In this document: piece by piece, positions 1-64,000 of the stretch
How the letters are laid out: each line of letters opens with the position of its first letter
Position numbering within the stretch: position 1 is the stretch's first letter
Source: Streptomyces sp. BA2
GTDB taxonomy: Bacteria; Actinomycetota; Actinomycetes; Streptomycetales; Streptomycetaceae
Length of the DNA: 64,000 bases
Direction of reading: 5' to 3'
Assembly: GCF_009769735.1 (NCBI RefSeq)
Contig: NZ_WSRO01000002.1
Span: 7,303,001 to 7,367,000, forward strand
The notes under the pieces: model-generated
The model's input: the letters and a program-made list of their open reading frames with translations, nothing else
Databases searched by the model: none
What the model was told of the DNA's origin: nothing
Translations under genes and position numbers: made by a program

Positions 1-3000
1 CGCGGACGGGAGTCTGGAGTCTCTCGGTCGTATCGACAAGCAGGTCAAGATCCGTGGTTATCGGATCGAGCTCGGTGAGATCGAAAACCGGCTGCGTGAG
101 CACCCGGCGATCAAGGACGCCGTGGTCGTGGCCCGTGAGAGCCAGGCCGGAGAGAAGTCCCTGGTGGCGTACGCCGTCGGCGGAGCGGACGCGGCATCGC
201 TGCGGGAACACCTCGCGCCGGTCCTGCCGGACTACATGGTCCCGGCGGCCTTCGTGGCCATCGACGCGATCCCGCTTACCACCAACGGCAAGCTCGACCA
301 CCGTGCCCTGCCCGCCCCCGACCAGACCGCCTACACAGGCGGCCGGCACATCGCTCCCCGTACGCCTGCCGAGGAGCGTCTTGCGGCGGTGTGGGGCGAG
401 ATCCTCGATGTGGCCGAAGTGGGCGTCGAGGACAGCTTCTTCGAGGTCGGCGGTGACTCCATCCGGGCCGTCCGTCTGGTGGGCGCGTTGCGGGCCGCCG
501 GGTACGACATCGACGTACGGGAGATCTTCGAGCACCGCACGATCGCCGCGCTCGCCGCCCGACTGTCCGGGCAGGGCGGGGGTGCCTCACTGATCCGTGC
601 CGTGGCGCCGTTCGCGCTCGTGTCAGCGGAGGACCGTGCCGCTCTGCCCGGGGACGTGGTGGATGCCTATCCGCTGTCGCAGATCCAGACCGGCATGCTG
701 GTGGAGCTGCTACGGGCCGGTGAGCTGCACACGTACCACAACCTGACGTCCTTCCGGATCCCGGACGAGCACGCGTTCTCGGCGGAGGCCTTCCGGGCGG
801 CCGTGGACACCGTCGTCGCGCGCCACGACATCCTGCGTACGTCGATGCATCTGTCCGGCTACTCACAGCCGTTGCAGCTCGTCCACGCCTCGGCCGTCCT
901 GCCCGTGACCGTGCACGACTGGCGGGGGCTCGACGCCGCCGAACAGCAGCGGCTCGGCCGGGCGTACGCGGACGGGGACCGTGCCGCCGGCTTCGACCTG
1001 GACTCCGCGCCGCTGCTGCGGATCGGCGTCCAGCTGGAGTCCGACAGTGCCTGGCGGCTGACGCTGAGCCACTGCCACGCGGCGACCGAGGGCTGGAGCT
1101 ATCACTCCCTCCTCATGGAGATCCTCGACTGCTACCGCGAGCTGCGCGAGGGGCGTGAGCCGGCCGCGTTCGTGGCGCCCGCCGTGCGGTACGCCGACTT
1201 CGTCGCGGCCGAACTCGACTCCCTGGCGAGCGACGAGGACCGCGCCTTCTGGCAGGACGTGGTGCGCGGGCACGCTCCGCTGGCGCTGCCCGACACCTGG
1301 GCCGACGAGGACGGCGACGCCGGTGACCACCACCGTGTGTACGTTCCTTTCGCCGACCTGGAAGAGGGCCTGGGGCGCCTGGCGGCCCGTGCGCGTACGT
1401 CGCTGAAGAGTGTGCTCCTTGCGGCGCATCTGAAGGTGCTTTCTACGGTGACGACGGAGGACGCCTTCCATACCGGTGTCGTGTACCACGGTCGTCTTGA
1501 GGCTCCGGATGCGGAGCGGGTGTTGGGCATGCACCTCAACACGCTGCCGTTCCCGGCGACTCGGCCCTCCGGCAGCTGGCTTGAGCTGGTGGAGGGGGTG
1601 TACGCCCAGGAGACGGACATCTGGGCCCACCGCCGCTACCCCCTGCCCGCCATCCAGCGGGACTTGGGCGAGGCTCAGCGGCTGATCTCCGTGCTCTTCG
1701 AGCACCAGAACTTCCATCAGGTCGACCGCGACGCCGTGGACATGGACGCCGGACTCAACTCGTCGCCGAACGAGTTCGCGCTGAGCGTGGTCTCCGGCAA
1801 CGGCCGGTTCAACCTCGGCACCTCCACCGACGTACTCGGCCGGGACGCACTGCGCAGGATCGGCGATCTGTACCGGCGGGTCCTGGAGGCCATGGCCGCC
1901 GACCCGGACGGGGATGCCACGGTGGTGCCCCTCGCTCAGGACGATCTCGACCGGCTCCTGGTCGACTGGAACACCACGAACACCACGGACATTACGGCCG
2001 AGCAGTGCGTGCACCAGGCGTTCGCCGCCCAGGCCGCCCGTACGCCCGACCACACCGCCGTGACGTGCGGCGACCGCCGTCTGACGTACGCCGAACTGGA
2101 CGCGCGCGCCAACGGGATCGCGCACCGGCTGCGCGACTTCGGCGCAGGACCGGACACCGTCGTCGCCGTCCTCCTGGACCGCGACCTCGACCTGATGCCG
2201 ACCCTGCTCGGCGTCCTGAAGTCGGGTGCCGCCTATGTGCCGCTGGACCCGCACAACCCCGACGACCGCCTCGTCCACATCCTGACCGACGCGCGGGCCG
2301 GCGTCCTGGTCAGCGCGAGCGGACTCGCGGAACGGGTGACGGATGACTTCGAGGGCGAGCTGCTCCTCGTCGACATGGAGGACGCGAGCGCCTGGCCGGC
2401 CACCGCGCCCGAGGGGCTGAACAGCCCCGACGACCTGGCCTACGTGATCTACACCTCCGGATCCACCGGCACGCCCAAGGGCGTCGGTGTCAGCCACGCC
2501 AACGTGCTGCGGCTGTTCCGCGCGACCCGTGAGCAGTTCGCGTTCGGTGACACCGACGTCGTGACACAGGCCCACTCGTACGCGTTCGACGTGTCCGTCT
2601 GGGAGATGTGGAGCGCCCTGCTGCACGGCGGTCGCCTGGTGGTCGTGCCGCCGGACGTCGTCCGCTCGCCGGAGGAGTTCCTCGACCTGCTCGTCGCGGA
2701 ACAGGTCACCGTGCTGTTGCAGACCCCGACGGCGTTCCGCGCCCTCAGCGCGCCCGCCGGCGACGGCGACCCCCGCTTCGACCGGCTCGCCCTGCGCCTG
2801 GTCGGCTTCGGCGGCGAGAAGCTGGAGACGGCCGAACTGCGGCCGTGGGTGGACCGGATGGGCCTCGACGAGCCGGTCCTGGTCAACCTCTACGGGCCGA
2901 CCGAGACCACGATGCACGCCTGCTACCACCTCATCGGTGCCGACGACCTCGCCCACCCCCGCCGCAGCGACATCGGCCACCCCCTGGCCGACCTGAGCGC

Positions 3001-6000
3001 CCACCTCCTCGACCCGCACGGACACCTCGTGCCGGTCGGCGTGCCCGGCGAGCTGTACGTGGGCGGCCCGGCCGTCGCCCGCGGCTACCTCGGCCGGCCC
3101 GCGCTGACCGCGGAACGCTTCGTGCCCGACCCGTTCGGGCCCACGGGCGCGCGGCTCTACCGCACCGGCGACCTGGCCCGCCGACTGCCCGACGGGTCCC
3201 TGGACTTCCTCGGCCGCATCGACGACCAGGTCAAGGTGCGCGGCTATCGGATCGAGCTCGGTGAGGTCGAGAGCCGGCTGCGCGAGCACCCGGCGGTGCG
3301 CGACGCCGTCGTGACCCTCACCGAGCCCAACCCCGGACACAAGGTCCTCACCGGCTACCTCGTCCCGGCAGGACCCGCGCCGACCGCCGCGGAACTCCGC
3401 GACCGCCTGGCGTCCGTCCTGCCGGAGTACATGGTCCCGGCGGCCTTCGTCCCCATCGACACCGTCCCCCTGACCACCAACGGCAAGCTCGACCACCGCG
3501 CCCTGCCCCTGCCCGACAGCGACGCCTTCGCCACCGCCCACCGTCTCGCGCCCCGGACCCCGGTCGAGGAGCGCCTGGCCGCGGTGTGGGGCGAGATCCT
3601 GAACGTGGCCGAGGTGGGCGTCGAGGACAGCTTCTTCGAGGTCGGCGGTGACTCCATCAGGGCCGTCCGCCTGGTGGGCGCGTTGCGGGCCGCCGGGTAC
3701 GACATCGACGTACGGGAGATCTTCGAGCACCGCACGATCGCCGCGCTCGCCGTCGTGGCCGAGGGGCGGTCGGCCGCCGAAGTGACGGCGGCGGTCGAGC
3801 CGTTCGCGCTGATCAGCGCGGAGGACCGGCTTGCCCTGCCGGTGGACGTCGTGGACGCGTATCCGCTGTCGCAGATCCAGACCGGCATGGTCGTGGAGAT
3901 GCTGGCCGCGCGGAGCGAGGGCCGGGATGTCTACCACAACATCAACTCGTTCCGGATCCCGGACGAGCGGCCGTTGGACGCCGATGCCCTCCAGCAGGCC
4001 GTGGACGTGGTCGTATCCCGTCACGGCATCCTGCGCACGTCCGTGCACCTCGACGGCTTCTCGCAGCCGTTGCAGGTGGTGCACGCGCGGGTGGAGCCGA
4101 CGGTGGAGGTCGTCGACCTGCGCGGTTGGGACGCGGCCGCCGCCGGTGAGGAGTACGCGGCGCGCGAGCGGGCCCGCGGCTTCGACCTGACCACTGCTCC
4201 GCTGATGCGGTTCTGCGCGCACATCGAGTCGGAGGATGCCTGGCGTCTGACGGTCAGCCACTGCCACGCGGTGACCGAGGGCTGGACGCTCAACACGTTC
4301 CTCATGGAACTCCTCGACGTCTACGGGCAGTTGACGGGTGGCGGCGGCGAGGTCACGCAGTATGTGGCTCCGTCCGTCCGGTACGCCGACTACATCGCGG
4401 CCGAACTCGCCTCCCTGGCGAGCGTCGACGACCGCGCGTTCTGGCAGAACGTGGTCGGCGACCACACCGCGCTGCGTCTCCCGGCCGCCTGGGCCGACGA
4501 CGACGGCACCCCGGAGGACTTCCACTGGGCGCAGGCACCGTACGCCGATCTGGAGGACGGACTCCGTCAGCTTGCGGCACGTGCGCGTACGTCGCTGAAG
4601 AGTGTGCTCCTTGCGGCGCATCTGAAGGTGCTTTCTACGGTGACGACGGAGGACGCCTTCCATACCGGTGTCGTGTACCACGGTCGTCTTGAGGCTCCGG
4701 ATGCCGAGCGGGTGTTGGGCATGCACCTCAACACGCTGCCGTTCCCGGCGACTCGGCCCTCCGGCAGCTGGCTTGAGCTGGTGGAGGGGGTCTACGCCCA
4801 GGAGACGGACATCTGGGCCCACCGCCGCTACCCCCTGCCCGCCATCCAGCGGGACTCCGGCGACAGCCAGCGGCTGATCACCACACTCTTTGACCACCAG
4901 AACTTCCACCAGGTCGACCGCGACACCGTCGACGTCGAGGGCGGGCTCGGCGACGGCACGAACGAGTTCGAGCTCAGCGTGGTGGCGTCCGGCGGGCGGA
5001 TCACTCTCGGTGCGGGCACCCATGTGTTCGGCCGGGACGCCCTGCGGCGCCTCGCGGACCAGTACCGGCGGGTCCTGGAGGCCATGGCCGCCGACCCGCA
5101 CGGGGACGCAGGCGACCCCTGTCTGCCGGAGGACGAGCTGACCCGGCTGCTCGTCGACTGGAACACCACCGTCGAGCAGCCGGTCCACCACCGCGTGCCG
5201 GACGTCTTCGCCACGCATGTCGCCACCGCCCCCGACGCGGTCGCCGTCACCTGCGGGGACCGGCACCTGACGTACGCCGAACTGGACAAGCGGGCCAACC
5301 GGCTCGCCCACCACCTGATCGGCCTCGGCGCCGGGCCCGGCACTGTCGTCGGCGTCTCGCTCGAACGGGACATCGACCTTGTGCCGACCCTGCTCGGCGT
5401 GCTCAAGTCGGGGGCCGCGTACCTGCCGCTCGACCCGACGAACCCCGTCGACCGCCTCGCGTACGTCCTCGACGACGCGGGGGCGCCCCTGCTGGTCACC
5501 AGGACCGTGCACGTCGCCACCTTCGACGGGATCCACGAGGGCCCCGTGGTGCTCCTGGACGGCGAGACGGACCGGGCCGCCCTCGCGGCCCGCCCGGACA
5601 CCGCGCCCGCAGTCGCCGGTACGCCGGACGACCTGATGTACGTCATCTACACGTCCGGTTCGACGGGCAGGCCGAAGGGCGTCGGCCTCAGCCACGCCAA
5701 CGTCCTGCGCATGTTCACGGCCATCACCGAGGAGATGGCCTTCAGCAGGGACGACGTGTGCACGCAGGCACACTCGTACGCCTTCGACTTCTCCGTGTGG
5801 GAGATGTGGGGCGCGCTCCTGCACGGCGGCCGTGTGGTGATCGTGCCGACCGAGGTCGGCCGGTCGCCGGAGGAGTTCCTCGACCTGCTCGTGGAGCAGC
5901 GGGTGACCGTCGTGTGCAGGATCCCGTCGGCGTTCCGCCAGCTCGCCGCGCTTGCCGCCGAGGGCGACGAGCGCATCGACCGGCTCGCGCTGCGGGCCGT

Positions 6001-9000
6001 GGTCTTCGGCGGTGAACGCCTCGACACGGCCGAACTCCAGCCGTGGGTCGACCGGGTGGGCCTCGACAAGCCGATGCTCGTCAACCTGTACGGCCCGACC
6101 GAGATCACCGTCCACTGCACCTTCCACCGCGTGGACGCCGACGACTTCCGCCGTCCCGCGCGCAGCGTCCTCGGCCGGCACCTGACCGACCTGCGCATCC
6201 ACCTCCTCGACGGCCATGGACGGCTCGTCCCGGTCGGCGTCCCCGGCGAGATCCACGTCGGCGGCCCCGGCCTGGCCCGCGGCTACCTCGGCCGGCCCGC
6301 GCTGACCGCGGAACGCTTCGTGCCCGACCCGTTCGGGCCCGCGGGTGCGCGGCTCTACCGCACCGGCGACCTGGCCTGCCGACTGCCCAACGGACGACTG
6401 GAGTTCCTCGGCCGCATCGACGACCAGGTGAAGGTACGCGGCTACCGCATCGAGCTCGGCGAGATCGAGACCGCGCTGCGCGAGCACCCGGCCGTCGCCG
6501 ACACGGTGGTCGTCGCCCGCGAGGACCGGACGGGGGAGAAGTCCCTCGCGGCGTACGTCGTCCCGGCAGGACCGGGAGACGAAGCCGAATCCGGCCTCCT
6601 TCGGGAGCACCTGGCCGCCACCCTGCCCGACTACATGATCCCGGCCGCGTTCGTCACGCTGGCCGCCGTGCCGCTGATGGCCAACGGCAAGATCGACCAC
6701 CGGGCGCTGCCCGCGCCGGACCGCGACGCCTTCGACACCGGCAAGTACGTCGCCCCGCGCACCCCCGTCGAGGAACGTCTCGCCTCCGTCTGGGGCGAGG
6801 TCCTCGGCCTTGACCGGGTCAGTGTGGAGGACGGCTTCTTCGACCTGGGCGGCGACTCGCTGCGCGCCGTCCGCCTGGCCGGGGCGCTGCGCGCCGCCGG
6901 GTTCGACGTGTCCGTCCAGGACGTCTTCGCGCACCGCACCGTCGCCGGACTCGGCACGCACCTCGCGGGACAGGGCGGGGGCACCTCCCTGGTCACCACC
7001 GTGGCCCCGTTCGCCCTGATCGACGAGGCGGACCGGGCTCTGCTGCCCGCGGGCGTGGTGGACGCGTATCCGTTGTCACAGATCCAGACCGGCATGCTCG
7101 CCGAGACCATGGCGGGCAGCCCCGGCGGACGGGCCGTCTACCACAACCTCAACTCCTTCCGGATCCGCGACGACAAGCCGTTCTCGCTCGCCGCGCTCCA
7201 GGAGGCCGTCGACACGGTCGTGGCCCGCCACGACATCCTGCGCACGTCGATGCACCTGTCCGACTACTCCCGGCCGCTCCAGCTCGTCCACGCCACCACC
7301 GGCTTCGCGGTGACCCTGCGCGACCTGCGCGGCCTGGACACGGCGGAGCAGGAGCGGCGCAAGGCCGAGTACGTGGCCCAGGAGCACGCCGTCGTCTTCG
7401 ACCTGACGACCGCCCCCCTGATGAACGTCTCGGCGCTCCTGGAGAGCGACGACGCCTGGCGGCTCAACTTCACGTACCACCACGCCGTTTCGGAGGGCTG
7501 GAGCTACAACGCCTTGATGATGGAGATCGTCGAGTGCTACCGGCGACTGCGGGACGGCGGCGAGGTGCCGGAGTGCGGGGCGCCGGAGAGCGGGGCGCCG
7601 GAGTACGAGGCGCCGGAGTACGAGGCGCCTTCCATCCGGTACGCGGACTTCATCGCAGCCGAGCTGGCGTCGGTGGCGAGCGTGGAGGACCAGTCGTTCT
7701 GGCGCGGGGTCACGGACGGGCACGCCCCGCTCCGACTGCCCGAGACGTGGGGCGACCCGGAGGGCAGCAGCGAGGAGCGGCACGGTCTGCAGGTTCCGTT
7801 CGCGGATCTGGAGGGGCGCCTGCGGGAACTGGCGCGTACGGCAGGCACCTCGCTGAAGAGTGTGCTCCTTGCGGCGCATCTGAAGGTCCTTTCGGCGCTG
7901 ACGCCTGACGAGGCCTTCCACGCGGGGGTCGTCTACCACGGCCGCCTGGAGGCTCCGGGCGCGGACCGGGTGCTGGGCATGCACCTCAACACCCTTCCTT
8001 TCCCGGCCGTTCGGCCCTCCTCCGGCACCTGGCGGGAATGGGTGGAGCGGGTCTACGCCCAGGAGACGGAGATCTGGGCCCACCGCCGCTACCCCCTCCC
8101 CGCCGTCCAGCGGGACGCCGGAAACTCCCGGCACCTCATCTCGGTGCTCTTCGAGTACCTCGACTTCCACCACGTCGACACCGACACGGTCGACACCGCC
8201 CAGGGCCTGAACGACGGCATCAACGAGTTCGCGATGAACGTCATTCCGACCAAGGGCAACTTCAACCTCGGCTCCACGACGGATGTGATCAGCGGGGAGA
8301 ACCTGCGGCGGCTGGGGTCGATGTACCGGTCGGTGCTTGAGGCGATGGCGGCGGACCCGGAGGGGGACGCCGGGGTCGTGTGTCTGCCTGAGGGGGAGTT
8401 CGAGGGCGCCTCGGACTGCACCGAGTGGGGTGGCCGTTTGGGTGCGCTGGAGTTGTTCGCGGGGCAGGTGGCGGACCGGGCGGATGAGGCTGCGGTGGTC
8501 TGCGGTGAACAGCGGGTCACGTATGGGGAGTTGGAGGAGCGGTCGAGCCGGTTGGCTCGGCATCTGCGGGGTGCGGGTGTGGTGCCGGGCGCTGTGGTGG
8601 GTCTGTCACTCGGGCGGACACCGGATGTGCTGGTGAGCATGCTGGCGGTGTGGAAGCTGGGTGCGGCGTATCTGCCGATTGATCCTGCGCTGCCGGCTGA
8701 GCGTGCCGCGTATATGGCGGATGATGCCGGGGCTGTGCTGGTGGTCACGGACGAGTACCTTGCCGCGCACGGTGAGGGCATCGATCGTCTGCCTGCTGCC
8801 TTCGAGGCGGTCGCTGTGGATCCGGAGCAGGTGGCTTACGTGCTGTACACGTCCGGTTCGACCGGGCGGCCCAAGGGTGTGGTCATCAGTCACCGTGCGC
8901 TGCACAACCTGCTGGCCTCGCTGCGGGAGCGGCTGGGCTCGGGCTCCGGTGACGTGTGGTTGGCGTCGACGTCGATCTCGTTCGACATCTCGGGGCTTGA

Positions 9001-12000
9001 GCTGCACCTGCCGCTCATCACGGGCGGGCGCGTGGTCTTGGCGAGTGACACCGAGGCCAAGGACGCCACCGCGCTGCGGGCGCTCGCGGAAGCGCACGGT
9101 GTGACCCATGTGCAGGCGACGCCTTCGGGCTGGCGACTGCTGTTGGCGGCCGGGTTCGACGATCGCTCGGTGGTGGCGTTGACCGGTGGTGAACCCATCG
9201 ACGCCGAGCTGGCTCGGGAACTCGTCTCGCGCGTAGGCCGGTTGGTGAATGTGTACGGGCCGACGGAGACGACGATCTGGTCGTCGCTCTGGGATGTTCC
9301 CGATGTCCTGGACGGTGTCTCGATCGGTGGTCCGCTCGCCAACACCCAGTTGTACGTGCTGGATTCGCAGGGGCGGTCGGTGCCGTCGGGCGTCACGGGC
9401 GAGCTGTGCATCGCTGGTGACGGTCTTGCCCACGGCTACCACGCGCGGCCTGGACTGACCGCCGAGAAGTTCCTGCCCAACCCGTACGGCCCTTCCGGTT
9501 CCCGGTTGTACCGAACCGGTGACCTGGCCCGTCGTCTGGCCGATGGCACCTTTGAGTGCCTGGGGCGTATCGACAGTCAGGTGAAGGTGCGCGGCTATCG
9601 CATCGAGCTCGGTGAGATCGAGTCGCGCCTGCGGGAACTCCCGGGTATCGAGACCGCGGTGGTCGTCGCCCGCGAGGACCGGGCCGGGGACAAGACCCTG
9701 GTGGCGTACCTCGTCGGCGAGGCGGCCTCGGCCGACTTGCGCGGGCAACTCGGTAGCACGCTTCCCGAGTACATGGTCCCGGCGGCCTACGTGACCCTCG
9801 ACGCGATCCCGCTGACCAACAGCGGCAAGGTCGACCACCGCGCCCTGCCGGCCCCCGACCAGACCGCCTACGCGGGCGGGCGTCGTACCGCTCCGCGCAC
9901 GCCGGCCGAGGAGCGGCTGGCCGGAATCTGGGCGACCGTCCTGGAGCAGGACGAGGTGGGGGTGGAGGACAGCTTCTTCGACCTCGGCGGCGACTCCATC
10001 CGGGCCGTCCGTCTGGTCGGCGCCCTGCGCGCCGCCGGTTACGACGTCGACGTCCGCGCGGTCTTCGAGCACCGCACCATCGCCGCGCTCGCCGTCCACC
10101 TCACCGGCACCGAAGGGGCGTCCCTGCTCACCGCCGTGGAGCCCTTCGGGCTGCTCGGCGAGGAGGACCGTGCCGCGCTCCCGGCGGACGTCGTCGACGC
10201 GTACCCCCTGTCGCAGATCCAGACCGGCATGCTCGTCGAGATGCTGGCGGCGCAGGAGCAGGGCAGGTCGGCGTACCAGAACATCAACTCCTTCCGGATC
10301 CCCGACGATCAGCCGTTCTCGGTAGAGGCGTTCCGCGCTGCCGTCGACCACATCACGCACCGCCACGAGACGCTGCGCACCACGCTCCACCTCACCGGCT
10401 ACTCCCGGCCGCTCCAACTGGTGCACGACACGTCCGCTGTACCGGTGACGGTGCACGACCTGCGTGGCGAGAGCACACAGGGACAGCATGCGGCCCTGCG
10501 GGAGTTCGGTGCCGAGGAGCAGGCGACGGGCTTCGCGTTGGCCGACGCCCCCTCCTTGCGGATCGCGGTGCACCTGGAGTCGGACGATGCCTGGCGGATC
10601 ACGTTCACGTACGTCCACGCCATCGCGGACGGCTGGAGCTACCACACCCTCCTCATGGAGATCGTGGACTGCTACCGCAGCCTGCGGGACGGCGGTCAGG
10701 CCCCGGTGCACGAGGCGCCCTCCGTCCGGTACGCGGACTTCGTCGCCGCCGAACTCGCCTCGCTGGACGGCGATGAGGACCGCGCCTTCTGGCAGGACGT
10801 CGTCGAGCGCCACGCCCCCGCCTCCCTCCCGGAGAGCTGGGCGGACGCGTCCACGAACCTGCCGGGGACGCACGAGCAGTCGATCCCCTTCGGTGACCTG
10901 GCCGATGGCCTCCTCGCCCTGGCCCGGCAGTCCCATACCTCCCTGAAGACGGTCCTGTTGGCGGCGCATCTGAAGGTCCTGTCGTCCCTCACGGCGGACG
11001 AGGCCTTCCACACGGGTGTTGTCTTCCACGGCCGCCTGGAGGCTCCGGGTTCGGACCGGGTGCTGGGCATGCACCTCAACACCCTGCCGTTCCCGTCGAC
11101 TCGGCCCTCGGGTACTTGGCTGGAGCTGGTGGAGCGGGTCCACGCTCAGGAGACGGACATCTGGGCCCACCGCCGCTACCCGCTGCCCGCCATCCAGCGG
11201 GACACCGGCGACGGCCGGCGCCTGGTCTCCGTGCTCTTCGAGCACCTGGACTTCCACCAGGTCGATACGTCCGCCGTCGACGTGGCCGCCGGTCTGAACG
11301 ACGGCGCGAACGAGTTCGCCCTCAACGTGGCCGCCTCCCAGCGGCACATCGCGCTGATCGCCTCCGCCGAGACGATCGACGGGGCGAACCTGCGGCGCCT
11401 GGCGGCCCTGTACCGCCAGGTGCTGGAGGCGATGGCCGCCGACCCGGCGGGCACGGCGGGCGAGGCACACCTCCCGGCCGAGGAACTGGCCGCCGCGCTT
11501 TCGGCACCTGCCGCGACCGAGTGGGGCTGTGCCGGTGCGCTGGAGTTGTTCGCGGGGCAGGTGGCGGGCCGGGCCGACGAGGCCGCCGTGATCTGCGGTG
11601 AACAGCGCGTCAGCTACCGGGAGTTGGACGAGCGGTCGAGTCGGTTGGCTCGGCATCTGCGGGGTGCGGGTGTGGTGCCCGGCGGTGTGGTGGGGCTTGC
11701 TCTGCATCGGACGCCGGATGTGCTGGTGAGCATGCTGGCGGTGTGGAAGGTGGGGGCGGCGTATCTGCCGATCGACCCTGCGCTGCCCGCTGAGCGTGCC
11801 GCGTACATGGCCGAGGATGCCGGGGCTGTGCTGGTGGTCACGGACGACTACCTTGCCGCGCACCGTGCGGAGATCGATGGTCTGCCTGCTGCCTTTGAGG
11901 CGGTCTCGGTGGACCCGGAGCAGGTGGCCTACATCCTGTACACGTCTGGTTCGACCGGGCGGCCCAAGGGTGTGGTCATCAGCCACCGCGCCCTGCACAA

Positions 12001-15000
12001 CCTCCTGGCCTCGCTGCGGGATCACCTCGGCGCCGATCACACGGGTGTCTGGCTGGCGTCGACGTCGATCTCGTTCGACATCTCGGGTCTTGAGCTGCAT
12101 CTGCCTCTGATCACGGGCGGGCGGGTCGTTCTGGCCGGTGACGCCGAGGTCAAGGACGCCACCGCGCTGCGTGCGCTCGCGGAAGCACACGGTGTGACCC
12201 ACATGCAGGCGACGCCCTCGGGCTGGCGCCTGCTGCTGGCGGACGGGTTCGACGATCCCGTTGTCACCGCGCTGGTCGGCGGTGAAGCCATGAGCGCCGA
12301 GCTCGCTCAGCAGCTCGGCTCGCGCGTAGGCCGGTCGGTGAATGTGTACGGGCCGACGGAGACCACCATCTGGTCGTCCTCCTGGGACGTGCCGCAGGCC
12401 CTCGACGGCTGCGTATCCATCGGTGACCCGCTCGCCAACACCCAGTTGTACGTGCTCGACGCGCAGGGCAGTCCGGTCCCGGTCGGCGTCACGGGCGAGC
12501 TGTGCATCGCCGGTGACGGTCTTGCCCACGGCTACCATGCCCGGCCTGGACTGACCGCCGAGAAGTTCCTGCCCAACCCGTATGGGCCGTCTGGTTCGCG
12601 GTTGTATCGCACGGGTGACCTGGCCCGTCGTCTGTCCGATGGCACCTTCGAGTGCCTGGGGCGTATCGACAGTCAGGTGAAGGTTCGCGGCTATCGCATC
12701 GAGCTCGGTGAGATCGAGTCGCGGCTGCGGGAGCACCCTGCCGTGACGGACGCCGTCGTCGTGGCGCGTGCGGACGATGCCGGGGACAAGAGCCTGGTGG
12801 CGTACGTCGTCGGCACGGCGGAAGCCGCCCCGCTGCGGGAGCACCTGGGCGAGGCGCTGCCGGAGTACATGGTCCCGGCGGCCTACGTGACCCTCGACGC
12901 GATCCCGCTCACCAACAGCGGCAAGATCGACCACCGCGCCCTGCCCGCCCCCGACCGGACCACGTACGCATCCGGCGGCCCTCGTACCGCCCCGCGCACG
13001 CCCGTCGAGAAGCGGCTCGCCGTCATCTGGAGCGAGCTCCTCGGGGTGGACGGCGTCGCTGTGGAGGACGGCTTCTTCGACCTGGGCGGTGACTCGTTGC
13101 GGGCCGTGCGGATGTTGGCGGAGTGCCGCGAGGCCGGGCTGCCGGTGGCCATGTGGATGATCCTCCAGGCGCGCAGCCTCGGCGACCTCGCGTCGCTGAC
13201 GGCGGCGGCCGAGGCGGACGACGCCCGGTTCCCGGAGGACGGGATGCCGCTGCTGCCGGGGCACATCAAGTGGCTCGACGGCTACGCGGCCGGGGCTCGC
13301 ACGGTACGGGTGCCGTGGGAAGGGCGGGCGGACGCCGACGTACTGCGGAAGGCGCTGGCGGCCGTGGTCCGACACCACCAGGCGTTGCGGCTGGTGCTCG
13401 ACACCGCCGGTTCGCCGGCCGTCGCGCGGCTCGCCGAGGTCGACGACGACGCCCTGCTGCGGGTCGCCGACTTCGCCGCCGTACCGGCGGAGCGGCGTGC
13501 GGAGGCGGTCCGCGCGGCTGTCGCCGAGAGCGCGGCGGACGTCGACGCGCGCAAGGGCGCCGCTCTTCGCGCCACGCTGGTCCGCTTCGACGACATCCCG
13601 GACGACGAACTGTGGCTGTCGGGGCATGAACTTGCCCTGGACCACAGCTCCTGGTCCGTGGTCCTCGCCGACCTCGTGACGGCCGTACGGCAGGTCGCCC
13701 GCGGCCGGGTGGTCCAGCTGCCCGAGGTGCCCGTACCGCTGCACGGCTGGGCCCGGCAGCTCGCCGGTCTTGCCGGGAGCGAGGAGATGCTCGACCAGGC
13801 CGAGGCCTGGCTTGGGCTGCCCGAGGCCCCGCCGCTTCCCGTCGACCACAAGGGCGACCACGAGGTCGGCCACGCGGTCCAGGGCGTGACGGTCGACGGC
13901 AACACCGTCACCGTGGCGCTCCCGGCGGAAGAGACCGCCGAGCTGCTGGCCGCTGACCGGCCCGAGCGGCTGCTGCTGTCCACGCTCGGGCGGGTGCTCG
14001 CGCGCTGGGCCGACGCGGACCGCATCGGCGTCGAGGTCACCGTCGACCCGCGCCGGGAGGCGTCCGACGAGGCCGCCGCCCTGGCCCGGACCGTCGGCCC
14101 GCTGACGGACCGCGTCCCGGTGTCCCTGCGCCTGCCGCGCGACCGTGGCCCCGCGGCCGATCTGACGTCGGTGACCCGGCAGTTGAGGGCACTGCCCGCA
14201 CCCCGCCACGGCTACGGCCTGCTGCGCTGGCTGGCTCCTGATCCGGACGTCGCGGAGGAGCTGGCGGCTCTGCCTGCACCGCAGGTCCGGTTCGGGTTCA
14301 CGCCCGCCGATGACGTCCGCGGGGACGCGGCCCTTCCGTTCGTACCGGAGCATGCGGTCATCCAGGACACGGAGCTGCCCCACGGGCTGCTCCTGGACGT
14401 CGACGCCCGCGTCCACGGCGACCGGCTGTACCTGCGCTGGACCCACCGCACAGCCATCCACGAGGAGTCGACCGTCCGGAAGCTGGCAGAGGAACAGATG
14501 GCCGAGCTCGGCGCGCTGCTGCGCGACGGAGCGCGAGGCCCGCGGCGAGGTGCCGCCCGCGCGGTCCCGGATGTCCGGGACGCCGTCGAGGGGGTGATGG
14601 CGCGGCACGGCATCCCGGGCGCGAGCCTGGCCCTCGTCAGGGACGGCGAGGTCGCGGAGGTGCACGCCTTCGGGGTCCAGCGGGCGAACCACGCCGTACC
14701 GGTTACGGACGACACGGTGTTCGCTGCCGGGTCGATCAGCAAGCACCTCACGGCCTTCACCGTGCTGCGGCTGGTGTCCGGTGGGCTGCTCGACCTCGAC
14801 CGCGACATCAACGACTACCTGACCTCCTGGCGGGTCCCCGACGGCCTTCCGGTGACCGCCCGGCTGCTGCTCGGCAACCAGGCCGGCTTCGCCGGGCACC
14901 CCGACCTGACGGAGGGCTACCGCCGGCACGACCCGGTGCCGACGGTGCTCGACGTGCTGAACGGACGGGCCCCGGCCCGCACTCCGGCCGCGCACCGGCA

Positions 15001-15700
15001 GGACGAGCCCGGCGCGGTGTTCCATCTGACGCCCTTGCACTACTCGGTGCTCCAGCAGGCGATGAGCGACCTGACCAGCGAGGAGTTTCCCGACCTGGTC
15101 AGGCGGCTGGTGTTCGACCCGCTGGGGATGACCGGCAGCGGCTTCGAGCCGCGCTTCCCCGACCTGTCGGGACGGGAGTTCGCCCACGGCCACGACGCCG
15201 ACGGGACACCGGTGCCCGACGGGTACTACGTCAACCCGGAGGCCGCTGCCGGTGGCTTGTGGAGCACCGCGGCCGACCTCGCCGCGCTGGCCGTCCAGGT
15301 CCGGCGCTGCCGCCTTGGGCTGCCGGGCGCCCTCGTCGAGCAGGAGCTCGTACGGGAGATGCTGACGCCGAGGTCGGGCCGGATGTACGGCTGGAGCACC
15401 ATCGTCGACGACTCCTCGGGCGACCTGGAGTTCGGCCACGGAGGGCAGGCGTACGGCTACCAGGCCATGACCGGGCTTCGGCTGCACTCGGGAGTCGGCG
15501 CGGTCCTGCTGACGAACGCGGTGGCAGGACGGGAGCTGGTCCGGCACGTGATCGCCACGACCTGGAGCGAGCGGACCCGCACGGCGGGCCTGTGGCAGCG
15601 CGCGGTCGACGAGGCGGTACAGCGGGAGCAGCGGGAGCAGCGGGAGCAGCGGGAGCAGCGGGAGCACGGCGCGGACGGTTCGGGTGTGCACGGTGTCTGA
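1..15700 (+). CDS. Non-ribosomal peptide synthetase, 5'-truncated by the window: (A)-T-[C-A-T]x4-E-like-PBP-type hydrolase
   Basis: The frame is open from base 2, and the first codons already encode the A8 core of an adenylation domain (GRIDKQVKIRGYRIELG), so the true start lies upstream; internal starts such as GTG 122 are not gene starts. Domain order: end of an A domain, a carrier domain, four C-A-T modules, an epimerase-like domain and a serine hydrolase with SISK and HGG motifs. Carrier serines sit in GGDSIRAVR or GGDSLRAVR. My reading of the specificity pockets, by alignment to GrsA motifs, gives one unclear, one Thr-like and two Gly modules. It should act in the cytoplasm, adding at least five residues and releasing the product through the C-terminal domain. 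There is no conventional alpha/beta-hydrolase thioesterase domain and no MbtH gene in the window. The MFS gene overlaps the 3' end, so the two are probably co-transcribed. The NRPS identity is certain; the product is not known. Confidence 0.97.
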   Translation, partial: ADGSLESLGRIDKQVKIRGYRIELGEIENRLREHPAIKDAVVVARESQAGEKSLVAYAVGGADAASLREHLAPVLPDYMVPAAFVAIDAIPLTTNGKLDHRALPAPDQTAYTGGRHIAPRTPAEERLAAVWGEILDVAEVGVEDSFFEVGGDSIRAVRLVGALRAAGYDIDVREIFEHRTIAALAARLSGQGGGASLIRAVAPFALVSAEDRAALPGDVVDAYPLSQIQTGMLVELLRAGELHTYHNLTSFRIPDEHAFSAEAFRAAVDTVVARHDILRTSMHLSGYSQPLQLVHASAVLPVTVHDWRGLDAAEQQRLGRAYADGDRAAGFDLDSAPLLRIGVQLESDSAWRLTLSHCHAATEGWSYHSLLMEILDCYRELREGREPAAFVAPAVRYADFVAAELDSLASDEDRAFWQDVVRGHAPLALPDTWADEDGDAGDHHRVYVPFADLEEGLGRLAARARTSLKSVLLAAHLKVLSTVTTEDAFHTGVVYHGRLEAPDAERVLGMHLNTLPFPATRPSGSWLELVEGVYAQETDIWAHRRYPLPAIQRDLGEAQRLISVLFEHQNFHQVDRDAVDMDAGLNSSPNEFALSVVSGNGRFNLGTSTDVLGRDALRRIGDLYRRVLEAMAADPDGDATVVPLAQDDLDRLLVDWNTTNTTDITAEQCVHQAFAAQAARTPDHTAVTCGDRRLTYAELDARANGIAHRLRDFGAGPDTVVAVLLDRDLDLMPTLLGVLKSGAAYVPLDPHNPDDRLVHILTDARAGVLVSASGLAERVTDDFEGELLLVDMEDASAWPATAPEGLNSPDDLAYVIYTSGSTGTPKGVGVSHANVLRLFRATREQFAFGDTDVVTQAHSYAFDVSVWEMWSALLHGGRLVVVPPDVVRSPEEFLDLLVAEQVTVLLQTPTAFRALSAPAGDGDPRFDRLALRLVGFGGEKLETAELRPWVDRMGLDEPVLVNLYGPTETTMHACYHLIGADDLAHPRRSDIGHPLADLSAHLLDPHGHLVPVGVPGELYVGGPAVARGYLGRPALTAERFVPDPFGPTGARLYRTGDLARRLPDGSLDFLGRIDDQVKVRGYRIELGEVESRLREHPAVRDAVVTLTEPNPGHKVLTGYLVPAGPAPTAAELRDRLASVLPEYMVPAAFVPIDTVPLTTNGKLDHRALPLPDSDAFATAHRLAPRTPVEERLAAVWGEILNVAEVGVEDSFFEVGGDSIRAVRLVGALRAAGYDIDVREIFEHRTIAALAVVAEGRSAAEVTAAVEPFALISAEDRLALPVDVVDAYPLSQIQTGMVVEMLAARSEGRDVYHNINSFRIPDERPLDADALQQAVDVVVSRHGILRTSVHLDGFSQPLQVVHARVEPTVEVVDLRGWDAAAAGEEYAARERARGFDLTTAPLMRFCAHIESEDAWRLTVSHCHAVTEGWTLNTFLMELLDVYGQLTGGGGEVTQYVAPSVRYADYIAAELASLASVDDRAFWQNVVGDHTALRLPAAWADDDGTPEDFHWAQAPYADLEDGLRQLAARARTSLKSVLLAAHLKVLSTVTTEDAFHTGVVYHGRLEAPDAERVLGMHLNTLPFPATRPSGSWLELVEGVYAQETDIWAHRRYPLPAIQRDSGDSQRLITTLFDHQNFHQVDRDTVDVEGGLGDGTNEFELSVVASGGRITLGAGTHVFGRDALRRLADQYRRVLEAMAADPHGDAGDPCLPEDELTRLLVDWNTTVEQPVHHRVPDVFATHVATAPDAVAVTCGDRHLTYAELDKRANRLAHHLIGLGAGPGTVVGVSLERDIDLVPTLLGVLKSGAAYLPLDPTNPVDRLAYVLDDAGAPLLVTRTVHVATFDGIHEGPVVLLDGETDRAALAARPDTAPAVAGTPDDLMYVIYTSGSTGRPKGVGLSHANVLRMFTAITEEMAFSRDDVCTQAHSYAFDFSVWEMWGALLHGGRVVIVPTEVGRSPEEFLDLLVEQRVTVVCRIPSAFRQLAALAAEGDERIDRLALRAVVFGGERLDTAELQPWVDRVGLDKPMLVNLYGPTEITVHCTFHRVDADDFRRPARSVLGRHLTDLRIHLLDGHGRLVPVGVPGEIHVGGPGLARGYLGRPALTAERFVPDPFGPAGARLYRTGDLACRLPNGRLEFLGRIDDQVKVRGYRIELGEIETALREHPAVADTVVVAREDRTGEKSLAAYVVPAGPGDEAESGLLREHLAATLPDYMIPAAFVTLAAVPLMANGKIDHRALPAPDRDAFDTGKYVAPRTPVEERLASVWGEVLGLDRVSVEDGFFDLGGDSLRAVRLAGALRAAGFDVSVQDVFAHRTVAGLGTHLAGQGGGTSLVTTVAPFALIDEADRALLPAGVVDAYPLSQIQTGMLAETMAGSPGGRAVYHNLNSFRIRDDKPFSLAALQEAVDTVVARHDILRTSMHLSDYSRPLQLVHATTGFAVTLRDLRGLDTAEQERRKAEYVAQEHAVVFDLTTAPLMNVSALLESDDAWRLNFTYHHAVSEGWSYNALMMEIVECYRRLRDGGEVPECGAPESGAPEYEAPEYEAPSIRYADFIAAELASVASVEDQSFWRGVTDGHAPLRLPETWGDPEGSSEERHGLQVPFADLEGRLRELARTAGTSLKSVLLAAHLKVLSALTPDEAFHAGVVYHGRLEAPGADRVLGMHLNTLPFPAVRPSSGTWREWVERVYAQETEIWAHRRYPLPAVQRDAGNSRHLISVLFEYLDFHHVDTDTVDTAQGLNDGINEFAMNVIPTKGNFNLGSTTDVISGENLRRLGSMYRSVLEAMAADPEGDAGVVCLPEGEFEGASDCTEWGGRLGALELFAGQVADRADEAAVVCGEQRVTYGELEERSSRLARHLRGAGVVPGAVVGLSLGRTPDVLVSMLAVWKLGAAYLPIDPALPAERAAYMADDAGAVLVVTDEYLAAHGEGIDRLPAAFEAVAVDPEQVAYVLYTSGSTGRPKGVVISHRALHNLLASLRERLGSGSGDVWLASTSISFDISGLELHLPLITGGRVVLASDTEAKDATALRALAEAHGVTHVQATPSGWRLLLAAGFDDRSVVALTGGEPIDAELARELVSRVGRLVNVYGPTETTIWSSLWDVPDVLDGVSIGGPLANTQLYVLDSQGRSVPSGVTGELCIAGDGLAHGYHARPGLTAEKFLPNPYGPSGSRLYRTGDLARRLADGTFECLGRIDSQVKVRGYRIELGEIESRLRELPGIETAVVVAREDRAGDKTLVAYLVGEAASADLRGQLGSTLPEYMVPAAYVTLDAIPLTNSGKVDHRALPAPDQTAYAGGRRTAPRTPAEERLAGIWATVLEQDEVGVEDSFFDLGGDSIRAVRLVGALRAAGYDVDVRAVFEHRTIAALAVHLTGTEGASLLTAVEPFGLLGEEDRAALPADVVDAYPLSQIQTGMLVEMLAAQEQGRSAYQNINSFRIPDDQPFSVEAFRAAVDHITHRHETLRTTLHLTGYSRPLQLVHDTSAVPVTVHDLRGESTQGQHAALREFGAEEQATGFALADAPSLRIAVHLESDDAWRITFTYVHAIADGWSYHTLLMEIVDCYRSLRDGGQAPVHEAPSVRYADFVAAELASLDGDEDRAFWQDVVERHAPASLPESWADASTNLPGTHEQSIPFGDLADGLLALARQSHTSLKTVLLAAHLKVLSSLTADEAFHTGVVFHGRLEAPGSDRVLGMHLNTLPFPSTRPSGTWLELVERVHAQETDIWAHRRYPLPAIQRDTGDGRRLVSVLFEHLDFHQVDTSAVDVAAGLNDGANEFALNVAASQRHIALIASAETIDGANLRRLAALYRQVLEAMAADPAGTAGEAHLPAEELAAALSAPAATEWGCAGALELFAGQVAGRADEAAVICGEQRVSYRELDERSSRLARHLRGAGVVPGGVVGLALHRTPDVLVSMLAVWKVGAAYLPIDPALPAERAAYMAEDAGAVLVVTDDYLAAHRAEIDGLPAAFEAVSVDPEQVAYILYTSGSTGRPKGVVISHRALHNLLASLRDHLGADHTGVWLASTSISFDISGLELHLPLITGGRVVLAGDAEVKDATALRALAEAHGVTHMQATPSGWRLLLADGFDDPVVTALVGGEAMSAELAQQLGSRVGRSVNVYGPTETTIWSSSWDVPQALDGCVSIGDPLANTQLYVLDAQGSPVPVGVTGELCIAGDGLAHGYHARPGLTAEKFLPNPYGPSGSRLYRTGDLARRLSDGTFECLGRIDSQVKVRGYRIELGEIESRLREHPAVTDAVVVARADDAGDKSLVAYVVGTAEAAPLREHLGEALPEYMVPAAYVTLDAIPLTNSGKIDHRALPAPDRTTYASGGPRTAPRTPVEKRLAVIWSELLGVDGVAVEDGFFDLGGDSLRAVRMLAECREAGLPVAMWMILQARSLGDLASLTAAAEADDARFPEDGMPLLPGHIKWLDGYAAGARTVRVPWEGRADADVLRKALAAVVRHHQALRLVLDTAGSPAVARLAEVDDDALLRVADFAAVPAERRAEAVRAAVAESAADVDARKGAALRATLVRFDDIPDDELWLSGHELALDHSSWSVVLADLVTAVRQVARGRVVQLPEVPVPLHGWARQLAGLAGSEEMLDQAEAWLGLPEAPPLPVDHKGDHEVGHAVQGVTVDGNTVTVALPAEETAELLAADRPERLLLSTLGRVLARWADADRIGVEVTVDPRREASDEAAALARTVGPLTDRVPVSLRLPRDRGPAADLTSVTRQLRALPAPRHGYGLLRWLAPDPDVAEELAALPAPQVRFGFTPADDVRGDAALPFVPEHAVIQDTELPHGLLLDVDARVHGDRLYLRWTHRTAIHEESTVRKLAEEQMAELGALLRDGARGPRRGAARAVPDVRDAVEGVMARHGIPGASLALVRDGEVAEVHAFGVQRANHAVPVTDDTVFAAGSISKHLTAFTVLRLVSGGLLDLDRDINDYLTSWRVPDGLPVTARLLLGNQAGFAGHPDLTEGYRRHDPVPTVLDVLNGRAPARTPAAHRQDEPGAVFHLTPLHYSVLQQAMSDLTSEEFPDLVRRLVFDPLGMTGSGFEPRFPDLSGREFAHGHDADGTPVPDGYYVNPEAAAGGLWSTAADLAALAVQVRRCRLGLPGALVEQELVREMLTPRSGRMYGWSTIVDDSSGDLEFGHGGQAYGYQAMTGLRLHSGVGAVLLTNAVAGRELVRHVIATTWSERTRTAGLWQRAVDEAVQREQREQREQREQREHGADGSGVHGV
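2..560 (+). other. NRPS module 0 (partial): A-domain C-terminus and carrier domain
   Basis: The A8 motif lies at about 35-95, the A10 motif LTTNGKLDHRALP at about 274-312, and the carrier motif FFEVGGDSIRAVR at about 435-475. The pocket-forming part of this A domain lies outside the window, so its amino acid cannot be read. The carrier DNA is nearly identical to that of module 1 (391-557 against 3586-3752). Confidence 0.93.
640..3760 (+). other. NRPS module 1 (C-A-T), substrate unclear
   Basis: The condensation domain starts with DAYPLSQIQTGML. Its HHxxxDG motif reads CHAATEG (bases 1073-1093): the catalytic second His is kept, the first His is Cys and Asp is Glu. The A domain (about 2000-3510) has YVIYTSGSTGTPKG and YGPTETT cores. 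My pocket reading is D-V-W-L-G-G-L-M-H-K. It resembles the Thr code DFWNIGMVHK at only about half the positions, so no substrate is assigned. The carrier motif is GGDSIRAVR. Confidence 0.85.
1388..1664 (+). repeat. 277-bp direct repeat, copy 1 (condensation domain, module 1)
   Basis: By eye this segment differs from 4580-4856 at only two of 277 bases, including third codon positions, while the flanking condensation-domain sequence is much more diverged. The offset between copies is 3192 bases. Confidence 0.93.
3830..6960 (+). other. NRPS module 2 (C-A-T), threonine-like code
   Basis: The condensation motif reads CHAVTEG (4262-4282). The A domain (about 5200-6705) contains FDFSVWEMWGALLHGG, and the pocket reads D-F-W-C-V-G-L-V-H-K. 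That matches the established Thr code DFWNIGMVHK at seven of ten positions, so Thr or a close analogue is likely. The carrier motif is FFDLGGDSLRAVR. A 277-base stretch of the condensation domain is almost identical in DNA to module 1. Confidence 0.85.
4580..4856 (+). repeat. 277-bp direct repeat, copy 2 (condensation domain, module 2)
   Basis: Partner of 1388-1664. The two differences I see are a G/C change in the codon after GAT and a G/C change in GTG TAC against GTC TAC. This is consistent with recent recombination or gene conversion between modules. Confidence 0.93.
7045..10100 (+). other. NRPS module 3 (C-A-T), glycine code
   Basis: The condensation motif reads HHAVSEG (7478-7498), the only one of the four with both histidines. 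A 60-base tandem repeat (7568-7627) lengthens a linker in this domain only. The A domain (about 8440-9850) has FDISGLELHLPL, and the pocket reads D-I-L-Q-L-G-V-I-W-K, one residue away from the established Gly code DILQLGLIWK. The carrier motif is FFDLGGDSIRAVR. Confidence 0.9.
7568..7627 (+). repeat. Four tandem 15-bp units inside the module 3 condensation domain
   Basis: The units are CCGGAGTGCGGGGCG, CCGGAGAGCGGGGCG and two of CCGGAGTACGAGGCG. They encode a run of P-E-x-x-A pentapeptides just before SIRYADF. The other three condensation domains have no such run at this place, so it is a local expansion. Confidence 0.95.
10180..13200 (+). other. NRPS module 4 (C-A-T), glycine code
   Basis: The condensation motif reads VHAIADG, keeping the second His and the Asp. 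The A domain (about 11530-12955) is a close copy of the module 3 A domain and gives the same pocket, D-I-L-Q-L-G-V-I-W-K, predicted glycine. The carrier motif is FFDLGGDSLRAVR. This is the last elongation module before the terminal E-like and hydrolase domains. Confidence 0.9.
13245..14530 (+). other. Degenerate epimerization-like domain at the NRPS C-terminus
   Basis: The layout matches an epimerization domain: an N-terminal LLPGHIKW block, a RTVGPLTDRVPV block (E4-like), a GYGLLRWL block (E5-like) and an ALPAPQVRFGF block (E7-like). The catalytic HHxxxDG motif reads HELALDH (13625-13645): the second, catalytic His is Glu and Gly is His. I infer no epimerase activity. This fits with the preceding module loading achiral glycine, where epimerization would have no meaning. 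Confidence 0.75.
14580..15580 (+). other. C-terminal PBP/beta-lactamase-type hydrolase domain (candidate cyclase/thioesterase)
   Basis: This is a PF00144-type fold. The serine and lysine of SISK lie at 14732-14743, a Tyr in LHYSV at 15041, and the third motif HGG starts at 15437. Penicillin-binding-protein-type thioesterases of this family (SurE of the surugamide pathway is the model) cyclise peptides whose C-terminal residue is D or glycine. Those I know are separate proteins; here the domain is fused to the synthetase. Peptide release or macrocyclisation is inferred from position and motifs. A hydrolytic prodrug-peptidase role is less likely because no membrane segments are visible. Confidence 0.8.
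15620..15664 (+). repeat. Five perfect 9-bp units (CAGCGGGAG) at the NRPS 3' end
   Basis: The units encode five QRE tripeptides close to the C-terminus, after the hydrolase fold has ended. A charged helical tail is expected. The array length is likely to vary between strains. Confidence 0.97.
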
Positions 15701-17003
15701 GCGCCTCGAAGTGTCCGAGACCGTCCCGCCCTCCGCGGATGCCGCGGATGCCGCGGACACCGCGACATCGCCTCCCGTTCCCCTCCGCCGCAACGCCGAC
15801 TTCATCCGGCTGTGGGTGAGCGCCGGAGTCTCACGGCTCGGTACGTCACTGACCATGGCGGCGTTCCCGCTGCTGGTCCTGTGGCACACCGGATCGGCCG
15901 CCGCGACGGGTCTGGTGACCTTCGCGGCGGCGCTGCCCGGCTTCCTCGTCCAGCTGCCCTCCGGGGCGCTGGTCGACCGCCTCGACCGCCGGAAGCTGAT
16001 GATCGGCTGCGACGTGGTGGGCGTGCTGGTCGTCAGCAGTGTCGCCGCCACCGAGGTGGCCGGTCGGTTCTGGCTGCCGCACCTGATGGCCGCCGCGTTC
16101 CTCCTGGCGTCGGTGACGATCGTCTATCAGTTGTCCGAACGGGCCACCGTCCGGCATGTGGTGAGCCCCGGACAACTGCCGGCCGCGCTCTCCCAGAACG
16201 AGGCGCGCGGCGCGGCCATCGGCCTGCTCGGACAGCCCGGCGGCAGCGCGCTGTTCACGCTCGCCCGCTGGCTCCCCTTCGCCGCCAACGCGCTGGCCGC
16301 CCTGGTCGCCCTCGTCCTGCTGCTCTTCATCAGACGGCGCTTCACGGCCGAGCAGGCGCCCGGCCCCAGGGAGCCGCTGCGCGCCGAAGTCACCGCGGGC
16401 GTCCGCTGGCTGTGGCAACGGCGGTTCCTGCGCACGATGGTGGGGATCTTCGCCGGCAGCAACCTGGTCTTCCAGGTGCTGCTCCTGTCGGTGATGGTGA
16501 TCGTCCACGACGGCGGCCACTCGCCCGCGATCGTCGGCCTGGTCGTCGGCGCGGGCGGCGTCGGCGGTGTCCTGGGCGCCCTGTGCGCGTCCTGGTGGCT
16601 GCGCAGGGCGAGCCTGTACCGGACGGTGGTGACCGGTTTCGCCGTCTGGACCGTGCTCGTGCCGCTGTCGGTCCTCGCGCGCAGCCCCCTCGTCCTCATC
16701 GGCACCCTGGCCGGTATCTCCTTCGTGGCGAGCCTCTTCAACGTCGCAGGCGGCATCTACCAGATGCGCGTCACCCCCGACGAACTACAGGGCCGGGTCA
16801 ACGGCGCCACCGGCGCCCTGTCCTCCGCCGCGAGCGCCATCGGCGCCCTCGGCGGCGGCTGGCTCCTCGACCGCGCCGGTCTCACCGCCACGGGCGTCGG
16901 CGTCGGTGTCATCGTCCTGCTCCTTACCGTGACGGCCGCCGTGAGCCCCGTCGCGCGCTCGGAGGGCCGCGAGCGCCAAACCGCCGACACACCCGTCACA
17001 TAG
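15684..17003 (+). CDS. MFS exporter (DHA3/EntS-like), probable product export
   Basis: Integral membrane protein of 439 residues with about 12 hydrophobic segments. The N-terminal signature LWVSAGVSRLGTSLTMAAFP and the loop GALVDRLDRRKL after the second segment are typical of DHA3-type drug and siderophore exporters. The GTG at 15684 gives 439 residues, and a second GTG at 15693 is equally possible; both overlap the NRPS stop (15698-15700), which suggests translational coupling. Export of the finished peptide, and self-resistance, is inferred from position and family. The next gene starts 180 bases downstream behind its own palindrome. Confidence 0.88.
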   Translation: MCTVSERLEVSETVPPSADAADAADTATSPPVPLRRNADFIRLWVSAGVSRLGTSLTMAAFPLLVLWHTGSAAATGLVTFAAALPGFLVQLPSGALVDRLDRRKLMIGCDVVGVLVVSSVAATEVAGRFWLPHLMAAAFLLASVTIVYQLSERATVRHVVSPGQLPAALSQNEARGAAIGLLGQPGGSALFTLARWLPFAANALAALVALVLLLFIRRRFTAEQAPGPREPLRAEVTAGVRWLWQRRFLRTMVGIFAGSNLVFQVLLLSVMVIVHDGGHSPAIVGLVVGAGGVGGVLGALCASWWLRRASLYRTVVTGFAVWTVLVPLSVLARSPLVLIGTLAGISFVASLFNVAGGIYQMRVTPDELQGRVNGATGALSSAASAIGALGGGWLLDRAGLTATGVGVGVIVLLLTVTAAVSPVARSEGRERQTADTPVT

Positions 17004-17041
17004 ACGGTGCGTCAGGCATCCGCACCTGTTGTGCGGAAGCG

Positions 17042-17056
17042 ATATGGGCCGCATAT
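17042..17056. promoter_or_regulatory. Candidate operator A: ATATG-N5-CATAT palindrome
   Basis: A perfect 5+5 inverted repeat with a five-base spacer, followed by TATAGAC. It lies about 125 bases before the thioesterase gene, which heads a run of overlapping genes. A closely related element is found at 24185-24199. The regulator is unknown; the locus SARP or a cluster repressor are candidates. Confidence 0.5.
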
Positions 17057-17182
17057 AGACGCGGGCGGCAGCGTGTGGGTCGGGGCCCGTACGCCCCGCC
17101 CGCGGGGCGGTGCGTCGGCGTGCGGTACCCACCCTCGACCCCTTGCAGGCAAGTGCGCCCCCGGCGTTCCGGAAGGACTGTG

Positions 17183-17986
17183 ATGACCGAGTCAGCGGAC
17201 AGGTGGTTCCGCCGCTACCGAGCGACCACCGCACCCCGGCTGCGCCTGGTGTGCCTCCCGCACGCCGGCGGTTCGCCGACCGCCTACCGGACGTGGGCCC
17301 GCCGCCTGCCCGAGGACATCGAGCTCCTTGCCACCTGCTACCCCGGCCGTCAGGACCGGTTCGCCGAGCCCTTCGCCGACTCGATCGGAGAACTCGCCGA
17401 CGGGGTCGCGCAGGCGCTCGAGCCGCTCCTCGGCACCCCGCTCGCCCTGTTCGGGCACAGCATGGGCGCGGTCGTCGCCCATGAGGTGACCCGGCTCCTT
17501 GACGCCCGCCACGGGGTGCGACCGCTGAGGCTCTTCGTGTCCGGAGCCGACGCCCCGCACCGTCGCGAGCGCACCGACCTGCACAGCCGGGACGACGCCG
17601 AATTCCTCGCCGAGATCCGGCAGTTGGGCTCGTCATCCCTTGCGGAGATCGACGACCCCGCCCTCCTGGAGATGGTGCTGCCCGTCATCAAGGCCGACTA
17701 CCGCCTTGTGGAGACGTACCGCCCGGACCCGGCCGCCAAGACCCGCTGCCCGGTGGTGGCCTACGTCGGCGACCAGGACGAGGACTGCGCGATCGAGGAC
17801 GTCCGCGCCTGGTCGCAGACCACCACGGCCGGCTTCGAGATGCGGGTCTTCCCCGGCGACCACTTCTACCTGGAGCAGCAGGAACCCGAACTGCTCGCCC
17901 ACCTCACCGGCCACCTCCGGGCCGACCTGCGCCTGCGCGCGGCCGTCGGCCGGACGGCAGGGTCCGCCGCGGAGCACGGCGCATGA
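17183..17986 (+). CDS. Type II (editing) thioesterase
   Basis: A 267-residue alpha/beta hydrolase of the GrsT/RifR family. Visible motifs are LPHAGGSPTAYRTWA (oxyanion region), the nucleophile elbow GHSMG, YVGDQDEDC (catalytic acid region) and PGDHFYLEQQ (catalytic His). Such enzymes remove wrong or stalled acyl groups from carrier domains. The ATG at 17183 is preferred because GGAAGG ends 7 bases before it; GTG 17180 is in frame directly before. The last bases overlap the acyl-AMP ligase start (ATGA), so the genes are coupled. Confidence 0.93.
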   Translation: MTESADRWFRRYRATTAPRLRLVCLPHAGGSPTAYRTWARRLPEDIELLATCYPGRQDRFAEPFADSIGELADGVAQALEPLLGTPLALFGHSMGAVVAHEVTRLLDARHGVRPLRLFVSGADAPHRRERTDLHSRDDAEFLAEIRQLGSSSLAEIDDPALLEMVLPVIKADYRLVETYRPDPAAKTRCPVVAYVGDQDEDCAIEDVRAWSQTTTAGFEMRVFPGDHFYLEQQEPELLAHLTGHLRADLRLRAAVGRTAGSAAEHGA

Positions 17987-19842
17987 CCACCGACCGCATC
18001 ACAGAAAGGCCGTCCGCGCACATGAGCGACGACCACGACGCCCTCGTGAGCCCCGACCACCTCATGAGCCCCGAACACCTCGTCGGCCGACTCGAGACAC
18101 ACGCACGGGACATTCCGGACCGGCCGGCCGTGGTCTTCGTCCGGCACCCCGACGGCCGGCCCGTCGAGGAGACCCTGACGTACGGCGCACTCGACCGCGA
18201 GGCCCGCAAGGTCGCCGCCTGGCTGCGCGGTCGGTGCATGGCCGGCGACCGGGTGATGCTCCTGTACGGCACAGGCCTGGAGTTCGTGAAGGCGCTCATC
18301 GGCTGCATGTACGCCGGTGTGGTCGCCGTACCGTCCCCGATGCCGGGGCAGCAGCGCGGCCACGACACCCGCTCCGCCGGGATCGTGCGGGACGCCGACG
18401 TCCGGCTCGTGCTCACCACGTCCGGTGAACTTTCCTCCATCACCGCCTTCCTGGCGGAGGCCGACGCCGAGGACGTGCCCTGCGTCGCCACGGACACCCT
18501 CGACCTGGCCGAGGCGCCCGGCTGGCAGGTACCGGCGCTGGACGCCGCCACCCTCGTCATCCTGCAGTACACGTCCGGCTCGACCAGCGACCCCAAGGGC
18601 GTGCGGGTCACCCACGGCTCGCTCGCCCACAACGTCGGCGAGATGGCCCACGCCTTCGGCCTCGACTCCGGGTCCCGGATGGGCAGTTGGCTGCCGCAGC
18701 ACCACGACATGGGCCTCATGGGCAAGCTGTTGCTGCCGCTGCACCTGGGCGCGACCACGGTCCTGATGACGCCCATGGACTTCCTGCGCCGCCCGCACCT
18801 GTGGCTGCGGCTCCTCGACACGTACCGCATCACCACCACCGTCGCCCCGAACTTCGCCTACGACCTCTGCGTACGCCGCGTCACCGACGAGCAGCTCGCC
18901 GGCGTGGACCTGTCCCGGGTGCGCAACGCGGGCAACGGCTCCGAACCCGTCAGCGCCCGCACCCTGCTGAACTTCGCCGAACGCTTCGCATCGGCGGGCT
19001 TCCGTCTCGACGCCTTCAACCCCTGCTACGGCATGGCCGAGACGACCCTCCTCGTCACCGGTACGGGCCCGGGCCGTGCCCCGGTCCTCGCGACCGTCGA
19101 CGCCGATGCCCTGGCCCGCAAGGAGCTCCGCGCCCTGCCCGCCGACGCCGAGGGTGCCCGTCTTGTCAGCAGCGGCCGCGTCAACGACCTGACCGTGCGG
19201 ATCGTCGACCCCGACACCGGGCGGACGCTGCCCGACGGCCGGGTCGGTGAGATCTGGGTACGCGGCGACAGCGTCGCCGACGGCTACTGGCGCAACCCCG
19301 AGGCCACCGAGCGGATCTTCCGCGCCCGCACCGCCGAGGGCGAAGGACCTTACCTGCGCACCGGTGACACCGGAGCCCTGTACGACGGCGAACTCTTCGT
19401 CACCGGCCGGGTCAAGGAGATGCTCGTCGTCAACGGCCGCAACCTCTACCCGCACGACCTGGAGCGCGAGGTCCAGGACCTGCACGAGGCGTTCCAGGGC
19501 CTCGCCGGCAGCGTCTGCTCGGTCCCCGCCGACGGTGAACGGGTCGTCGTGATGCAGGAGATGCGCCCGCGCGGGTCCTCCGCCGCGGACCTGCCGGAGC
19601 TGGCCCGCACCGTGCGCGGCGCGCTGGCCGAGCGCGTCGGCATCCGCGTCGGCGGCGTGGTCTTCCTGCGCCCCGGCCAGGTCCGCCGCACCACCAGCGG
19701 CAAGATCCGGCGCTCCCACATGCGGCAGCTGTTCACGGACGGCTCACTGCCGGGCCTTTACGAAGACCTCGACGCCCCGCTGCTGCGTGAGTTCCGGGGA
19801 TCGGCGGCACCGGCCGCCCAGGCTCCTGGACGGTCCGCGTGA
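17983..19842 (+). CDS. Fatty acyl-AMP ligase (FAAL)
   Basis: A 619-residue adenylate-forming enzyme. It has QYTSGSTSDPKGV (P-loop), SWLPQHHDMGLMGK, FNPCYGMAETTL and VNGRNLYPHDLE blocks, all typical of FAAL proteins rather than CoA ligases. FAALs activate a free fatty acid as acyl-AMP and pass it to an acyl carrier protein instead of CoA. The free ACP at 26740 is the obvious partner. In lipopeptide loci this step supplies the N-terminal acyl chain. The start overlaps the thioesterase stop. An internal ATG at 18022 is possible but removes only 13 residues. Confidence 0.92.
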   Translation: MTTDRITERPSAHMSDDHDALVSPDHLMSPEHLVGRLETHARDIPDRPAVVFVRHPDGRPVEETLTYGALDREARKVAAWLRGRCMAGDRVMLLYGTGLEFVKALIGCMYAGVVAVPSPMPGQQRGHDTRSAGIVRDADVRLVLTTSGELSSITAFLAEADAEDVPCVATDTLDLAEAPGWQVPALDAATLVILQYTSGSTSDPKGVRVTHGSLAHNVGEMAHAFGLDSGSRMGSWLPQHHDMGLMGKLLLPLHLGATTVLMTPMDFLRRPHLWLRLLDTYRITTTVAPNFAYDLCVRRVTDEQLAGVDLSRVRNAGNGSEPVSARTLLNFAERFASAGFRLDAFNPCYGMAETTLLVTGTGPGRAPVLATVDADALARKELRALPADAEGARLVSSGRVNDLTVRIVDPDTGRTLPDGRVGEIWVRGDSVADGYWRNPEATERIFRARTAEGEGPYLRTGDTGALYDGELFVTGRVKEMLVVNGRNLYPHDLEREVQDLHEAFQGLAGSVCSVPADGERVVVMQEMRPRGSSAADLPELARTVRGALAERVGIRVGGVVFLRPGQVRRTTSGKIRRSHMRQLFTDGSLPGLYEDLDAPLLREFRGSAAPAAQAPGRSA

Positions 19843-21599
19843 GACACGCCCCGTATCTCGCCGCCGCCGACCTCGACCGGCGCCTCGGTGACCCCGCCGA
19901 CGAGGGCCGGCTGTTCTCGTACGCCCGCTGCGGGGCGCTCGACGACCGCGAGGAGTTCCCGCTGGAGATCTGCCGGGAACTGGACCTGCTGGGCCTGCAC
20001 CGGCAGTACGTCCCGTACCGCCACGGCGGCGAACTGCGCTCCTACGAGCAGGTGTTGCAGCTGATGCGGGCGGTCGCCCGGCGCGATCTGACCGTCGCCG
20101 TCGCCCACGGCAAGACCTTCCTCGGCGCCGTCTCCGTCTGGGTCGGCGGCGATGCCCGGCAGATCCGGGAGACCGCGGCGCGGGTGGCCGACGGGGCCGT
20201 GGTGTCCTGGGGTCTTACCGAGCGGGACCACGGCAGCGACCTGCTCGCCGGTGAGGTGACCGCGCGCCGGGACGGCGGCCACTACCGGCTCGACGGCGAG
20301 AAGTGGCTGATCAACAACGCCAACCGGGGCCAGCTGATCTGCGTCCTCGCCCGCACCAAGGACACCGAAGGGCCGCGCGGCTTCAGCCTGCTGATGGTCG
20401 ACAAACAGCGCCTCGACCGGAGTGCGTACCGGCCGCTGCCGCAGGTGAGGCTGCACGGCATCCGGGGCGCCGACATCAGCGGGATCGCTTTCACCGACGC
20501 CAAGATCCCCGGGGCATCGCTGGTCGGCGCGGAGGGCGAGGGCAGTGAAATCGTCCTCAAGAGCCTGCAACTGACCCGGACCCTGTGCGCCGCCCTGTCC
20601 CTGGGCGCCGCCGACCACGCCCTCGCGCTGGCCACCGGCTACGCCCTCGACCGGCACGCCTACGGCGACCGGCTCGCCGACCTGCCACAGACGCGCAGGC
20701 TGCTGGCCCAGTCGTACGCCGACGTACTGCTCGCCGAGGCGACGACCCTCGTCGCCGGCCGCGCCCTGCACACCCTCACCGGCGAACTGGCCACCGTCTC
20801 CGCCGTCACCAAGTACTTCGTGCCGAGCCTGGTCGACCGGGTCGTCGCCCGCCTTTCCACCGTGCTCGGGGCGCGCTCCCTGCTGGTGGGGGACACCTAC
20901 GAACACGGCCGGTTCCAGAAGCTGCAACGCGATCACAGGATCGTCGGCATCTTCGACGGCAACACCGTGGTCAACCTGCACGCCCTGATCAACCTGTTCC
21001 CGCTGCTCGCCCGGCAGTGGCGGCGCGGCACCGTCGACGAGACGGGACTCGCGGCCGCCACCACGCTCGGCGCCGACCTGCCCGACTTCGACCGCGACGC
21101 TCTGTCCCTGCTGCCGCGCACCGGCTGCAGCGTCGTCCAGGCACTGGCGCCGGGTGTACGGGAGCTGTCCGCGCTCGCAGCGCGGGGCGAGCTGCCCGCC
21201 GGGGTGGCGCGCCGCGCCGAGGGTGTCCTTGCCGCCGCCGAAGGCCTCGCCGCCGAACTGGACGGCTACCGGCCGACCGCCGTCGACGTACCGGCATCAG
21301 CGTTCACCCTCGCCGAGCGCTACGCCTGGTGCTTCGCCGCATCGGCGGCCGTCCACCTGTGGCTGCGCAACCGGCACGCCGTCGCCGAAGCGGGCGCGGA
21401 CGCCGGGCACACGGCCGAGCTGTGGCAGGACGGCCGCTGGCTTGAGGCCGCGCTCGCCCGGGTCCTCGACCACCTCGGCACCTCCTGGCCCGACGCCACC
21501 GACGACGTCCTGGAGCGCCTTGTGCCGACCCTGATCGCCCAGCACGAGTCCGGGCAGCTGCCCTCCCTCCTCCACCACCCGCTGAAGGTGAGCGCGTGA
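19839..21599 (+). CDS. Acyl-CoA/acyl-ACP dehydrogenase, subunit 1
   Basis: A 586-residue FAD enzyme longer than the usual 380-400: an acyl-CoA dehydrogenase core plus a C-terminal extension of about 180 residues. VVSWGLTERDHGSDLLAG is the flavin/substrate signature. Where ordinary family members carry the catalytic Glu (YEGT), this one reads IFDGNT, so Asp takes its place. Likely role: alpha,beta-dehydrogenation of the acyl chain activated by the FAAL. The GTG start overlaps the FAAL stop by 4 bases, and the stop overlaps the next dehydrogenase by 4 bases. Confidence 0.9.
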   Translation: MRHAPYLAAADLDRRLGDPADEGRLFSYARCGALDDREEFPLEICRELDLLGLHRQYVPYRHGGELRSYEQVLQLMRAVARRDLTVAVAHGKTFLGAVSVWVGGDARQIRETAARVADGAVVSWGLTERDHGSDLLAGEVTARRDGGHYRLDGEKWLINNANRGQLICVLARTKDTEGPRGFSLLMVDKQRLDRSAYRPLPQVRLHGIRGADISGIAFTDAKIPGASLVGAEGEGSEIVLKSLQLTRTLCAALSLGAADHALALATGYALDRHAYGDRLADLPQTRRLLAQSYADVLLAEATTLVAGRALHTLTGELATVSAVTKYFVPSLVDRVVARLSTVLGARSLLVGDTYEHGRFQKLQRDHRIVGIFDGNTVVNLHALINLFPLLARQWRRGTVDETGLAAATTLGADLPDFDRDALSLLPRTGCSVVQALAPGVRELSALAARGELPAGVARRAEGVLAAAEGLAAELDGYRPTAVDVPASAFTLAERYAWCFAASAAVHLWLRNRHAVAEAGADAGHTAELWQDGRWLEAALARVLDHLGTSWPDATDDVLERLVPTLIAQHESGQLPSLLHHPLKVSA

Positions 21600-23329
21600 C
21601 CACGATCCCCCACCCGCCCACGGCGGCTTCGGTCCACTCCCGGCTGCACGATCCTGCGCCCCTGGAGGCCCTCCTCGGCAACCCCGGCGACCTCGACAAC
21701 CCGCTCGGCTTCGCCGCCCTCATCGCCGCCGACGAGCGCGGCGACCTCCTGGCGACCGGCGAACGCGCCCTGGACGCCTACGGCCTGGGCGCGGAGTTCG
21801 TGCCCGGCGACCTCGGCGGGCGACTCACCCGCGCCGACGAACTGGCCCGTGTGCTGCGCCCGTTGTTCCGCCGCGACATCGCCCTGGGCCTCGGGCACGG
21901 AGCAAGCAACCTGGTCGGCTCGGTGAACGTGTGGGCCGCGGGCCGTCCGGACCAGCGCCGGTGGCTGGCCGACGTCCTGCTGCGCAACGGCCGTATCGCC
22001 GCCGCGTACACCGACATGTCGACCGGCAACGACGTGACCCGCACCGGCTTCCGCGCCGAGGTGCGCGGCCAGGAGCTCGTTCTCAACGGCCGCAAGGAGA
22101 TCATCAACAACATCGCGCGCGCCGAAGCGGTGACCGTCCTGGCCCGCACCAGCGAAGCCCCCGGCAGCCGCAGCCACTCCCTGGTGCTCATGGACTCCGC
22201 CACGGCGCCCCGTGACCGGCTGCGCTTCCTGCCCCGCTACCGCACCAGCGGCGTGCGCGCCATGTACCTGGGCGGCCTCGAGTTCCGCGACTGCCCGCTA
22301 CCCGTCGACATCGTCACCGGCGACCTCGGTGAGGCGATGGAGACCGTACTGCGCGCCTTCCAGGTGACCAGGGCCGTGCTGCCCGGCGCCGCAGTCGGCA
22401 CCCTCGACCAACAGCTGCGCACCGTCCTCGACTTCGCTACGGAGCGGCGCCTGTACCGCCGTACCGTCCTCGAACTCCCGCACGCCCGCTCAGTCCTGAC
22501 CGGCGTCTTCCTGGACCTGCTCGCCGCCGACTGCCTCGCCACGACCGTGTGCAGGGCGCTGCATCTGCTGCCCGAGCAGACCAGTGTGTACGCGGCCGCC
22601 GTGAAGTTCCTCGTGCCGCTGCTGATGCGGGACGCGGTGGACTCCCTCGCGGTGGTCCTCGGGGCGCGCTCGTTCCTGCGCGAGGGCCCGCACGCGGTGT
22701 TCCAGAAGCATCTGCGCGACCTTCCAGTGGCCTCGCTGGTGCACGCGGGCGGCACGGTCTGCCTGGCGACGATCATCCCCCAGCTGCCCCGGCTCGCCCG
22801 CCGTGCGTGGCTGTCCGACGACGTCCCGGCGCCCGCCGGCCTCTTCGACCTCGACGGCCCGCTGCCCGACCTGGACTTCGGCCGCCTGGCCATCACCGCA
22901 GGCCGCAAGGACCCGCTGATCGCGACCCTGCTGGCCGCCGAGGCCGAGCTGCGCACCGAGCCCGTCATCGGCCCCCTGCTCGGCCGGTTCACCGCCGAGC
23001 TGCGCGAACTGGCCGCCCGGTGCCGCGAATTGGCGCCACGCGATCGCACGCCGCTGGCCGGACCCGTCAGCTTCGAGCTCGCCGAGCGCTACGCCGTACT
23101 GCTCGCGGCCGCCGCCTGCGTCGGTGTCTGGCGGCACAACACCGACAAGGCCGGTGCCTTCCTGCGCGACCCCGGCTGGCTCACCGGCGTGCTCGGCCGC
23201 CTTGCCGCCCGGCTGCGACTCGCGCCGGTGCCCGGAGCCGACGCGGCACACGAGGAGATCGCCCGTGAGCTGTTGAACCGTCACGAGCAGCGCGACGGCT
23301 TCGATCTCGTCGGCCGCCGGCTGGCGTGA
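21596..23329 (+). CDS. Acyl-CoA/acyl-ACP dehydrogenase, subunit 2 (degenerate catalytic position)
   Basis: A 577-residue protein with the same build as its neighbour, but more diverged. The flavin-site motif reads YTDMSTGND. The position matching IFDGNT of subunit 1 reads VHAGGT, so neither Glu nor Asp is present. It starts at a GTG overlapping the previous stop. Tandem divergent pairs such as this can form mixed complexes in actinobacteria, where only one partner carries the full active site; that is my inference here. A separate second desaturation, as proposed for dienoyl lipopeptide tails, is the alternative. Confidence 0.88.
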   Translation: MTTIPHPPTAASVHSRLHDPAPLEALLGNPGDLDNPLGFAALIAADERGDLLATGERALDAYGLGAEFVPGDLGGRLTRADELARVLRPLFRRDIALGLGHGASNLVGSVNVWAAGRPDQRRWLADVLLRNGRIAAAYTDMSTGNDVTRTGFRAEVRGQELVLNGRKEIINNIARAEAVTVLARTSEAPGSRSHSLVLMDSATAPRDRLRFLPRYRTSGVRAMYLGGLEFRDCPLPVDIVTGDLGEAMETVLRAFQVTRAVLPGAAVGTLDQQLRTVLDFATERRLYRRTVLELPHARSVLTGVFLDLLAADCLATTVCRALHLLPEQTSVYAAAVKFLVPLLMRDAVDSLAVVLGARSFLREGPHAVFQKHLRDLPVASLVHAGGTVCLATIIPQLPRLARRAWLSDDVPAPAGLFDLDGPLPDLDFGRLAITAGRKDPLIATLLAAEAELRTEPVIGPLLGRFTAELRELAARCRELAPRDRTPLAGPVSFELAERYAVLLAAAACVGVWRHNTDKAGAFLRDPGWLTGVLGRLAARLRLAPVPGADAAHEEIARELLNRHEQRDGFDLVGRRLA

Positions 23330-23333
23330 CAGC

Positions 23334-23375
23334 AGGACAGCGACACCAGGACCACGACACCAGGGCAGCGACAAC
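23334..23375 (+). repeat. Three imperfect 14-bp tandem units before the enoyl-CoA hydratase gene
   Basis: The units are AGGACAGCGACACC, AGGACCACGACACC and AGGGCAGCGACAAC. They fill most of the 61-base gap and run straight into the ribosome binding site AGGAGGGG of the next gene. Probably slippage; no clear function is seen. Confidence 0.9.
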
Positions 23376-23390
23376 AGGAGGGGATGGACA

Positions 23391-24164
23391 GTGGCGGTAT
23401 TCGTCCGGGCCGAGAAGGAGGGCCGGGTGGCGACCATCAGGATCGTGCGCCCCAAGGTCAGCGGGGTGGACCCGGCCGTACCGGGGGAGATGACCGCGGC
23501 CGCCGACGAGGTGGGCCGCGACGACGCCGTACGGGCCGTGATCCTGCGCGGCAGCAAGCGGGTCTTCGCCTCCGGCGCCGATCTGCACGGCATGGCAGGA
23601 CGACCCACGGCCGAGGTCCGCGCCCACACCGGGCGACTGCAGGCCGGGTTCAGCGCCATGGCCGCCATCCCCAAGCCCGTGGTGGCCGCCATCAGCGGTT
23701 ACGCCCTCGGCGGCGGACTGGAACTCGCCCTGTGCGCCGACTACCGGATCGCAGGCCGTGGCGCGCTGCTCGGCCTCCCCGAGATCCGGCTCGGCCTGAT
23801 CCCCGGCACCGGCGGCACTCAGCGGCTGCCCCGCCTGGTGGGCCCCGGCCAGGCCAAGAAGCTCATCTTCACCGGCCGGCCCCTGACCGCCCAACAGGCC
23901 CTGGACATAGGCCTGGTGGACGAGGTGGTCGCCGACGAGGACGTCGACCGCGCCGCCCGGAGCCTCGCCGAGGAGTTCGCCCAGGGGCCCACCGCGGCCC
24001 TGGCCGCAGCCAAGCGGGCCGTGGACGAGGGCCTCGGCACTCCGCTGGAGACCGGAATGGGCGTCGAGTGCCGGGAGTTCGCGGGCCTGTTCGCCACCGA
24101 GGACCACCGCATCGGCATCGACGCCTTCCTCGACGGCGCGATCCCCACCTTCACCGGCCGGTGA
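23391..24164 (+). CDS. Enoyl-CoA hydratase/isomerase family protein
   Basis: A 257-residue crotonase-fold protein. SGADLHGM and GYALGGGLELA form the oxyanion hole. Both catalytic glutamates of classic hydratases are present (GGGLELA and GLPEIRLG, followed by GTGGTQRL). It would hydrate the enoyl chain made by the dehydrogenases, or isomerise it. The GTG at 23391 is chosen because AGGAGGGG lies 7-14 bases before it; another frame starting at ATG 23384 is a shadow. Confidence 0.92.
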   Translation: MAVFVRAEKEGRVATIRIVRPKVSGVDPAVPGEMTAAADEVGRDDAVRAVILRGSKRVFASGADLHGMAGRPTAEVRAHTGRLQAGFSAMAAIPKPVVAAISGYALGGGLELALCADYRIAGRGALLGLPEIRLGLIPGTGGTQRLPRLVGPGQAKKLIFTGRPLTAQQALDIGLVDEVVADEDVDRAARSLAEEFAQGPTAALAAAKRAVDEGLGTPLETGMGVECREFAGLFATEDHRIGIDAFLDGAIPTFTGR

Positions 24165-24184
24165 ACGGGACGCCGCCGCGGACG

Positions 24185-24199
24185 ATATGGCCGCCGTAT
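24185..24199. promoter_or_regulatory. Candidate operator B: ATATGGC-C-GCCGTAT imperfect palindrome
   Basis: Six of seven arm positions pair. Over 18 bases (GATATGGCCGCCGTATAG) it resembles operator A (GATATGGGCCGCATATAG). It lies about 40 bases before the condensation-domain gene, in the only non-overlapping junction of this part of the locus. TATAGA after the palindrome could serve as a -10 hexamer. Confidence 0.5.
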
Positions 24200-24240
24200 A
24201 GATCACTCCGGCAGCCTGGGCAGAGGCGAGCCCAGCGGCG

Positions 24241-25755
24241 ATGAGCGCGTTCCCCACTTACCCGAACCGACCGGCCACCGGCGGCGCCGACAGAAAGACA
24301 ACCATGCCGACTCACCATCAGCTCTCGCACGCGCAGCAGGCCTTGTGGTTCCTCCACGAGCTGGCGCCCGCCAGCAGCGCCTACCACACCGGGGTCGCCC
24401 TGGCAGTGCGCAGCGCGCTCGACACGGCCGCCCTCGCCGAGGCCGTCGCCGCGACGGTCCGCCGCCACCCCATGGCCGACTCCGCCTTCATCCGGCACGA
24501 GGGACACCCCGTAAGGCTCCACGCGGCGCCCGTGCCCCCGGGCCTCGAGGTGCGCGAGGTGCCGGGAGCCGACGACGCGGAGCTGCACCGGGCCGTCCGC
24601 GACGCCCTCAACGAGCCGTTCGATCTTGAGACCAGGGGCGCGTTCCGGTTCGTCCTGCTGCGCCGTACGCCCACGGACGCCGTCCTCCTCGTCGCGGGCC
24701 ACCACATCGGCACCGACGCCACCTCCAACTGGCTGCTGCTGCGCGACGTGGTCCACGCCCACGGCCGCATCGCGGCCGGCGACAGTGCGGGCCTCGCGCC
24801 GGTACCCGGCGACTACGACGCCTATGTCGCCAAGGAGGCGAAGCTCCTTGCCTCGTCGCGTGGTGACCGGCTCGCCGCCCAGTGGCACGCCCGCTGCGAC
24901 GGCGCCGTCCCTGCCGAGATCCCCACGGACCGGCCCCGCACCCCGCACCGCTCCGGCGTCGGCGCGACCCACACGATCGACCTCGACGCCCCCCAGGTGG
25001 CCCGTCTGCGGGAGGCCGCGCGCACCTGCGGCGTGACCCTCTTCTCCTACCTGCTCGGCACCTTCCAGGGGCTGCTGCACCGCTACACCCGGCAGAACGA
25101 CTTCCTCGTCGGCTGCCCGACCACCACCCGCATGGCGCCGGCCCTGCGCGAGGTCGTCGGAAACTTCATCAACACCCTCGTCTTCCGCGCCGAGTTCGGT
25201 CCCACGACGACGTTCCGCGAAGCGGCCGTGGCCGCCGACGCCCAGGTCCGTGCGGGCATCGCCGGGGTGGGCTACCCCTTCTCAACTCTGACCCGCACCG
25301 CGAACCGCCCGCGCAGCAGCTCGGGCTCCTCCCTGTGCCAGATCACCTTCAACATGATCGGCACCGCGGCCCCGGACCCCCTCATGCGGCTGCTCCTCGA
25401 CAGCGAGAGCGGCGGCGACGCCATCGAGTACGCCGGTCTTGTCCTTGCGCCGTGCCCGCTGCCGCAGGCGGAGGGCCAGCTCGATCTCTCCGTGAACATC
25501 CGCCAGAGCGCCGAGACGCTTTCGGTCGACTTCCGCTACGACGTCGACCTCTTCGACCCGGACACCGTGCGGCGCTTCGCCGGCCTCTTCGTCCGCGCGG
25601 CCGACCAGTCCGCCGCGGACCCGGACGCCCCCGTCGCCCGGCTGCGCCTGATGGACGCCGCGGAACTGGCCCGCCTGATGGGCTTCGACGACGACACGTA
25701 TGACGACGACGCCGATGACACCGACGCGTACGAAGAGGTGGCGCGGCGTGTCTGA
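24241..25755 (+). CDS. Free-standing NRPS condensation domain protein
   Basis: A 504-residue single condensation domain: QLSHAQQALWFLHEL (C1), VAGHHIGTDATSNW (C3, with both His and the Asp, Gly replaced by Ala), GCPTTTRM and VGNFINTLVF (C5). Unlike the domains in the synthetase, its HHxxxD is intact. It may join the acyl-ACP to the first residue, or catalyse another transfer in trans; the sequence does not decide. The C-terminus ends in an acidic stretch of D and E residues. ATG 24241 gives the full frame; ATG 24304 (MPTHHQLSHAQ) is as likely and begins right at the domain. Confidence 0.88.
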   Translation: MSAFPTYPNRPATGGADRKTTMPTHHQLSHAQQALWFLHELAPASSAYHTGVALAVRSALDTAALAEAVAATVRRHPMADSAFIRHEGHPVRLHAAPVPPGLEVREVPGADDAELHRAVRDALNEPFDLETRGAFRFVLLRRTPTDAVLLVAGHHIGTDATSNWLLLRDVVHAHGRIAAGDSAGLAPVPGDYDAYVAKEAKLLASSRGDRLAAQWHARCDGAVPAEIPTDRPRTPHRSGVGATHTIDLDAPQVARLREAARTCGVTLFSYLLGTFQGLLHRYTRQNDFLVGCPTTTRMAPALREVVGNFINTLVFRAEFGPTTTFREAAVAADAQVRAGIAGVGYPFSTLTRTANRPRSSSGSSLCQITFNMIGTAAPDPLMRLLLDSESGGDAIEYAGLVLAPCPLPQAEGQLDLSVNIRQSAETLSVDFRYDVDLFDPDTVRRFAGLFVRAADQSAADPDAPVARLRLMDAAELARLMGFDDDTYDDDADDTDAYEEVARRV

Positions 25756-26743
25756 GATCACCCACCGCACCCTGCGCGCGGGAGGCCGCGGCTTCCATGT
25801 CGCCGAGGCCGGCGAAGGCCCCCTCGTCCTGCTGCTGCACGGGTTCCCCGAGCTGTCGTACTCGTGGCGGCACCAGCTCACCGGGCTCGCCGCGGCGGGC
25901 TTCCACGCCGTCGCCCCGGACCTGCGCGGTTACGGCGGCAGTGACCGCCCCGACGGCGTCGACGCCTACACCATCCACCACCTGGTCGGCGACGTCGTCG
26001 CTCTCCTCGGCGCGCTGGGCGCCGAGCGTGCCGTGGTCGCCGGCCACGACTGGGGCTCCCAAGTCGCCTGGCACACCGCCCTGATGCGCCCGGACCGGGT
26101 GCGCGGGGTGGCGGGCCTGAGCATCCCCTACCGCCCGCGCAGCGGCCTGCCCCCGCTGCCCGCCCTGCGCCGCGCCTTCGGCGACCGCCACTACATGCTG
26201 TACTTCCAGACCCCTGGCCTCGTGGACGAGGAGCTGGTACGGGACCTGCCCGCCACGTTCCGCCGCATGCTGGGCGGCACCTCCGGCGGCGCCCCCGCCG
26301 TCGACCCGGTGGTCCCGCAGGACGGTGCTCTGCTCGACATCTACCCGGACCCCGGCGTCCTGCCCGACTGGTTGACGGAGGACGACATCGCCGTCTACGC
26401 CCGGGAGTTCGGCCGCACCGGCTTCACCGGCGGTCTGAACTGGTACCGCAACCTCACCACCAACTGGGAGCTCACCGCCCCCCTCGCCAAGGCCCGGATC
26501 CCGGTGCCCGCGCTGTATCTGGCCGGCGCGGACGACTTCGTCATCCGCGCCATCGACCCCGCCCACCTGGAGTCCGAACTCCGGCGCTGGGTGCCGCACT
26601 TGAGAGATCTCGTCCTGCTGCCGGGCTGCGGCCACTGGGTGCAGCAGGAGCGGCCGGCCGCCGTGACCGAGGCGCTGGTCGCCTTCGCCCGATCCCTCGA
26701 ACCGTCCGACCCTTCCACGACCTTGACCTTGGAGCACCGATGA
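25748..26743 (+). CDS. Epoxide hydrolase (alpha/beta hydrolase)
   Basis: A 331-residue alpha/beta hydrolase. HGFPELSYSWRHQL is the oxyanion block. The nucleophile elbow is GHDWGSQ, with Asp instead of Ser, which marks epoxide hydrolases (and some dehalogenases). AGADDFVI and GCGHWVQQE hold the acid and His. It would open an epoxide to a vicinal diol, suggesting an epoxy-acyl intermediate on the lipid tail, although no epoxidase gene is seen in the window. The GTG at 25748 is chosen for GAAGAGG upstream; it overlaps the condensation gene stop by 8 bases. Confidence 0.88.
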   Translation: MSEITHRTLRAGGRGFHVAEAGEGPLVLLLHGFPELSYSWRHQLTGLAAAGFHAVAPDLRGYGGSDRPDGVDAYTIHHLVGDVVALLGALGAERAVVAGHDWGSQVAWHTALMRPDRVRGVAGLSIPYRPRSGLPPLPALRRAFGDRHYMLYFQTPGLVDEELVRDLPATFRRMLGGTSGGAPAVDPVVPQDGALLDIYPDPGVLPDWLTEDDIAVYAREFGRTGFTGGLNWYRNLTTNWELTAPLAKARIPVPALYLAGADDFVIRAIDPAHLESELRRWVPHLRDLVLLPGCGHWVQQERPAAVTEALVAFARSLEPSDPSTTLTLEHR

Positions 26744-27030
26744 CCACCGCACAGCAGCCCTCCGCAGCCACCGCCGAGCACCAGGCCGTCGTCGACTGGC
26801 TGGTCGAGAAGGTGGCCTTCTACCTCGACGTCCCGGCGAGCGGCATCGCACCCGACGGCAAGCTCGTCGAGTACGGCCTCGACTCGGTGTACGCGCTGGC
26901 CCTGGTCGGCGACATCGAGGACGAGTACGACATCGAGGTGGAGGCCACGCTGGCCTGGGACCACCCGACGATCGAGTCCATCGCCGGACTGGTGCGGGAG
27001 CTGGCCGCCGGTCCGCGCACCGACGGCTGA
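26740..27030 (+). CDS. Acyl carrier protein
   Basis: A 96-residue stand-alone carrier protein with the phosphopantetheine motif YGLDSVYAL near residue 50, and an acidic helix after it. It is the likely acceptor of the FAAL product and the platform on which the acyl chain is modified. The start overlaps the hydrolase stop (ATGA). Confidence 0.93.
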   Translation: MTTAQQPSAATAEHQAVVDWLVEKVAFYLDVPASGIAPDGKLVEYGLDSVYALALVGDIEDEYDIEVEATLAWDHPTIESIAGLVRELAAGPRTDG

Positions 27031-27069
27031 CCTGACGAGGAAGAGTACGGCGGAGGAAGGAGTACGCCC

Positions 27070-28152
27070 ATGCGCGCCGCGATCACCCGTGACGGAGCCC
27101 TCGTCGTCGAGGAGGTGCCCGATCCCGTACCGCAGGCAGGACAGGTCCTCGTGCGCACCCTGGCCTGCGGGATCTGCGGGTCGGACCTGCACGCGCTCGA
27201 CGACCCGGACGCGTTCATGGACATCATGCGCCGCACGGGCGGAACCCCGCACGACATCCGTGAAGGCATCGTGCTCGGCCACGAGTTCGCGGCCGAGGTC
27301 GTGGACTACGGCCCCGGCACCGTGCGTGCCCTGCCGGTGGGCACGACGGTGTGCGGACCGCCGATCGGGTTCGGCCCGCAGGGCTCCGGGATCATCGGCT
27401 ACACACCGGCTTTCCCGGGCGGCTTCGGCGAGTACATGATCCTGCCGGAGGCGTTCACGATGGCGGTGCCGGGCGGAGTGCCGGCCGAGGTCGCCGCCCT
27501 GACGGAACCCTTCTCCGTCGCGACGCGCGCGGTCCGGCGCTCGGTCATGGAATCGGGTGACGTGGCGGTCGTCCTCGGGCTCGGTCCCATCGGCCTCGGT
27601 GTCGTCGCCGTACTGAAGGCGCAGGGGCACGGTCCCGTGGTCGCCGTCGACTTCTCGGCCGAGCGGCGGGCGCTCGCCGAACGCCTTGGCGCTGATGTGC
27701 TGATCGACCCCGCGGTCGAGTCGCCGTACGACCGCTGGAGTTCGCTCGGGGTGGTCACCGGGACGATGGACCGGATGGCCGCCGAGTACCGCGGGTTGAA
27801 GGTGCGCGACGCCGTGCTGTTCGAGTGTGTGGGCGCGCCCGGCATGCTCGACCAGGTGGTGCGGGGCGCGCCGGCCGGCTCCACCGTCGTCGTGGTCGGC
27901 GTGTGTCTGCGGCCCGACACCGTCGACGCCGGAGTGGTGGCGCACAAGGAGCTGGACATCCGCGGCTCGTTCGGCGGCAGCCCGGCCGAGTACCGGCAGA
28001 CCCTGCGGGACATCGCCGACGGCCGGATCGACGCGGGCGTCGTCATCACCGGCCGCACCGGACTCGACGGCCTGGCCGACGCCGTCGCCGAGCTGTCCGG
28101 AGGGGGCCGGCACGCCAAGATCACGGTGGATCCGCGGCTCGGCGGCACCTGA
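27070..28152 (+). CDS. Zinc-dependent alcohol dehydrogenase (MDR family)
   Basis: A 360-residue medium-chain dehydrogenase. The catalytic zinc ligands are seen in CGICGSD and GHEFAAEV, and the cofactor loop in VLGLGPIGLGVVA. The four-cysteine structural zinc lobe of classic alcohol dehydrogenases is missing; the region reads GPPIGFGPQGSG. It could oxidise a hydroxyl made by the hydratase or hydrolase, or be a housekeeping enzyme captured by the locus. GGAGGAAGG lies a few bases before the ATG. A strong terminator follows. Confidence 0.88.
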   Translation: MRAAITRDGALVVEEVPDPVPQAGQVLVRTLACGICGSDLHALDDPDAFMDIMRRTGGTPHDIREGIVLGHEFAAEVVDYGPGTVRALPVGTTVCGPPIGFGPQGSGIIGYTPAFPGGFGEYMILPEAFTMAVPGGVPAEVAALTEPFSVATRAVRRSVMESGDVAVVLGLGPIGLGVVAVLKAQGHGPVVAVDFSAERRALAERLGADVLIDPAVESPYDRWSSLGVVTGTMDRMAAEYRGLKVRDAVLFECVGAPGMLDQVVRGAPAGSTVVVVGVCLRPDTVDAGVVAHKELDIRGSFGGSPAEYRQTLRDIADGRIDAGVVITGRTGLDGLADAVAELSGGGRHAKITVDPRLGGT

Positions 28153-28176
28153 TCCGCCCCCCTCATCCGTGGCACG

Positions 28177-28221
28177 GCACGGGCCGCACCGAGACACTCT
28201 CGGCGCGGCCCGTGCTTTTTT
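28177..28221 (+). terminator. Rho-independent terminator of the acyl-modification operon
   Basis: GCACGGGCCGC (28177-28187) pairs with GCGGCCCGTGC (28205-28215), and inside it CCGAGA pairs with TCTCGG. Six T follow directly. It is the strongest terminator in the window and closes the operon ahead of the regulator genes. Confidence 0.95.
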
Positions 28222-28328
28222 GTGTATTCCGCCGGTTGTCGCGAGGGATTCCGTGCGCTCCGGGTTCCGGGCGGCGCGCAAAGAAAGAGCAATGTGTTTC
28301 AAAGGGCACGGCCAATTACTCTTAGTTA

Positions 28329-28342
28329 GTTCAATACTGAAC
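28329..28342. promoter_or_regulatory. GTTCA-N4-TGAAC palindrome upstream of the SARP gene
   Basis: A perfect 5+5 inverted repeat in an AT-richer leader. TTGACC (28353-28358) just downstream may be a -35 hexamer. Further on, TGCA repeats at 28386, 28396 and 28407, spaced 10-11 bases, recall the spaced direct repeats bound by SARP proteins. Function is inferred from position. Confidence 0.4.
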
Positions 28343-28425
28343 CCACAGCTGATTGACCTGCGGTTTCATGTACGATGCTTAGCGGTGCAACGCCCTGCAC
28401 ATGGAATGCACCAGGGGGTAAGACA

Positions 28426-29184
28426 GTGGATACGATAAAATTTCGCATCCTGGGGCCGATAGATGCCCTGTTGCATGGAGACGCAATACAGCTCGGCGGA
28501 ACCAAGTCGAAGACTGTGCTCGCGGCGCTCCTCATGGCCGAAGGCCGGGTCGTCACCGTTGCCAGACTCGGGTACCTGCTCTGGAATGACCGGCCGCCGA
28601 AGACGTGCGATGCGCAGGTCTACACCTACATCTCACGGTTAAGGAAATCCCTGGGCGGCCAGGTGTCCATAACGCGTCAGGGACATGGCTACGCAATGTC
28701 CGTCGGTGATGCAGGGTGTGATTGGAAAGATTTCGAAAGACTGTCGAGAATGGGGCGCGACGCGCTGGCGGAACGCCGCTTCCGCATCGCGGCAAAGCAT
28801 CTCAGCGACGCGCTCTCCCTGTTTCGGGGAAACGCGCTCACAGACGGCACGGAACACCTCGTGAGCGAGGAGTCGGCCAGTTTCGAAGAGGCCAGGATGG
28901 CCGCGCTGCAGGGCCGTATCGAGGCATATCTCGCGCTCGGCATCCACGCCGATCTGGTTCCCGAACTGCTCAGAATGGTCACCAGATACCCGTTCCACGA
29001 GCGGGTGCGGGCCCAGCTGATGCTCGCCCTGCACCGCTGCGGCAGGCAGTCCGAGGCCATCGCCGTCTACCACGAAGGGCGTCGGCTGCTCGCCGAGGAA
29101 CTCGGTGTGGACCCCAGTCAAGTCCTTGCCGACGTCTTCCAGGGCATCCTCACCGGCCGTCCTGAGCTGCGGCCCGCGGCGTGA
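28426..29184 (+). CDS. SARP-family transcriptional activator, contains a TTA codon
   Basis: A 252-residue regulator: an OmpR-type winged helix (FRILGPIDALLHGD to GYAMSVG) followed by a bacterial transcriptional activation domain (DWKDFERLSRMG to the C-terminus, including LGVDPSQVL). SARP proteins activate antibiotic loci by binding spaced direct repeats near -35. A TTA leucine codon at 28639-28641 makes translation depend on the rare bldA tRNA, the usual developmental brake in Streptomyces. GTG 28426 is preferred to the upstream in-frame ATG 28375 because AGGGGG precedes it and the domain starts directly after it. Base composition is lower in GC than its neighbours. Confidence 0.93.
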   Translation: MDTIKFRILGPIDALLHGDAIQLGGTKSKTVLAALLMAEGRVVTVARLGYLLWNDRPPKTCDAQVYTYISRLRKSLGGQVSITRQGHGYAMSVGDAGCDWKDFERLSRMGRDALAERRFRIAAKHLSDALSLFRGNALTDGTEHLVSEESASFEEARMAALQGRIEAYLALGIHADLVPELLRMVTRYPFHERVRAQLMLALHRCGRQSEAIAVYHEGRRLLAEELGVDPSQVLADVFQGILTGRPELRPAA

Positions 29185-29226
29185 TCCCGTGCGTGTCCGG
29201 CCGCGGTGCGTGTCCGCCCCCGGGCC

Positions 29227-29568
29227 TCAACTCCCGCAGCCGCGCCCGCAGATGACCGCACCCGCAAGCCACGTCGCGGCGACCGCGTACGGAGCTTCCC
29301 GCAGCAGTACCGACACCCCGCACAGAGCCGCGACGACCATGCACAGCCGCAACCAGGACAACCGCCGTCGGCGTGCCGCACGTGTGGCGATCGCCTCATC
29401 GACGGTCTCGTCGACGATCTCCGCGATGCGGTCGTCGATCAGATCGCCGTACCGGTCGACAAACCGGTACAGCTCCGCACGGGAAGCGGGTCCGGCCGCG
29501 GCGTTGCTTCCGTGGGGGGCGTCCGCGACCAGGGTGTCGCCCTCAACTGCCGTCTGCTGCTTCGTCAT
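29227..29568 (-). CDS. Small membrane protein of unknown family
   Basis: A 113-residue protein starting at MTKQQTAVEG. An acidic, helical middle (YGDLIDDRIAEIVDETVDEA) is followed by RRRR and two hydrophobic segments near the C-terminus. I do not recognise the family. It is divergent from the sensor kinase gene, and a long palindrome lies between them, so it may be a target or accessory of that two-component system. Longer upstream starts exist, but they would read through the palindrome. Confidence 0.6.
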   Translation of the reverse strand: MTKQQTAVEGDTLVADAPHGSNAAAGPASRAELYRFVDRYGDLIDDRIAEIVDETVDEAIATRAARRRRLSWLRLCMVVAALCGVSVLLREAPYAVAATWLAGAVICGRGCGS

Positions 29569-29618
29569 ACGGATCACTCTGGCCGACCGGGTGCGGCGCT
29601 GTCGGTCATGTGCACCCA

Positions 29619-29653
29619 CGAACCGGGGGTGGGTTATCCCTACCCCCGGTTCG
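29619..29653. promoter_or_regulatory. 12-bp perfect inverted repeat between divergent genes
   Basis: CGAACCGGGGGT (29619-29630) and ACCCCCGGTTCG (29642-29653) are exact complements with 11 bases between. It sits midway between the starts of the small membrane protein and the sensor kinase. A binding site for the neighbouring LuxR-type response regulator is the natural guess. Confidence 0.6.
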
Positions 29654-29734
29654 TCGGTTGTCCTCGTATCGGCCCAGGTCACAGCCTCGCTACCGTCCCG
29701 GTGTAATCAGGAATCGTCAGTCGAGGAGGGCCGC

Positions 29735-31090
29735 ATGGTTCTGGCCGACACCCACGAAGCCGGCCACCGGTCGGAATCGGGTGACCCCGTGATCGCCGGT
29801 GAACAACCGATGGCACAACCGCAGGGCCCGGCCCTGCCACCGAATCCCTACCGGGCGCTGGCGTCCCCGTACCTGTGGCGTGCGAGCATCCAGCTGGCCA
29901 CCGACGCGGTGATGGGGGCGGCCGGCCTGGCCGTGCTGATCGCGCTCGGCGTCGCGGTCTGCCTGGTGCCGGCCGGTCTCGTCGGCCTACCGCTGGTGAT
30001 ACTCGCGGGCCGGGCGCTGCATCTGCTCGGCGCCGCCGAGCGCCAACGCTGGGCCGCCGTATGTGAGTTGGACATGCCGCCGCAGCCGCGTCCCGCGCTG
30101 TCCGGACCGCTGCTCGGGTCGGCGGCGGCCCTGGCCAGGAGCCGGTCGAGTTGGCATCTGGTGGCCTACTTCGGCGTGCTTGCCCCCTGGTCGCTTGTGA
30201 CCCTGCTCGGCAGCCTGCTGGTGTGGGGCGTCCCACTCGCCCTGGTCCTTCTGCCCGCCTACTACGCCCAACTGCCCTCTGGAGCCGCCTCGTTGGGCCT
30301 TATCACGGTCGGCGACCCCGGCACCGCGCTCCTGGTCTCCGCGGCCACGCTGTTGCTGTGGGCCACCCTCGCACCGCTGCTGGTGCGCGGTCTGCTCGCC
30401 GCCGACGTGCTGCTCGCCCGCACCCTCCTTGCGCTGCCCCGCGATGTCACACTGGCCCAACGGGTCGAGTACCTGACGGAGAGCCGGGCCCGCGTGGTGG
30501 ACGCCGCCGAGGCCGAACGCCGGCGCATCGAACGCGACCTGCACGACGGCGCCCAACAGCGCCTGGTCGCCATGGCGATGACGCTCGGCCGGGCCCGCTC
30601 CCGGCTGAAGGGCTCAGGCCAGGACGCGGCGCTCGAGCTGGTGGACGAGGCCAGGGCCAGCGCCCAGGAGGCCATCAACGAACTGCGCGACCTCACCCGC
30701 GGACTGCACCCGCCCGTCCTCACGGACCGGGGTCTTGACGCCGCCCTGTCCGCCGTGGCCGCCCGTCTTCCGATCCCGGTCGACGTCGACGTGGATGTGG
30801 CACACCGGCCGTCGACGACCGTGGAAGGCATCGCCTACTTCGTCGTCACCGAGGCCCTCACCAACGTCGCCAAGCACGCGCAGTCCGGGAAGGCCTGGGT
30901 GCGGATCCGGCGCACCGCGGACCGTCTTGCCGTGACGATCGGCGACGACGGCGTCGGCGGGGCGAAGGTCTCGCCGGGTGGCGGGCTCGCGGGCCTGGCC
31001 GACCGGGTCTCCGGCGTCGACGGCCGACTGCGCGTCACGAGCCCGCCCGGCGGACCGACCCTGATCGAAGTGGAAATGCAATGCGTGTAG
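29735..31090 (+). CDS. Sensor histidine kinase (HisKA_3 family)
   Basis: A 451-residue membrane kinase. A hydrophobic sensor region with several membrane segments (about residues 50-95 and 125-230) precedes the dimerisation box RRIERDLHDGAQQRLVAM, whose His is the phosphorylation site. The ATPase has TEALTNVAKHA (N box) and GDDGVGGA and GLAGLADRV (G boxes). CGAGGAGGG precedes the ATG. Its stop overlaps the response regulator start by 10 bases. Longer upstream frames on this strand are shadows of the small divergent gene. Confidence 0.92.
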   Translation: MVLADTHEAGHRSESGDPVIAGEQPMAQPQGPALPPNPYRALASPYLWRASIQLATDAVMGAAGLAVLIALGVAVCLVPAGLVGLPLVILAGRALHLLGAAERQRWAAVCELDMPPQPRPALSGPLLGSAAALARSRSSWHLVAYFGVLAPWSLVTLLGSLLVWGVPLALVLLPAYYAQLPSGAASLGLITVGDPGTALLVSAATLLLWATLAPLLVRGLLAADVLLARTLLALPRDVTLAQRVEYLTESRARVVDAAEAERRRIERDLHDGAQQRLVAMAMTLGRARSRLKGSGQDAALELVDEARASAQEAINELRDLTRGLHPPVLTDRGLDAALSAVAARLPIPVDVDVDVAHRPSTTVEGIAYFVVTEALTNVAKHAQSGKAWVRIRRTADRLAVTIGDDGVGGAKVSPGGGLAGLADRVSGVDGRLRVTSPPGGPTLIEVEMQCV

Positions 31091-31725
31091 TGATCGCCGA
31101 GGACTCCGCCCTGCTGCGGCAAGGCATCGTCCTGCTCCTGCGGGACGCCGGCATCGACGTCGTCGACGCCGTCGGGGACGGGGAGGCCCTGCTGCGTTCC
31201 GTCGCCGAGCACCGGCCCGACGTCTGCGTCGTCGACGTACGGATGCCGCCGACCTTCGTCGACGAGGGCCTGCGCGCCGCCCTCGTCATCCGCAACCGCT
31301 GGCCGGAGACCGGGGTGCTCGTGCTGTCCCAGTACGTCGAACAGAGCTACGCGGTCGATCTCATCGAGAGCGCCACCAGCGGCGTCGGCTACCTGCTGAA
31401 GGACCGGGTCTCGGACGCGGACGAGTTCGTCGACGGCCTGCAGCGAGTCCGGGCCGGCGACACCGTCCTCGACCCGGAGGTGGTCAAGCAGATGCTCGCC
31501 CGCAGCCGCAGACAGGACCCCATGGCCACGCTCTCGCCCCGGGAGCGCGACGTGCTGGCCGCGATGGCGGAGGGCCGGTCCAACACGGGCATCGCCAACG
31601 AGCTGTGCATCGGCGCCGCCGCCGTCGAGAAACACATCCGCAGCATCTTCGTGAAGTTCGGGCTGCACCCGGAAGACGGCGAACACCGCCGTGTACTCGC
31701 CGTTCTACGTTACTTGGGAGCTTGA
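31081..31725 (+). CDS. NarL/LuxR-family response regulator
   Basis: A 214-residue protein: a receiver domain with IAEDSALLRQG, the phospho-acceptor Asp in CVVDVRMPP and Lys in YLLKDR, then a LuxR helix-turn-helix (LSPRERDVLAAMAEG to VEKHIRSIF). It partners the kinase directly upstream. The 35-base palindrome at 29619 is a candidate site. Confidence 0.94.
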   Translation: MRVVIAEDSALLRQGIVLLLRDAGIDVVDAVGDGEALLRSVAEHRPDVCVVDVRMPPTFVDEGLRAALVIRNRWPETGVLVLSQYVEQSYAVDLIESATSGVGYLLKDRVSDADEFVDGLQRVRAGDTVLDPEVVKQMLARSRRQDPMATLSPRERDVLAAMAEGRSNTGIANELCIGAAAVEKHIRSIFVKFGLHPEDGEHRRVLAVLRYLGA

Positions 31726-31730
31726 AAGAC

Positions 31731-32480
31731 ATGGCAACGCGCAAGAACCGCTGGATCCTGGCCGTCGGCCTGATCATCCTCGTCGTGGTCGCCGGCACCG
31801 GCGCTTGGCTGGTCACCAGCGCCCTCCCCGCCCACAAGAAGTACTCCTCCGACCACACCGCGAACGCCGCGTCCAGCACCCTGCTGCGCGTCGGCACCCA
31901 CGGCGGCGTCACCCTGCACGCCGGCGATGACTCCAAGGTCCACGTCACGGCCACCGGCGACTACGCGGACACCCCGCCGAAGGTGACGGTGAAGTCCTCG
32001 GGGAAGACGACCACGGTCACCGGCTCCTGCGGCGACGACTGCTCCCTGAACCTGGACATCACCCTGCCCGCGGCCCTCGCGGCCGAGGTCAGTTCCGGCC
32101 AGGGTCAGATCACCGGAAGCGGTCTCACCGGACACCTCGCCCTGACCACCGATGCCGGTGCCATCGACCTCACCGACCCGCGGGGCCCGCTCGTGCTGCA
32201 CACCGCCAGCGGCCAGATCGACGTGAAGGACGCCAAGCCCGCCTCCTTCGAGGCCAGGACCCGGCAGGGCGAGGTCCGCGCCACCTTCGCGACCGCCCCC
32301 ACCACCACCGCCGTCACCACCGACCAGGGCAGTGTCGACCTGACCATGCCGCCCCACGCCGGCTACTACATCCAGGCGCAGAGCAAGACCGGAACCCCGC
32401 ACATCACCCTGCCTTGGAACCGCGACGGCAAGCACACGGTCACCGTGCGCACGAACGAAGGCGGCGTGGAGATCCACTGA
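31731..32480 (+). CDS. Membrane-anchored DUF4097-like protein
   Basis: A 249-residue protein with one N-terminal membrane segment ([21 protein letters not shown]) and a repetitive beta-rich extracellular part, in which glycines recur at regular spacing as in DUF4097/putative-adhesin beta-helices. The ATG at 31731 follows the response regulator by 5 bases, so all three genes are one transcript. Its role is unknown; it may be the output or envelope sensor of the two-component system. Confidence 0.75.
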
Positions 32481-32481
32481 C

Positions 32482-32529
32482 AAGACCGTCTCCGGTAGGA
32501 TCCGCCGGATCGAGCTGCGCGAGGAGGAC
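32482..32529 (+). pseudogene. 16-codon remnant of an acyl-CoA ligase 3' end
   Basis: Read in frame with the ATG at 32536, these bases encode [16 protein letters not shown]. This is the A10 catalytic-lysine core of AMP-forming acyl-CoA ligases, with the active Lys changed to Arg. The intact ligase downstream has the same core near its own C-terminus ([17 protein letters not shown]). No other part of such a gene precedes it; the DUF4097-like gene ends at 32480. It also supplies the GAGGAGG ribosome binding site for the next gene. It probably marks a deletion or insertion breakpoint. Confidence 0.65.
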
Positions 32530-32535
32530 TTTCCG

Positions 32536-34182
32536 ATGAGCGAGTCGATGAGCGGGCCTACGGGTGAACTGTCGTACGCGCACGGTGTCAGTACGACGCC
32601 GCTGCTCGGTGACACCATCGGGCGCAATCTCGACCGGGCGATCGAGGCCTGGCCGGAGCGGGACGCGCTGGTGGACGTGGCGGCGGGGACGCGCTGGACG
32701 TACGCCGAATTCGGCTTTGCCGTCGAGCAGTTGGCGCGGGGCTTCATGGGGGCCGGGGTCGCCAAGGGTGATCGCGTCGGCATCTGGGCGGTGAACTGTG
32801 CCGAGTGGGTGCTCGTGCAGTACGCCACCGCGCGGATCGGCGCGATCATGGTGAACATCAACCCGGCTTATCGCGCACATGAGTTGGAGTACGTGCTGAA
32901 GCAGGCCGGGGTGACGGTCCTGGTCGCCTCGCAGTCGCACAAGTCGAGCGACTACCGGGCCCTCGTGGACCAGGTGCGGCCCGACTGCCCCGAGCTGAGG
33001 TCCGTGCACTACATCGAGGACAGCTCCTGGGATGTGCTGCTGGACGCTGCGAGGGGGGTGCCGGACGCCGAACTGGCGGCTCGGGAGGGGGAGTTGAGCT
33101 GCGACGACCCCGTCAACATCCAGTACACCTCGGGCACGACCGGCTTCCCCAAAGGGGCGACGCTCTCCCACCACAACATCCTCAACAACGGTTACTGGGT
33201 GGGCCGGACGGTCGGCTACACGGAACAGGACCGGGTGTGCCTGCCCGTGCCGTTCTACCACTGCTTCGGCATGGTGATGGGGAACCTGGGGGCCACTTCC
33301 CACGGCGCCTGCATCGTCATCCCGGCACCGTCCTTCGACCCGGCCGCCACGCTGCGCGCGGTGGAGCGCGAGCGCTGTACGTCGCTGTACGGCGTGCCGA
33401 CGATGTTCATCGCGGAGCTGAACCTCCCCGACTTCGCCGCGTACGACCTGAGTTCGCTGCGCACCGGCATCATGGCGGGCTCGCCCTGTCCGGTCGAGGT
33501 GATGAAGCGGGTGGTCGCCGAGATGCACATGGAGGAGGTCTCCATCTGTTACGGCATGACGGAGACGTCCCCGGTCTCGACGCAGACGCGGCGCACGGAC
33601 GACCTGGAGCGGCGGACCGGCACGGTGGGCCGCGTGCTGCCGCACGTCGAGGTGAAGGTGATCGATCCGGTCAGCGGCGTGACCCTGCCGCGGGGCGCCT
33701 CGGGCGAGCTGTGCACACGGGGCTACAGCGTGATGCTCGGCTACTGGAACGAGCCGTCGCGGACGGCGGAGGTGATAGACGCCGGGCGCTGGATGCACAC
33801 CGGCGACCTGGCGGTGATGCGGGAGGACGGCTACGTCCAGATAGTCGGCCGCATCAAGGACATGATCATCCGGGGTGGCGAGAACATCTATCCGCGTGAG
33901 ATCGAGGAGTTCCTGTACGGCCATCCGAAGATCGCGGACGTCCAGGTGGTGGGGGTCCCCGATGAGCGCTACGGGGAGGTGCCGCTGGCCTGCGTGATCC
34001 TGCGGGACGCGGAGGATCCGTTGACCCTGGAGGAGCTACGGACCTTCTGCGACGGGCAGTTGGCGCACTACAAGATCCCGGCGGGGCTGCGGATCCTGGA
34101 GGACTTCCCCATGACGGTGTCCGGCAAGGTGCGAAAGATCGAACTCAGGGAGCGGTACGGGGCGGGGTCCCCGCGAGGGTGA
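32536..34182 (+). CDS. AMP-dependent medium-chain acyl-CoA ligase
   Basis: A 548-residue adenylate-forming enzyme: [19 protein letters not shown] (P-loop), [18 protein letters not shown] and [20 protein letters not shown], with the catalytic Lys in [10 protein letters not shown]. It resembles the ACSF2/FadD group that charges fatty acids with CoA. The clear GAGGAGG before ATG 32536 decides the start. It could feed fatty acids to general metabolism; no link to the NRPS locus is visible. It ends 15 bases from the convergent zinc-ribbon gene. Confidence 0.9.
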
Positions 34183-34197
34183 GGCCCGCCGAGCCGC

Positions 34198-34923
34198 TTA
34201 TCCCGCCGCCACCAGTTTCTCCGCCGCGTCGTTCACCGGCTGGGGTGTTCCCGTCAGGTCGATGATGAACAAGGGGATCGAGAGTGTGTCCGCTCGGGTG
34301 CGGGCCTTTTCCTCGTAGCCCGCGAGGGAGAAGCAGACGCAGCTGACGGAGTCGGACATCGCGCTGAGCCATACGCACTCCACGTCACGCAGCGACGTCG
34401 GCTGCACGGACGGCTCGACCAGGGCGAGCACGCCCCGCGCCGACACCCGCACCCCGGAAGGCGCCCGCTTGACCGCTCCCCGGACGTCCCCGTACCCGAG
34501 CCACCGCAGATACAGCCCCGCCACCGTCACCGCGTCCCGCGCCGTGCGCACCGGCACCGGCCGGAAGGCCGGCCGAGGCGTCGGCGACGGACCGGACGCG
34601 GGCGGACGAGCGGGAGCCGGCGGAGGTGGCGGCGCACCCGACGGTGCTTGTACCGCCCGCACCGGAATGCGCAGCACCGCCCCGCACCCGCACCCCAGCT
34701 CCGGCTGCGGCCACTGGTCCCTGCGCCCGCACATCCGGCAGCGCACGGTCACCCACTCGTCCGCCCACGTCCGGTCCGTCACCGGCGTCACCGTCGCGCC
34801 GCGCGCCACCGGCGGCACCACGGGGGCGCCGCACGCGCAGGGGTAGGACGGCGGGGCGTACACATGATCGCGCCGGCAGACCGGGCACCGTACCGGGACG
34901 CCGCTCTCCGTCATCACCCTCAC
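34198..34923 (-). CDS. Zinc-ribbon protein with a restriction-endonuclease-like C-terminal domain
   Basis: A 241-residue protein. The N-terminal half has cysteine pairs (CPVC, CAC, CRMC, CGCG) that can form two zinc ribbons, then a proline-rich linker. The C-terminal part (RDAVTVAGLYLRWLGYGDV to PLFIIDL) has the alternating pattern of Mrr-like endonuclease folds, but I do not see a full catalytic set. GTG 34923 gives the longest form; ATG 34914 is an alternative. It lies 29 bases downstream of the pseudokinase gene, probably in one operon. Confidence 0.65.
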   Translation of the reverse strand: MRVMTESGVPVRCPVCRRDHVYAPPSYPCACGAPVVPPVARGATVTPVTDRTWADEWVTVRCRMCGRRDQWPQPELGCGCGAVLRIPVRAVQAPSGAPPPPPAPARPPASGPSPTPRPAFRPVPVRTARDAVTVAGLYLRWLGYGDVRGAVKRAPSGVRVSARGVLALVEPSVQPTSLRDVECVWLSAMSDSVSCVCFSLAGYEEKARTRADTLSIPLFIIDLTGTPQPVNDAAEKLVAAG

Positions 34924-34952
34924 CCGCCACCGTGACCGTCACCCGCTCGCCG

Positions 34953-35825
34953 TCACCGCTCGACGGTTCGTGGCGTCCATCGTCCCCCAAGTGGGCTGGC
35001 TGCGGGGGCCAGTTGAGCCAAGAGCAGCGTGCCCGCCAGGGTCAGGGCGCGGCGGCGGCTGCCCGGCAGGGGAAGGCCCGCCATCCGGGCGACGGTGCGT
35101 GGGGCGGGCCTGGCCGTGGGGTGGGTGGCGAGGCAGGCGGTGATGAGGGGCAGTAGCTCCCCGGGTACACCCGCCAGGTCCGGGTCCTCGCCTCCGGCTT
35201 CGAAGGGGCCGCGCCCCGCCGCCGCGTAGGCGAGTACCGCGCCGAGCGAGAAGACGTCCGACGGCGGCCTGGCCTCGGCGCGCGCCGGAGTCAGGAGCTC
35301 GGGTGCCGTGTACCCATGTCTTCCCGCGCACCCGCCCATGCCGAAGTCCACCACACAAGCCCCATCCGCGCCCAGAAGCACCTTCGACGGCCGGAGACCA
35401 CCGTGCACGAGGCCCGCCCGGTGGATGTCGTTCAGCGCCCCGGCGAGCGCGTTCGCCAGGGCCCGCAGTTCCGGCGTACCGAGTGGCCCGCCGAGATCCC
35501 GTACGCGCGTGGCGAGGGTCGGGCCGTGGATGTACTCCGTGGCGAGCCAGGGCACCGCGCCGTGCGGGTCGGCGTCGACGAGCGCGGCGATGCGGCGCCC
35601 CCGCACGGCGCCGATCGCGTGGACCTCGCGGGCGAAGCGCGTACGGAACGCCTGATCACGGGCGAGGGAGGCGTGCACCACCCGCAGGGCGGCGGCGCGC
35701 CCCGCCCCGTCGTGCGCGAGGAAGACGCGCCCGAGGCCCCCCTGCCCGAGCAGGGGCCCGGCCGTCCAGCGGCCGTAGCTCCGCGGGCCGCCCCGGGCAG
35801 GTGACGCCTCCGGTGAACCGGCCAC
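34953..35825 (-). CDS. Ser/Thr protein kinase homologue, predicted pseudokinase
   Basis: A 290-residue protein with a kinase fold: a glycine loop GQGGLGRVFLA, an ATP-lysine region reading AALRVV (Lys to Arg), a catalytic loop reading VHGGLRPSKVLL where HRDLKPxN is expected, and an intact VVDFG. The catalytic Asp, its Lys and the Asn are all changed, so phosphotransfer is unlikely. A hydrophobic stretch near the C-terminus may anchor it. The GTG at 35825 is chosen for its GGGGG upstream; a longer frame runs to 35927. It probably acts as a scaffold or binding protein with the zinc-ribbon protein. Confidence 0.8.
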   Translation of the reverse strand: MAGSPEASPARGGPRSYGRWTAGPLLGQGGLGRVFLAHDGAGRAAALRVVHASLARDQAFRTRFAREVHAIGAVRGRRIAALVDADPHGAVPWLATEYIHGPTLATRVRDLGGPLGTPELRALANALAGALNDIHRAGLVHGGLRPSKVLLGADGACVVDFGMGGCAGRHGYTAPELLTPARAEARPPSDVFSLGAVLAYAAAGRGPFEAGGEDPDLAGVPGELLPLITACLATHPTARPAPRTVARMAGLPLPGSRRRALTLAGTLLLAQLAPAASPLGGRWTPRTVER

Positions 35826-35944
35826 GCTCGACCCCCCGATGGTGCGGCCCGAATTCAATGCGAATTCAACGACTGGGACGCGCCCCTCGGGCGGCCCGGT
35901 TCCCGGACATCTCTTGACGGTCTCCACCGCGCCCCCCTACATTG

Positions 35945-35981
35945 CTTCCATATAGCAGAACTAAATTTCCACAATGCGGAA
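35945..35981 (-). promoter_or_regulatory. IclR/AllR-like operator, copy 1 (gcl promoter)
   Basis: Read on the minus strand it is TTCCGCATTGTGGAA, then ATTTAGTTCTG, then ATGGAAG at its end. By eye it matches copy 2 (42471-42507) at 28 of 37 positions with no gap. The core GGAAATTTAGTTC is a half-conserved form of the TGGAAAtnaTTTCCA palindrome bound by IclR-family regulators. It lies about 105 bases before the gcl ATG. Confidence 0.7.
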
Positions 35982-36087
35982 ACAGAAGCTCACCGCGGGG
36001 CGCGACGGGAGCCGGATCCGCCAGCCGTATCCGTCAGCCGAATAGCTGATGAAGCTGTCGAAGCTGTTGTCGAAGCAGGAGAACCCC

Positions 36088-37875
<1,788 letters not shown>

Positions 37876-37898
37876 GTCGCCTGACGCAACTCTCTTGA

Positions 37899-37934
37899 GG
37901 GGCGGTCCACCCGTGGGGGGTGGGCCGCCCCTTT
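37899..37934 (+). terminator. Terminator after gcl
   Basis: GGGGCGGTCCAC (37899-37910) pairs with GTGGGCCGCCCC (37920-37931), with one G-T wobble, and TTT follows. Confidence 0.85.
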
Positions 37935-37945
37935 ATCTTGGGCGG

Positions 37946-38524
37946 ATGGAATCGCTCGCTGATCTGAAGGTCATGACCTGCGCGGACCGGGCCGAGTTGG
38001 AGGCCTGGCTGGACGAGCACCACGACAGCTCGCCGGGAGTCTGGGTGAAGCTCGCCAAGAAGGGTTCGGGAGTGGCTTCAGTGACGTCCGCGGAGGTCAA
38101 TGACGTGGCCCTCTGCTACGGCTGGATCACCGGCCACCGGAAGGCGTACGACGACGTCCACTACCTGCAGAAGATCACCCGCCGCCGCCCGCGCAGCCTG
38201 TGGTCGGAGGTGAACGTCGACCGGGTCGAGGAGCTGACCGCCGAGGGCCGCATGCGCGAGCCGGGCCTCGCGGAGGTGGCCGCGGCGCGGGCGGACGGGC
38301 GCTGGGAGGCGGCGTACGCGTCACAACGGACCGCGACGGTCCCGGACGACCTGACGGCGGCGCTCGCGGCGAACCCGGCGGCACGGGAGGCCTTCGAGGC
38401 CCTCGGCAGGTCGGACCGTTACGTGGTCCTGCACCGCCTCATGACCGCCAAGAAGCCGGCGACTCGGGCGTCCCGCCTCGAACGCATAGTGGCGACGCTG
38501 GCGACGGGCGAGAAGGTTCGCTAG
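37946..38524 (+). CDS. YdeI/OmpD-associated family protein
   Basis: A 192-residue protein with the family pattern: ELEAWLDEHHDSSPGVWVKLAKKGSG, SAEVNDVALCYGWITG and a C-terminal PDDLTAALAANPAAREAFEAL helix (PF13376-like). The molecular function of this family is not established. It sits between gcl and catalase but shows no evident link to purine metabolism. The ATG at 37946 lies just behind the gcl terminator; a weak GGGCGG precedes it. Confidence 0.8.
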   Translation: MESLADLKVMTCADRAELEAWLDEHHDSSPGVWVKLAKKGSGVASVTSAEVNDVALCYGWITGHRKAYDDVHYLQKITRRRPRSLWSEVNVDRVEELTAEGRMREPGLAEVAAARADGRWEAAYASQRTATVPDDLTAALAANPAAREAFEALGRSDRYVVLHRLMTAKKPATRASRLERIVATLATGEKVR

Positions 38525-38525
38525 G

Positions 38526-38583
38526 GAGCGCCCCGAAGGGGCGCGGGGAACTGCGCGCTCAGCCACGACGGACCCGCAGACGT
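38526..38583 (+). repeat. Streptomyces interspersed intergenic element
   Basis: GAGCGCCCCGAAGGGGCG is a short hairpin and runs into CGGGGAACTGCGCG and then CAGCCACGACGGACCCGCAG. I know this combination as a frequent intergenic sequence in Streptomyces genomes, often just behind stop codons as here. It may work as a terminator. Confidence 0.7.
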
Positions 38584-38608
38584 ACCGCTCAAGCCAAGCG
38601 CACGCGAA

Positions 38609-38646
38609 AGAGCGGCGAGTACGGGACCGTCCGTACTCGCCGCTCT
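38609..38646. terminator. 16-bp perfect hairpin, possible bidirectional terminator
   Basis: AGAGCGGCGAGTACGG (38609-38624) and CCGTACTCGCCGCTCT (38631-38646) are exact complements with a six-base loop. There is no T run. The position between convergent genes suits a terminator. Confidence 0.6.
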
Positions 38647-38967
38647 GGCAGAGGAGTTGTAGCCGTCCGACCGCGCGCGACTGGCGGAACATGCATACGC
38701 GCCGCCGGACGGAGTCATATGGGTCCAAGGCCCAGGGGCCCGAGAACGGCTGGGACCGCGGCGGCTGCGAATGGACCGGCGGATTTCCCCTCCCTCAGGT
38801 CGAGAAGGGAGCCGCCTGACCTTAACCACCGCACTGGCTCGCAGAGCCGCCGCGGTCCTCGTCCGGCCCGTACACCACGGGACCACCCCTCATCCGGGTC
38901 CGTGATGGTGCGGGCGCAGCACCGGAGAACTGACCTCCCGTCAATCCTCCGGCGCAGTCAGGGAGTT

Positions 38968-40434
38968 CTAGTCCTCGCGCAGGGCGCGGACCGCCTCCTC
39001 CACGCGCTTGCCGTACTCGGCGTCGGCGGCGTGGAAGTGGGCCAGGTTCTTCTCGATGACGTCGTCGCGGGTGACCTGCGAGAGGCCGCCCGCGATGTTC
39101 GCCACCAGGCGTGCCTGCTCCTCGGCCGACATCAGGCGGTACAACTCGCCCGCCTGGAAGAAGTGGTCGTCCTTGGTGTGCAGCGGGGCCTCGTGCGTGC
39201 CCGTGTGGCCATTGATCGCCAGCGGGGCGGAGAGCGGCTGACCGGTCTCGGCCGGGCCGTCGTACGAGTTGGGCTCGTAGTTCTTGCGGTCACGGCCGTA
39301 GGCGTTGGACGCCATCAGGCCGTCACGGCCGTAGTTGTCGGCCTTGCCCCCGTTGACGGCCTTGGGCGCGTTCACCGCGAGCAGCGTGTGGTTGACGCCA
39401 AGGCGGTAGCGGTGCGCGTCCGCGTAGGCGAACAGGCGGCCCTGGAGCATCTTGTCGGGGGAAGGACCGATGCCCGGAACGAAGTTGTTCGGGGAGAACG
39501 CGGCCTGCTCGACCTCGGCGAAGACGTTGTCGGGGTTGCGGTCCAGGACCAGGCGCCCCACGCGCTGCAGCGGGTAGTCGCTGTGCGGCCACACCTTCGT
39601 CAGGTCGAAGGGGTTGAAGCGGTAGTCGGCCGCGTCCGCCGCCGGCATGATCTGCACGTGCAGCGTCCAGGACGGGTTCACGCCGCGCTCGATGGCCTGG
39701 AGGAGGTCCGTCTGGTGCGAGTTGGCGTCCTTGCCCGCGAGTTCGGCCGCCTGCTCCGACGAGAGGCTGCGTACGCCCTGGTTCGTCTTGAAGTGGTACT
39801 TCACGAAGAAGGCCTCGCCCGCCGCGTTCGTCCACTGGTAGGTGTGCGAGCCGTAGCCGTTCATGTGGCGGTACGACGCGGGGATGCCGCGGTCGCCCAT
39901 CAGCCACGTCACCTGGTGCGTCGCCTCGGGGGCGTGCGCCCAGAAGTCCCAGACGTTGTCCGGCTCCTGCTTGCCCGTGAAGGGGTCGCGCTTCTGCGAG
40001 TGGATGAAGTCGGGGAACTTGATCGGGTCCTTGATGAAGAACACCGGGGTGTTGTTGCCGACGAGGTCGTAGTTCCCCTCCTCGGTGTAGAACTTCAGCG
40101 CGAAGCCGCGCGGGTCACGGACCGCGTCCGCGCCGCCGAGGCTGTCCGCCACCGTGGAGAAGCGCAGGAACGTCTCGGTGCGCTTGCCGACGGTGTTCAG
40201 GAAGTCGGCCGAGGTGTACGCGGTGACGTCGTCGGTCACCTCGAAGTAGCCGTAGGCACCGGAACCACGCGCGTGCACCACACGCTCCGGGATGCGCTCA
40301 CGGTTGAAGCGGGCGAGCTTCTCGAGGAGGTGCTGGTCCTGGAGGAGAAGCGGGCCACCGACGCCGGCGGTGGCTGAGTTCTGATTGTCGGCGACGGGGG
40401 CGCCGGACTCGGTCGTGAGCACACGCTTCGACAT
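38968..40434 (-). CDS. katA: Catalase (monofunctional, heme)
   Basis: A 488-residue small-subunit catalase that splits hydrogen peroxide. The active-site His is in [12 protein letters not shown], the Asn in GNNTPVFF, and the heme-ligand Tyr in [14 protein letters not shown]. Its place next to uricase genes suggests it clears the peroxide made by urate oxidation. A TCAACA-N3-TGTTGA palindrome about 80 bases upstream also occurs before the OHCU decarboxylase operon. The symbol is by family; other catalases exist in such genomes. Confidence 0.95.
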
Positions 40435-40512
40435 GGTGGCGAGGTTGACCTTCCGTACGGACTACTGAAACTGCTGAAGTGACGTGAGCGTAAGTACGCC
40501 TGAACAGCTACG

Positions 40513-40527
40513 TCAACAGTTTGTTGA
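40513..40527. promoter_or_regulatory. TCAACA-GTT-TGTTGA palindrome, catalase promoter
   Basis: A perfect 6+3+6 inverted repeat 79 bases before the catalase ATG. The identical arms occur at 43276-43290 in front of the urate operon. The rest of the 230-base gap 40435-40664 shows nothing else I can name. Confidence 0.7.
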
Positions 40528-40664
40528 AGTTTTTGGTGGGGCTTGTTCGCTTGCTCGTGCTGAGGCTTGAGTTCCGGACCGCGGCGACGCCTGGGCGCGA
40601 CAGGACAGGTGTCAGCGCCGCCGCGGCCCGGAAGTTGAGGGAGCTCTTGAAGCCTTCCGGCTGC

Positions 40665-41555
40665 TTAGAGCTCGGCGCCCGAGAGGCGCTCCACGCCGCG
40701 CAGCAGCGCGGAGTGGTCGAGGCCGCCGTCACCCTGCGTGCGCAGCGAGGCGACGAGCTGGGCGACCACGGCGCCGACCGGGAGCGAGGCACCGACATTG
40801 CGGGCGGCGTCGGTGACGATGCCCATGTCCTTGTGGTGCAGGTCGATCCGGAAGCCGGGCTTGAAGTCGCGCTTGAGGAAGTTGTCCTTCTTGCGGGTCA
40901 GGACGGTCGAGCCCGCAAGCCCCCCGTTCAGGACGTCGAGGGCGGCGGTCAGGTCCACCCCGGACTTCTCCAGGAAGACAACGGCCTCGGCGCACGCCTG
41001 GATGTTCACGGCGACGATGAGCTGGTTGGCGGCCTTCACGGTCTGACCCGAGCCGTGCGGACCGCACAGCACGATGGTCTTGCCGAGGGCGTCCAGGATC
41101 GGCTTGGCCTCGTCGAAGTCGGCCTGCTCGCCGCCGACCATGATGGAGAGCACGGCCTCGATGGCACCGGCCTCGCCACCGGAGACGGGGGCGTCCAGGA
41201 CGCGGATGCCCTTGTCCTTGGCGGCCTTGGCCAGGTCCACGGAGGTCTGCGGGGTGATCGACGACATGTCCACGATCAGCGCGCCCGGCTTCGCGTTCTC
41301 CAGGATGCCGTTCTCGCCGTACGCGATGGCCTCGACCTGCGGAGAGGCGGGCACCATCGTGATCACGACATCGGCGTCCTTGACGGCCTCGGCGATCGAC
41401 TTGGCGACGGTGCCGCCGGCGGCCGCGAGGCGGTCCAGCTTGTCCTGCTCAAGGGTGAAGCCGGTGACGGAGTAACCAGCCTTGATCAGGTTCTCGGACA
41501 TGGGGGACCCCATGATGCCGAGTCCGATCCACGCGATCTTGGGAAGGTTGCTCAT
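40665..41555 (-). CDS. glxR: 2-hydroxy-3-oxopropionate (tartronate semialdehyde) reductase
   Basis: A 296-residue beta-hydroxyacid dehydrogenase that reduces tartronate semialdehyde to glycerate with NAD(P)H. It shows the Rossmann start IAWIGLGIMGSPMSENL, the substrate motif LDAPVSGGEAGA and the catalytic Lys in GSGQTVKAANQL. ATG 41555 (MSNLPKIAWIG) is chosen because the frame before it is not conserved in this family and AAAGG lies upstream. It lies 71 bases downstream of hyi, so one operon with it is likely. Confidence 0.94.
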   Translation of the reverse strand: MSNLPKIAWIGLGIMGSPMSENLIKAGYSVTGFTLEQDKLDRLAAAGGTVAKSIAEAVKDADVVITMVPASPQVEAIAYGENGILENAKPGALIVDMSSITPQTSVDLAKAAKDKGIRVLDAPVSGGEAGAIEAVLSIMVGGEQADFDEAKPILDALGKTIVLCGPHGSGQTVKAANQLIVAVNIQACAEAVVFLEKSGVDLTAALDVLNGGLAGSTVLTRKKDNFLKRDFKPGFRIDLHHKDMGIVTDAARNVGASLPVGAVVAQLVASLRTQGDGGLDHSALLRGVERLSGAEL

Positions 41556-41626
41556 GGTGGAGCCTTTCTGCTTACTGCGGGGCAATCGGGTGGGTGGGCG
41601 GGAAAGATCCGCCGCGAAGCGGCGGC

Positions 41627-42454
41627 CTAGTTCCCAGTCGGCAGCCAGCCGAAGGATTCAGAGCTAGGACGGTCGCCAGCCTTGTACTCCAGCCCGACGT
41701 ATCCCTCGTATCCCGCCTTCCGGAGCTGATCCAGCAGCTCCTCCAGCGGAAGCGACCCCGTGCCCGGGGCCCCCCGGCCAGGATTGTCGGCGATCTGCAC
41801 GTGCGCGGTCTGAGCGACGTACTGATCGATGACGGCAGGCAGGTCCTCACCGTTCATGGACAGGTGGTACAGGTCCATGAGGAACTTCGCGTTGCCGAGC
41901 CCGGTGGCGGCGTTCACCTTGTCCACCACGGCGATCGCCGCGTCCGCGCTGACGATCGGGCAGCGCGGCGACTCGGGCTTGTTCAGGGCCTCGATCAGCA
42001 GCACCGCACCCACGCGGTCGGCCTCACGGGCCGCCAACGCCAGGTTCTCCAGGGCGAGTTCGTCCTGGACGGCCGGGTCCACGCCCTCCACCCGGTTGCC
42101 GTAGAGCGCGTTGAGCGCCTTGCAGCCGAGGGACTGGGCGAAGTCCGCCGCCACCGAGAGGTTCGCGCGGAACTTCTCGCTCTCCTCGCCCGGAATCGAC
42201 AGGGCGCCGCGGTCCGGACCCGGCAGCTGCCCGGCGTAGAAGTTCAGGCCCACCAGCTGTACGCCGGCGTCCGTGATCGCGGCCCGAAGGGCGTCGAGCT
42301 CGGACTGCTCGGGGGTGGGGGCGTCGACCCAGGGCCACCACAGCTCGACCGCCGTGAAGCCCGCCGCGGCGGCGGCCGCGGGGCGCTCCAGGAGCGGGAG
42401 TTCCGTGAAGAGGATCGACAGGTTCACATTGAAGCGCTGGTCGGAGTATCCCAT
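41627..42454 (-). CDS. hyi: Hydroxypyruvate isomerase
   Basis: A 275-residue TIM-barrel isomerase (AP-endonuclease-2 fold) that interconverts hydroxypyruvate and tartronate semialdehyde. FNVNLSILFTELPLLERP is the typical N-terminus, and the metal-site blocks are LIEALN, LMDLYHLSMNGED and HVQIADNPGRGAPGTG. ATG 42454 is chosen for the AAGGAG upstream and the family N-terminus. It heads the hyi-glxR operon, and operator copy 2 lies directly upstream. Confidence 0.93.
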   Translation of the reverse strand: MGYSDQRFNVNLSILFTELPLLERPAAAAAAGFTAVELWWPWVDAPTPEQSELDALRAAITDAGVQLVGLNFYAGQLPGPDRGALSIPGEESEKFRANLSVAADFAQSLGCKALNALYGNRVEGVDPAVQDELALENLALAAREADRVGAVLLIEALNKPESPRCPIVSADAAIAVVDKVNAATGLGNAKFLMDLYHLSMNGEDLPAVIDQYVAQTAHVQIADNPGRGAPGTGSLPLEELLDQLRKAGYEGYVGLEYKAGDRPSSESFGWLPTGN

Positions 42455-42470
42455 GGGGCTTCCGCGCTCC

Positions 42471-42507
42471 TTCCGTATTGCGGAAGTTAATTTCTGTCTG
42501 ATGGAAG
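42471..42507 (+). promoter_or_regulatory. IclR/AllR-like operator, copy 2 (hyi-glxR promoter)
   Basis: TTCCG-TATTG-CGGAA (42471-42485) is a perfect palindrome and is followed by GTTAATTTCTG and ATGGAAG. It starts 17 bases before the hyi ATG, so bound protein would block transcription. The site also lies about 75-110 bases before the divergent gene at 42580. Confidence 0.75.
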
Positions 42508-42579
42508 ATTGCCGTCGAGGATCCGCCCTTGTCAAGAGGGGGCTCCCGGAAATTCGTCACCCGGCAGTAGGTTGTGCGC

Positions 42580-42840
42580 GTGCGATTGAGAGTGGAGTTC
42601 ACGACCGAACCCTTCGACCTGGACGAGGCCCCCGCCCATGCGGTGGTGGCCCGTGACGTCATCCAGGGGGCCGAGCTCGACGCCGTGGACGTCGGCCCCT
42701 TCGGCAACACCGCGGAAGGCGGCGCCGACGAGGTCCTGACCGCCGTCGACGCGCTGCTGCGCAAGGCCCTGGAGGCGGGCGCCACGCGCGTCTCGCTCCA
42801 GGTGAACGTGCTCGGAGAGCCGGGGGAGGCCATCGAATGA
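42580..42840 (+). CDS. Small thiamine-binding-like (DUF77/MTH1187-type) protein
   Basis: An 86-residue protein (MRLRVEFTTEPFDLDEAP). The pattern VGPFGNTAEGGADEVLTAV followed by ALEAGATRVSLQV recalls the DUF77/YkoF-like ferredoxin fold that binds thiamine-type ligands; the match is from memory and moderate. GTG 42580 is better spaced from AGTAGG than GTG 42574. The stop overlaps the start of the HTH gene by 4 bases (ATGA), so the two are made together. Confidence 0.6.
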   Translation: MRLRVEFTTEPFDLDEAPAHAVVARDVIQGAELDAVDVGPFGNTAEGGADEVLTAVDALLRKALEAGATRVSLQVNVLGEPGEAIE

Positions 42841-43205
42841 CCGGTGCCAGAGACGACCACGGTCCCTTCGTGGCGGCCGTCAAGCCGCTCGTGGACGCCA
42901 TGGGCGGCGAATTCGTGCCCCCCGACGAGGCGGGCACGGACGACGTCGTTCTCTCCTGGCAGGGCGAGGACGTGGTCGCCGTACGCCTTCCGCAGCTCGC
43001 GGACTCCCTGGACCACATCCTGCTGGCCCTGGAGCGCAAGCGCGGGGTGCCCCTGTCGGAGCTCGACCGCAAGGCCAAGCAGGAGGTCGTACGGATACTC
43101 GAGGCGCGAGGCGCCTTCGCCGTGCGGCACGGGGTGGAGACGGTCGCCGGCGCGCTCGGCGTATCGCGCTTCACCGTCTACAACTACCTCAACCGCTCCA
43201 CCTGA
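42837..43205 (+). CDS. Small helix-turn-helix regulator of the urate region
   Basis: A 122-residue protein. The C-terminal TVAGALGVSRFTVYNYLNRS is a clear helix-turn-helix. The N-terminal part (SLDHILLALERKRGVPLSELDRKAKQEVVRIL) is helical. It is coupled to the small ligand-binding-like protein upstream and lies directly before the urate genes. I infer that it regulates them, perhaps through the TCAACA-N3-TGTTGA sites. A terminator follows. Confidence 0.75.
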   Translation: MTGARDDHGPFVAAVKPLVDAMGGEFVPPDEAGTDDVVLSWQGEDVVAVRLPQLADSLDHILLALERKRGVPLSELDRKAKQEVVRILEARGAFAVRHGVETVAGALGVSRFTVYNYLNRST

Positions 43206-43227
43206 GCCCCAGGTCGGAGGGGACCAG

Positions 43228-43264
43228 AAGGTCGCCGTCCGTTAACCGGACGGCGGCCTTTGTT
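43228..43264 (+). terminator. Terminator after the HTH gene
   Basis: AAGGTCGCCGTCCG (43228-43241) pairs with CGGACGGCGGCCTT (43247-43260) with one wobble, and T-rich sequence follows (TGTT). Confidence 0.85.
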
Positions 43265-43275
43265 ACTCGAAGTTT

Positions 43276-43290
43276 TCAACAAAGTGTTGA
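43276..43290. promoter_or_regulatory. TCAACA-AAG-TGTTGA palindrome, urate operon promoter
   Basis: A perfect 6+3+6 inverted repeat 71 bases before the OHCU decarboxylase start. Arms are identical to the site before catalase (40513-40527). Confidence 0.7.
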
Positions 43291-43361
43291 CGTGGTGTTT
43301 CGGCTGGCGTTAGCTATCCGCAGCCCGTCCAGCACAAGGCCGTATGGCCACGGAGGCACCC

Positions 43362-43874
43362 GTGACTTCGAGCTCGACGCCGGGCCTTGCCCGGTTCAAC
43401 GCCTTGCAGGAGAGTGCGGCCACCGCCGCCCTCCACGAGGCCTGCGCCTCATCGGCCTGGGGAAGCAAACTGCTCTCCCAGCGCCCTTTCCCCACCGTCG
43501 AAGCCCTCTTCGCCGCCAGTGACGCCGCCATGGCCGAGCTGACCGCCGAGGATCTGGCAGAGGCGATGGCCGGGCACCCGCCGATCGGCCGCCCGAAGCC
43601 CGGGGACCCCACGTCGTCGCGTGAACAGCGCGGCATGGCGGGGGCCTCCGAGGAGCTCAAGGCCGAGATGCTCGAACTGAACCTGGCCTACCAGGACCGG
43701 TTCGGACATGTCTTTCTGATCTGCGCCACCGGGGCCACCGGTGAGCAGATGCGCGACGCGATGAAGGCACGGATCGGCAACACGGCCGAGGCGGAGCGCG
43801 AGATCGTGCGCACCGAACTCGGGAAGATCAACCGAATCCGTCTCACCCGTCTCGTAGAAGAGGACAAGGACTGA
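43362..43874 (+). CDS. uraD: 2-oxo-4-hydroxy-4-carboxy-5-ureidoimidazoline (OHCU) decarboxylase
   Basis: A 170-residue enzyme for the last step from urate to (S)-allantoin. GHPPIGRPKPGDPTSSREQRGM carries the catalytic His and the substrate-binding Glu-Gln, and LNLAYQDRFGHVFLICATG is the second signature. GTG 43362 is chosen because GGAGG (43352-43356) precedes it at ideal spacing; the ATG at 43344 would include that site. The stop overlaps the uraH start. Confidence 0.93.
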   Translation: MTSSSTPGLARFNALQESAATAALHEACASSAWGSKLLSQRPFPTVEALFAASDAAMAELTAEDLAEAMAGHPPIGRPKPGDPTSSREQRGMAGASEELKAEMLELNLAYQDRFGHVFLICATGATGEQMRDAMKARIGNTAEAEREIVRTELGKINRIRLTRLVEEDKD

Positions 43875-44263
43875 TGAGCACTGACACCACCGCCTCGGTG
43901 TCCACGCACATCCTGGACACCAGCGTCGGACGCCCCGCCGAGGGCGTCGCCATCTCGCTTACCGCCCGCAGCGGCCGTGACGCCGAGTGGGTGGCGCTCG
44001 GTGGCTCCGCGACCGACGCGGACGGGCGCTGCAAGGACCTGCCGGCCCTGCCGGAAGGCACGACCCACGTACGTCTCGACTTCGAGGTCGAGACCTACTT
44101 CTCAAAGAAGCAAGCCGAGGCGCAGCAGGACGCCCCCCGCGTAAGGGACAGCGGTGCGTTCTTCCCGGAGGTGGCGATCACGTTCGCCGTCACGCCGGGC
44201 GAGCACTATCACGTACCGCTGCTGCTCAACCCGTTCGGCTACTCCGTTTACCGAGGGAGCTAG
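43874..44263 (+). CDS. uraH: 5-hydroxyisourate hydrolase
   Basis: A 129-residue transthyretin-like enzyme that hydrolyses 5-hydroxyisourate to OHCU. STHILDTSVGRPAEGV at the N-terminus and the C-terminal YRGS are the family marks, and VRLDFEVETYF and GEHYHVPLLLNPFGYSVY lie between. ATG overlaps the uraD stop (TGATGA). Confidence 0.95.
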   Translation: MSTDTTASVSTHILDTSVGRPAEGVAISLTARSGRDAEWVALGGSATDADGRCKDLPALPEGTTHVRLDFEVETYFSKKQAEAQQDAPRVRDSGAFFPEVAITFAVTPGEHYHVPLLLNPFGYSVYRGS

Positions 44264-44268
44264 CAGAC

Positions 44269-45192
44269 ATGCCCACGATTCTCGGCCAGAACCAGTACGG
44301 CAAAGCAGAGAACCGCGTCGTCAAGATCACGCGGGACGGCGACACCCACCACATCAAGGACCTGAACGTCTCGGTCGCCCTCTCCGGCGACATGGACGAC
44401 GTCCACTACTCCGGCTCGAACGCCAACGTCCTGCCGACCGACACCACCAAGAACACGGTGTTCGCGTTCGCCAAGGAGCACGGCATCGAGTCCGCCGAGC
44501 AGTTCGGCATCCACCTCGCCCGTCACTTCGTGACGTCGCAGGAGCCGATTCACCGTGCTCGGATCCGCATCGAGGAGTACTCCTGGGAGCGCATCGCGAC
44601 CTCGGACAACAACTCCAAGTTCATCGGCTCGGACGAGGTCAACCACTCCTTCGCCCGCAAGGGCCAGGAGCTGCGCACCACGCAGATCACCTTCGACGGT
44701 GAGAACTGGGAGATCATCTCCGGGCTCAAGGACCTCACGGTCATGAACTCCACCAACTCGGAGTTCTGGGGTTACGTCAAGGACAAGTACACGACGCTGA
44801 AGGAGGCGTACGACCGCATCCTGTGCACGGACGTGTCGGCCGCCTGGCGTTACAACTGGACCAGCGACGCGGACCGGATGCCCAACTGGGAGAAGTCGTA
44901 CGAGCAGGCCAAGAAGCACATCCTTCAGGCCTTCGCCGAGACGTACTCCCTCTCGCTGCAGCAGACCCTCTACCAAATGGGTTCGCGCGTCATCAACAGC
45001 CGGAGCGAGATCGACGAGATCCGCTTCTCGCTGCCGAACAACCACCACTTCCTGGTGGACCTCGAGCCCTTCGGGCTGAAGAACGACAACGAGGTCTACT
45101 TCGCGGCGGACCGCCCCTACGGCCTCATCGAGGCCACGGTTCTCAGGGACGGGGTCCAGCCGAAGATCCCGGTCGACATGACCAACCTCTGA
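44269..45192 (+). CDS. pucL: Urate oxidase (uricase)
   Basis: A 307-residue cofactor-free oxidase that makes 5-hydroxyisourate and hydrogen peroxide from urate. VLPTDTTKNTVFAFAKEH contains the active-site Thr, with its Lys near QNQYGKAENRVVKI, and NSTNSEFWGYVKDKY and LPNNHHFLVDL are further family blocks. ATG 44269 follows the uraH stop by 5 bases; GAGGGAGC lies upstream. Confidence 0.96.
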   Translation: MPTILGQNQYGKAENRVVKITRDGDTHHIKDLNVSVALSGDMDDVHYSGSNANVLPTDTTKNTVFAFAKEHGIESAEQFGIHLARHFVTSQEPIHRARIRIEEYSWERIATSDNNSKFIGSDEVNHSFARKGQELRTTQITFDGENWEIISGLKDLTVMNSTNSEFWGYVKDKYTTLKEAYDRILCTDVSAAWRYNWTSDADRMPNWEKSYEQAKKHILQAFAETYSLSLQQTLYQMGSRVINSRSEIDEIRFSLPNNHHFLVDLEPFGLKNDNEVYFAADRPYGLIEATVLRDGVQPKIPVDMTNL

Positions 45193-45200
45193 CGCGGGAC

Positions 45201-45237
45201 GCGCGCCCCCGCCCGTCCGCAGCGGACGGGGGCGCGC
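45201..45237 (+). terminator. GC-rich hairpin between uricase and permease 1
   Basis: GCGCGCCCCC (45201-45210) pairs with GGGGGCGCGC (45228-45237), and GTCCGC pairs with GCGGAC inside, with a four-base bulge. There is no T run; it may weaken rather than stop read-through into the permease. Confidence 0.5.
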
Positions 45238-45259
45238 CACACCGGAGGGAACAGCAGCA

Positions 45260-46681
45260 ATGGCACAGCCTGCAAAGGGGCCGGCGAAAGGCCCGTGTTC
45301 CACCCCATCGGCGAAGACAGACATAGCTGACGGTGAGTCAATTCCCGACTGTCACCCGGTGGATGAGAAGCTTCACCCCTCGCGGCTCGTCCCCGCCGCG
45401 CTCCAGCACATCGCCGCCATGTACGCGGGCGTCGTCACTCCGCCGCTGATCATCGGCCAGGCCGTCGGCCTGGACACGGTCGCGCAGACGCGCCTCATCG
45501 CCGCGAGCCTGCTGATCGCCGGACTCGCCACGATCCTGCAGACGCTCGGCGTCAAGGGCTTCGTCGGCAACCGGCTCCCCTTCGTGAACGCCGCGTCCTC
45601 CGCGGGTATCGCACCCATCCTCGCCATCGCCGAGAACAGCGCCACAGGGCACCAACTCCCGGCCATCTACGGCGCGGTGATGGTCGCGGGCGTCTTCTGC
45701 CTCGCGGTCGGCCCCTTCTTCGGGCGCCTCCTGCGCTTCTTCCCGCCGCTCGTCACCGGCGTCGTCATCACTCTCATCGGTGTGACGCTGATGCCCGTGC
45801 CCGTCACCTGGGCGCAGGGCGGCGACAAGACCGCCGCCGACTTCGGCGCCATGAAGTACCTCGCGCTCGCCGCCTTCACGCTCGTCGTGATCCTGCTCTT
45901 CCAGCGGTTCGGACGCGGCTTCATCAAGCAAGTCGCCCTGCTCCTGGGCATGTTCATCGGCACGCTCGCCGCGATCCCGTTCGGGATGGCCGACTTCAGC
46001 GCCCTCAAGTCCGCGCCGGTGGCCGCGCTCCCGACGCCCTTCGCCTTCGGCGCCCCGGAGTTCCAGCCCGCCGCGATCCTCTCGCTCTGCATCGTGATGC
46101 TCGTCCTGATGACCGAGTCGTCGGCCGGCATGCTCGCCCTCGGCGAGATCTGCGAGCGCAAGAGCGACGGCAGGACCATCACCCGCGGCCTGCGCACCGA
46201 CGGCATCGCGACCCTGGTCGGCCCCGTCTTCGGCGGCTTTCCCACCTCGGCCTTCGCACAGAACGTCGGCGTCGTCTCCCTGACACGTGTCCGCAGCCGC
46301 TACGTCGTGGCCGTCGCGGGCGGCGCCCTCATCGTGCTCGGCGCCTTCCCGATGCTCGGCGCGGTCGTCAGCCTCGTACCGATGCCGGTCCTCGGCGGCG
46401 CGGGCATCGTCCTCTTCGGCTCCATCGCCGTGAGCGGCATCCGTACGCTCTCCGAGGCGGGCCTCGACGACAGCTCCAACATCATCCTGGTGGCCGTCGC
46501 GCTCGGAGCGGGCATCATCCCGCTCGCCGCGCCCACCTTCTACGCCGAATTCCCGGCCTGGGCGCAGACCGTCCTCGGCTCCGGAATCAGTGCGGGAGCG
46601 CTGACCGCGGTCCTGCTCAACCTGTTCTTCAACCATCTCGGCACCCGCAGCCCCGCGGCCGCGGCACTCAAATCTTCCTAG
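45260..46681 (+). CDS. NCS2 nucleobase (xanthine/urate/uracil-type) permease 1
   Basis: A 473-residue membrane transporter with about 12-14 hydrophobic segments. AALQHIAAMYAGVVTPPLIIG is the usual start of the fold, MTESSAGMLALGE lies in the substrate region, and FAQNVGVVSLTRVRSRY contains the NAT/NCS2 signature (QN-x-G-x4-TR). The place between uricase and 8-oxoguanine deaminase suggests import of purines such as urate or xanthine. GGAGGGAACAG precedes the ATG. Confidence 0.93.
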   Translation: MAQPAKGPAKGPCSTPSAKTDIADGESIPDCHPVDEKLHPSRLVPAALQHIAAMYAGVVTPPLIIGQAVGLDTVAQTRLIAASLLIAGLATILQTLGVKGFVGNRLPFVNAASSAGIAPILAIAENSATGHQLPAIYGAVMVAGVFCLAVGPFFGRLLRFFPPLVTGVVITLIGVTLMPVPVTWAQGGDKTAADFGAMKYLALAAFTLVVILLFQRFGRGFIKQVALLLGMFIGTLAAIPFGMADFSALKSAPVAALPTPFAFGAPEFQPAAILSLCIVMLVLMTESSAGMLALGEICERKSDGRTITRGLRTDGIATLVGPVFGGFPTSAFAQNVGVVSLTRVRSRYVVAVAGGALIVLGAFPMLGAVVSLVPMPVLGGAGIVLFGSIAVSGIRTLSEAGLDDSSNIILVAVALGAGIIPLAAPTFYAEFPAWAQTVLGSGISAGALTAVLLNLFFNHLGTRSPAAAALKSS

Positions 46682-46729
46682 GGTCATGCCGTGCCCACAT
46701 CGCCACAATCAAGAGAAGGAAGAAGCACC

Positions 46730-48118
46730 ATGGCAGCACCGGCAGACCTTCAGCGCATCGTCATCGAGAACTGTGCGATCGCGACCGTCGACGCCGACGA
46801 CACCGAGTACGCATCGGGATACGTCGTCGTCGCGGGCAACAAGATCGAGTCCATCGGCGCAGGAAAGGCCCCCGAGGGCCTTCAGAACGTCGTACGCCGC
46901 GTGGACGGGACCGGTCACCTCGTGACCCCCGGCCTGGTCAACACCCACCACCACTTCTACCAGTGGATCACCCGCGGCCTCGCCACCGACCACAACCTCT
47001 TCAACTGGCTCGTCGCGCTCTACCCGACGTGGGCGCGCATCGACGAGCAGATGGTGAAGGCGGCGGCCCAGGGCTCGCTCGGCATGATGGCCCGCGGCGG
47101 TGTCACCACCGCGATGGACCACCACTACGTCTTCCCGAAGAACTCGGGCGACCTCTCCGGCGCCATCATCGGCGCCGCGAGCGACATGGGCGTCCGCTTC
47201 ACCCTCGCCCGCGGCTCCATGGACCGCAGCGAGAAGGACGGCGGTCTGCCGCCGGACTTCGCCGTCGAGACCCTCGAAGGCGCGCTCGCCGCGACCGCCG
47301 AGACCGTCGACAAGCACCACGACGCCTCCTTCGACGCGATGACCCAGGTCGCCGTCGCCCCCTGCTCCCCGTTCTCGGTCTCGACCGAACTCATGAAGCA
47401 GGGCGCCGAGTTGGCACGTGCCAAGGGTGTACGTCTGCACACCCACGGCAGCGAGACGGTCGAGGAGGAGAAGTTCTGCCACGAGCTCTTCGGCATGGGC
47501 CCCACCGACTACTTCGAGTCGACGGGCTGGCTCGGTGACGACGTGTGGATGGCGCACTGCGTCCACATGAACGACTCCGACATCGCCGCGTTCGCCCGTA
47601 CCGGCACGGGCGTCGCGCACTGCCCGTCCTCCAACGCACGTCTGGCGGCAGGCATCGCCCGCGTACCGGACATGCTCAAGGCGGGCGTCCCGGTCGGCCT
47701 CGGCGTCGACGGCACCGCGTCCAACGAGTCCGGCGAACTCCACACCGAGCTGCGCAACGCGCTGCTCATCAACCGCCTCGGCGCGCACCGCGAAGCCGCC
47801 CTGAACGCACGTCAGGCACTGCGCCTGGGCACCTTCGGTGGCGCCCAGGTCCTTGGCCGCTCCACACAGATCGGGTCGCTCGAGCCGGGCAAGCTCGCCG
47901 ACCTGGTCCTCTGGAAGATCGACGGCATCGGGCACTCCTCGATCGCCGACCCGGTGACCGCCATCGTCTTCGGCGCGGCGGCCCCGGTCACGCTCTCCCT
48001 CGTCAACGGCAGGCCGGTCGTCGAGAACGGCCGCCTCCTGCACGTCGACGAGGACGCCATCGCCCGCTCAGCGCGGGAGGAGGCGCAGCGCCTCGCGCGG
48101 ATCTCCGCCGAGGCCTGA
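46730..48118 (+). CDS. 8-oxoguanine deaminase (amidohydrolase family)
   Basis: A 462-residue metal-dependent amidohydrolase. VNTHHHFYQWITRGL (metal site 1), VRLHTHGSET, MAHCVHMND and GLGVDGTASNESGEL (metal Asp) are all in place, which puts it in the 8-oxoguanine/chlorohydrolase branch. Deamination of 8-oxoguanine gives urate directly, the substrate of the uricase just upstream. ATG 46730 has AGAGAAGGAAG before it. Another triazine-like substrate cannot be excluded. Confidence 0.87.
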   Translation: MAAPADLQRIVIENCAIATVDADDTEYASGYVVVAGNKIESIGAGKAPEGLQNVVRRVDGTGHLVTPGLVNTHHHFYQWITRGLATDHNLFNWLVALYPTWARIDEQMVKAAAQGSLGMMARGGVTTAMDHHYVFPKNSGDLSGAIIGAASDMGVRFTLARGSMDRSEKDGGLPPDFAVETLEGALAATAETVDKHHDASFDAMTQVAVAPCSPFSVSTELMKQGAELARAKGVRLHTHGSETVEEEKFCHELFGMGPTDYFESTGWLGDDVWMAHCVHMNDSDIAAFARTGTGVAHCPSSNARLAAGIARVPDMLKAGVPVGLGVDGTASNESGELHTELRNALLINRLGAHREAALNARQALRLGTFGGAQVLGRSTQIGSLEPGKLADLVLWKIDGIGHSSIADPVTAIVFGAAAPVTLSLVNGRPVVENGRLLHVDEDAIARSAREEAQRLARISAEA

Positions 48119-48129
48119 TCCCAAGAACT

Positions 48130-48157
48130 CCGGTCAGGGGGGACGGCCCCTGACCGG
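48130..48157 (+). terminator. Terminator-like hairpin after the deaminase gene
   Basis: CCGGTCAGGGG (48130-48140) pairs exactly with CCCCTGACCGG (48147-48157) around a six-base loop. It starts 12 bases after the stop codon and is followed by ACTTGAG, without a T run. Confidence 0.7.
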
Positions 48158-48187
48158 ACTTGAGCAGCCGAGCGGGTTGCTCAAGTG

Positions 48188-48229
48188 CCGCCCCGGAACG
48201 TGGCCCAAAGCTTCACGTTCCCGGGGCGG
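48188..48229 (+). promoter_or_regulatory. Strong leader hairpin upstream of permease 2
   Basis: CCGCCCCGGAACGTG (48188-48202) pairs with CACGTTCCCGGGGCGG (48214-48229) with one bulged base. It lies about 130 bases before the permease start, behind the deaminase terminator. It could be a second terminator or an RNA control element. I do not recognise a known riboswitch class. Confidence 0.4.
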
Positions 48230-48355
48230 TCAGTACTACCTGGGCGCACCACCCACAACTTCATACCGAGCAAGTCCTTGCACCACGCACCACCTCCCAG
48301 AAGCGAAAAGTGCCGGCACAGCCCGCCGTACTGGAAAACAACCGGAGGAGCCACA

Positions 48356-49840
48356 GTGGCCACTCAGCCCAGGTTCACCAAGCAAGGCACCACCCCAGAC
48401 CCATCCGAAGTCGACGGCGAAAGCGCCATACAAGGGACGCAGGAGATACACCCCGTCGACCAGAAGCTCCCCCCGCTCAAGATGGCGACGACCGGCCTCC
48501 AGCACGTGGCGGCCATGTACGCGGGCGTCGTCGCCCCTCCGCTCATCGTGGGCGCGGCGATCGGGCTCTCGGCGAAGGAACTCACCTTCCTGACCGGAGC
48601 CTGTCTGTTCACCGCGGGTCTCGCCACCTTCCTCCAGACGCTCGGCATCTGGAAGATCGGCGCCCGCCTGCCCTTCGTCAACGGCGTCACCTTCGCCGGT
48701 GTCGCCCCCATGCTCGCGGTCGTCGACTCGACCAAGGACAAGGACGACGCGCTCCCCATCATCTTCGGGGCGGTGATCGTCGCCGGTGTCCTCGGCTTCA
48801 TCGCGGCACCGTTCTTCTCGAAGCTGGTCCGGTTCTTCCCGCCTGTGGTGACCGGCACGGTCATCACGCTCATCGGCATCTCGCTCATGCCCGTGGCCTT
48901 CGGCTGGGCGCAGGGACCCGTACCGGGCGCCGATGACTACGGCTCGATGAAGAACCTCGGCCTCGCGGGCATCACCCTCGTGATCGTCCTGCTGCTTCGC
49001 CGCTTCACCACCGGCTTCGTCAAGCAGATCGCCGTGCTGCTCGGCCTCATCGTCGGCACGCTCATCGCGATCCCGTTCGGTGTCACGGACTTCAGCCCGG
49101 TCGGCGACGCGGACATCGTGGGCTTCCCGACGCCGTTCCACTTCGGCGCACCGCAGTTCGCGGCGGCGGCGATCGTGTCCCTGTGCGTGGTGATGGTGGT
49201 CTCCATGACCGAGTCCACCGCCGACATGCTGGCGCTCGGCGAGATCGTGGACCGCCCCGCCGACGAGAAGACCATCGCCGCCGGTCTGCGCGCCGACTGT
49301 CTCGGCTCGGCGGTGAGCCCGCTCTTCAACGGCTTCATGTGCAGCGCGTTCGCGCAGAACATCGGCCTGGTCGCGATGACGAAGATCCGCAGCCGGTACG
49401 TCGTCGCCGTGGGCGGCGGCTTCCTGGTCCTGATGGGCCTGTGCCCGATGGCCGCCTCGCTCATCGCCGTCGTACCGCGTCCGGTGCTCGGCGGCGCGGG
49501 CGTCGTCCTCTTCGGTTCGGTCGCGGCGAGCGGCATCCAGACGCTGGTCAAGGCGAACCTGGAGCGCGACAACAACGTCCTGATCGTGGCCGTCTCGCTG
49601 GCCGTCGGCCTCATCCCGATCGCGGCGCCGGAGTTCTACCACGCGTTCCCGGAGACCGCGAACATCATCCTCGACTCGGGCATCTCCACGGGCTGTGTCG
49701 CGGCGGTGCTGCTGAACCTGGTCTTCAACCACATCGGTAAGCGGGGCGAGGACGACGACGTGACCAATCCGATGGAGCCCGGGGGAGAAATCGCTGAACA
49801 GAGGGTGCACGAAGGGTCTTCCCCGGCGGCGGCCCACTGA
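48356..49840 (+). CDS. NCS2 nucleobase permease 2
   Basis: A 494-residue paralogue of permease 1. TGLQHVAAMYAGVVAPPLIVG, MTESTADMLALGEI and FAQNIGLVAMTKIRSRY (QN-x-G-x4-TK) are the matching blocks. GTG 48356 is chosen because GGAGGAG lies 6 bases upstream and the longer frame to 48185 would translate the leader hairpin. An acidic soluble tail ends the protein. A separate promoter in the 237-base leader is likely, since two hairpins separate it from the deaminase. Confidence 0.92.
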   Translation: MATQPRFTKQGTTPDPSEVDGESAIQGTQEIHPVDQKLPPLKMATTGLQHVAAMYAGVVAPPLIVGAAIGLSAKELTFLTGACLFTAGLATFLQTLGIWKIGARLPFVNGVTFAGVAPMLAVVDSTKDKDDALPIIFGAVIVAGVLGFIAAPFFSKLVRFFPPVVTGTVITLIGISLMPVAFGWAQGPVPGADDYGSMKNLGLAGITLVIVLLLRRFTTGFVKQIAVLLGLIVGTLIAIPFGVTDFSPVGDADIVGFPTPFHFGAPQFAAAAIVSLCVVMVVSMTESTADMLALGEIVDRPADEKTIAAGLRADCLGSAVSPLFNGFMCSAFAQNIGLVAMTKIRSRYVVAVGGGFLVLMGLCPMAASLIAVVPRPVLGGAGVVLFGSVAASGIQTLVKANLERDNNVLIVAVSLAVGLIPIAAPEFYHAFPETANIILDSGISTGCVAAVLLNLVFNHIGKRGEDDDVTNPMEPGGEIAEQRVHEGSSPAAAH

Positions 49841-49858
49841 CGTAACGTGCGTGACGCC

Positions 49859-49891
49859 GCCCGCATCGCGGAAGTTACTTTCCAGTCGGAA
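49859..49891 (+). promoter_or_regulatory. IclR/AllR-like operator, copy 3
   Basis: GCGGAAGTTACTTTCC contains the perfect-arm palindrome GGAA-GTTACT-TTCC (49870-49883). The first 26 positions align with copy 2 without gaps at about 19 places; the distal ATGGAAG is less well kept (TCGGAATAG). It lies behind permease 2 and ahead of a permease relic. Confidence 0.6.
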
Positions 49892-49969
49892 TAGTGGTCG
49901 GCCCCGTCCCATGCCTCGTGAACTCCCATGGGACGGGACCGACTTCCGGCGCCACGCACACGGAAGAAG

Positions 49970-50040
49970 CGCCACTTCTACGACCCGTTCCCGGCGTGGG
50001 CACAGATTGTCCTGGGGTCGGGGATCTCTACGGCGGCGGG
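49970..50040 (+). pseudogene. Relic of a third NCS2 permease (C-terminal fragment)
   Basis: The frame encodes RHFYDPFPAWAQIVLGSGIS. It matches the last membrane part of permease 1 (FYAEFPAWAQTVLGSGIS) far better than permease 2 (FYHAFPETANIILDSGIS), so it is not a copy of its nearest neighbour. Before it there is only about 80 bases back to operator copy 3, and after it the frame loses similarity. The gene body must have been deleted. No intact product is expected. Confidence 0.7.
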
Positions 50041-50136
50041 GGCGCCGCGCGGGAATCCGACGTCACTACCTCCGCGGCACATTGACGTCGCATACGTGCC
50101 AGACCTGGCCCGTACGGCACTGCTGAACTCGGCAGC

Positions 50137-51333
50137 ATGCCAGCACCCGCCACGTCACCTCCGTTCACCGAGGCCTCCTCCGCCCGCCTTCGGCGGGGCG
50201 GCTGGCCGGCCGTCATCGCCGTGACGACGGGGATCTTCGCCATCGTCACCACCGAGATCCTGCCGATCGGCCTGCTCAACCCCATCGGCGACACCTTCGG
50301 CATCTCGGACGGCACGGCCGGCCTGATGATGACCCTGCCCGGCATCCTCGCCGCCGTCGCCGCACCGACCGTGACGGTTTCGACCGGACGCGTCGACCGG
50401 CGCCTCATGCTCTGCGCTCTGATCCTGGTGCTCGCCCTCGCGAACTTCCTCGCCGCGCTCGCCCCCGGCTACTGGCTGATGATGGTCTCCCGGGTCCTCG
50501 TCGGACTCGTCATCGGCGGCTTCTGGTCCATCGGCGCGAGCCTCGCCTCCCGCCTAGTCCCCGAGGCGCAGGCCGGGCGGGCGACCGCCGTGATCTTCTC
50601 CGCCGTCCCGCTCGGCTCCGTGCTCGGTGTGCCGGCGGGTACGTTGCTCGGCCAACTCATGGGCTGGCGCGTCGTGTTCGTGGCTATGGGCGGATTCACA
50701 CTGGCGGTTCTCGCCGCGCTTCTGGTGTCCGTGCCGGCCCTGCCGCCGCAGAACGTCACCCGCCTCGCCGTGCTGCGCGAGCTGCTCGGCACGGACCGCG
50801 TCCGCGCCGCCCTTGCCGTCACCTTCCTCGTCGTGACGGCTCACTTCGGCACGTACACGTACGTCACTCCGTTCCTGGCGGAGGTGACCGGTGTGGGCGC
50901 CGGGTCGATCACCGGCTTCCTGCTGGCGTACGGCGCTGCCGGCATCCTCGGCAACTTCCTCGCGGGGCCGTGGGTGAGGCGTGCGCCGCGTGGCACCTTC
51001 GCCACGGCCGCCGGGCTGATCGGTGCGGTGACGCTGCTGCTGCCAGCCCTCGGCACCGGGAAGGCGGGTGCGCTTGTGCTGCTGGTGGTGTGGGGCGTCG
51101 CGTACGGGGCGGTGCCCGTCTGCTCGCAGACGTGGTTCGTGACCGCGGCGCCACATGCGCCGGAGGCGGCGTCCGTGCTGTTCACGTCGTCGTTCCAGGC
51201 GACGTTCTCGTTCGGCGCGCTGGCGGGCGGAGTGGTCGTGGACACGGCGTCCGCCACGACGGTCATGGCTGTCGGCGGGGGCGTCGCGATGCTGGCGGCC
51301 TTGATGGTTGCCGGGGCCGCCCGGTTGGTCTGA
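50137..51333 (+). CDS. MFS transporter (DHA1/AraJ-like)
   Basis: A 398-residue membrane protein with 12 hydrophobic segments. TTEILPIGLLNPIGDTFGIS and LVGLVIGGFWSIGASLASRL are typical of the arabinose-efflux/purine-efflux DHA1 group. Substrate cannot be told; its position after purine genes hints at nucleoside or drug export. No strong ribosome binding site is seen before the ATG. It converges on the LysE-type gene 21 bases away. Confidence 0.88.
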   Translation: MPAPATSPPFTEASSARLRRGGWPAVIAVTTGIFAIVTTEILPIGLLNPIGDTFGISDGTAGLMMTLPGILAAVAAPTVTVSTGRVDRRLMLCALILVLALANFLAALAPGYWLMMVSRVLVGLVIGGFWSIGASLASRLVPEAQAGRATAVIFSAVPLGSVLGVPAGTLLGQLMGWRVVFVAMGGFTLAVLAALLVSVPALPPQNVTRLAVLRELLGTDRVRAALAVTFLVVTAHFGTYTYVTPFLAEVTGVGAGSITGFLLAYGAAGILGNFLAGPWVRRAPRGTFATAAGLIGAVTLLLPALGTGKAGALVLLVVWGVAYGAVPVCSQTWFVTAAPHAPEAASVLFTSSFQATFSFGALAGGVVVDTASATTVMAVGGGVAMLAALMVAGAARLV

Positions 51334-51354
51334 GGGTGGTGGTGGGGGGCGCCT

Positions 51355-51999
51355 TCATGTTGCCGTCGTTGGGGATCGGTCCGTTGCGAGTTTGATTGCT
51401 AGTGCGCCCAGCACCGTTCCCATCACGTATCGCTGGACTCGGAGCCACGTCGGGCGGTGGGCCAGGAATACCGCGATGGTGCCCGCCGCCACGATGATCG
51501 CCAGGTTCACGCCCAGACTGATGGAGATCTGGATGCCGCCGAGTACGAAGCCCTGGAGGAGGGTGTGGCCGGCCGTCGGGTCGATGAACTGGGGTATCAG
51601 CGAGACGTACATGATGGCGACCTTTGGGTTCAGGAGGTTCGTCAGCACTCCCATGGTGAACAGGCGTTGGGGCGAGTCGGGGGTCAGCTCCTGGTGGGCG
51701 AAGACCGATACCCCGCCCGGCTTGAGTGCCTTCCAGGCCAGCCATGCCAAGTAGGCCGCCCCCGCGAGCTTCACGGCCATGTACAGCTGGGGGACCGCGA
51801 GGAAGACCAGGGAGAGGCCGAGGTTGGCTGCCGTCAGGTAGATGATGAACCCGACGGCGACCCCGGCCAGGGAGATCGCTCCGGCCCGCCTGCCCTGGGT
51901 GATGCTCCGCGAGACCAGGTACATCATGTTGGGGCCCGGCGTGAGCACCATGCCCAGGGACACCACTGCGACGCCGAGTATCGCGTTCATTCCGATCAT
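51355..51999 (-). CDS. LysE/RhtB-family exporter
   Basis: A 214-residue membrane protein with about six segments. LGMVLTPGPNMMYLVSRSITQG is the family signature, and FTMGVLTNLLNPKVAIMYVSLIPQFI the second conserved block. These proteins export amino acids or related solutes. ATG 51999 and ATG 51990 are both possible starts. Confidence 0.92.
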   Translation of the reverse strand: MIGMNAILGVAVVSLGMVLTPGPNMMYLVSRSITQGRRAGAISLAGVAVGFIIYLTAANLGLSLVFLAVPQLYMAVKLAGAAYLAWLAWKALKPGGVSVFAHQELTPDSPQRLFTMGVLTNLLNPKVAIMYVSLIPQFIDPTAGHTLLQGFVLGGIQISISLGVNLAIIVAAGTIAVFLAHRPTWLRVQRYVMGTVLGALAIKLATDRSPTTAT

Positions 52000-52131
52000 T
52001 CGACAAGGATCGGGCGGCCTTGCCGTTCAGCACCAGCGAAAGCTGCTTCACGCAACTCGTAAGCGCTCCTACATCGGCGCTGCTACATCGGCGCGGGGGT
52101 GGTGGCGGTGTCCCGCGCCGATGTGGGCGGT

Positions 52132-52983
52132 TCAGCCTATGCGGTACGAGTCCCCGTAGACCTTCCACTCCAGCGGCGGGTTCAGGTTCAGGTTGCGCTT
52201 GTTCAGGAACACTCGCTGGGCCGTGTCGACGCGGCTGGTGTCCTCGTGTGCCTCCTCCTGCTTCATCGCCCAGACGCGCGCGTCGAGGAAGGCGTGGAGG
52301 TATGTCACCTCGTCGCCGCCCTGGGCCGGCGGCTTCGCCGAACGCAGGGCGCGCTTACGGATGTTGCGGAAGCTGGTGTGGTCGCTGCCGTCGCCGTGCA
52401 TGACGATCGCGTCGTAGTACGCGAACTGCCCGAGCACGCCGATGCCGTCCGCCTTGCCCTGCTTGACGGCCGGGTTGAAGTAGACGCGGTCACGCTCGTC
52501 GTTCTGAGCCTTCTGGAACTCGGGGTCCTCGGCGGCCCTCTCCCAGTCGCGCTTGTAGTGGGGGTCGAGGCCCTCGTGGGAGTCGGTGCCGTCCACCTCG
52601 CGCAGCGCGGGCAGATACTTGGCGAGGATGTTGTTCGGCTTGCGGCGCGTATAGAGCTCGACCAGGTCGAGCATGTCACCGGTGCCCGAGCAGAAGCCGA
52701 TGATGCCCGCGGTGTAGCCGCGGCCGTCGCCGATGTCCTCGCAGTAGCGGTAGTACTCCTTCCAGTTGAGGTCGGAGTTCTCGGCGCTGCACACGATCTT
52801 CATGGCGATCTCCTTCTTCGCCGGATCGTCGAGTCCGCCCGCCATGGGGGTCGGGGTGGCGGCGGGGGCCGCGCCTGCCGATTGGGAAGCGATTACTGGG
52901 CCCGCGATGAGCGAGGCGCCGATGAAGGTGAGCACGGTGCGGCGTGAGGTGAGGGTGCGCGGGCGTATGTGGGGGGACTGCAC
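52132..52983 (-). CDS. Secreted chitosanase, GH46
   Basis: A 283-residue precursor. The signal peptide has a twin-arginine motif (SRRTVLTFIGASLIAG) and should be cut near AGAAPAA. The mature enzyme has the GH46 catalytic Glu in CSAENSDLNW and Asp in EDIGDGRGYTAG, and ends in LEWKVYGDSYRI. It hydrolyses chitosan outside the cell. GTG 52983 is chosen because GGAGG lies 6 bases upstream; a longer frame reaches 53082 across the operator. A palindrome lies 54 bases upstream. Confidence 0.94.
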   Translation of the reverse strand: MQSPHIRPRTLTSRRTVLTFIGASLIAGPVIASQSAGAAPAATPTPMAGGLDDPAKKEIAMKIVCSAENSDLNWKEYYRYCEDIGDGRGYTAGIIGFCSGTGDMLDLVELYTRRKPNNILAKYLPALREVDGTDSHEGLDPHYKRDWERAAEDPEFQKAQNDERDRVYFNPAVKQGKADGIGVLGQFAYYDAIVMHGDGSDHTSFRNIRKRALRSAKPPAQGGDEVTYLHAFLDARVWAMKQEEAHEDTSRVDTAQRVFLNKRNLNLNPPLEWKVYGDSYRIG

Positions 52984-53036
52984 GAGGGCCTCCAAGGGTG
53001 GGGAATCCAGGGGGAGTTCGTCGTACCGCGTACTGT

Positions 53037-53051
53037 TAGGAAGGTTTCCTA
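53037..53051. promoter_or_regulatory. TAGGAA-GGT-TTCCTA palindrome, chitosanase promoter
   Basis: A perfect 6+3+6 inverted repeat upstream of the chitosanase start. From memory, streptomycete chitosanase genes carry a TTAGGAAAGTTTCCTAA-like operator for the ROK-family repressor CsnR; this one is close to that. No ROK gene is in the window. Confidence 0.65.
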
Positions 53052-53240
53052 CCAGAGATTGTGGGTGACGTATACCCGTCAAGACGCGATGGGGCCCCGC
53101 GGGCCGAATGGCCGGAGATCGCTCTGGCCGCCTACCTCATTGGTCCGTACGATCCCCCTCGCTCACGCAATCCGCTCCACAGGCACCTCGCACCACAGGC
53201 ACTTCTCCGACCCCCCTCCTCAGTAATGGAATGGAGAACC

Positions 53241-53888
53241 ATGGCTGGTGCACTGCTGCTGAGCGGCGCCGTCGCGGCGCTGCTCGGCTCGACGCTCCCC
53301 GCACAGGACACGGCGGCCACCCTGGACCCGCCCCCGGACAAGATCGTGATCGAGGTCGCCACGGTGAACGGCTCGGGCTGCCCCCTGGGCACCGCGGCCG
53401 TCGCTGTCTCCGCGGACAACACGGCCTTCACGGTCACCTACAGCGATTACCTCGCCCAGGTGGGCGGCGGCGCGGACCCCACCGCGTTCCGCAAGAACTG
53501 CCAGCTCAACCTCGTCGTGCATGTCCCGCACGGCTTCACGTACGCGATCGCGAGTGCCGACTACCGCGGTTACGCATCGCTCCAGGCCGGCGCCAAGGCC
53601 ACGGAGAAGGCGTCGTACTACTTCCAGGGCTCACCGAACACGGCCTCGATCAGCCATGAGTTCAAGGGTGCGTACAACGACAACTGGCAGGCCAGCGACA
53701 CCACGGAGTGGGGTCAGCTCGTCTGGGCACCCTGCGGCGTGCAGCGGAACTTCAACATCAACACCGAACTGCGCATCGACGCGGGCACATCGGACCCCGC
53801 GAAGACCAGCTTCATGACGATGGACTCGACAGACGGGGACATCAGCACGATTTACCACATGGCGTGGAAGGAGTGCCCGAGGTCCTGA
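53241..53888 (+). CDS. Secreted DUF4360 protein
   Basis: A 215-residue protein with a signal peptide (MAGALLLSGAVAALLGSTLPA). The mature part starts with VIEVATVNGSGCPLGTAAVAV, and has the paired cysteines and the HVPHGFTYAIASADYRGYA block of DUF4360. No enzymatic function is known for the family. ATG 53241 is preceded by GGAG; ATG 53226 is an alternative with five more residues. It is divergent from the chitosanase gene across 257 bases. Confidence 0.88.
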   Translation: MAGALLLSGAVAALLGSTLPAQDTAATLDPPPDKIVIEVATVNGSGCPLGTAAVAVSADNTAFTVTYSDYLAQVGGGADPTAFRKNCQLNLVVHVPHGFTYAIASADYRGYASLQAGAKATEKASYYFQGSPNTASISHEFKGAYNDNWQASDTTEWGQLVWAPCGVQRNFNINTELRIDAGTSDPAKTSFMTMDSTDGDISTIYHMAWKECPRS

Positions 53889-53895
53889 CCGGGCT

Positions 53896-53931
53896 CGGCC
53901 GTGCCCCCGTTCTGCCTCGGGGGCACGGCCG
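53896..53931. terminator. 14-bp perfect hairpin between convergent genes
   Basis: CGGCCGTGCCCCCG (53896-53909) and CGGGGGCACGGCCG (53918-53931) pair exactly around an eight-base loop. It lies between the stops of the DUF4360 gene and the GH89 gene and probably serves both. Confidence 0.85.
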
Positions 53932-53947
53932 TCGGACCGGTGGCGCC

Positions 53948-56131
53948 TCAGCGCCTGGCCGCCAGTCGGTCGCGTACCTGTAGGGCGATCTCGTACGTGT
54001 CGCCGGTCGGCCGGGTCGCGAGCGGCCCCGGATCACGAATCCAGCCGTCCTCGATCGCGAACCAGTCGATGGCCTTTGGTTTCCGGTCCTGGTCGAGTGC
54101 TGTCCGCAGCTCCTTGAAGTACGTTTCCCAGCGCAGCCGGTAGAGCCCGCCGACGAGGCCCGCCCACTCCCGGTTGGCGTAGTCGCGCAGCCCCGCGTCC
54201 GCGCCGGCCCGCGTGCCCCACACGGTGAGCAGCGACAGCTGGTCGTACGCGAGATGCTCCCGTTCCGTCGCGTCGGCGCCCCACGAGCGGGCGTCGGCGA
54301 CCCAACGGCCCAGCAGATGGCGGGAGTCGGTGGCCACGAGCTTGTCGAGCAGGTCCATGAGGCCGAGCCAGGTCCGGGTCAGCCGGTCGAAGAGGGCGTC
54401 GTCCCGGTCGTCGTACGCCTCCTTGATCTGCGGCAGGAGTACGCGGCTGCGGTTGGAGAGTGCCTGGCGGGCCACGTCCAGGAGGTCGCGGCGGTAGGCG
54501 GATGATTGTCTCAACGAGCGCCTTACGGAGAGGAGTTCGGTGAGTGCCGGTTCGAAGTCCGCGGGCTCGTACCGCATCGCCTTCGGCGACCAGGCCGCCG
54601 CCGACTTCGCCGCCAGATCTGGGCGCGCGCCGAAGAGGCCGTCCGCGCCCTCGGACCACTGGTCCGCTCGGGTCGTGCCGTACGCGGTGCGGCGCAGGAC
54701 GTCCCAGGCCTCGGCCGCGTGCGGGTCGGCGGCGCCGTAGCGGGACACGGACCAGTCGGCGAACCAGGCGGTGAGGTTCAAGTCCCCTGTCCGCCAGGCC
54801 AGTTCGGAGAAGAGCTCGAAAGCGGCGGGGTTGTTGTCGGCCGCCTCCGGCATCAGCGCGATGCCGCGCTGCTTGCTGCCTTCCTTGGTGCGCCACTTCT
54901 CGTAGAGCGCGGCCCAGTCCGGGGTGTTGGCGCCGAGGGTCGTGTGTCCGCCGAAGTTCCAGATCGAGCCGAAGGTGTAGGGGGTGTCGTTCCAGTCGGA
55001 CTCGCGGTCGGTGATCTTCGGGAAGCGGTCGGAGAGGCCGTCGACCACGAGCATCTTCGACTTGTCGACGGCGTCGACGATGGCCTTGGGAGGGTTGCTC
55101 TGCCAGCCGAGGATCACCCATATGGCGCCGGGGTGTGCGGCCTTGAGGGCCTTCTCGACGGCCTTCGCCGCGTCAGGGACCGGGACGTCGCCCGACTTCC
55201 CGCCCTCGTGGAGGAGGTCCATCTTGTACATCGTCGACGCCCCGAACAGCTCGTCCTGGGAGCGGTAGAAGGCGGCGGCCACCCGCTCGAAGTGCTCGGT
55301 GCGCGGATCGAGCCAGTCGGGCCGCGCGAAGCCGACCCAGTCGCCCTGCGGCACGGTCTTCGCGCCGGGATTCTTCGCGGCGAAGCCGGGCGGGACCGTT
55401 CCGAAGTAGCCGGGGAGGACCGGGGTCATGCCGAGCTCGCGCAGTCGGTTCGTGATGCGGCCTCCCAACACGGCGCGTTCGTGCAGGAGTTGGCGCGAGA
55501 CGGGATGCGGGAAGGAGGACATGTTCTGGAGCAGCCACCACGGCTGGTGGGCCGGGGACGGGATCCACTCGCGCATCTCCTTGTCGGAGTAGCCGAACTC
55601 CTGGAACACGCGGTGATAGAGGGCGTCGGCGCCGACGTACACGAGCACTTCGTTGTAGCCGTGCAGCGCGAGCACGTCGATCTCGCGCTCCCAGTACGAC
55701 CAGTCGTGGTACGCCCCCGTGTAGCCGTCGTTCGTGTCGTTGAGGACGAAGCGGTGTGGGGCGTTGGCGCTTCCTGTCACCGGTTCGTCGAGCCCGGGGA
55801 GCCGATCGGGCAGGTCAAGCTGACTGCCCGCCCAGGTGATGTTCGCGTGGGCGGTGTGCTTCAAGTAGTGGCGCAGGCCGGTGAGGTGGACGGCAGGGTT
55901 CGGTCCGGCTATCTCTATCCGCCCGCGCCGCCCGGATATCCGGAAGGCGTCGGCGGGACCCGCGGTCGTGAACGTCAGCTGCTTCCAGTGTCCGGGCAGC
56001 AGCCGCCGGGCGGCCTTGACCGCGGGTGACTCGGAGGTCGGGGCGCCGTCGGCGGAGGAGCCGGAACAGGCGACGGCGGCGCCGGTCGTTCCGGCAAGGG
56101 CGGAGAGGAAGGTGCGGCGGGCCAGGGGCAT
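53948..56131 (-). CDS. Alpha-N-acetylglucosaminidase, GH89, predicted lipoprotein
   Basis: A 727-residue homologue of NAGLU. The N-terminus LARRTFLSALAGTTGAAVAC combines a twin-arginine motif with a lipobox (AVAC), so a membrane-anchored exported enzyme is expected. The catalytic glutamates lie in KMDLLHEGG and ALMPEAADNN. It removes terminal alpha-GlcNAc from glycans. Together with the chitosanase nearby it points to amino-sugar polymer use. Size fits the family. Confidence 0.92.
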   Translation of the reverse strand: MPLARRTFLSALAGTTGAAVACSGSSADGAPTSESPAVKAARRLLPGHWKQLTFTTAGPADAFRISGRRGRIEIAGPNPAVHLTGLRHYLKHTAHANITWAGSQLDLPDRLPGLDEPVTGSANAPHRFVLNDTNDGYTGAYHDWSYWEREIDVLALHGYNEVLVYVGADALYHRVFQEFGYSDKEMREWIPSPAHQPWWLLQNMSSFPHPVSRQLLHERAVLGGRITNRLRELGMTPVLPGYFGTVPPGFAAKNPGAKTVPQGDWVGFARPDWLDPRTEHFERVAAAFYRSQDELFGASTMYKMDLLHEGGKSGDVPVPDAAKAVEKALKAAHPGAIWVILGWQSNPPKAIVDAVDKSKMLVVDGLSDRFPKITDRESDWNDTPYTFGSIWNFGGHTTLGANTPDWAALYEKWRTKEGSKQRGIALMPEAADNNPAAFELFSELAWRTGDLNLTAWFADWSVSRYGAADPHAAEAWDVLRRTAYGTTRADQWSEGADGLFGARPDLAAKSAAAWSPKAMRYEPADFEPALTELLSVRRSLRQSSAYRRDLLDVARQALSNRSRVLLPQIKEAYDDRDDALFDRLTRTWLGLMDLLDKLVATDSRHLLGRWVADARSWGADATEREHLAYDQLSLLTVWGTRAGADAGLRDYANREWAGLVGGLYRLRWETYFKELRTALDQDRKPKAIDWFAIEDGWIRDPGPLATRPTGDTYEIALQVRDRLAARR

Positions 56132-56452
56132 GACGTAGGGATACCCTCCCGGTTCGGCGATGCTCGGGCAGACGCCCGAACAATGCTCGGCGCCTCACGA
56201 TGAACCGCCCGTGAACCATGGTCAAGTGTGCGGCAGAGGGGCGGCGTCGAGCGCGTCCCGCATCCACCGGGACTTTGTCCCGGCCCGTGGGCCGACGTCC
56301 CCGGCGACTCCGGTTCCAAGTCCCGACGTCGGTGGCGGTCCCTGCCCATAGATGCGCTCCGTACCGCTGAATTACGTTCGATTGCGGCGCCGCACAAGCG
56401 CCCGCCCCAGTCGGGAAACCATTCGGGATTCTCATTCGGAGAAAGGCAGCAC
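56132..56452. other. 321-bp divergent intergenic region (GH89 gene / cupin operon)
   Basis: It contains the palindrome TCGGGC-AGAC-GCCCGA (56164-56179) about 33 bases before the GH89 start, flanked by two TGCTCGG copies (56161 and 56184), a candidate operator for the glycosidase. On the other side ATTGCGGCGCCGCAC (about 56380-56395) holds a 10-base palindrome before the cupin gene. Short frames here show no family likeness. Confidence 0.5.
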
Positions 56453-56887
56453 ATGAAGCGCGTGCACAGGACCGCGGTCAAGGCCGAAATAGTCCGCGAA
56501 CCCGGAGCGAAGGAGACCACTCACCGGAAACTCATCGACACACCGGACGGCGCCGACCGCTTCGTCCTCACCGAATTCGAGGTCTCGCCGAACGGCTCCA
56601 CACCCCCGCATTACCACGAGTGGGAGCACGAGATCTATGTGCTCGAAGGCTCGATGGGGCTCGTCATGCCCGGGCTCGGCAAGACCGAGGAAGTCGGCCC
56701 CGGCGACGCCATCTTCATCCCCCGAAACGAACCCCACGGCTTCGTCACAGGACCGGACCAGACCTGCCGGTTCCTCGTCGTCGCGCCCTGCGAACGGCCC
56801 CCGGTACGGAACGTGTTCCTCTCCGAAGACCCGTACGAGTACACGCAGAACCCCCAGTACGTGAGCCTTCTGGAGGGCGGCAAGTGA
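56453..56887 (+). CDS. Cupin-domain protein, first gene of the type II PKS locus
   Basis: A 144-residue single cupin. The metal-site motif is PPHYHEWEHEIYVLEG and the second is PRNEPHGF. Small cupins in aromatic polyketide loci often act as oxygenases or cyclases; which applies here is open. ATG 56453 follows GGAGAAAGG. Its stop overlaps the methyltransferase start by 4 bases. Confidence 0.85.
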   Translation: MKRVHRTAVKAEIVREPGAKETTHRKLIDTPDGADRFVLTEFEVSPNGSTPPHYHEWEHEIYVLEGSMGLVMPGLGKTEEVGPGDAIFIPRNEPHGFVTGPDQTCRFLVVAPCERPPVRNVFLSEDPYEYTQNPQYVSLLEGGK

Positions 56888-57948
56888 GCGCCCCGACGGC
56901 CGCTGCCCACAGCCGCGCCCTCGCTCCGTACGAGGACGCCCCGGACCCCGGCCCGCTCCTCGCCCTGAACTTCGGCTTCGCCCGCGCCAGAGTCCTCGGC
57001 ACGGCCCTGGACCTGGGCGTGTTCACCGGCCTCGCCCGGGGCCCGCGCGGCACGCCGGGCCTCGCCGCCGAGCTGGCCTGCGACCCCGCCGCGCTGCACG
57101 CCCTGCTCGCCGCCCTGGAGGAGCTCGGCCTGGTCGCGGGCGGTGCGGAGGAGAGCTGGACGCTCACCGACACGTCCCGCGCCCATCTGGTCGAGGGCGG
57201 CCGCGGCTACCTCGGCGACCACTTCGCCGACGTACTCGCGGAATGGGACCAGTGGAGCGGCCTCACCGAACTGGTGCGGTCCGGCCGCCACGGCGGCGGT
57301 GAGCTGGGCGCGCCCGAGAACCGCGGGCTCTACCCGGGGATGTTCGCCGGGATCTTCCCGGTGGGCGTGCGCACCGCCTTCCGCGTAGTGCGCGAGCTCG
57401 CCCCGCGGGCCGCGGGCCGCGTCCTGGACTTCGCCTCGGGCGCGGGGGAGTGGGGCATCGCCCTGGCCGCCGCCGACCCGGAGGCACGGGTGGTGGCCCA
57501 CGACACCCCGGAGCTGCTCGGCGCCGCGCGCGAGCGGGCGGCGGAGTTCGGCGTGGCGGAGCGGTTCCGCTTCGTCCCCGCCGACTTCACCAGGGACTAC
57601 GCCGGCGACTTCCCCAAGGCGCCCTTCCCTGAGGGGTGTTTCGACACCGTCGTGCTCGCACACCTCAGTCGCTTCGCAGGACCGGACGCCACCGAACGCC
57701 TCATCCAGGAGTGCGCACGGCTGCTGCGGCCCGGCGGCACCCTGCTGATCGTCGACGTCATGCGCCAGGAGCCGGGGCGGCCCGCCCTCCACCGCCCGAT
57801 GATCGCGCTCAGCCTCCTGGTGAACACCGATGCGGGCGGGGTCCAGGAGGAATCCGCGTACCGCGCGGTCATGGAGAAATACGGGGTGACGGCAAAGGAG
57901 TCCGTCACCCCCGGTCTCATCACCGTCCTGACAGGAGAAAGGCGTTAG
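56884..57948 (+). CDS. SAM-dependent O-methyltransferase (acetylserotonin/plant OMT type)
   Basis: A 354-residue enzyme with an N-terminal winged-helix dimerisation domain (TALDLGVFTGLA to WTLTDTSRAHL) and a Rossmann SAM domain (RVLDFASGAGEWGIAL). This type methylates phenolic hydroxyls and is frequent in polyketide loci. GTG start overlaps the cupin stop; the stop overlaps the ketosynthase GTG by one base. Confidence 0.9.
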   Translation: MSAPTAAAHSRALAPYEDAPDPGPLLALNFGFARARVLGTALDLGVFTGLARGPRGTPGLAAELACDPAALHALLAALEELGLVAGGAEESWTLTDTSRAHLVEGGRGYLGDHFADVLAEWDQWSGLTELVRSGRHGGGELGAPENRGLYPGMFAGIFPVGVRTAFRVVRELAPRAAGRVLDFASGAGEWGIALAAADPEARVVAHDTPELLGAARERAAEFGVAERFRFVPADFTRDYAGDFPKAPFPEGCFDTVVLAHLSRFAGPDATERLIQECARLLRPGGTLLIVDVMRQEPGRPALHRPMIALSLLVNTDAGGVQEESAYRAVMEKYGVTAKESVTPGLITVLTGERR

Positions 57949-59255
57949 TGGTTCACGTGCCAGAAGCAGTGCGAGAAGTGGTGGTCACCGGGTTGGGCGT
58001 GGTCAGCCCGGCCGGAATCGGAACAGAAGCATTATGGGAAACAATCTCCGCGGGAAAGAGCGTCACCAAACCTCTTTCCGGCATTACGAGTTCGGCGCTC
58101 TTCGGAGACTTCGAATTCGCGTCGGACTCGATCGCAGAGGTCCCCGGATTCGAGGAGCAGATACCGGCTCTGCCGCCCGAGGTGCAACGCCTCGACCGGT
58201 ACACACAGTTCGCCGTCGCGGCCGCGTACCAAGCCGTACGGGACGCCGGACTCGACCGGGGCAGCTACGACCCGGAGCGCGCCGGACTCTCGCTGTCCAC
58301 GGCGGTCTGCGGCACCCCGAAGATGGAGGAGGAGTTCCTGCGGGTCACCGATCAGGGGCGGGGGCCCGTCGACCCGGAGAAGGCCGGGCGTGATCTCTAC
58401 CTCGCGTCCATGTCGAACACCCCCGGCACGATCCTCTCGGCCCTGCTGGGCATGCAGGGCCCGTGCGTGACCCTGTCGACGGGGTGCATCGGCGGCGTCG
58501 ACGCGATCGGCCACGCCTACGAGGCGATCCGCCACGGGGAGGCGGACGTGATGATCGCGGGGGCCACTGAGGCGCCCATCACCCCGGTGACGGTGGCGTC
58601 CTTCGAGATCATCAACTGCCTCTCGCGCGCCCACAGCGACCGCCCCGAGGCGGCGTCACGCCCGTACGACGCGGGCCGCGACGGCTTCGTGCTCGGCGAG
58701 GGCTGCGGCATCGTCGTACTGGAGTCGCGCGAGCACGCCGAGCGCCGGGGCGCCGCGCCCTACCTGACGGTCGACGGCTTCTCGCACACCTCGAACGCCG
58801 CGCACATGACCGACCTGCTCTCCGACGGCGAGGACCTGACCCGCGCCATGACACAGGCCGTCGCGGAGGCCGGCCTGCGTCCGCGGGACATCGACCACGT
58901 CAGCTCGCACGGCAGCTCGACCCCGCAGAACGACACCTGCGAGACCAGCGCCCTCAAGCTCGCCCTCGGCGAGCGCGCCCGGCAGATCCCGGTGAACTCG
59001 GCGAAGTCGATGGTCGGCCACGCGCTGGCCGCCGCGAGCGCCATGGAGATCGTGCTCTGCGCCCTCGCGGGCAAGCACTCCTTCGTCCACCCGACCGCCA
59101 ACTACGAGAACCCCGACCCCACTTGTGACCTCGACTACGTCCCGGGCGAAGGCCGCCCATGGTACGGCGAGGCGATCCTCAAGGGCGCCAGCGGATTCGC
59201 GGGGCTGCACGCCGCGCTCGTCACGCGGGCCGTGCGGGAAGGGGCGCACCGATGA
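57948..59255 (+). CDS. Ketosynthase alpha (type II PKS, KS-alpha-like)
   Basis: A 435-residue beta-ketoacyl synthase. The active-site Cys is in VTLSTGCIGGVDAIGHA and the two His in SSHGSSTPQNDTCET and SAKSMVGHALAA, so the full Cys-His-His set is present. The block PITPVTVASFEIINCLS resembles the aromatic KS-alpha form, but CIGG instead of CTSG is unusual. It would extend malonyl units together with the next protein. GTG 57948 follows CAGGAGAAAGG. The stop overlaps the CLF start (ATGA). Confidence 0.9.
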   Translation: MVHVPEAVREVVVTGLGVVSPAGIGTEALWETISAGKSVTKPLSGITSSALFGDFEFASDSIAEVPGFEEQIPALPPEVQRLDRYTQFAVAAAYQAVRDAGLDRGSYDPERAGLSLSTAVCGTPKMEEEFLRVTDQGRGPVDPEKAGRDLYLASMSNTPGTILSALLGMQGPCVTLSTGCIGGVDAIGHAYEAIRHGEADVMIAGATEAPITPVTVASFEIINCLSRAHSDRPEAASRPYDAGRDGFVLGEGCGIVVLESREHAERRGAAPYLTVDGFSHTSNAAHMTDLLSDGEDLTRAMTQAVAEAGLRPRDIDHVSSHGSSTPQNDTCETSALKLALGERARQIPVNSAKSMVGHALAAASAMEIVLCALAGKHSFVHPTANYENPDPTCDLDYVPGEGRPWYGEAILKGASGFAGLHAALVTRAVREGAHR

Positions 59256-60493
59256 GCGTCGTCATCACCGGCATCGGCGCGGTCACGCCCGCGGGCACCG
59301 GCACCGATCCCCTCTGGGACAGCGCACGAGAAGGCGTCCCGCGGGTCGCCGCCATCGACCGCTTCGACGCCTCGGAGTACGCCACGTCGGCGGCGGGCCA
59401 GGCCGACTTCGACGCGGGCGCCGAACTGCCGTCCCGCTTCGTCAAGCGCACCGACCGCTTCACGCACCTGTCCGTGCACGCCGTGCGGCAGGCACTCGCG
59501 GACGCCCGCGTCACCGTGGGCGAAGAGGCATCCGCCGAGCGGACCGGCGTCATGGTCGGAAACATCCTGGGCGGCTGGGAGTTCGCCGAGCGCGAGCTGC
59601 GCCACCTGTGGACCGACGGGCCGCGCGCGGTCAGCCCCTATCAGGCGACCGCCTGGTTCCCCGCCGCGCCACAGGGCAACATCTGCATCGACCAGGGCAT
59701 CAAGGGCCCGGCGCGTACGTTCGTCGCCGACCGGGCCAGTGGAGCGTACGCGCTGATCGGCGGGGCCGAGGCGCTCCTGCGCGACCGCGCGGACATCGTG
59801 ATCGCGGGCGGCGTGGAGGCGCCCCTCTCGCCGTACGGCTGGCTCTGCATGGAGACCAGCGGGCTCGGCGCCAAGTCCCGCGGCTCGCTCGCCCCGCACG
59901 AGCTGTACCGGCCGTTCGACGCGGGCCACGGCGGCAGCGTCTTCGGCGAGGGGGCGGTGTTCCTGGTCATGGAGCGCCGCGAGCACGCAGAGCGGCGCGG
60001 GGCACGCATCCTGGGCGAACTGGCCGGCTGGGGCGTGAGCACCGACGGCTACATGCCGTACTACACGGTCGAGCCCACCGGGCAGATCCTGGGCCGCGCC
60101 ATGCGGACAGCGACGGAACACGCCGGGATCTCCGGCGGCGACATCGGAGCGGTCTTCGCGCACGGCTCGGGCGTCCCGTTCGAGGACGTCACGGAGGGAT
60201 ACGCGCTGCACGAGGCGTTCGGCCCTTCTATCGCACGCCAACTCCCCGTCACCGCACCCAAGTCGGGCTTCGGCCACCTCCTGGGGGCCGCGGCGCCGGC
60301 CGACGTGGCGCTCGCCCTGCGGGCGATGCGCGACGGGGTGCTGCCGCCGACCGTGAACCTGGAACGCCCGGCTCCCGGCATCGACCTCGACCTGGTCGCG
60401 GGACAGGCGCGTCCGGCGGGCGACTGCGAGCACACGCTGGTGGTCTCGCGCGGCCTGGGGGGTGTCAACGCATGTCTGTTGCTGAGGCGTTGA
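59252..60493 (+). CDS. Chain-length-factor-like ketosynthase (KS-beta)
   Basis: A 413-residue ketosynthase homologue without the active-site Cys. The region reads GPARTFVADRASGAYALIGG; the Cys position, which is Gln in classic chain-length factors (VAEQAGG), is Arg (codon at 59732). AHGSG and SGFGHLLGA are kept. It should pair with the KS-alpha and set chain length. The loss of the Cys and the strict coupling to KS-alpha support this role. Confidence 0.87.
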   Translation: MSVVITGIGAVTPAGTGTDPLWDSAREGVPRVAAIDRFDASEYATSAAGQADFDAGAELPSRFVKRTDRFTHLSVHAVRQALADARVTVGEEASAERTGVMVGNILGGWEFAERELRHLWTDGPRAVSPYQATAWFPAAPQGNICIDQGIKGPARTFVADRASGAYALIGGAEALLRDRADIVIAGGVEAPLSPYGWLCMETSGLGAKSRGSLAPHELYRPFDAGHGGSVFGEGAVFLVMERREHAERRGARILGELAGWGVSTDGYMPYYTVEPTGQILGRAMRTATEHAGISGGDIGAVFAHGSGVPFEDVTEGYALHEAFGPSIARQLPVTAPKSGFGHLLGAAAPADVALALRAMRDGVLPPTVNLERPAPGIDLDLVAGQARPAGDCEHTLVVSRGLGGVNACLLLRR

Positions 60494-60900
60494 CCGCGTG
60501 GAGTGCCCTGCCCCGGTCGTCCGGAATCCGCGCGGTGGGCATCGACATCGTCGACATCGAACGCTTCCGCGCCATGGCCGAGCGGCGTGGGCAGCGGCTC
60601 GTGGAGCGGTTCTTCACGGTCAACGAACTGGCTCTGTGCGAGGGCACGTCGCCCCGCCACCGGGCCTCCTGCATGGCGGGCCGCATCGCCGCCAAGGAGG
60701 CCGTGCGCAAGGCACTCGGCGGCCACGGCGAAGGCCTGGGCTGGCGGGACGTCGAGATCGGCCGCGAGGCGTCGGGCGCACCCGTGCCCCGGCTGACGGG
60801 ACGGGCCGGTGAGGCCTTCCGGCGTGCCGGCTACAGCGGGCTGCACGTGAGCATCTCGCACGAGGCGGGCGTGGCCGTGGCGATCGCGGTCGCCGACTGA
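60472..60900 (+). CDS. AcpS-type 4'-phosphopantetheinyl transferase
   Basis: A 142-residue holo-ACP synthase: AVGIDIVDIERF (metal-binding Asp), GRIAAKEAVRKALGG (metal Glu and Lys) and VSISHEAGVAVAIAV. It loads phosphopantetheine on ACPs, most likely the one directly downstream. It overlaps the CLF gene by 22 bases. A locus-specific AcpS is uncommon in aromatic type II PKS loci. Confidence 0.92.
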   Translation: MSVAEALTAWSALPRSSGIRAVGIDIVDIERFRAMAERRGQRLVERFFTVNELALCEGTSPRHRASCMAGRIAAKEAVRKALGGHGEGLGWRDVEIGREASGAPVPRLTGRAGEAFRRAGYSGLHVSISHEAGVAVAIAVAD

Positions 60901-60939
60901 CCCTCGCACCTCAAAGGATTCAACCAGCGTAAGGAGTAC

Positions 60940-61203
60940 GTGAGTTACATGGACATCCGCGAGAACGTGGTCACCGTCATGCGCGGTGCGGGCTTCGAGA
61001 GCGAGGAGCTGGCCGACGGGCAGCGCCTGGCCGAGGACCTCGACATCGACTCGACCGAGCTGGTCGAGATCGTCGTAGCCCTCGAACAGCACTTCGGCGT
61101 CAGCATCGACGCCGACGCCGAGGGCGGCTTCCGCACCTTCGGTGACCTCGTCGACTGTGTGGGGCGTCTGCTGTCGGCCGGCGCCGCCACGGTAGGGAGC
61201 TGA
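60940..61203 (+). CDS. Acyl carrier protein of the type II PKS
   Basis: An 87-residue ACP with the attachment Ser in DLDIDSTELVEIVVALE. GTG 60940 is preceded by AAGGAG at good spacing; an in-frame ATG at 60949 gives a form three residues shorter. It lies 4 bases before the cyclase gene. Confidence 0.93.
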   Translation: MSYMDIRENVVTVMRGAGFESEELADGQRLAEDLDIDSTELVEIVVALEQHFGVSIDADAEGGFRTFGDLVDCVGRLLSAGAATVGS

Positions 61204-61207
61204 GACG

Positions 61208-61651
61208 ATGCCCAGGATCGAGAACAGTGTCGTCATCGAGGCCGACGCCCTGAGCGTCTTCGAGACCACCAACGACATCGCCCGCTGGCCCGACCTCTTC
61301 GACGAGTACCACCACGCCAAGGTGGTCTCGCAGGAGCGGGACGGCCGCTGGACCGAGATCCTCTTCGAGCTGACCAACCCCGAGGGCTCGACCTGGAGTT
61401 CCTGGCGGCTCCTGGACCACCGCGAGCTCACGGCGGTCGCCGAGCGGCGCGACCCGCTCTTCCCGTTCCGCTACATGCACCTCAGGTGGAGCTACCAGCA
61501 GGTGCCCGAGGGAACCCTGATGACCTGGGTCCAGGACTTCGAGGTCGACGACGCCTTTGATGTCCCGCTGCCGACCGTCGTGGAGCGCATGCAGCTGCAC
61601 ACGCGGCAGAACCAGGCGGGCATCAAGCGGAAGATCGAGTCCGGGGTCTGA
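61208..61651 (+). CDS. Polyketide aromatase/cyclase (SRPBCC fold, single domain)
   Basis: A 147-residue protein of the START-like aromatase/cyclase type (TcmN-N, WhiE-ORFVI class). VVIEADALSVFETTNDIARWPDLFDEY at its start and YQQVPEGTLMTWVQDFEV are characteristic. It would guide first-ring cyclisation of the polyketide. ATG follows the ACP stop by 4 bases. Confidence 0.9.
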   Translation: MPRIENSVVIEADALSVFETTNDIARWPDLFDEYHHAKVVSQERDGRWTEILFELTNPEGSTWSSWRLLDHRELTAVAERRDPLFPFRYMHLRWSYQQVPEGTLMTWVQDFEVDDAFDVPLPTVVERMQLHTRQNQAGIKRKIESGV

Positions 61652-61658
61652 AGTCTCC

Positions 61659-62645
61659 GTGCCCATCGCCGTTACGGGGGTCATCGCGATGGACCACCTC
61701 ATGACCTTCCCTGGCCGGTTCCCGGAGCCGTCAGGAGCGTCGGGCCGCCCGCACGTCGCGTCCTTGCCCTTCCTCGCCGAGCGGCTTGAAATACGCCGGG
61801 GCGGCACAGCCGCCAACGTCGCCTTCGGCCTCGGCCGCCTCGGCCTCGATCCGGTCCTGGTCGGCGCGGCCGGCTCGGACTTCGCCGACTACCAGGTGTG
61901 GCTCAAGCAGCACGGGGTCGACACCGAGTCCGTGCTCGTCGTGCCGGGCGAGCACACCGCGCGGTACGTGTGCACGACCGACCTGGAGGGGGTGCGGGTC
62001 AGCACCTTCCGGCCGGGAGCCATGGGGGCCTCGTCCACCCTCTCGCTGCGCTCCGTCGCGGAGCGCACGGGCGGTCTCGGTCTCGTGGTGGTCGAGCCGG
62101 GCGATCCGGCCGCGATGCTCCGGCACACCGAGGAGTGCCGTGGGCTGGGGCTGCCGTTCGTGGCCCATCCTTCGTGGCAGATCGGAGGGATGGGTCGCGC
62201 GGACCTCAAGTACCTGATCTCAGAGGCGAGTTGCCTCTTCACCGACGAGGGCGATTCGGTGCGGCTCCGCGAGGCCACCGGCTGGAGCGGGCCGCGGATC
62301 CTCGAACGGGTCGGGGCGTGGGTGACCACGCTCGGCGCCGCCGGGGTGCGGATCGAGCGCGCCGGCCATGAGCCGGCCCTCGTCCCCGCTCCCGGCTCGG
62401 TCACCGTGGCCGAGCCGAGCGGGGCGGGGGACGCGCTCCGGGCGGGCCTCGTCGCCGGGCTCGCCCAGGGCGCACCGTTCGAGGGGTCGGCCCAACTGGG
62501 CTGCGTACTCGCGTCGTTCGCCCTGGAGACGACCGGCACACAGGAGTACGCGATGGACGTACGCCGCCTGCTCGGCCGGGCCGGAGAGGCGTACGGCCAT
62601 ACGGCGGCGGCCGCGATCCGCCGCCTGCTCACCTACGCCGCGTGA
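61659..62645 (+). CDS. PfkB-family carbohydrate/nucleoside kinase
   Basis: A 328-residue kinase: GGTAANVAFGLGRLGLDPVLVG (substrate block) and PSGAGDALRAGLVAGL (catalytic Asp in the anion-hole motif). Substrate unknown; adenosine, ribose or a related sugar is possible. GTG 61659 begins MPIAVTGVIAMDH. It overlaps the next gene by 4 bases, so it belongs to the operon. A sugar kinase is unexpected here and may point to a ribosyl or sugar-phosphate step. Confidence 0.85.
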   Translation: MPIAVTGVIAMDHLMTFPGRFPEPSGASGRPHVASLPFLAERLEIRRGGTAANVAFGLGRLGLDPVLVGAAGSDFADYQVWLKQHGVDTESVLVVPGEHTARYVCTTDLEGVRVSTFRPGAMGASSTLSLRSVAERTGGLGLVVVEPGDPAAMLRHTEECRGLGLPFVAHPSWQIGGMGRADLKYLISEASCLFTDEGDSVRLREATGWSGPRILERVGAWVTTLGAAGVRIERAGHEPALVPAPGSVTVAEPSGAGDALRAGLVAGLAQGAPFEGSAQLGCVLASFALETTGTQEYAMDVRRLLGRAGEAYGHTAAAAIRRLLTYAA

Positions 62646-63511
62646 GCGTGACCGACAGCGCCACCGACAGAGAACGAGAGAGGTGCATCCGACTTATGTA
62701 CGTGGACCTGAGCATCCCCATCAGCCGCCGCGCACCCGGCGTGGAGTTCGAGCAGTGGCTCCACCGGGACGGCATCCGCCATCTGTCGCGCAGAATCAGG
62801 GCGTTACCGGGGGACAGCCGCACGGACCGGCGGCGCAACTACTGGCGCTGGCTGACCGGAGCCCGCAGGCTGCGCGTACGCGATCTGCCCGACGGCTGCT
62901 TCCTCTCGAACGAGTTCTACCGGATGTCCGTGCACCAGGGCACGCACGTGGACGCGCCCTTCCACTACGGCCCCGAGTGCGCGGGCAGGCCCGCCAAGAA
63001 GGTCCTCGACCTGCCGCTGGAGTGGTTCCGCGGGCCCGGTGTCGTCCTCGACGTACGGGAGTGCGGGGGGCGCGTCACGGCCCGTGACGTCAAGGAGGCG
63101 CTGCGCGCGGCCGGTTCGGAGGTGGGTCCGGGGACGGTGGTGCTCTTCCGCACCGACTCGGATCTGCGCCTGGGTACTCCCGCCTATTACACGGAGTCCA
63201 CCGCCGTCACTCCCGAGGCCGTCGACCATCTGCTGGATCTCGGCGTGAAGGTGCTCGGCACGGACTGCTGGAGTTTCGACGGCCCCGCCCGCGCGATGGT
63301 GGAGTCCTTCTACGGGACCGGAGATCCCGCGGCCCTCTGGCCCACGCATATCCATGGCCGGAAACGCGAATTCATCCAGATTGAGGGATTGGCCAGATTG
63401 CGAGACCTACCGCCGGGCGGTGCGTTCACCTTCATGGCCTTCCCTGTCGCGCTGGCCGATGCGGGCGCGGCATGGTGCAGGGCGGTGGCCGATGTAGTAC
63501 AGGAACCGTAA
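62642..63511 (+). CDS. Metal-dependent cyclase-family hydrolase (kynurenine-formamidase-like)
   Basis: A 289-residue PF04199 protein. The metal motif HxGTHxDxPxH is seen as HQGTHVDAPFHYG, and LGTDCWSFDG and THIHGRKREFIQIEGL follow. Relatives act as formamidases, isatin hydrolases or polyketide cyclases. In this operon a late cyclisation or lactone-forming or -opening step is a reasonable inference. GTG start overlaps the kinase stop; an in-frame ATG at 62698 (MYVDLSIPISRRAPG) may be the real start. Confidence 0.85.
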   Translation: MSVTDSATDRERERCIRLMYVDLSIPISRRAPGVEFEQWLHRDGIRHLSRRIRALPGDSRTDRRRNYWRWLTGARRLRVRDLPDGCFLSNEFYRMSVHQGTHVDAPFHYGPECAGRPAKKVLDLPLEWFRGPGVVLDVRECGGRVTARDVKEALRAAGSEVGPGTVVLFRTDSDLRLGTPAYYTESTAVTPEAVDHLLDLGVKVLGTDCWSFDGPARAMVESFYGTGDPAALWPTHIHGRKREFIQIEGLARLRDLPPGGAFTFMAFPVALADAGAAWCRAVADVVQEP

Positions 63512-63593
63512 TGAACGGGCCAATTGCGCGGGCAATTGAGGCGTGTTCCGCAGCGATGTCAGAGCGATGTGAGGGAGGTGCCCGCCCTGTGCG

Positions 63594-64000
63594 TCACGGG
63601 TCCGTCGCGAGTCCTCCTTGGCGGCCTAAAGAGCGTTTCGCGTACAGGACGGTCTGGACGCGATTGGGGGTGCCCAATTTGGCGTAGATACGGCTCAGAT
63701 AGTTGCGCACGGTCTTCGGGCGAATGCCCAGAGCCGTGGCGATGCAGTCGGTCTCGTGGTCGTCGGCGACCAGGGACAGGATCTGCCGCTCGCGCTCGGT
63801 CAGCGTCGACAGGGCCGTGTCGTCGCCGCGGTGGCGGCCCGACATGAGCTGCAGGATCGGGCCCGCGGTGGCCGCGGTGAACGCGGCGCCGTCGCGGTGC
63901 ACCGCGAGGAGCGTCCCGCGCAGTTCGTTCGCGTCGATGCTGCGGGAGAGATAGGCGTTGGCCCCGGCCACGAAGGCCTCGCGCATATAGACGGGCTGCT
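63594..64000 (-). CDS. LuxR/NarL-family response regulator, 5' end cut by the window
   Basis: The frame stays open to the right window edge. The visible part starts at the end of a receiver domain (AFVAGANAYLSRSIDANEL) and contains a LuxR helix-turn-helix (LTERERQILSLVADD to TVRNYLSRIYAKL). The Lys usual in the receiver end (YLxK) is Ser-Arg here. It converges on the polyketide operon and may regulate it. The Met at 63986 should not be taken as the start. Confidence 0.88.
   Translation of the reverse strand, partial: QPVYMREAFVAGANAYLSRSIDANELRGTLLAVHRDGAAFTAATAGPILQLMSGRHRGDDTALSTLTERERQILSLVADDHETDCIATALGIRPKTVRNYLSRIYAKLGTPNRVQTVLYAKRSLGRQGGLATDP

Follow-up and report, generated by a model that had tools for sequence, protein, structure and literature searches.

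A penicillin-binding-protein-fold domain fused in cis behind a dead epimerase-like domain as the probable release domain of a Streptomyces nonribosomal peptide synthetase

The window, a stretch of 64,000 nucleotides from the genome of Streptomyces sp. BA2 (contig NZ_WSRO01000002.1, positions 7,303,001 to 7,367,000), opens inside a large gene for a nonribosomal peptide synthetase (NRPS). Joined to the upstream DNA of the same genome, the frame comprises 10,525 codons and nine modules and ends in the order C9-A9-T9-E*-PF00144, where E* stands for an epimerase-like domain and PF00144 for a domain of the penicillin-binding-protein (PBP) fold, followed by 47 residues and the stop codon (Table 1). 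A profile search of the C-terminus (positions 11000-15697) at E 0.001 detected no PF00975 thioesterase, in agreement with an earlier sequence-only reading of this DNA, according to which the synthetase lacks an ordinary thioesterase at its end. From the NRPS gene to the gene for a stand-alone condensation domain all genes are transcribed in the same direction, with overlaps of four bases at three junctions. Condensation domains 2, 4, 5, 6 and 7 of the NRPS frame, the last two of which are encoded within the window, contain Cys in place of the first His of HHxxxDG (CHAVTEG type) and retain the second, while C3 and C9 read VHAIADG. A further NRPS gene is located upstream (genome C2:7282828-7287630) and encodes, as judged by eye, an A-like domain, T, C, A (code DLTKLAEIG) and T. 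The YTSGSTG motif is missing from its first A-like domain, which may be inactive.

Table 1. Features encoded in the C-terminal half of the NRPS gene and directly downstream (positions in the window)
Feature	Position	Strand	Remark
NRPS C-terminal half, tail of A5 to end	2..15700	+	frame starts upstream of window
A8	8495..9796	+	code DILQLGVIW (Gly)
C9 condensation domain	10163..11428	+	
A9	11588..12892	+	code DILQLGVIW (Gly)
T9 carrier domain	12947..13216	+	GGDSL at 13085
E*, epimerase-like	13229..14533	+	HELALDH 13625-13645, catalytic His replaced by Glu; RTVGPL
PF00144 PBP-fold (S12) domain, probable release domain	14582..15556	+	SISK 14732-14743, HGG 15437-15445
Motif-2 Leu and Pro	15026-15028 (Leu), 15032-15034 (Pro)	+	inside PF00144 domain
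C-terminal tail	15557..15697	+	47 residues; SurE-type sequences 110-131 residues
MFS exporter	15684..17003	+	overlaps NRPS end
Type II thioesterase (PF00975)	17183..17986	+	
Acyl-AMP ligase (PF00501 + PF23024)	17983..19842	+	presumably FAAL-like
Acyl-CoA dehydrogenase	19839..21599	+	
Second acyl-CoA dehydrogenase	21596..23329	+	
Enoyl-CoA hydratase/isomerase	23391..24164	+	
Stand-alone condensation domain	24241..25755	+	
Alpha/beta hydrolase	25700-26743		

The last two adenylation domains, A8 and A9, share the code D-I-L-Q-L-G-V-I-W, and the A10-motif Lys is visible in the translation. The accessible parts of two papers give DILQLGVI as a prediction for Gly that agrees with nocamycin (PMC5466765) and DILQLGMIWK as a Gly code (PMC12283262). 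Both domains are predicted by this code (DILQLGxIW) to activate glycine, just as the sequence-only reading had proposed. The codes of A4 to A7 resemble the Thr codes DFWNIGMVHK and DFWSVGMVHK (PMC12283262, accessible part).

E* is recognized by the Condensation profile with 75.9 bits and reaches 34.4 bits with TIGR01720, for which the cut-off is 74.2. A joint alignment of E and C domains shows that, at the second His of HHxxxDG, the window has Glu, the relatives L011, L012, L013 and L015 have Asp and L017 has Thr. RTVGPL is common to these six sequences. The loss of the catalytic His, noted before from the letters alone, is thus confirmed, and a dead E domain seems to be ancestral to this clade, which has members in Streptomyces, Solihabitans and Lentzea. 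Seven other fused proteins (L044, L058, L074, L095, L147, L097 and L098, the last without a T call) have the same T-E-PBP order but, unlike the window, keep the second E His and also the Tyr of the PBP domain (7/7). They read RTVGWF in six of the seven cases, the Gly of HHxxxDG is changed there too, and they reside on other branches of the tree. E* is conserved, albeit less so than the PBP domain: all dN/dS values lie below 1, with 0.28-0.34 for E* and 0.15-0.25 for PBP among L011, L012 and L013, 0.41-0.53 and 0.30-0.44 in pairs with the window and, higher, 0.62-0.76 and 0.49-0.57 in pairs with L015. In L027 and L040, E remnants of 14 bits lie right before PBP, as if eroded from an older T-E-PBP order. 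E-like stretches also precede a Lys-type PBP in the fragments P0002 and P0007 and an Arg-type PBP in P0012; these three are unplaced in the tree and their HH motifs fall outside the fragments.

The final domain matches PF00144 with 161.8 bits (E 3e-47) and possesses the SxxK and HxG motifs of this fold. Whereas the SISK and HGG motifs named in the sequence-only reading are in place, the Tyr is not. Motif 2 reads FHLTPLHYS, with Leu at the position of the YxN Tyr and Pro at that of the Asn, and the Tyr of HYSVLQQ sits five residues past the catalytic position. In none of the 57 sequences of the clade in which the window domain resides (see below) is the motif-2 Tyr present; Lys takes its place in 46 of them, Val, Asn and Ser in two each and Gln, Met, Arg, Glu and Leu in one each, Leu being the residue of the window. 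The six members with a dead E show Leu, Lys, Lys, Gln, Met and Val. SxxK is complete throughout (57/57) and the HxG His occurs in 56. The Tyr is kept in all 17 SurE-type sequences, 16 of which also have the Asn, in all 22 other sequences of the tree and in the seven fused proteins with an intact E His. Its loss is a single change that dates to the root of the clade, so that its link with the loss of a live E counts only once.

Relatives were collected by a protein search, which scored the 7,998 candidates with the most words in common and gave at least 604 matches, the best 120 of which were examined, and by a genome scan, from which the best 80 of 200 relatives were taken and 44 of these 80 examined by motif, 40 of them serving for the comparison of gene neighborhoods. 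Of the best 16 proteins, 10 carry PF00550 ahead of PF00144. Compared with solved structures, the window domain alone matches 2qmi (78 bits) and IS11 (64) best and reaches 38 bits with SurE and 26 with Ulm16, while a profile from 27 sequences (A2) scores 121 bits with SurE 6ksu and 87 bits with Ulm16 8fek. A tree of 103 sequences calculated by a quick method (63 relatives after removal of 11 near-duplicates, the window, 17 SurE-type and 22 other sequences) places the SurE-type proteins on one side of a branch (support 100) and 57 sequences from actinomycetes, including the window, in another group (97), the groups being named after the first tree was seen and the motif columns being kept in the alignment. 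In a tree of 50 sequences calculated by a careful method, 22 of the 57 group together at 99/97 and the SurE-type proteins at 100/99, and a 100/100 branch separates the latter from the window clade. AU tests on the 50 sequences rejected a grouping of the Tyr-less proteins with the BifB-like protein L156 (p 2.9e-45) or with the SurE type (p 0.00045) and of all fused proteins including L156 (p 1e-07), but not of the Tyr-less proteins with the fused proteins that retain the E His (p 0.171). The kinship with SurE that the sequence-only reading had suggested is therefore abandoned: the trees place the window domain outside the SurE lineage, although a broader test on 103 sequences did not reject a single group of all SurE-type and all fused proteins (p 0.288).

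The nearest unfused neighbors in the 50-sequence tree are uncharacterized S12 serine hydrolases (P0019 and P0021 with PF11954, L043 and others). The grouping with esterases, which the sequence-only reading had named as a result that would refute its proposal, is half borne out by these S12 serine hydrolases. Membership of the class C beta-lactamases is rejected, as the curated family model has a cut-off of 415 bits and the domain reaches 50.4. A GLW motif is common to the group of the window domain and 16 of the 22 other sequences. Unlike the window domain, these 22 all retain the YxN Tyr, and no NRPS domain was found in frame in the 14 of them that are loci.

Within the 57-member clade, the PBP domain follows a T domain in frame in 53 cases, 48 with T-PBP and five with T-E*-PBP order; three further sequences are cut by contig ends. 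Each of the 56 frames besides that of the window has its stop codon within the DNA examined. The tails behind PBP measure 5-68 residues in 55 of the 57 proteins, as compared to 110-131 in the 16 SurE-type proteins measured, so that no tail of lipocalin size was found in the clade except for L018 and L021, which carry an unrelated fusion. In these two Plantactinospora proteins, the domain fused behind PBP resembles, by eye, ornithine carbamoyltransferase. In L014 (Kitasatospora sp. MAA19), a PBP gene of the window clade (L014:10001-11029) is not accompanied by any NRPS domain in the forward frames of the 10 kb upstream; short matches to the acyl-CoA dehydrogenase and the alcohol dehydrogenase of the window lie nearby, and the locus may be either a decayed cluster or one with a trans-acting copy. 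Two Kribbella proteins, L035 and L038, show C and T in their final module but no A domain ahead of PBP.

The sequence-only reading had explained the dead E domain and the terminal Gly together: a cyclase that needs a D-residue or Gly would be served by achiral glycine without an epimerase. We do not retain this explanation. In the dead-E clade, the terminal code specifies Gly in the window, L012 and L013, whereas L015 (DFWGVALVF) and L017 (DLPKIAEIG) combine a dead E with codes for other residues; L011 is cut by a contig end and no A domain was found in L014. Beyond the window, the code of the last A domain is readable in 48 of 56 clade members, which leaves 46 terminal codes when L035 and L038 are set aside. 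DLPKVAEVG accounts for 19 and DILQLGVIW for three of these, the others are scattered, and 43 of the 46 are non-Gly. DLPKVAEVG may be Asn-like or a code for diaminopropionate, a guess that draws on DLTKxGEVGK-type readings. Since most clade members without E are non-Gly by code, the D-or-Gly rule of SurE appears not transferable by sequence. The alignment column of SurE G235, which we placed on the assumption that the SurE Ser is Ser63, holds Gly in the window domain and in the other Gly-coded sequences (3/3) and Ala in 18 of 19 sequences coded DLPKVAEVG, and was rejected as a predictor of Gly use. According to the accessible part of PMC11735501, wild-type SurE does not accept a C-terminal Gly, larger residues in place of G235 allow it, and WolJ does accept it.

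SurE, Ulm16, PenA, FlkO and WolJ share the PF00144 fold, SxxK and HxG with the window domain but differ from it, as far as the accessible literature goes, in being stand-alone proteins composed of PBP and lipocalin parts that act on a C-terminal D-residue (WolJ also on Gly). The stand-alone feature is not strict. In BifB, the biffamycin A synthetase, a Gly module is succeeded by a SurE domain embedded in the protein, termed 'a unique observation', and deletion of this domain abolishes biffamycin in vivo (PMC13285481, May 2026, accessible part). In both BifB and the window's NRPS, a PBP-fold domain is fused in cis downstream of the T domain in a final Gly module, and the latter would therefore not be the first natural cis-acting PBP-type release system. 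Among our loci, L156 (G057) appears to resemble the bif synthetase by domain order and Gly code; its first domain is called E at 96 bits by small HMMs and is read here as C. The terminal code of L156 is identical to that of the window, but the protein groups with SurE, has a tail of 110 residues and YSD and HDG motifs, and lacks an E domain between the last T and PBP. What is new at the window locus is the independent lineage, the missing lipocalin-size tail, the altered motif 2, the retained dead E and the probable lipopeptide context. In the open-access literature, to which our search was largely confined, we found no earlier description of this fused lineage and nothing on its catalytic residues, codes or product.

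The genes behind the synthetase include an acyl-AMP ligase that we take to be FAAL-like, two acyl-CoA dehydrogenases, an enoyl-CoA hydratase/isomerase and a stand-alone C domain with a probable function in lipo-initiation. In the window's gene row, though not necessarily in the clade at large, this fatty-acyl cassette makes it likely that the N-terminus of the peptide is blocked. In the flanks of 40 loci (L014 included though unfused; many flanks are short), homologs of the MFS exporter occur 30 times, of the type II thioesterase 24 times, of the acyl-AMP ligase three times and of the stand-alone C domain once; the dead-E relative L015 adjoins homologs of all four and of an acyl-CoA dehydrogenase. 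Head-to-tail macrolactamization as in SurE and BifB, the reaction implied by the sequence-only reading, could be argued from the terminal Gly, which L156, with the same code, and BifB A4 (PMC13285481, accessible part) also have, and from the ability of WolJ to accept C-terminal Gly (PMC11735501, accessible part). With the N-terminus probably blocked, such closure becomes unlikely, and the different lineage, the absence of both a lipocalin-size tail and the Tyr, and the Gly at the G235 position, where larger residues permit Gly in SurE (PMC11735501, accessible part), speak against it as well, so that we regard it as improbable.

The last domain of the synthetase is probably a PBP-fold release domain acting in cis, as the sequence-only reading had put it, and follows a Gly module and the dead E*. 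For the reaction it would catalyze, we see roughly even chances for release by side-chain cyclization in a lineage distinct from that of SurE. A peptidyl chain of ten residues by module count, with Gly-Gly at its end, would move from T9 to the Ser of SISK, with the Lys of SISK and the His of HGG completing a reduced active site, and an internal nucleophile would then attack the acyl-enzyme. As the neighboring genes provide for fatty-acid loading and the N-terminal amine is probably blocked, this nucleophile would most likely be a side-chain hydroxyl or amine, conceivably from one of the Thr-like residues of A4 to A7, giving a lariat lipopeptide. E* would not epimerize, and its part between T9 and the release domain may be that of a spacer or a scaffold for docking.

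Hydrolysis is a common activity among S12 enzymes, and it is conceivable that the domain instead hydrolyzes the T9 thioester to set free a linear lipopeptide acid. The uncharacterized serine hydrolases that are its nearest unfused neighbors and the lack of a tail of lipocalin size that could keep water away from the acyl-enzyme fit such a role, whereas the disappearance of the YxN Tyr throughout the clade hints at a chemistry other than plain hydrolysis; we consider this outcome rather unlikely. Without both Tyr and Asn of YxN, catalysis could even be weak or lost, and the variation of the Tyr site in the dead-E clade and the unfused PBP of L014 would suit a dead or bystander domain. The chain would then be released by the type II thioesterase or the alpha/beta hydrolase, whose presence in the gene row also counts against side-chain cyclization by the PBP domain. 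Type II thioesterases, however, are general repair enzymes and present near 24 of the 40 loci, and the retention of SxxK and the HxG His in all six members of the dead-E clade along with dN/dS below 1 speaks against a dead domain; we consider this scenario very improbable.

Side-chain cyclization of N-acylated peptides is not among the reactions of PBP-type thioesterases described in the accessible part of PMC11735501, where rings are closed exclusively head-to-tail and the C-terminal residue is a D-residue or Gly. Tentatively, the clade may be seen as a second, independently recruited, actinomycete-wide family of cis-acting PBP domains that lost the Tyr, mostly in favor of Lys, and that would release N-acylated peptides ending in L-residues or Gly by side-chain cyclization without epimerization, a possibility to which we assign somewhat less than even chances. 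There is demand for PBP-type cyclases as biocatalysts that make peptide rings, and the accessible ring chemistry would be widened by a separate fused lineage that has an altered catalytic center, no lipocalin and varied terminal residues. Our observations suggest that PBP-fold release in cis has at least two separate origins and is not uncommon. Among 392 genomes of the window's genus, scored with five candidates per genome so that the counts are lower bounds, the profile at E 1e-60 matches at least 27 (31 places, 28 in frames of more than 900 codons; the window's own place and fused proteins with an E His are included) and SurE at 1e-40 at least 72. Five of 76 SurE-type places lie in frames of more than 1,000 codons, and L156 alone is fused to an NRPS.
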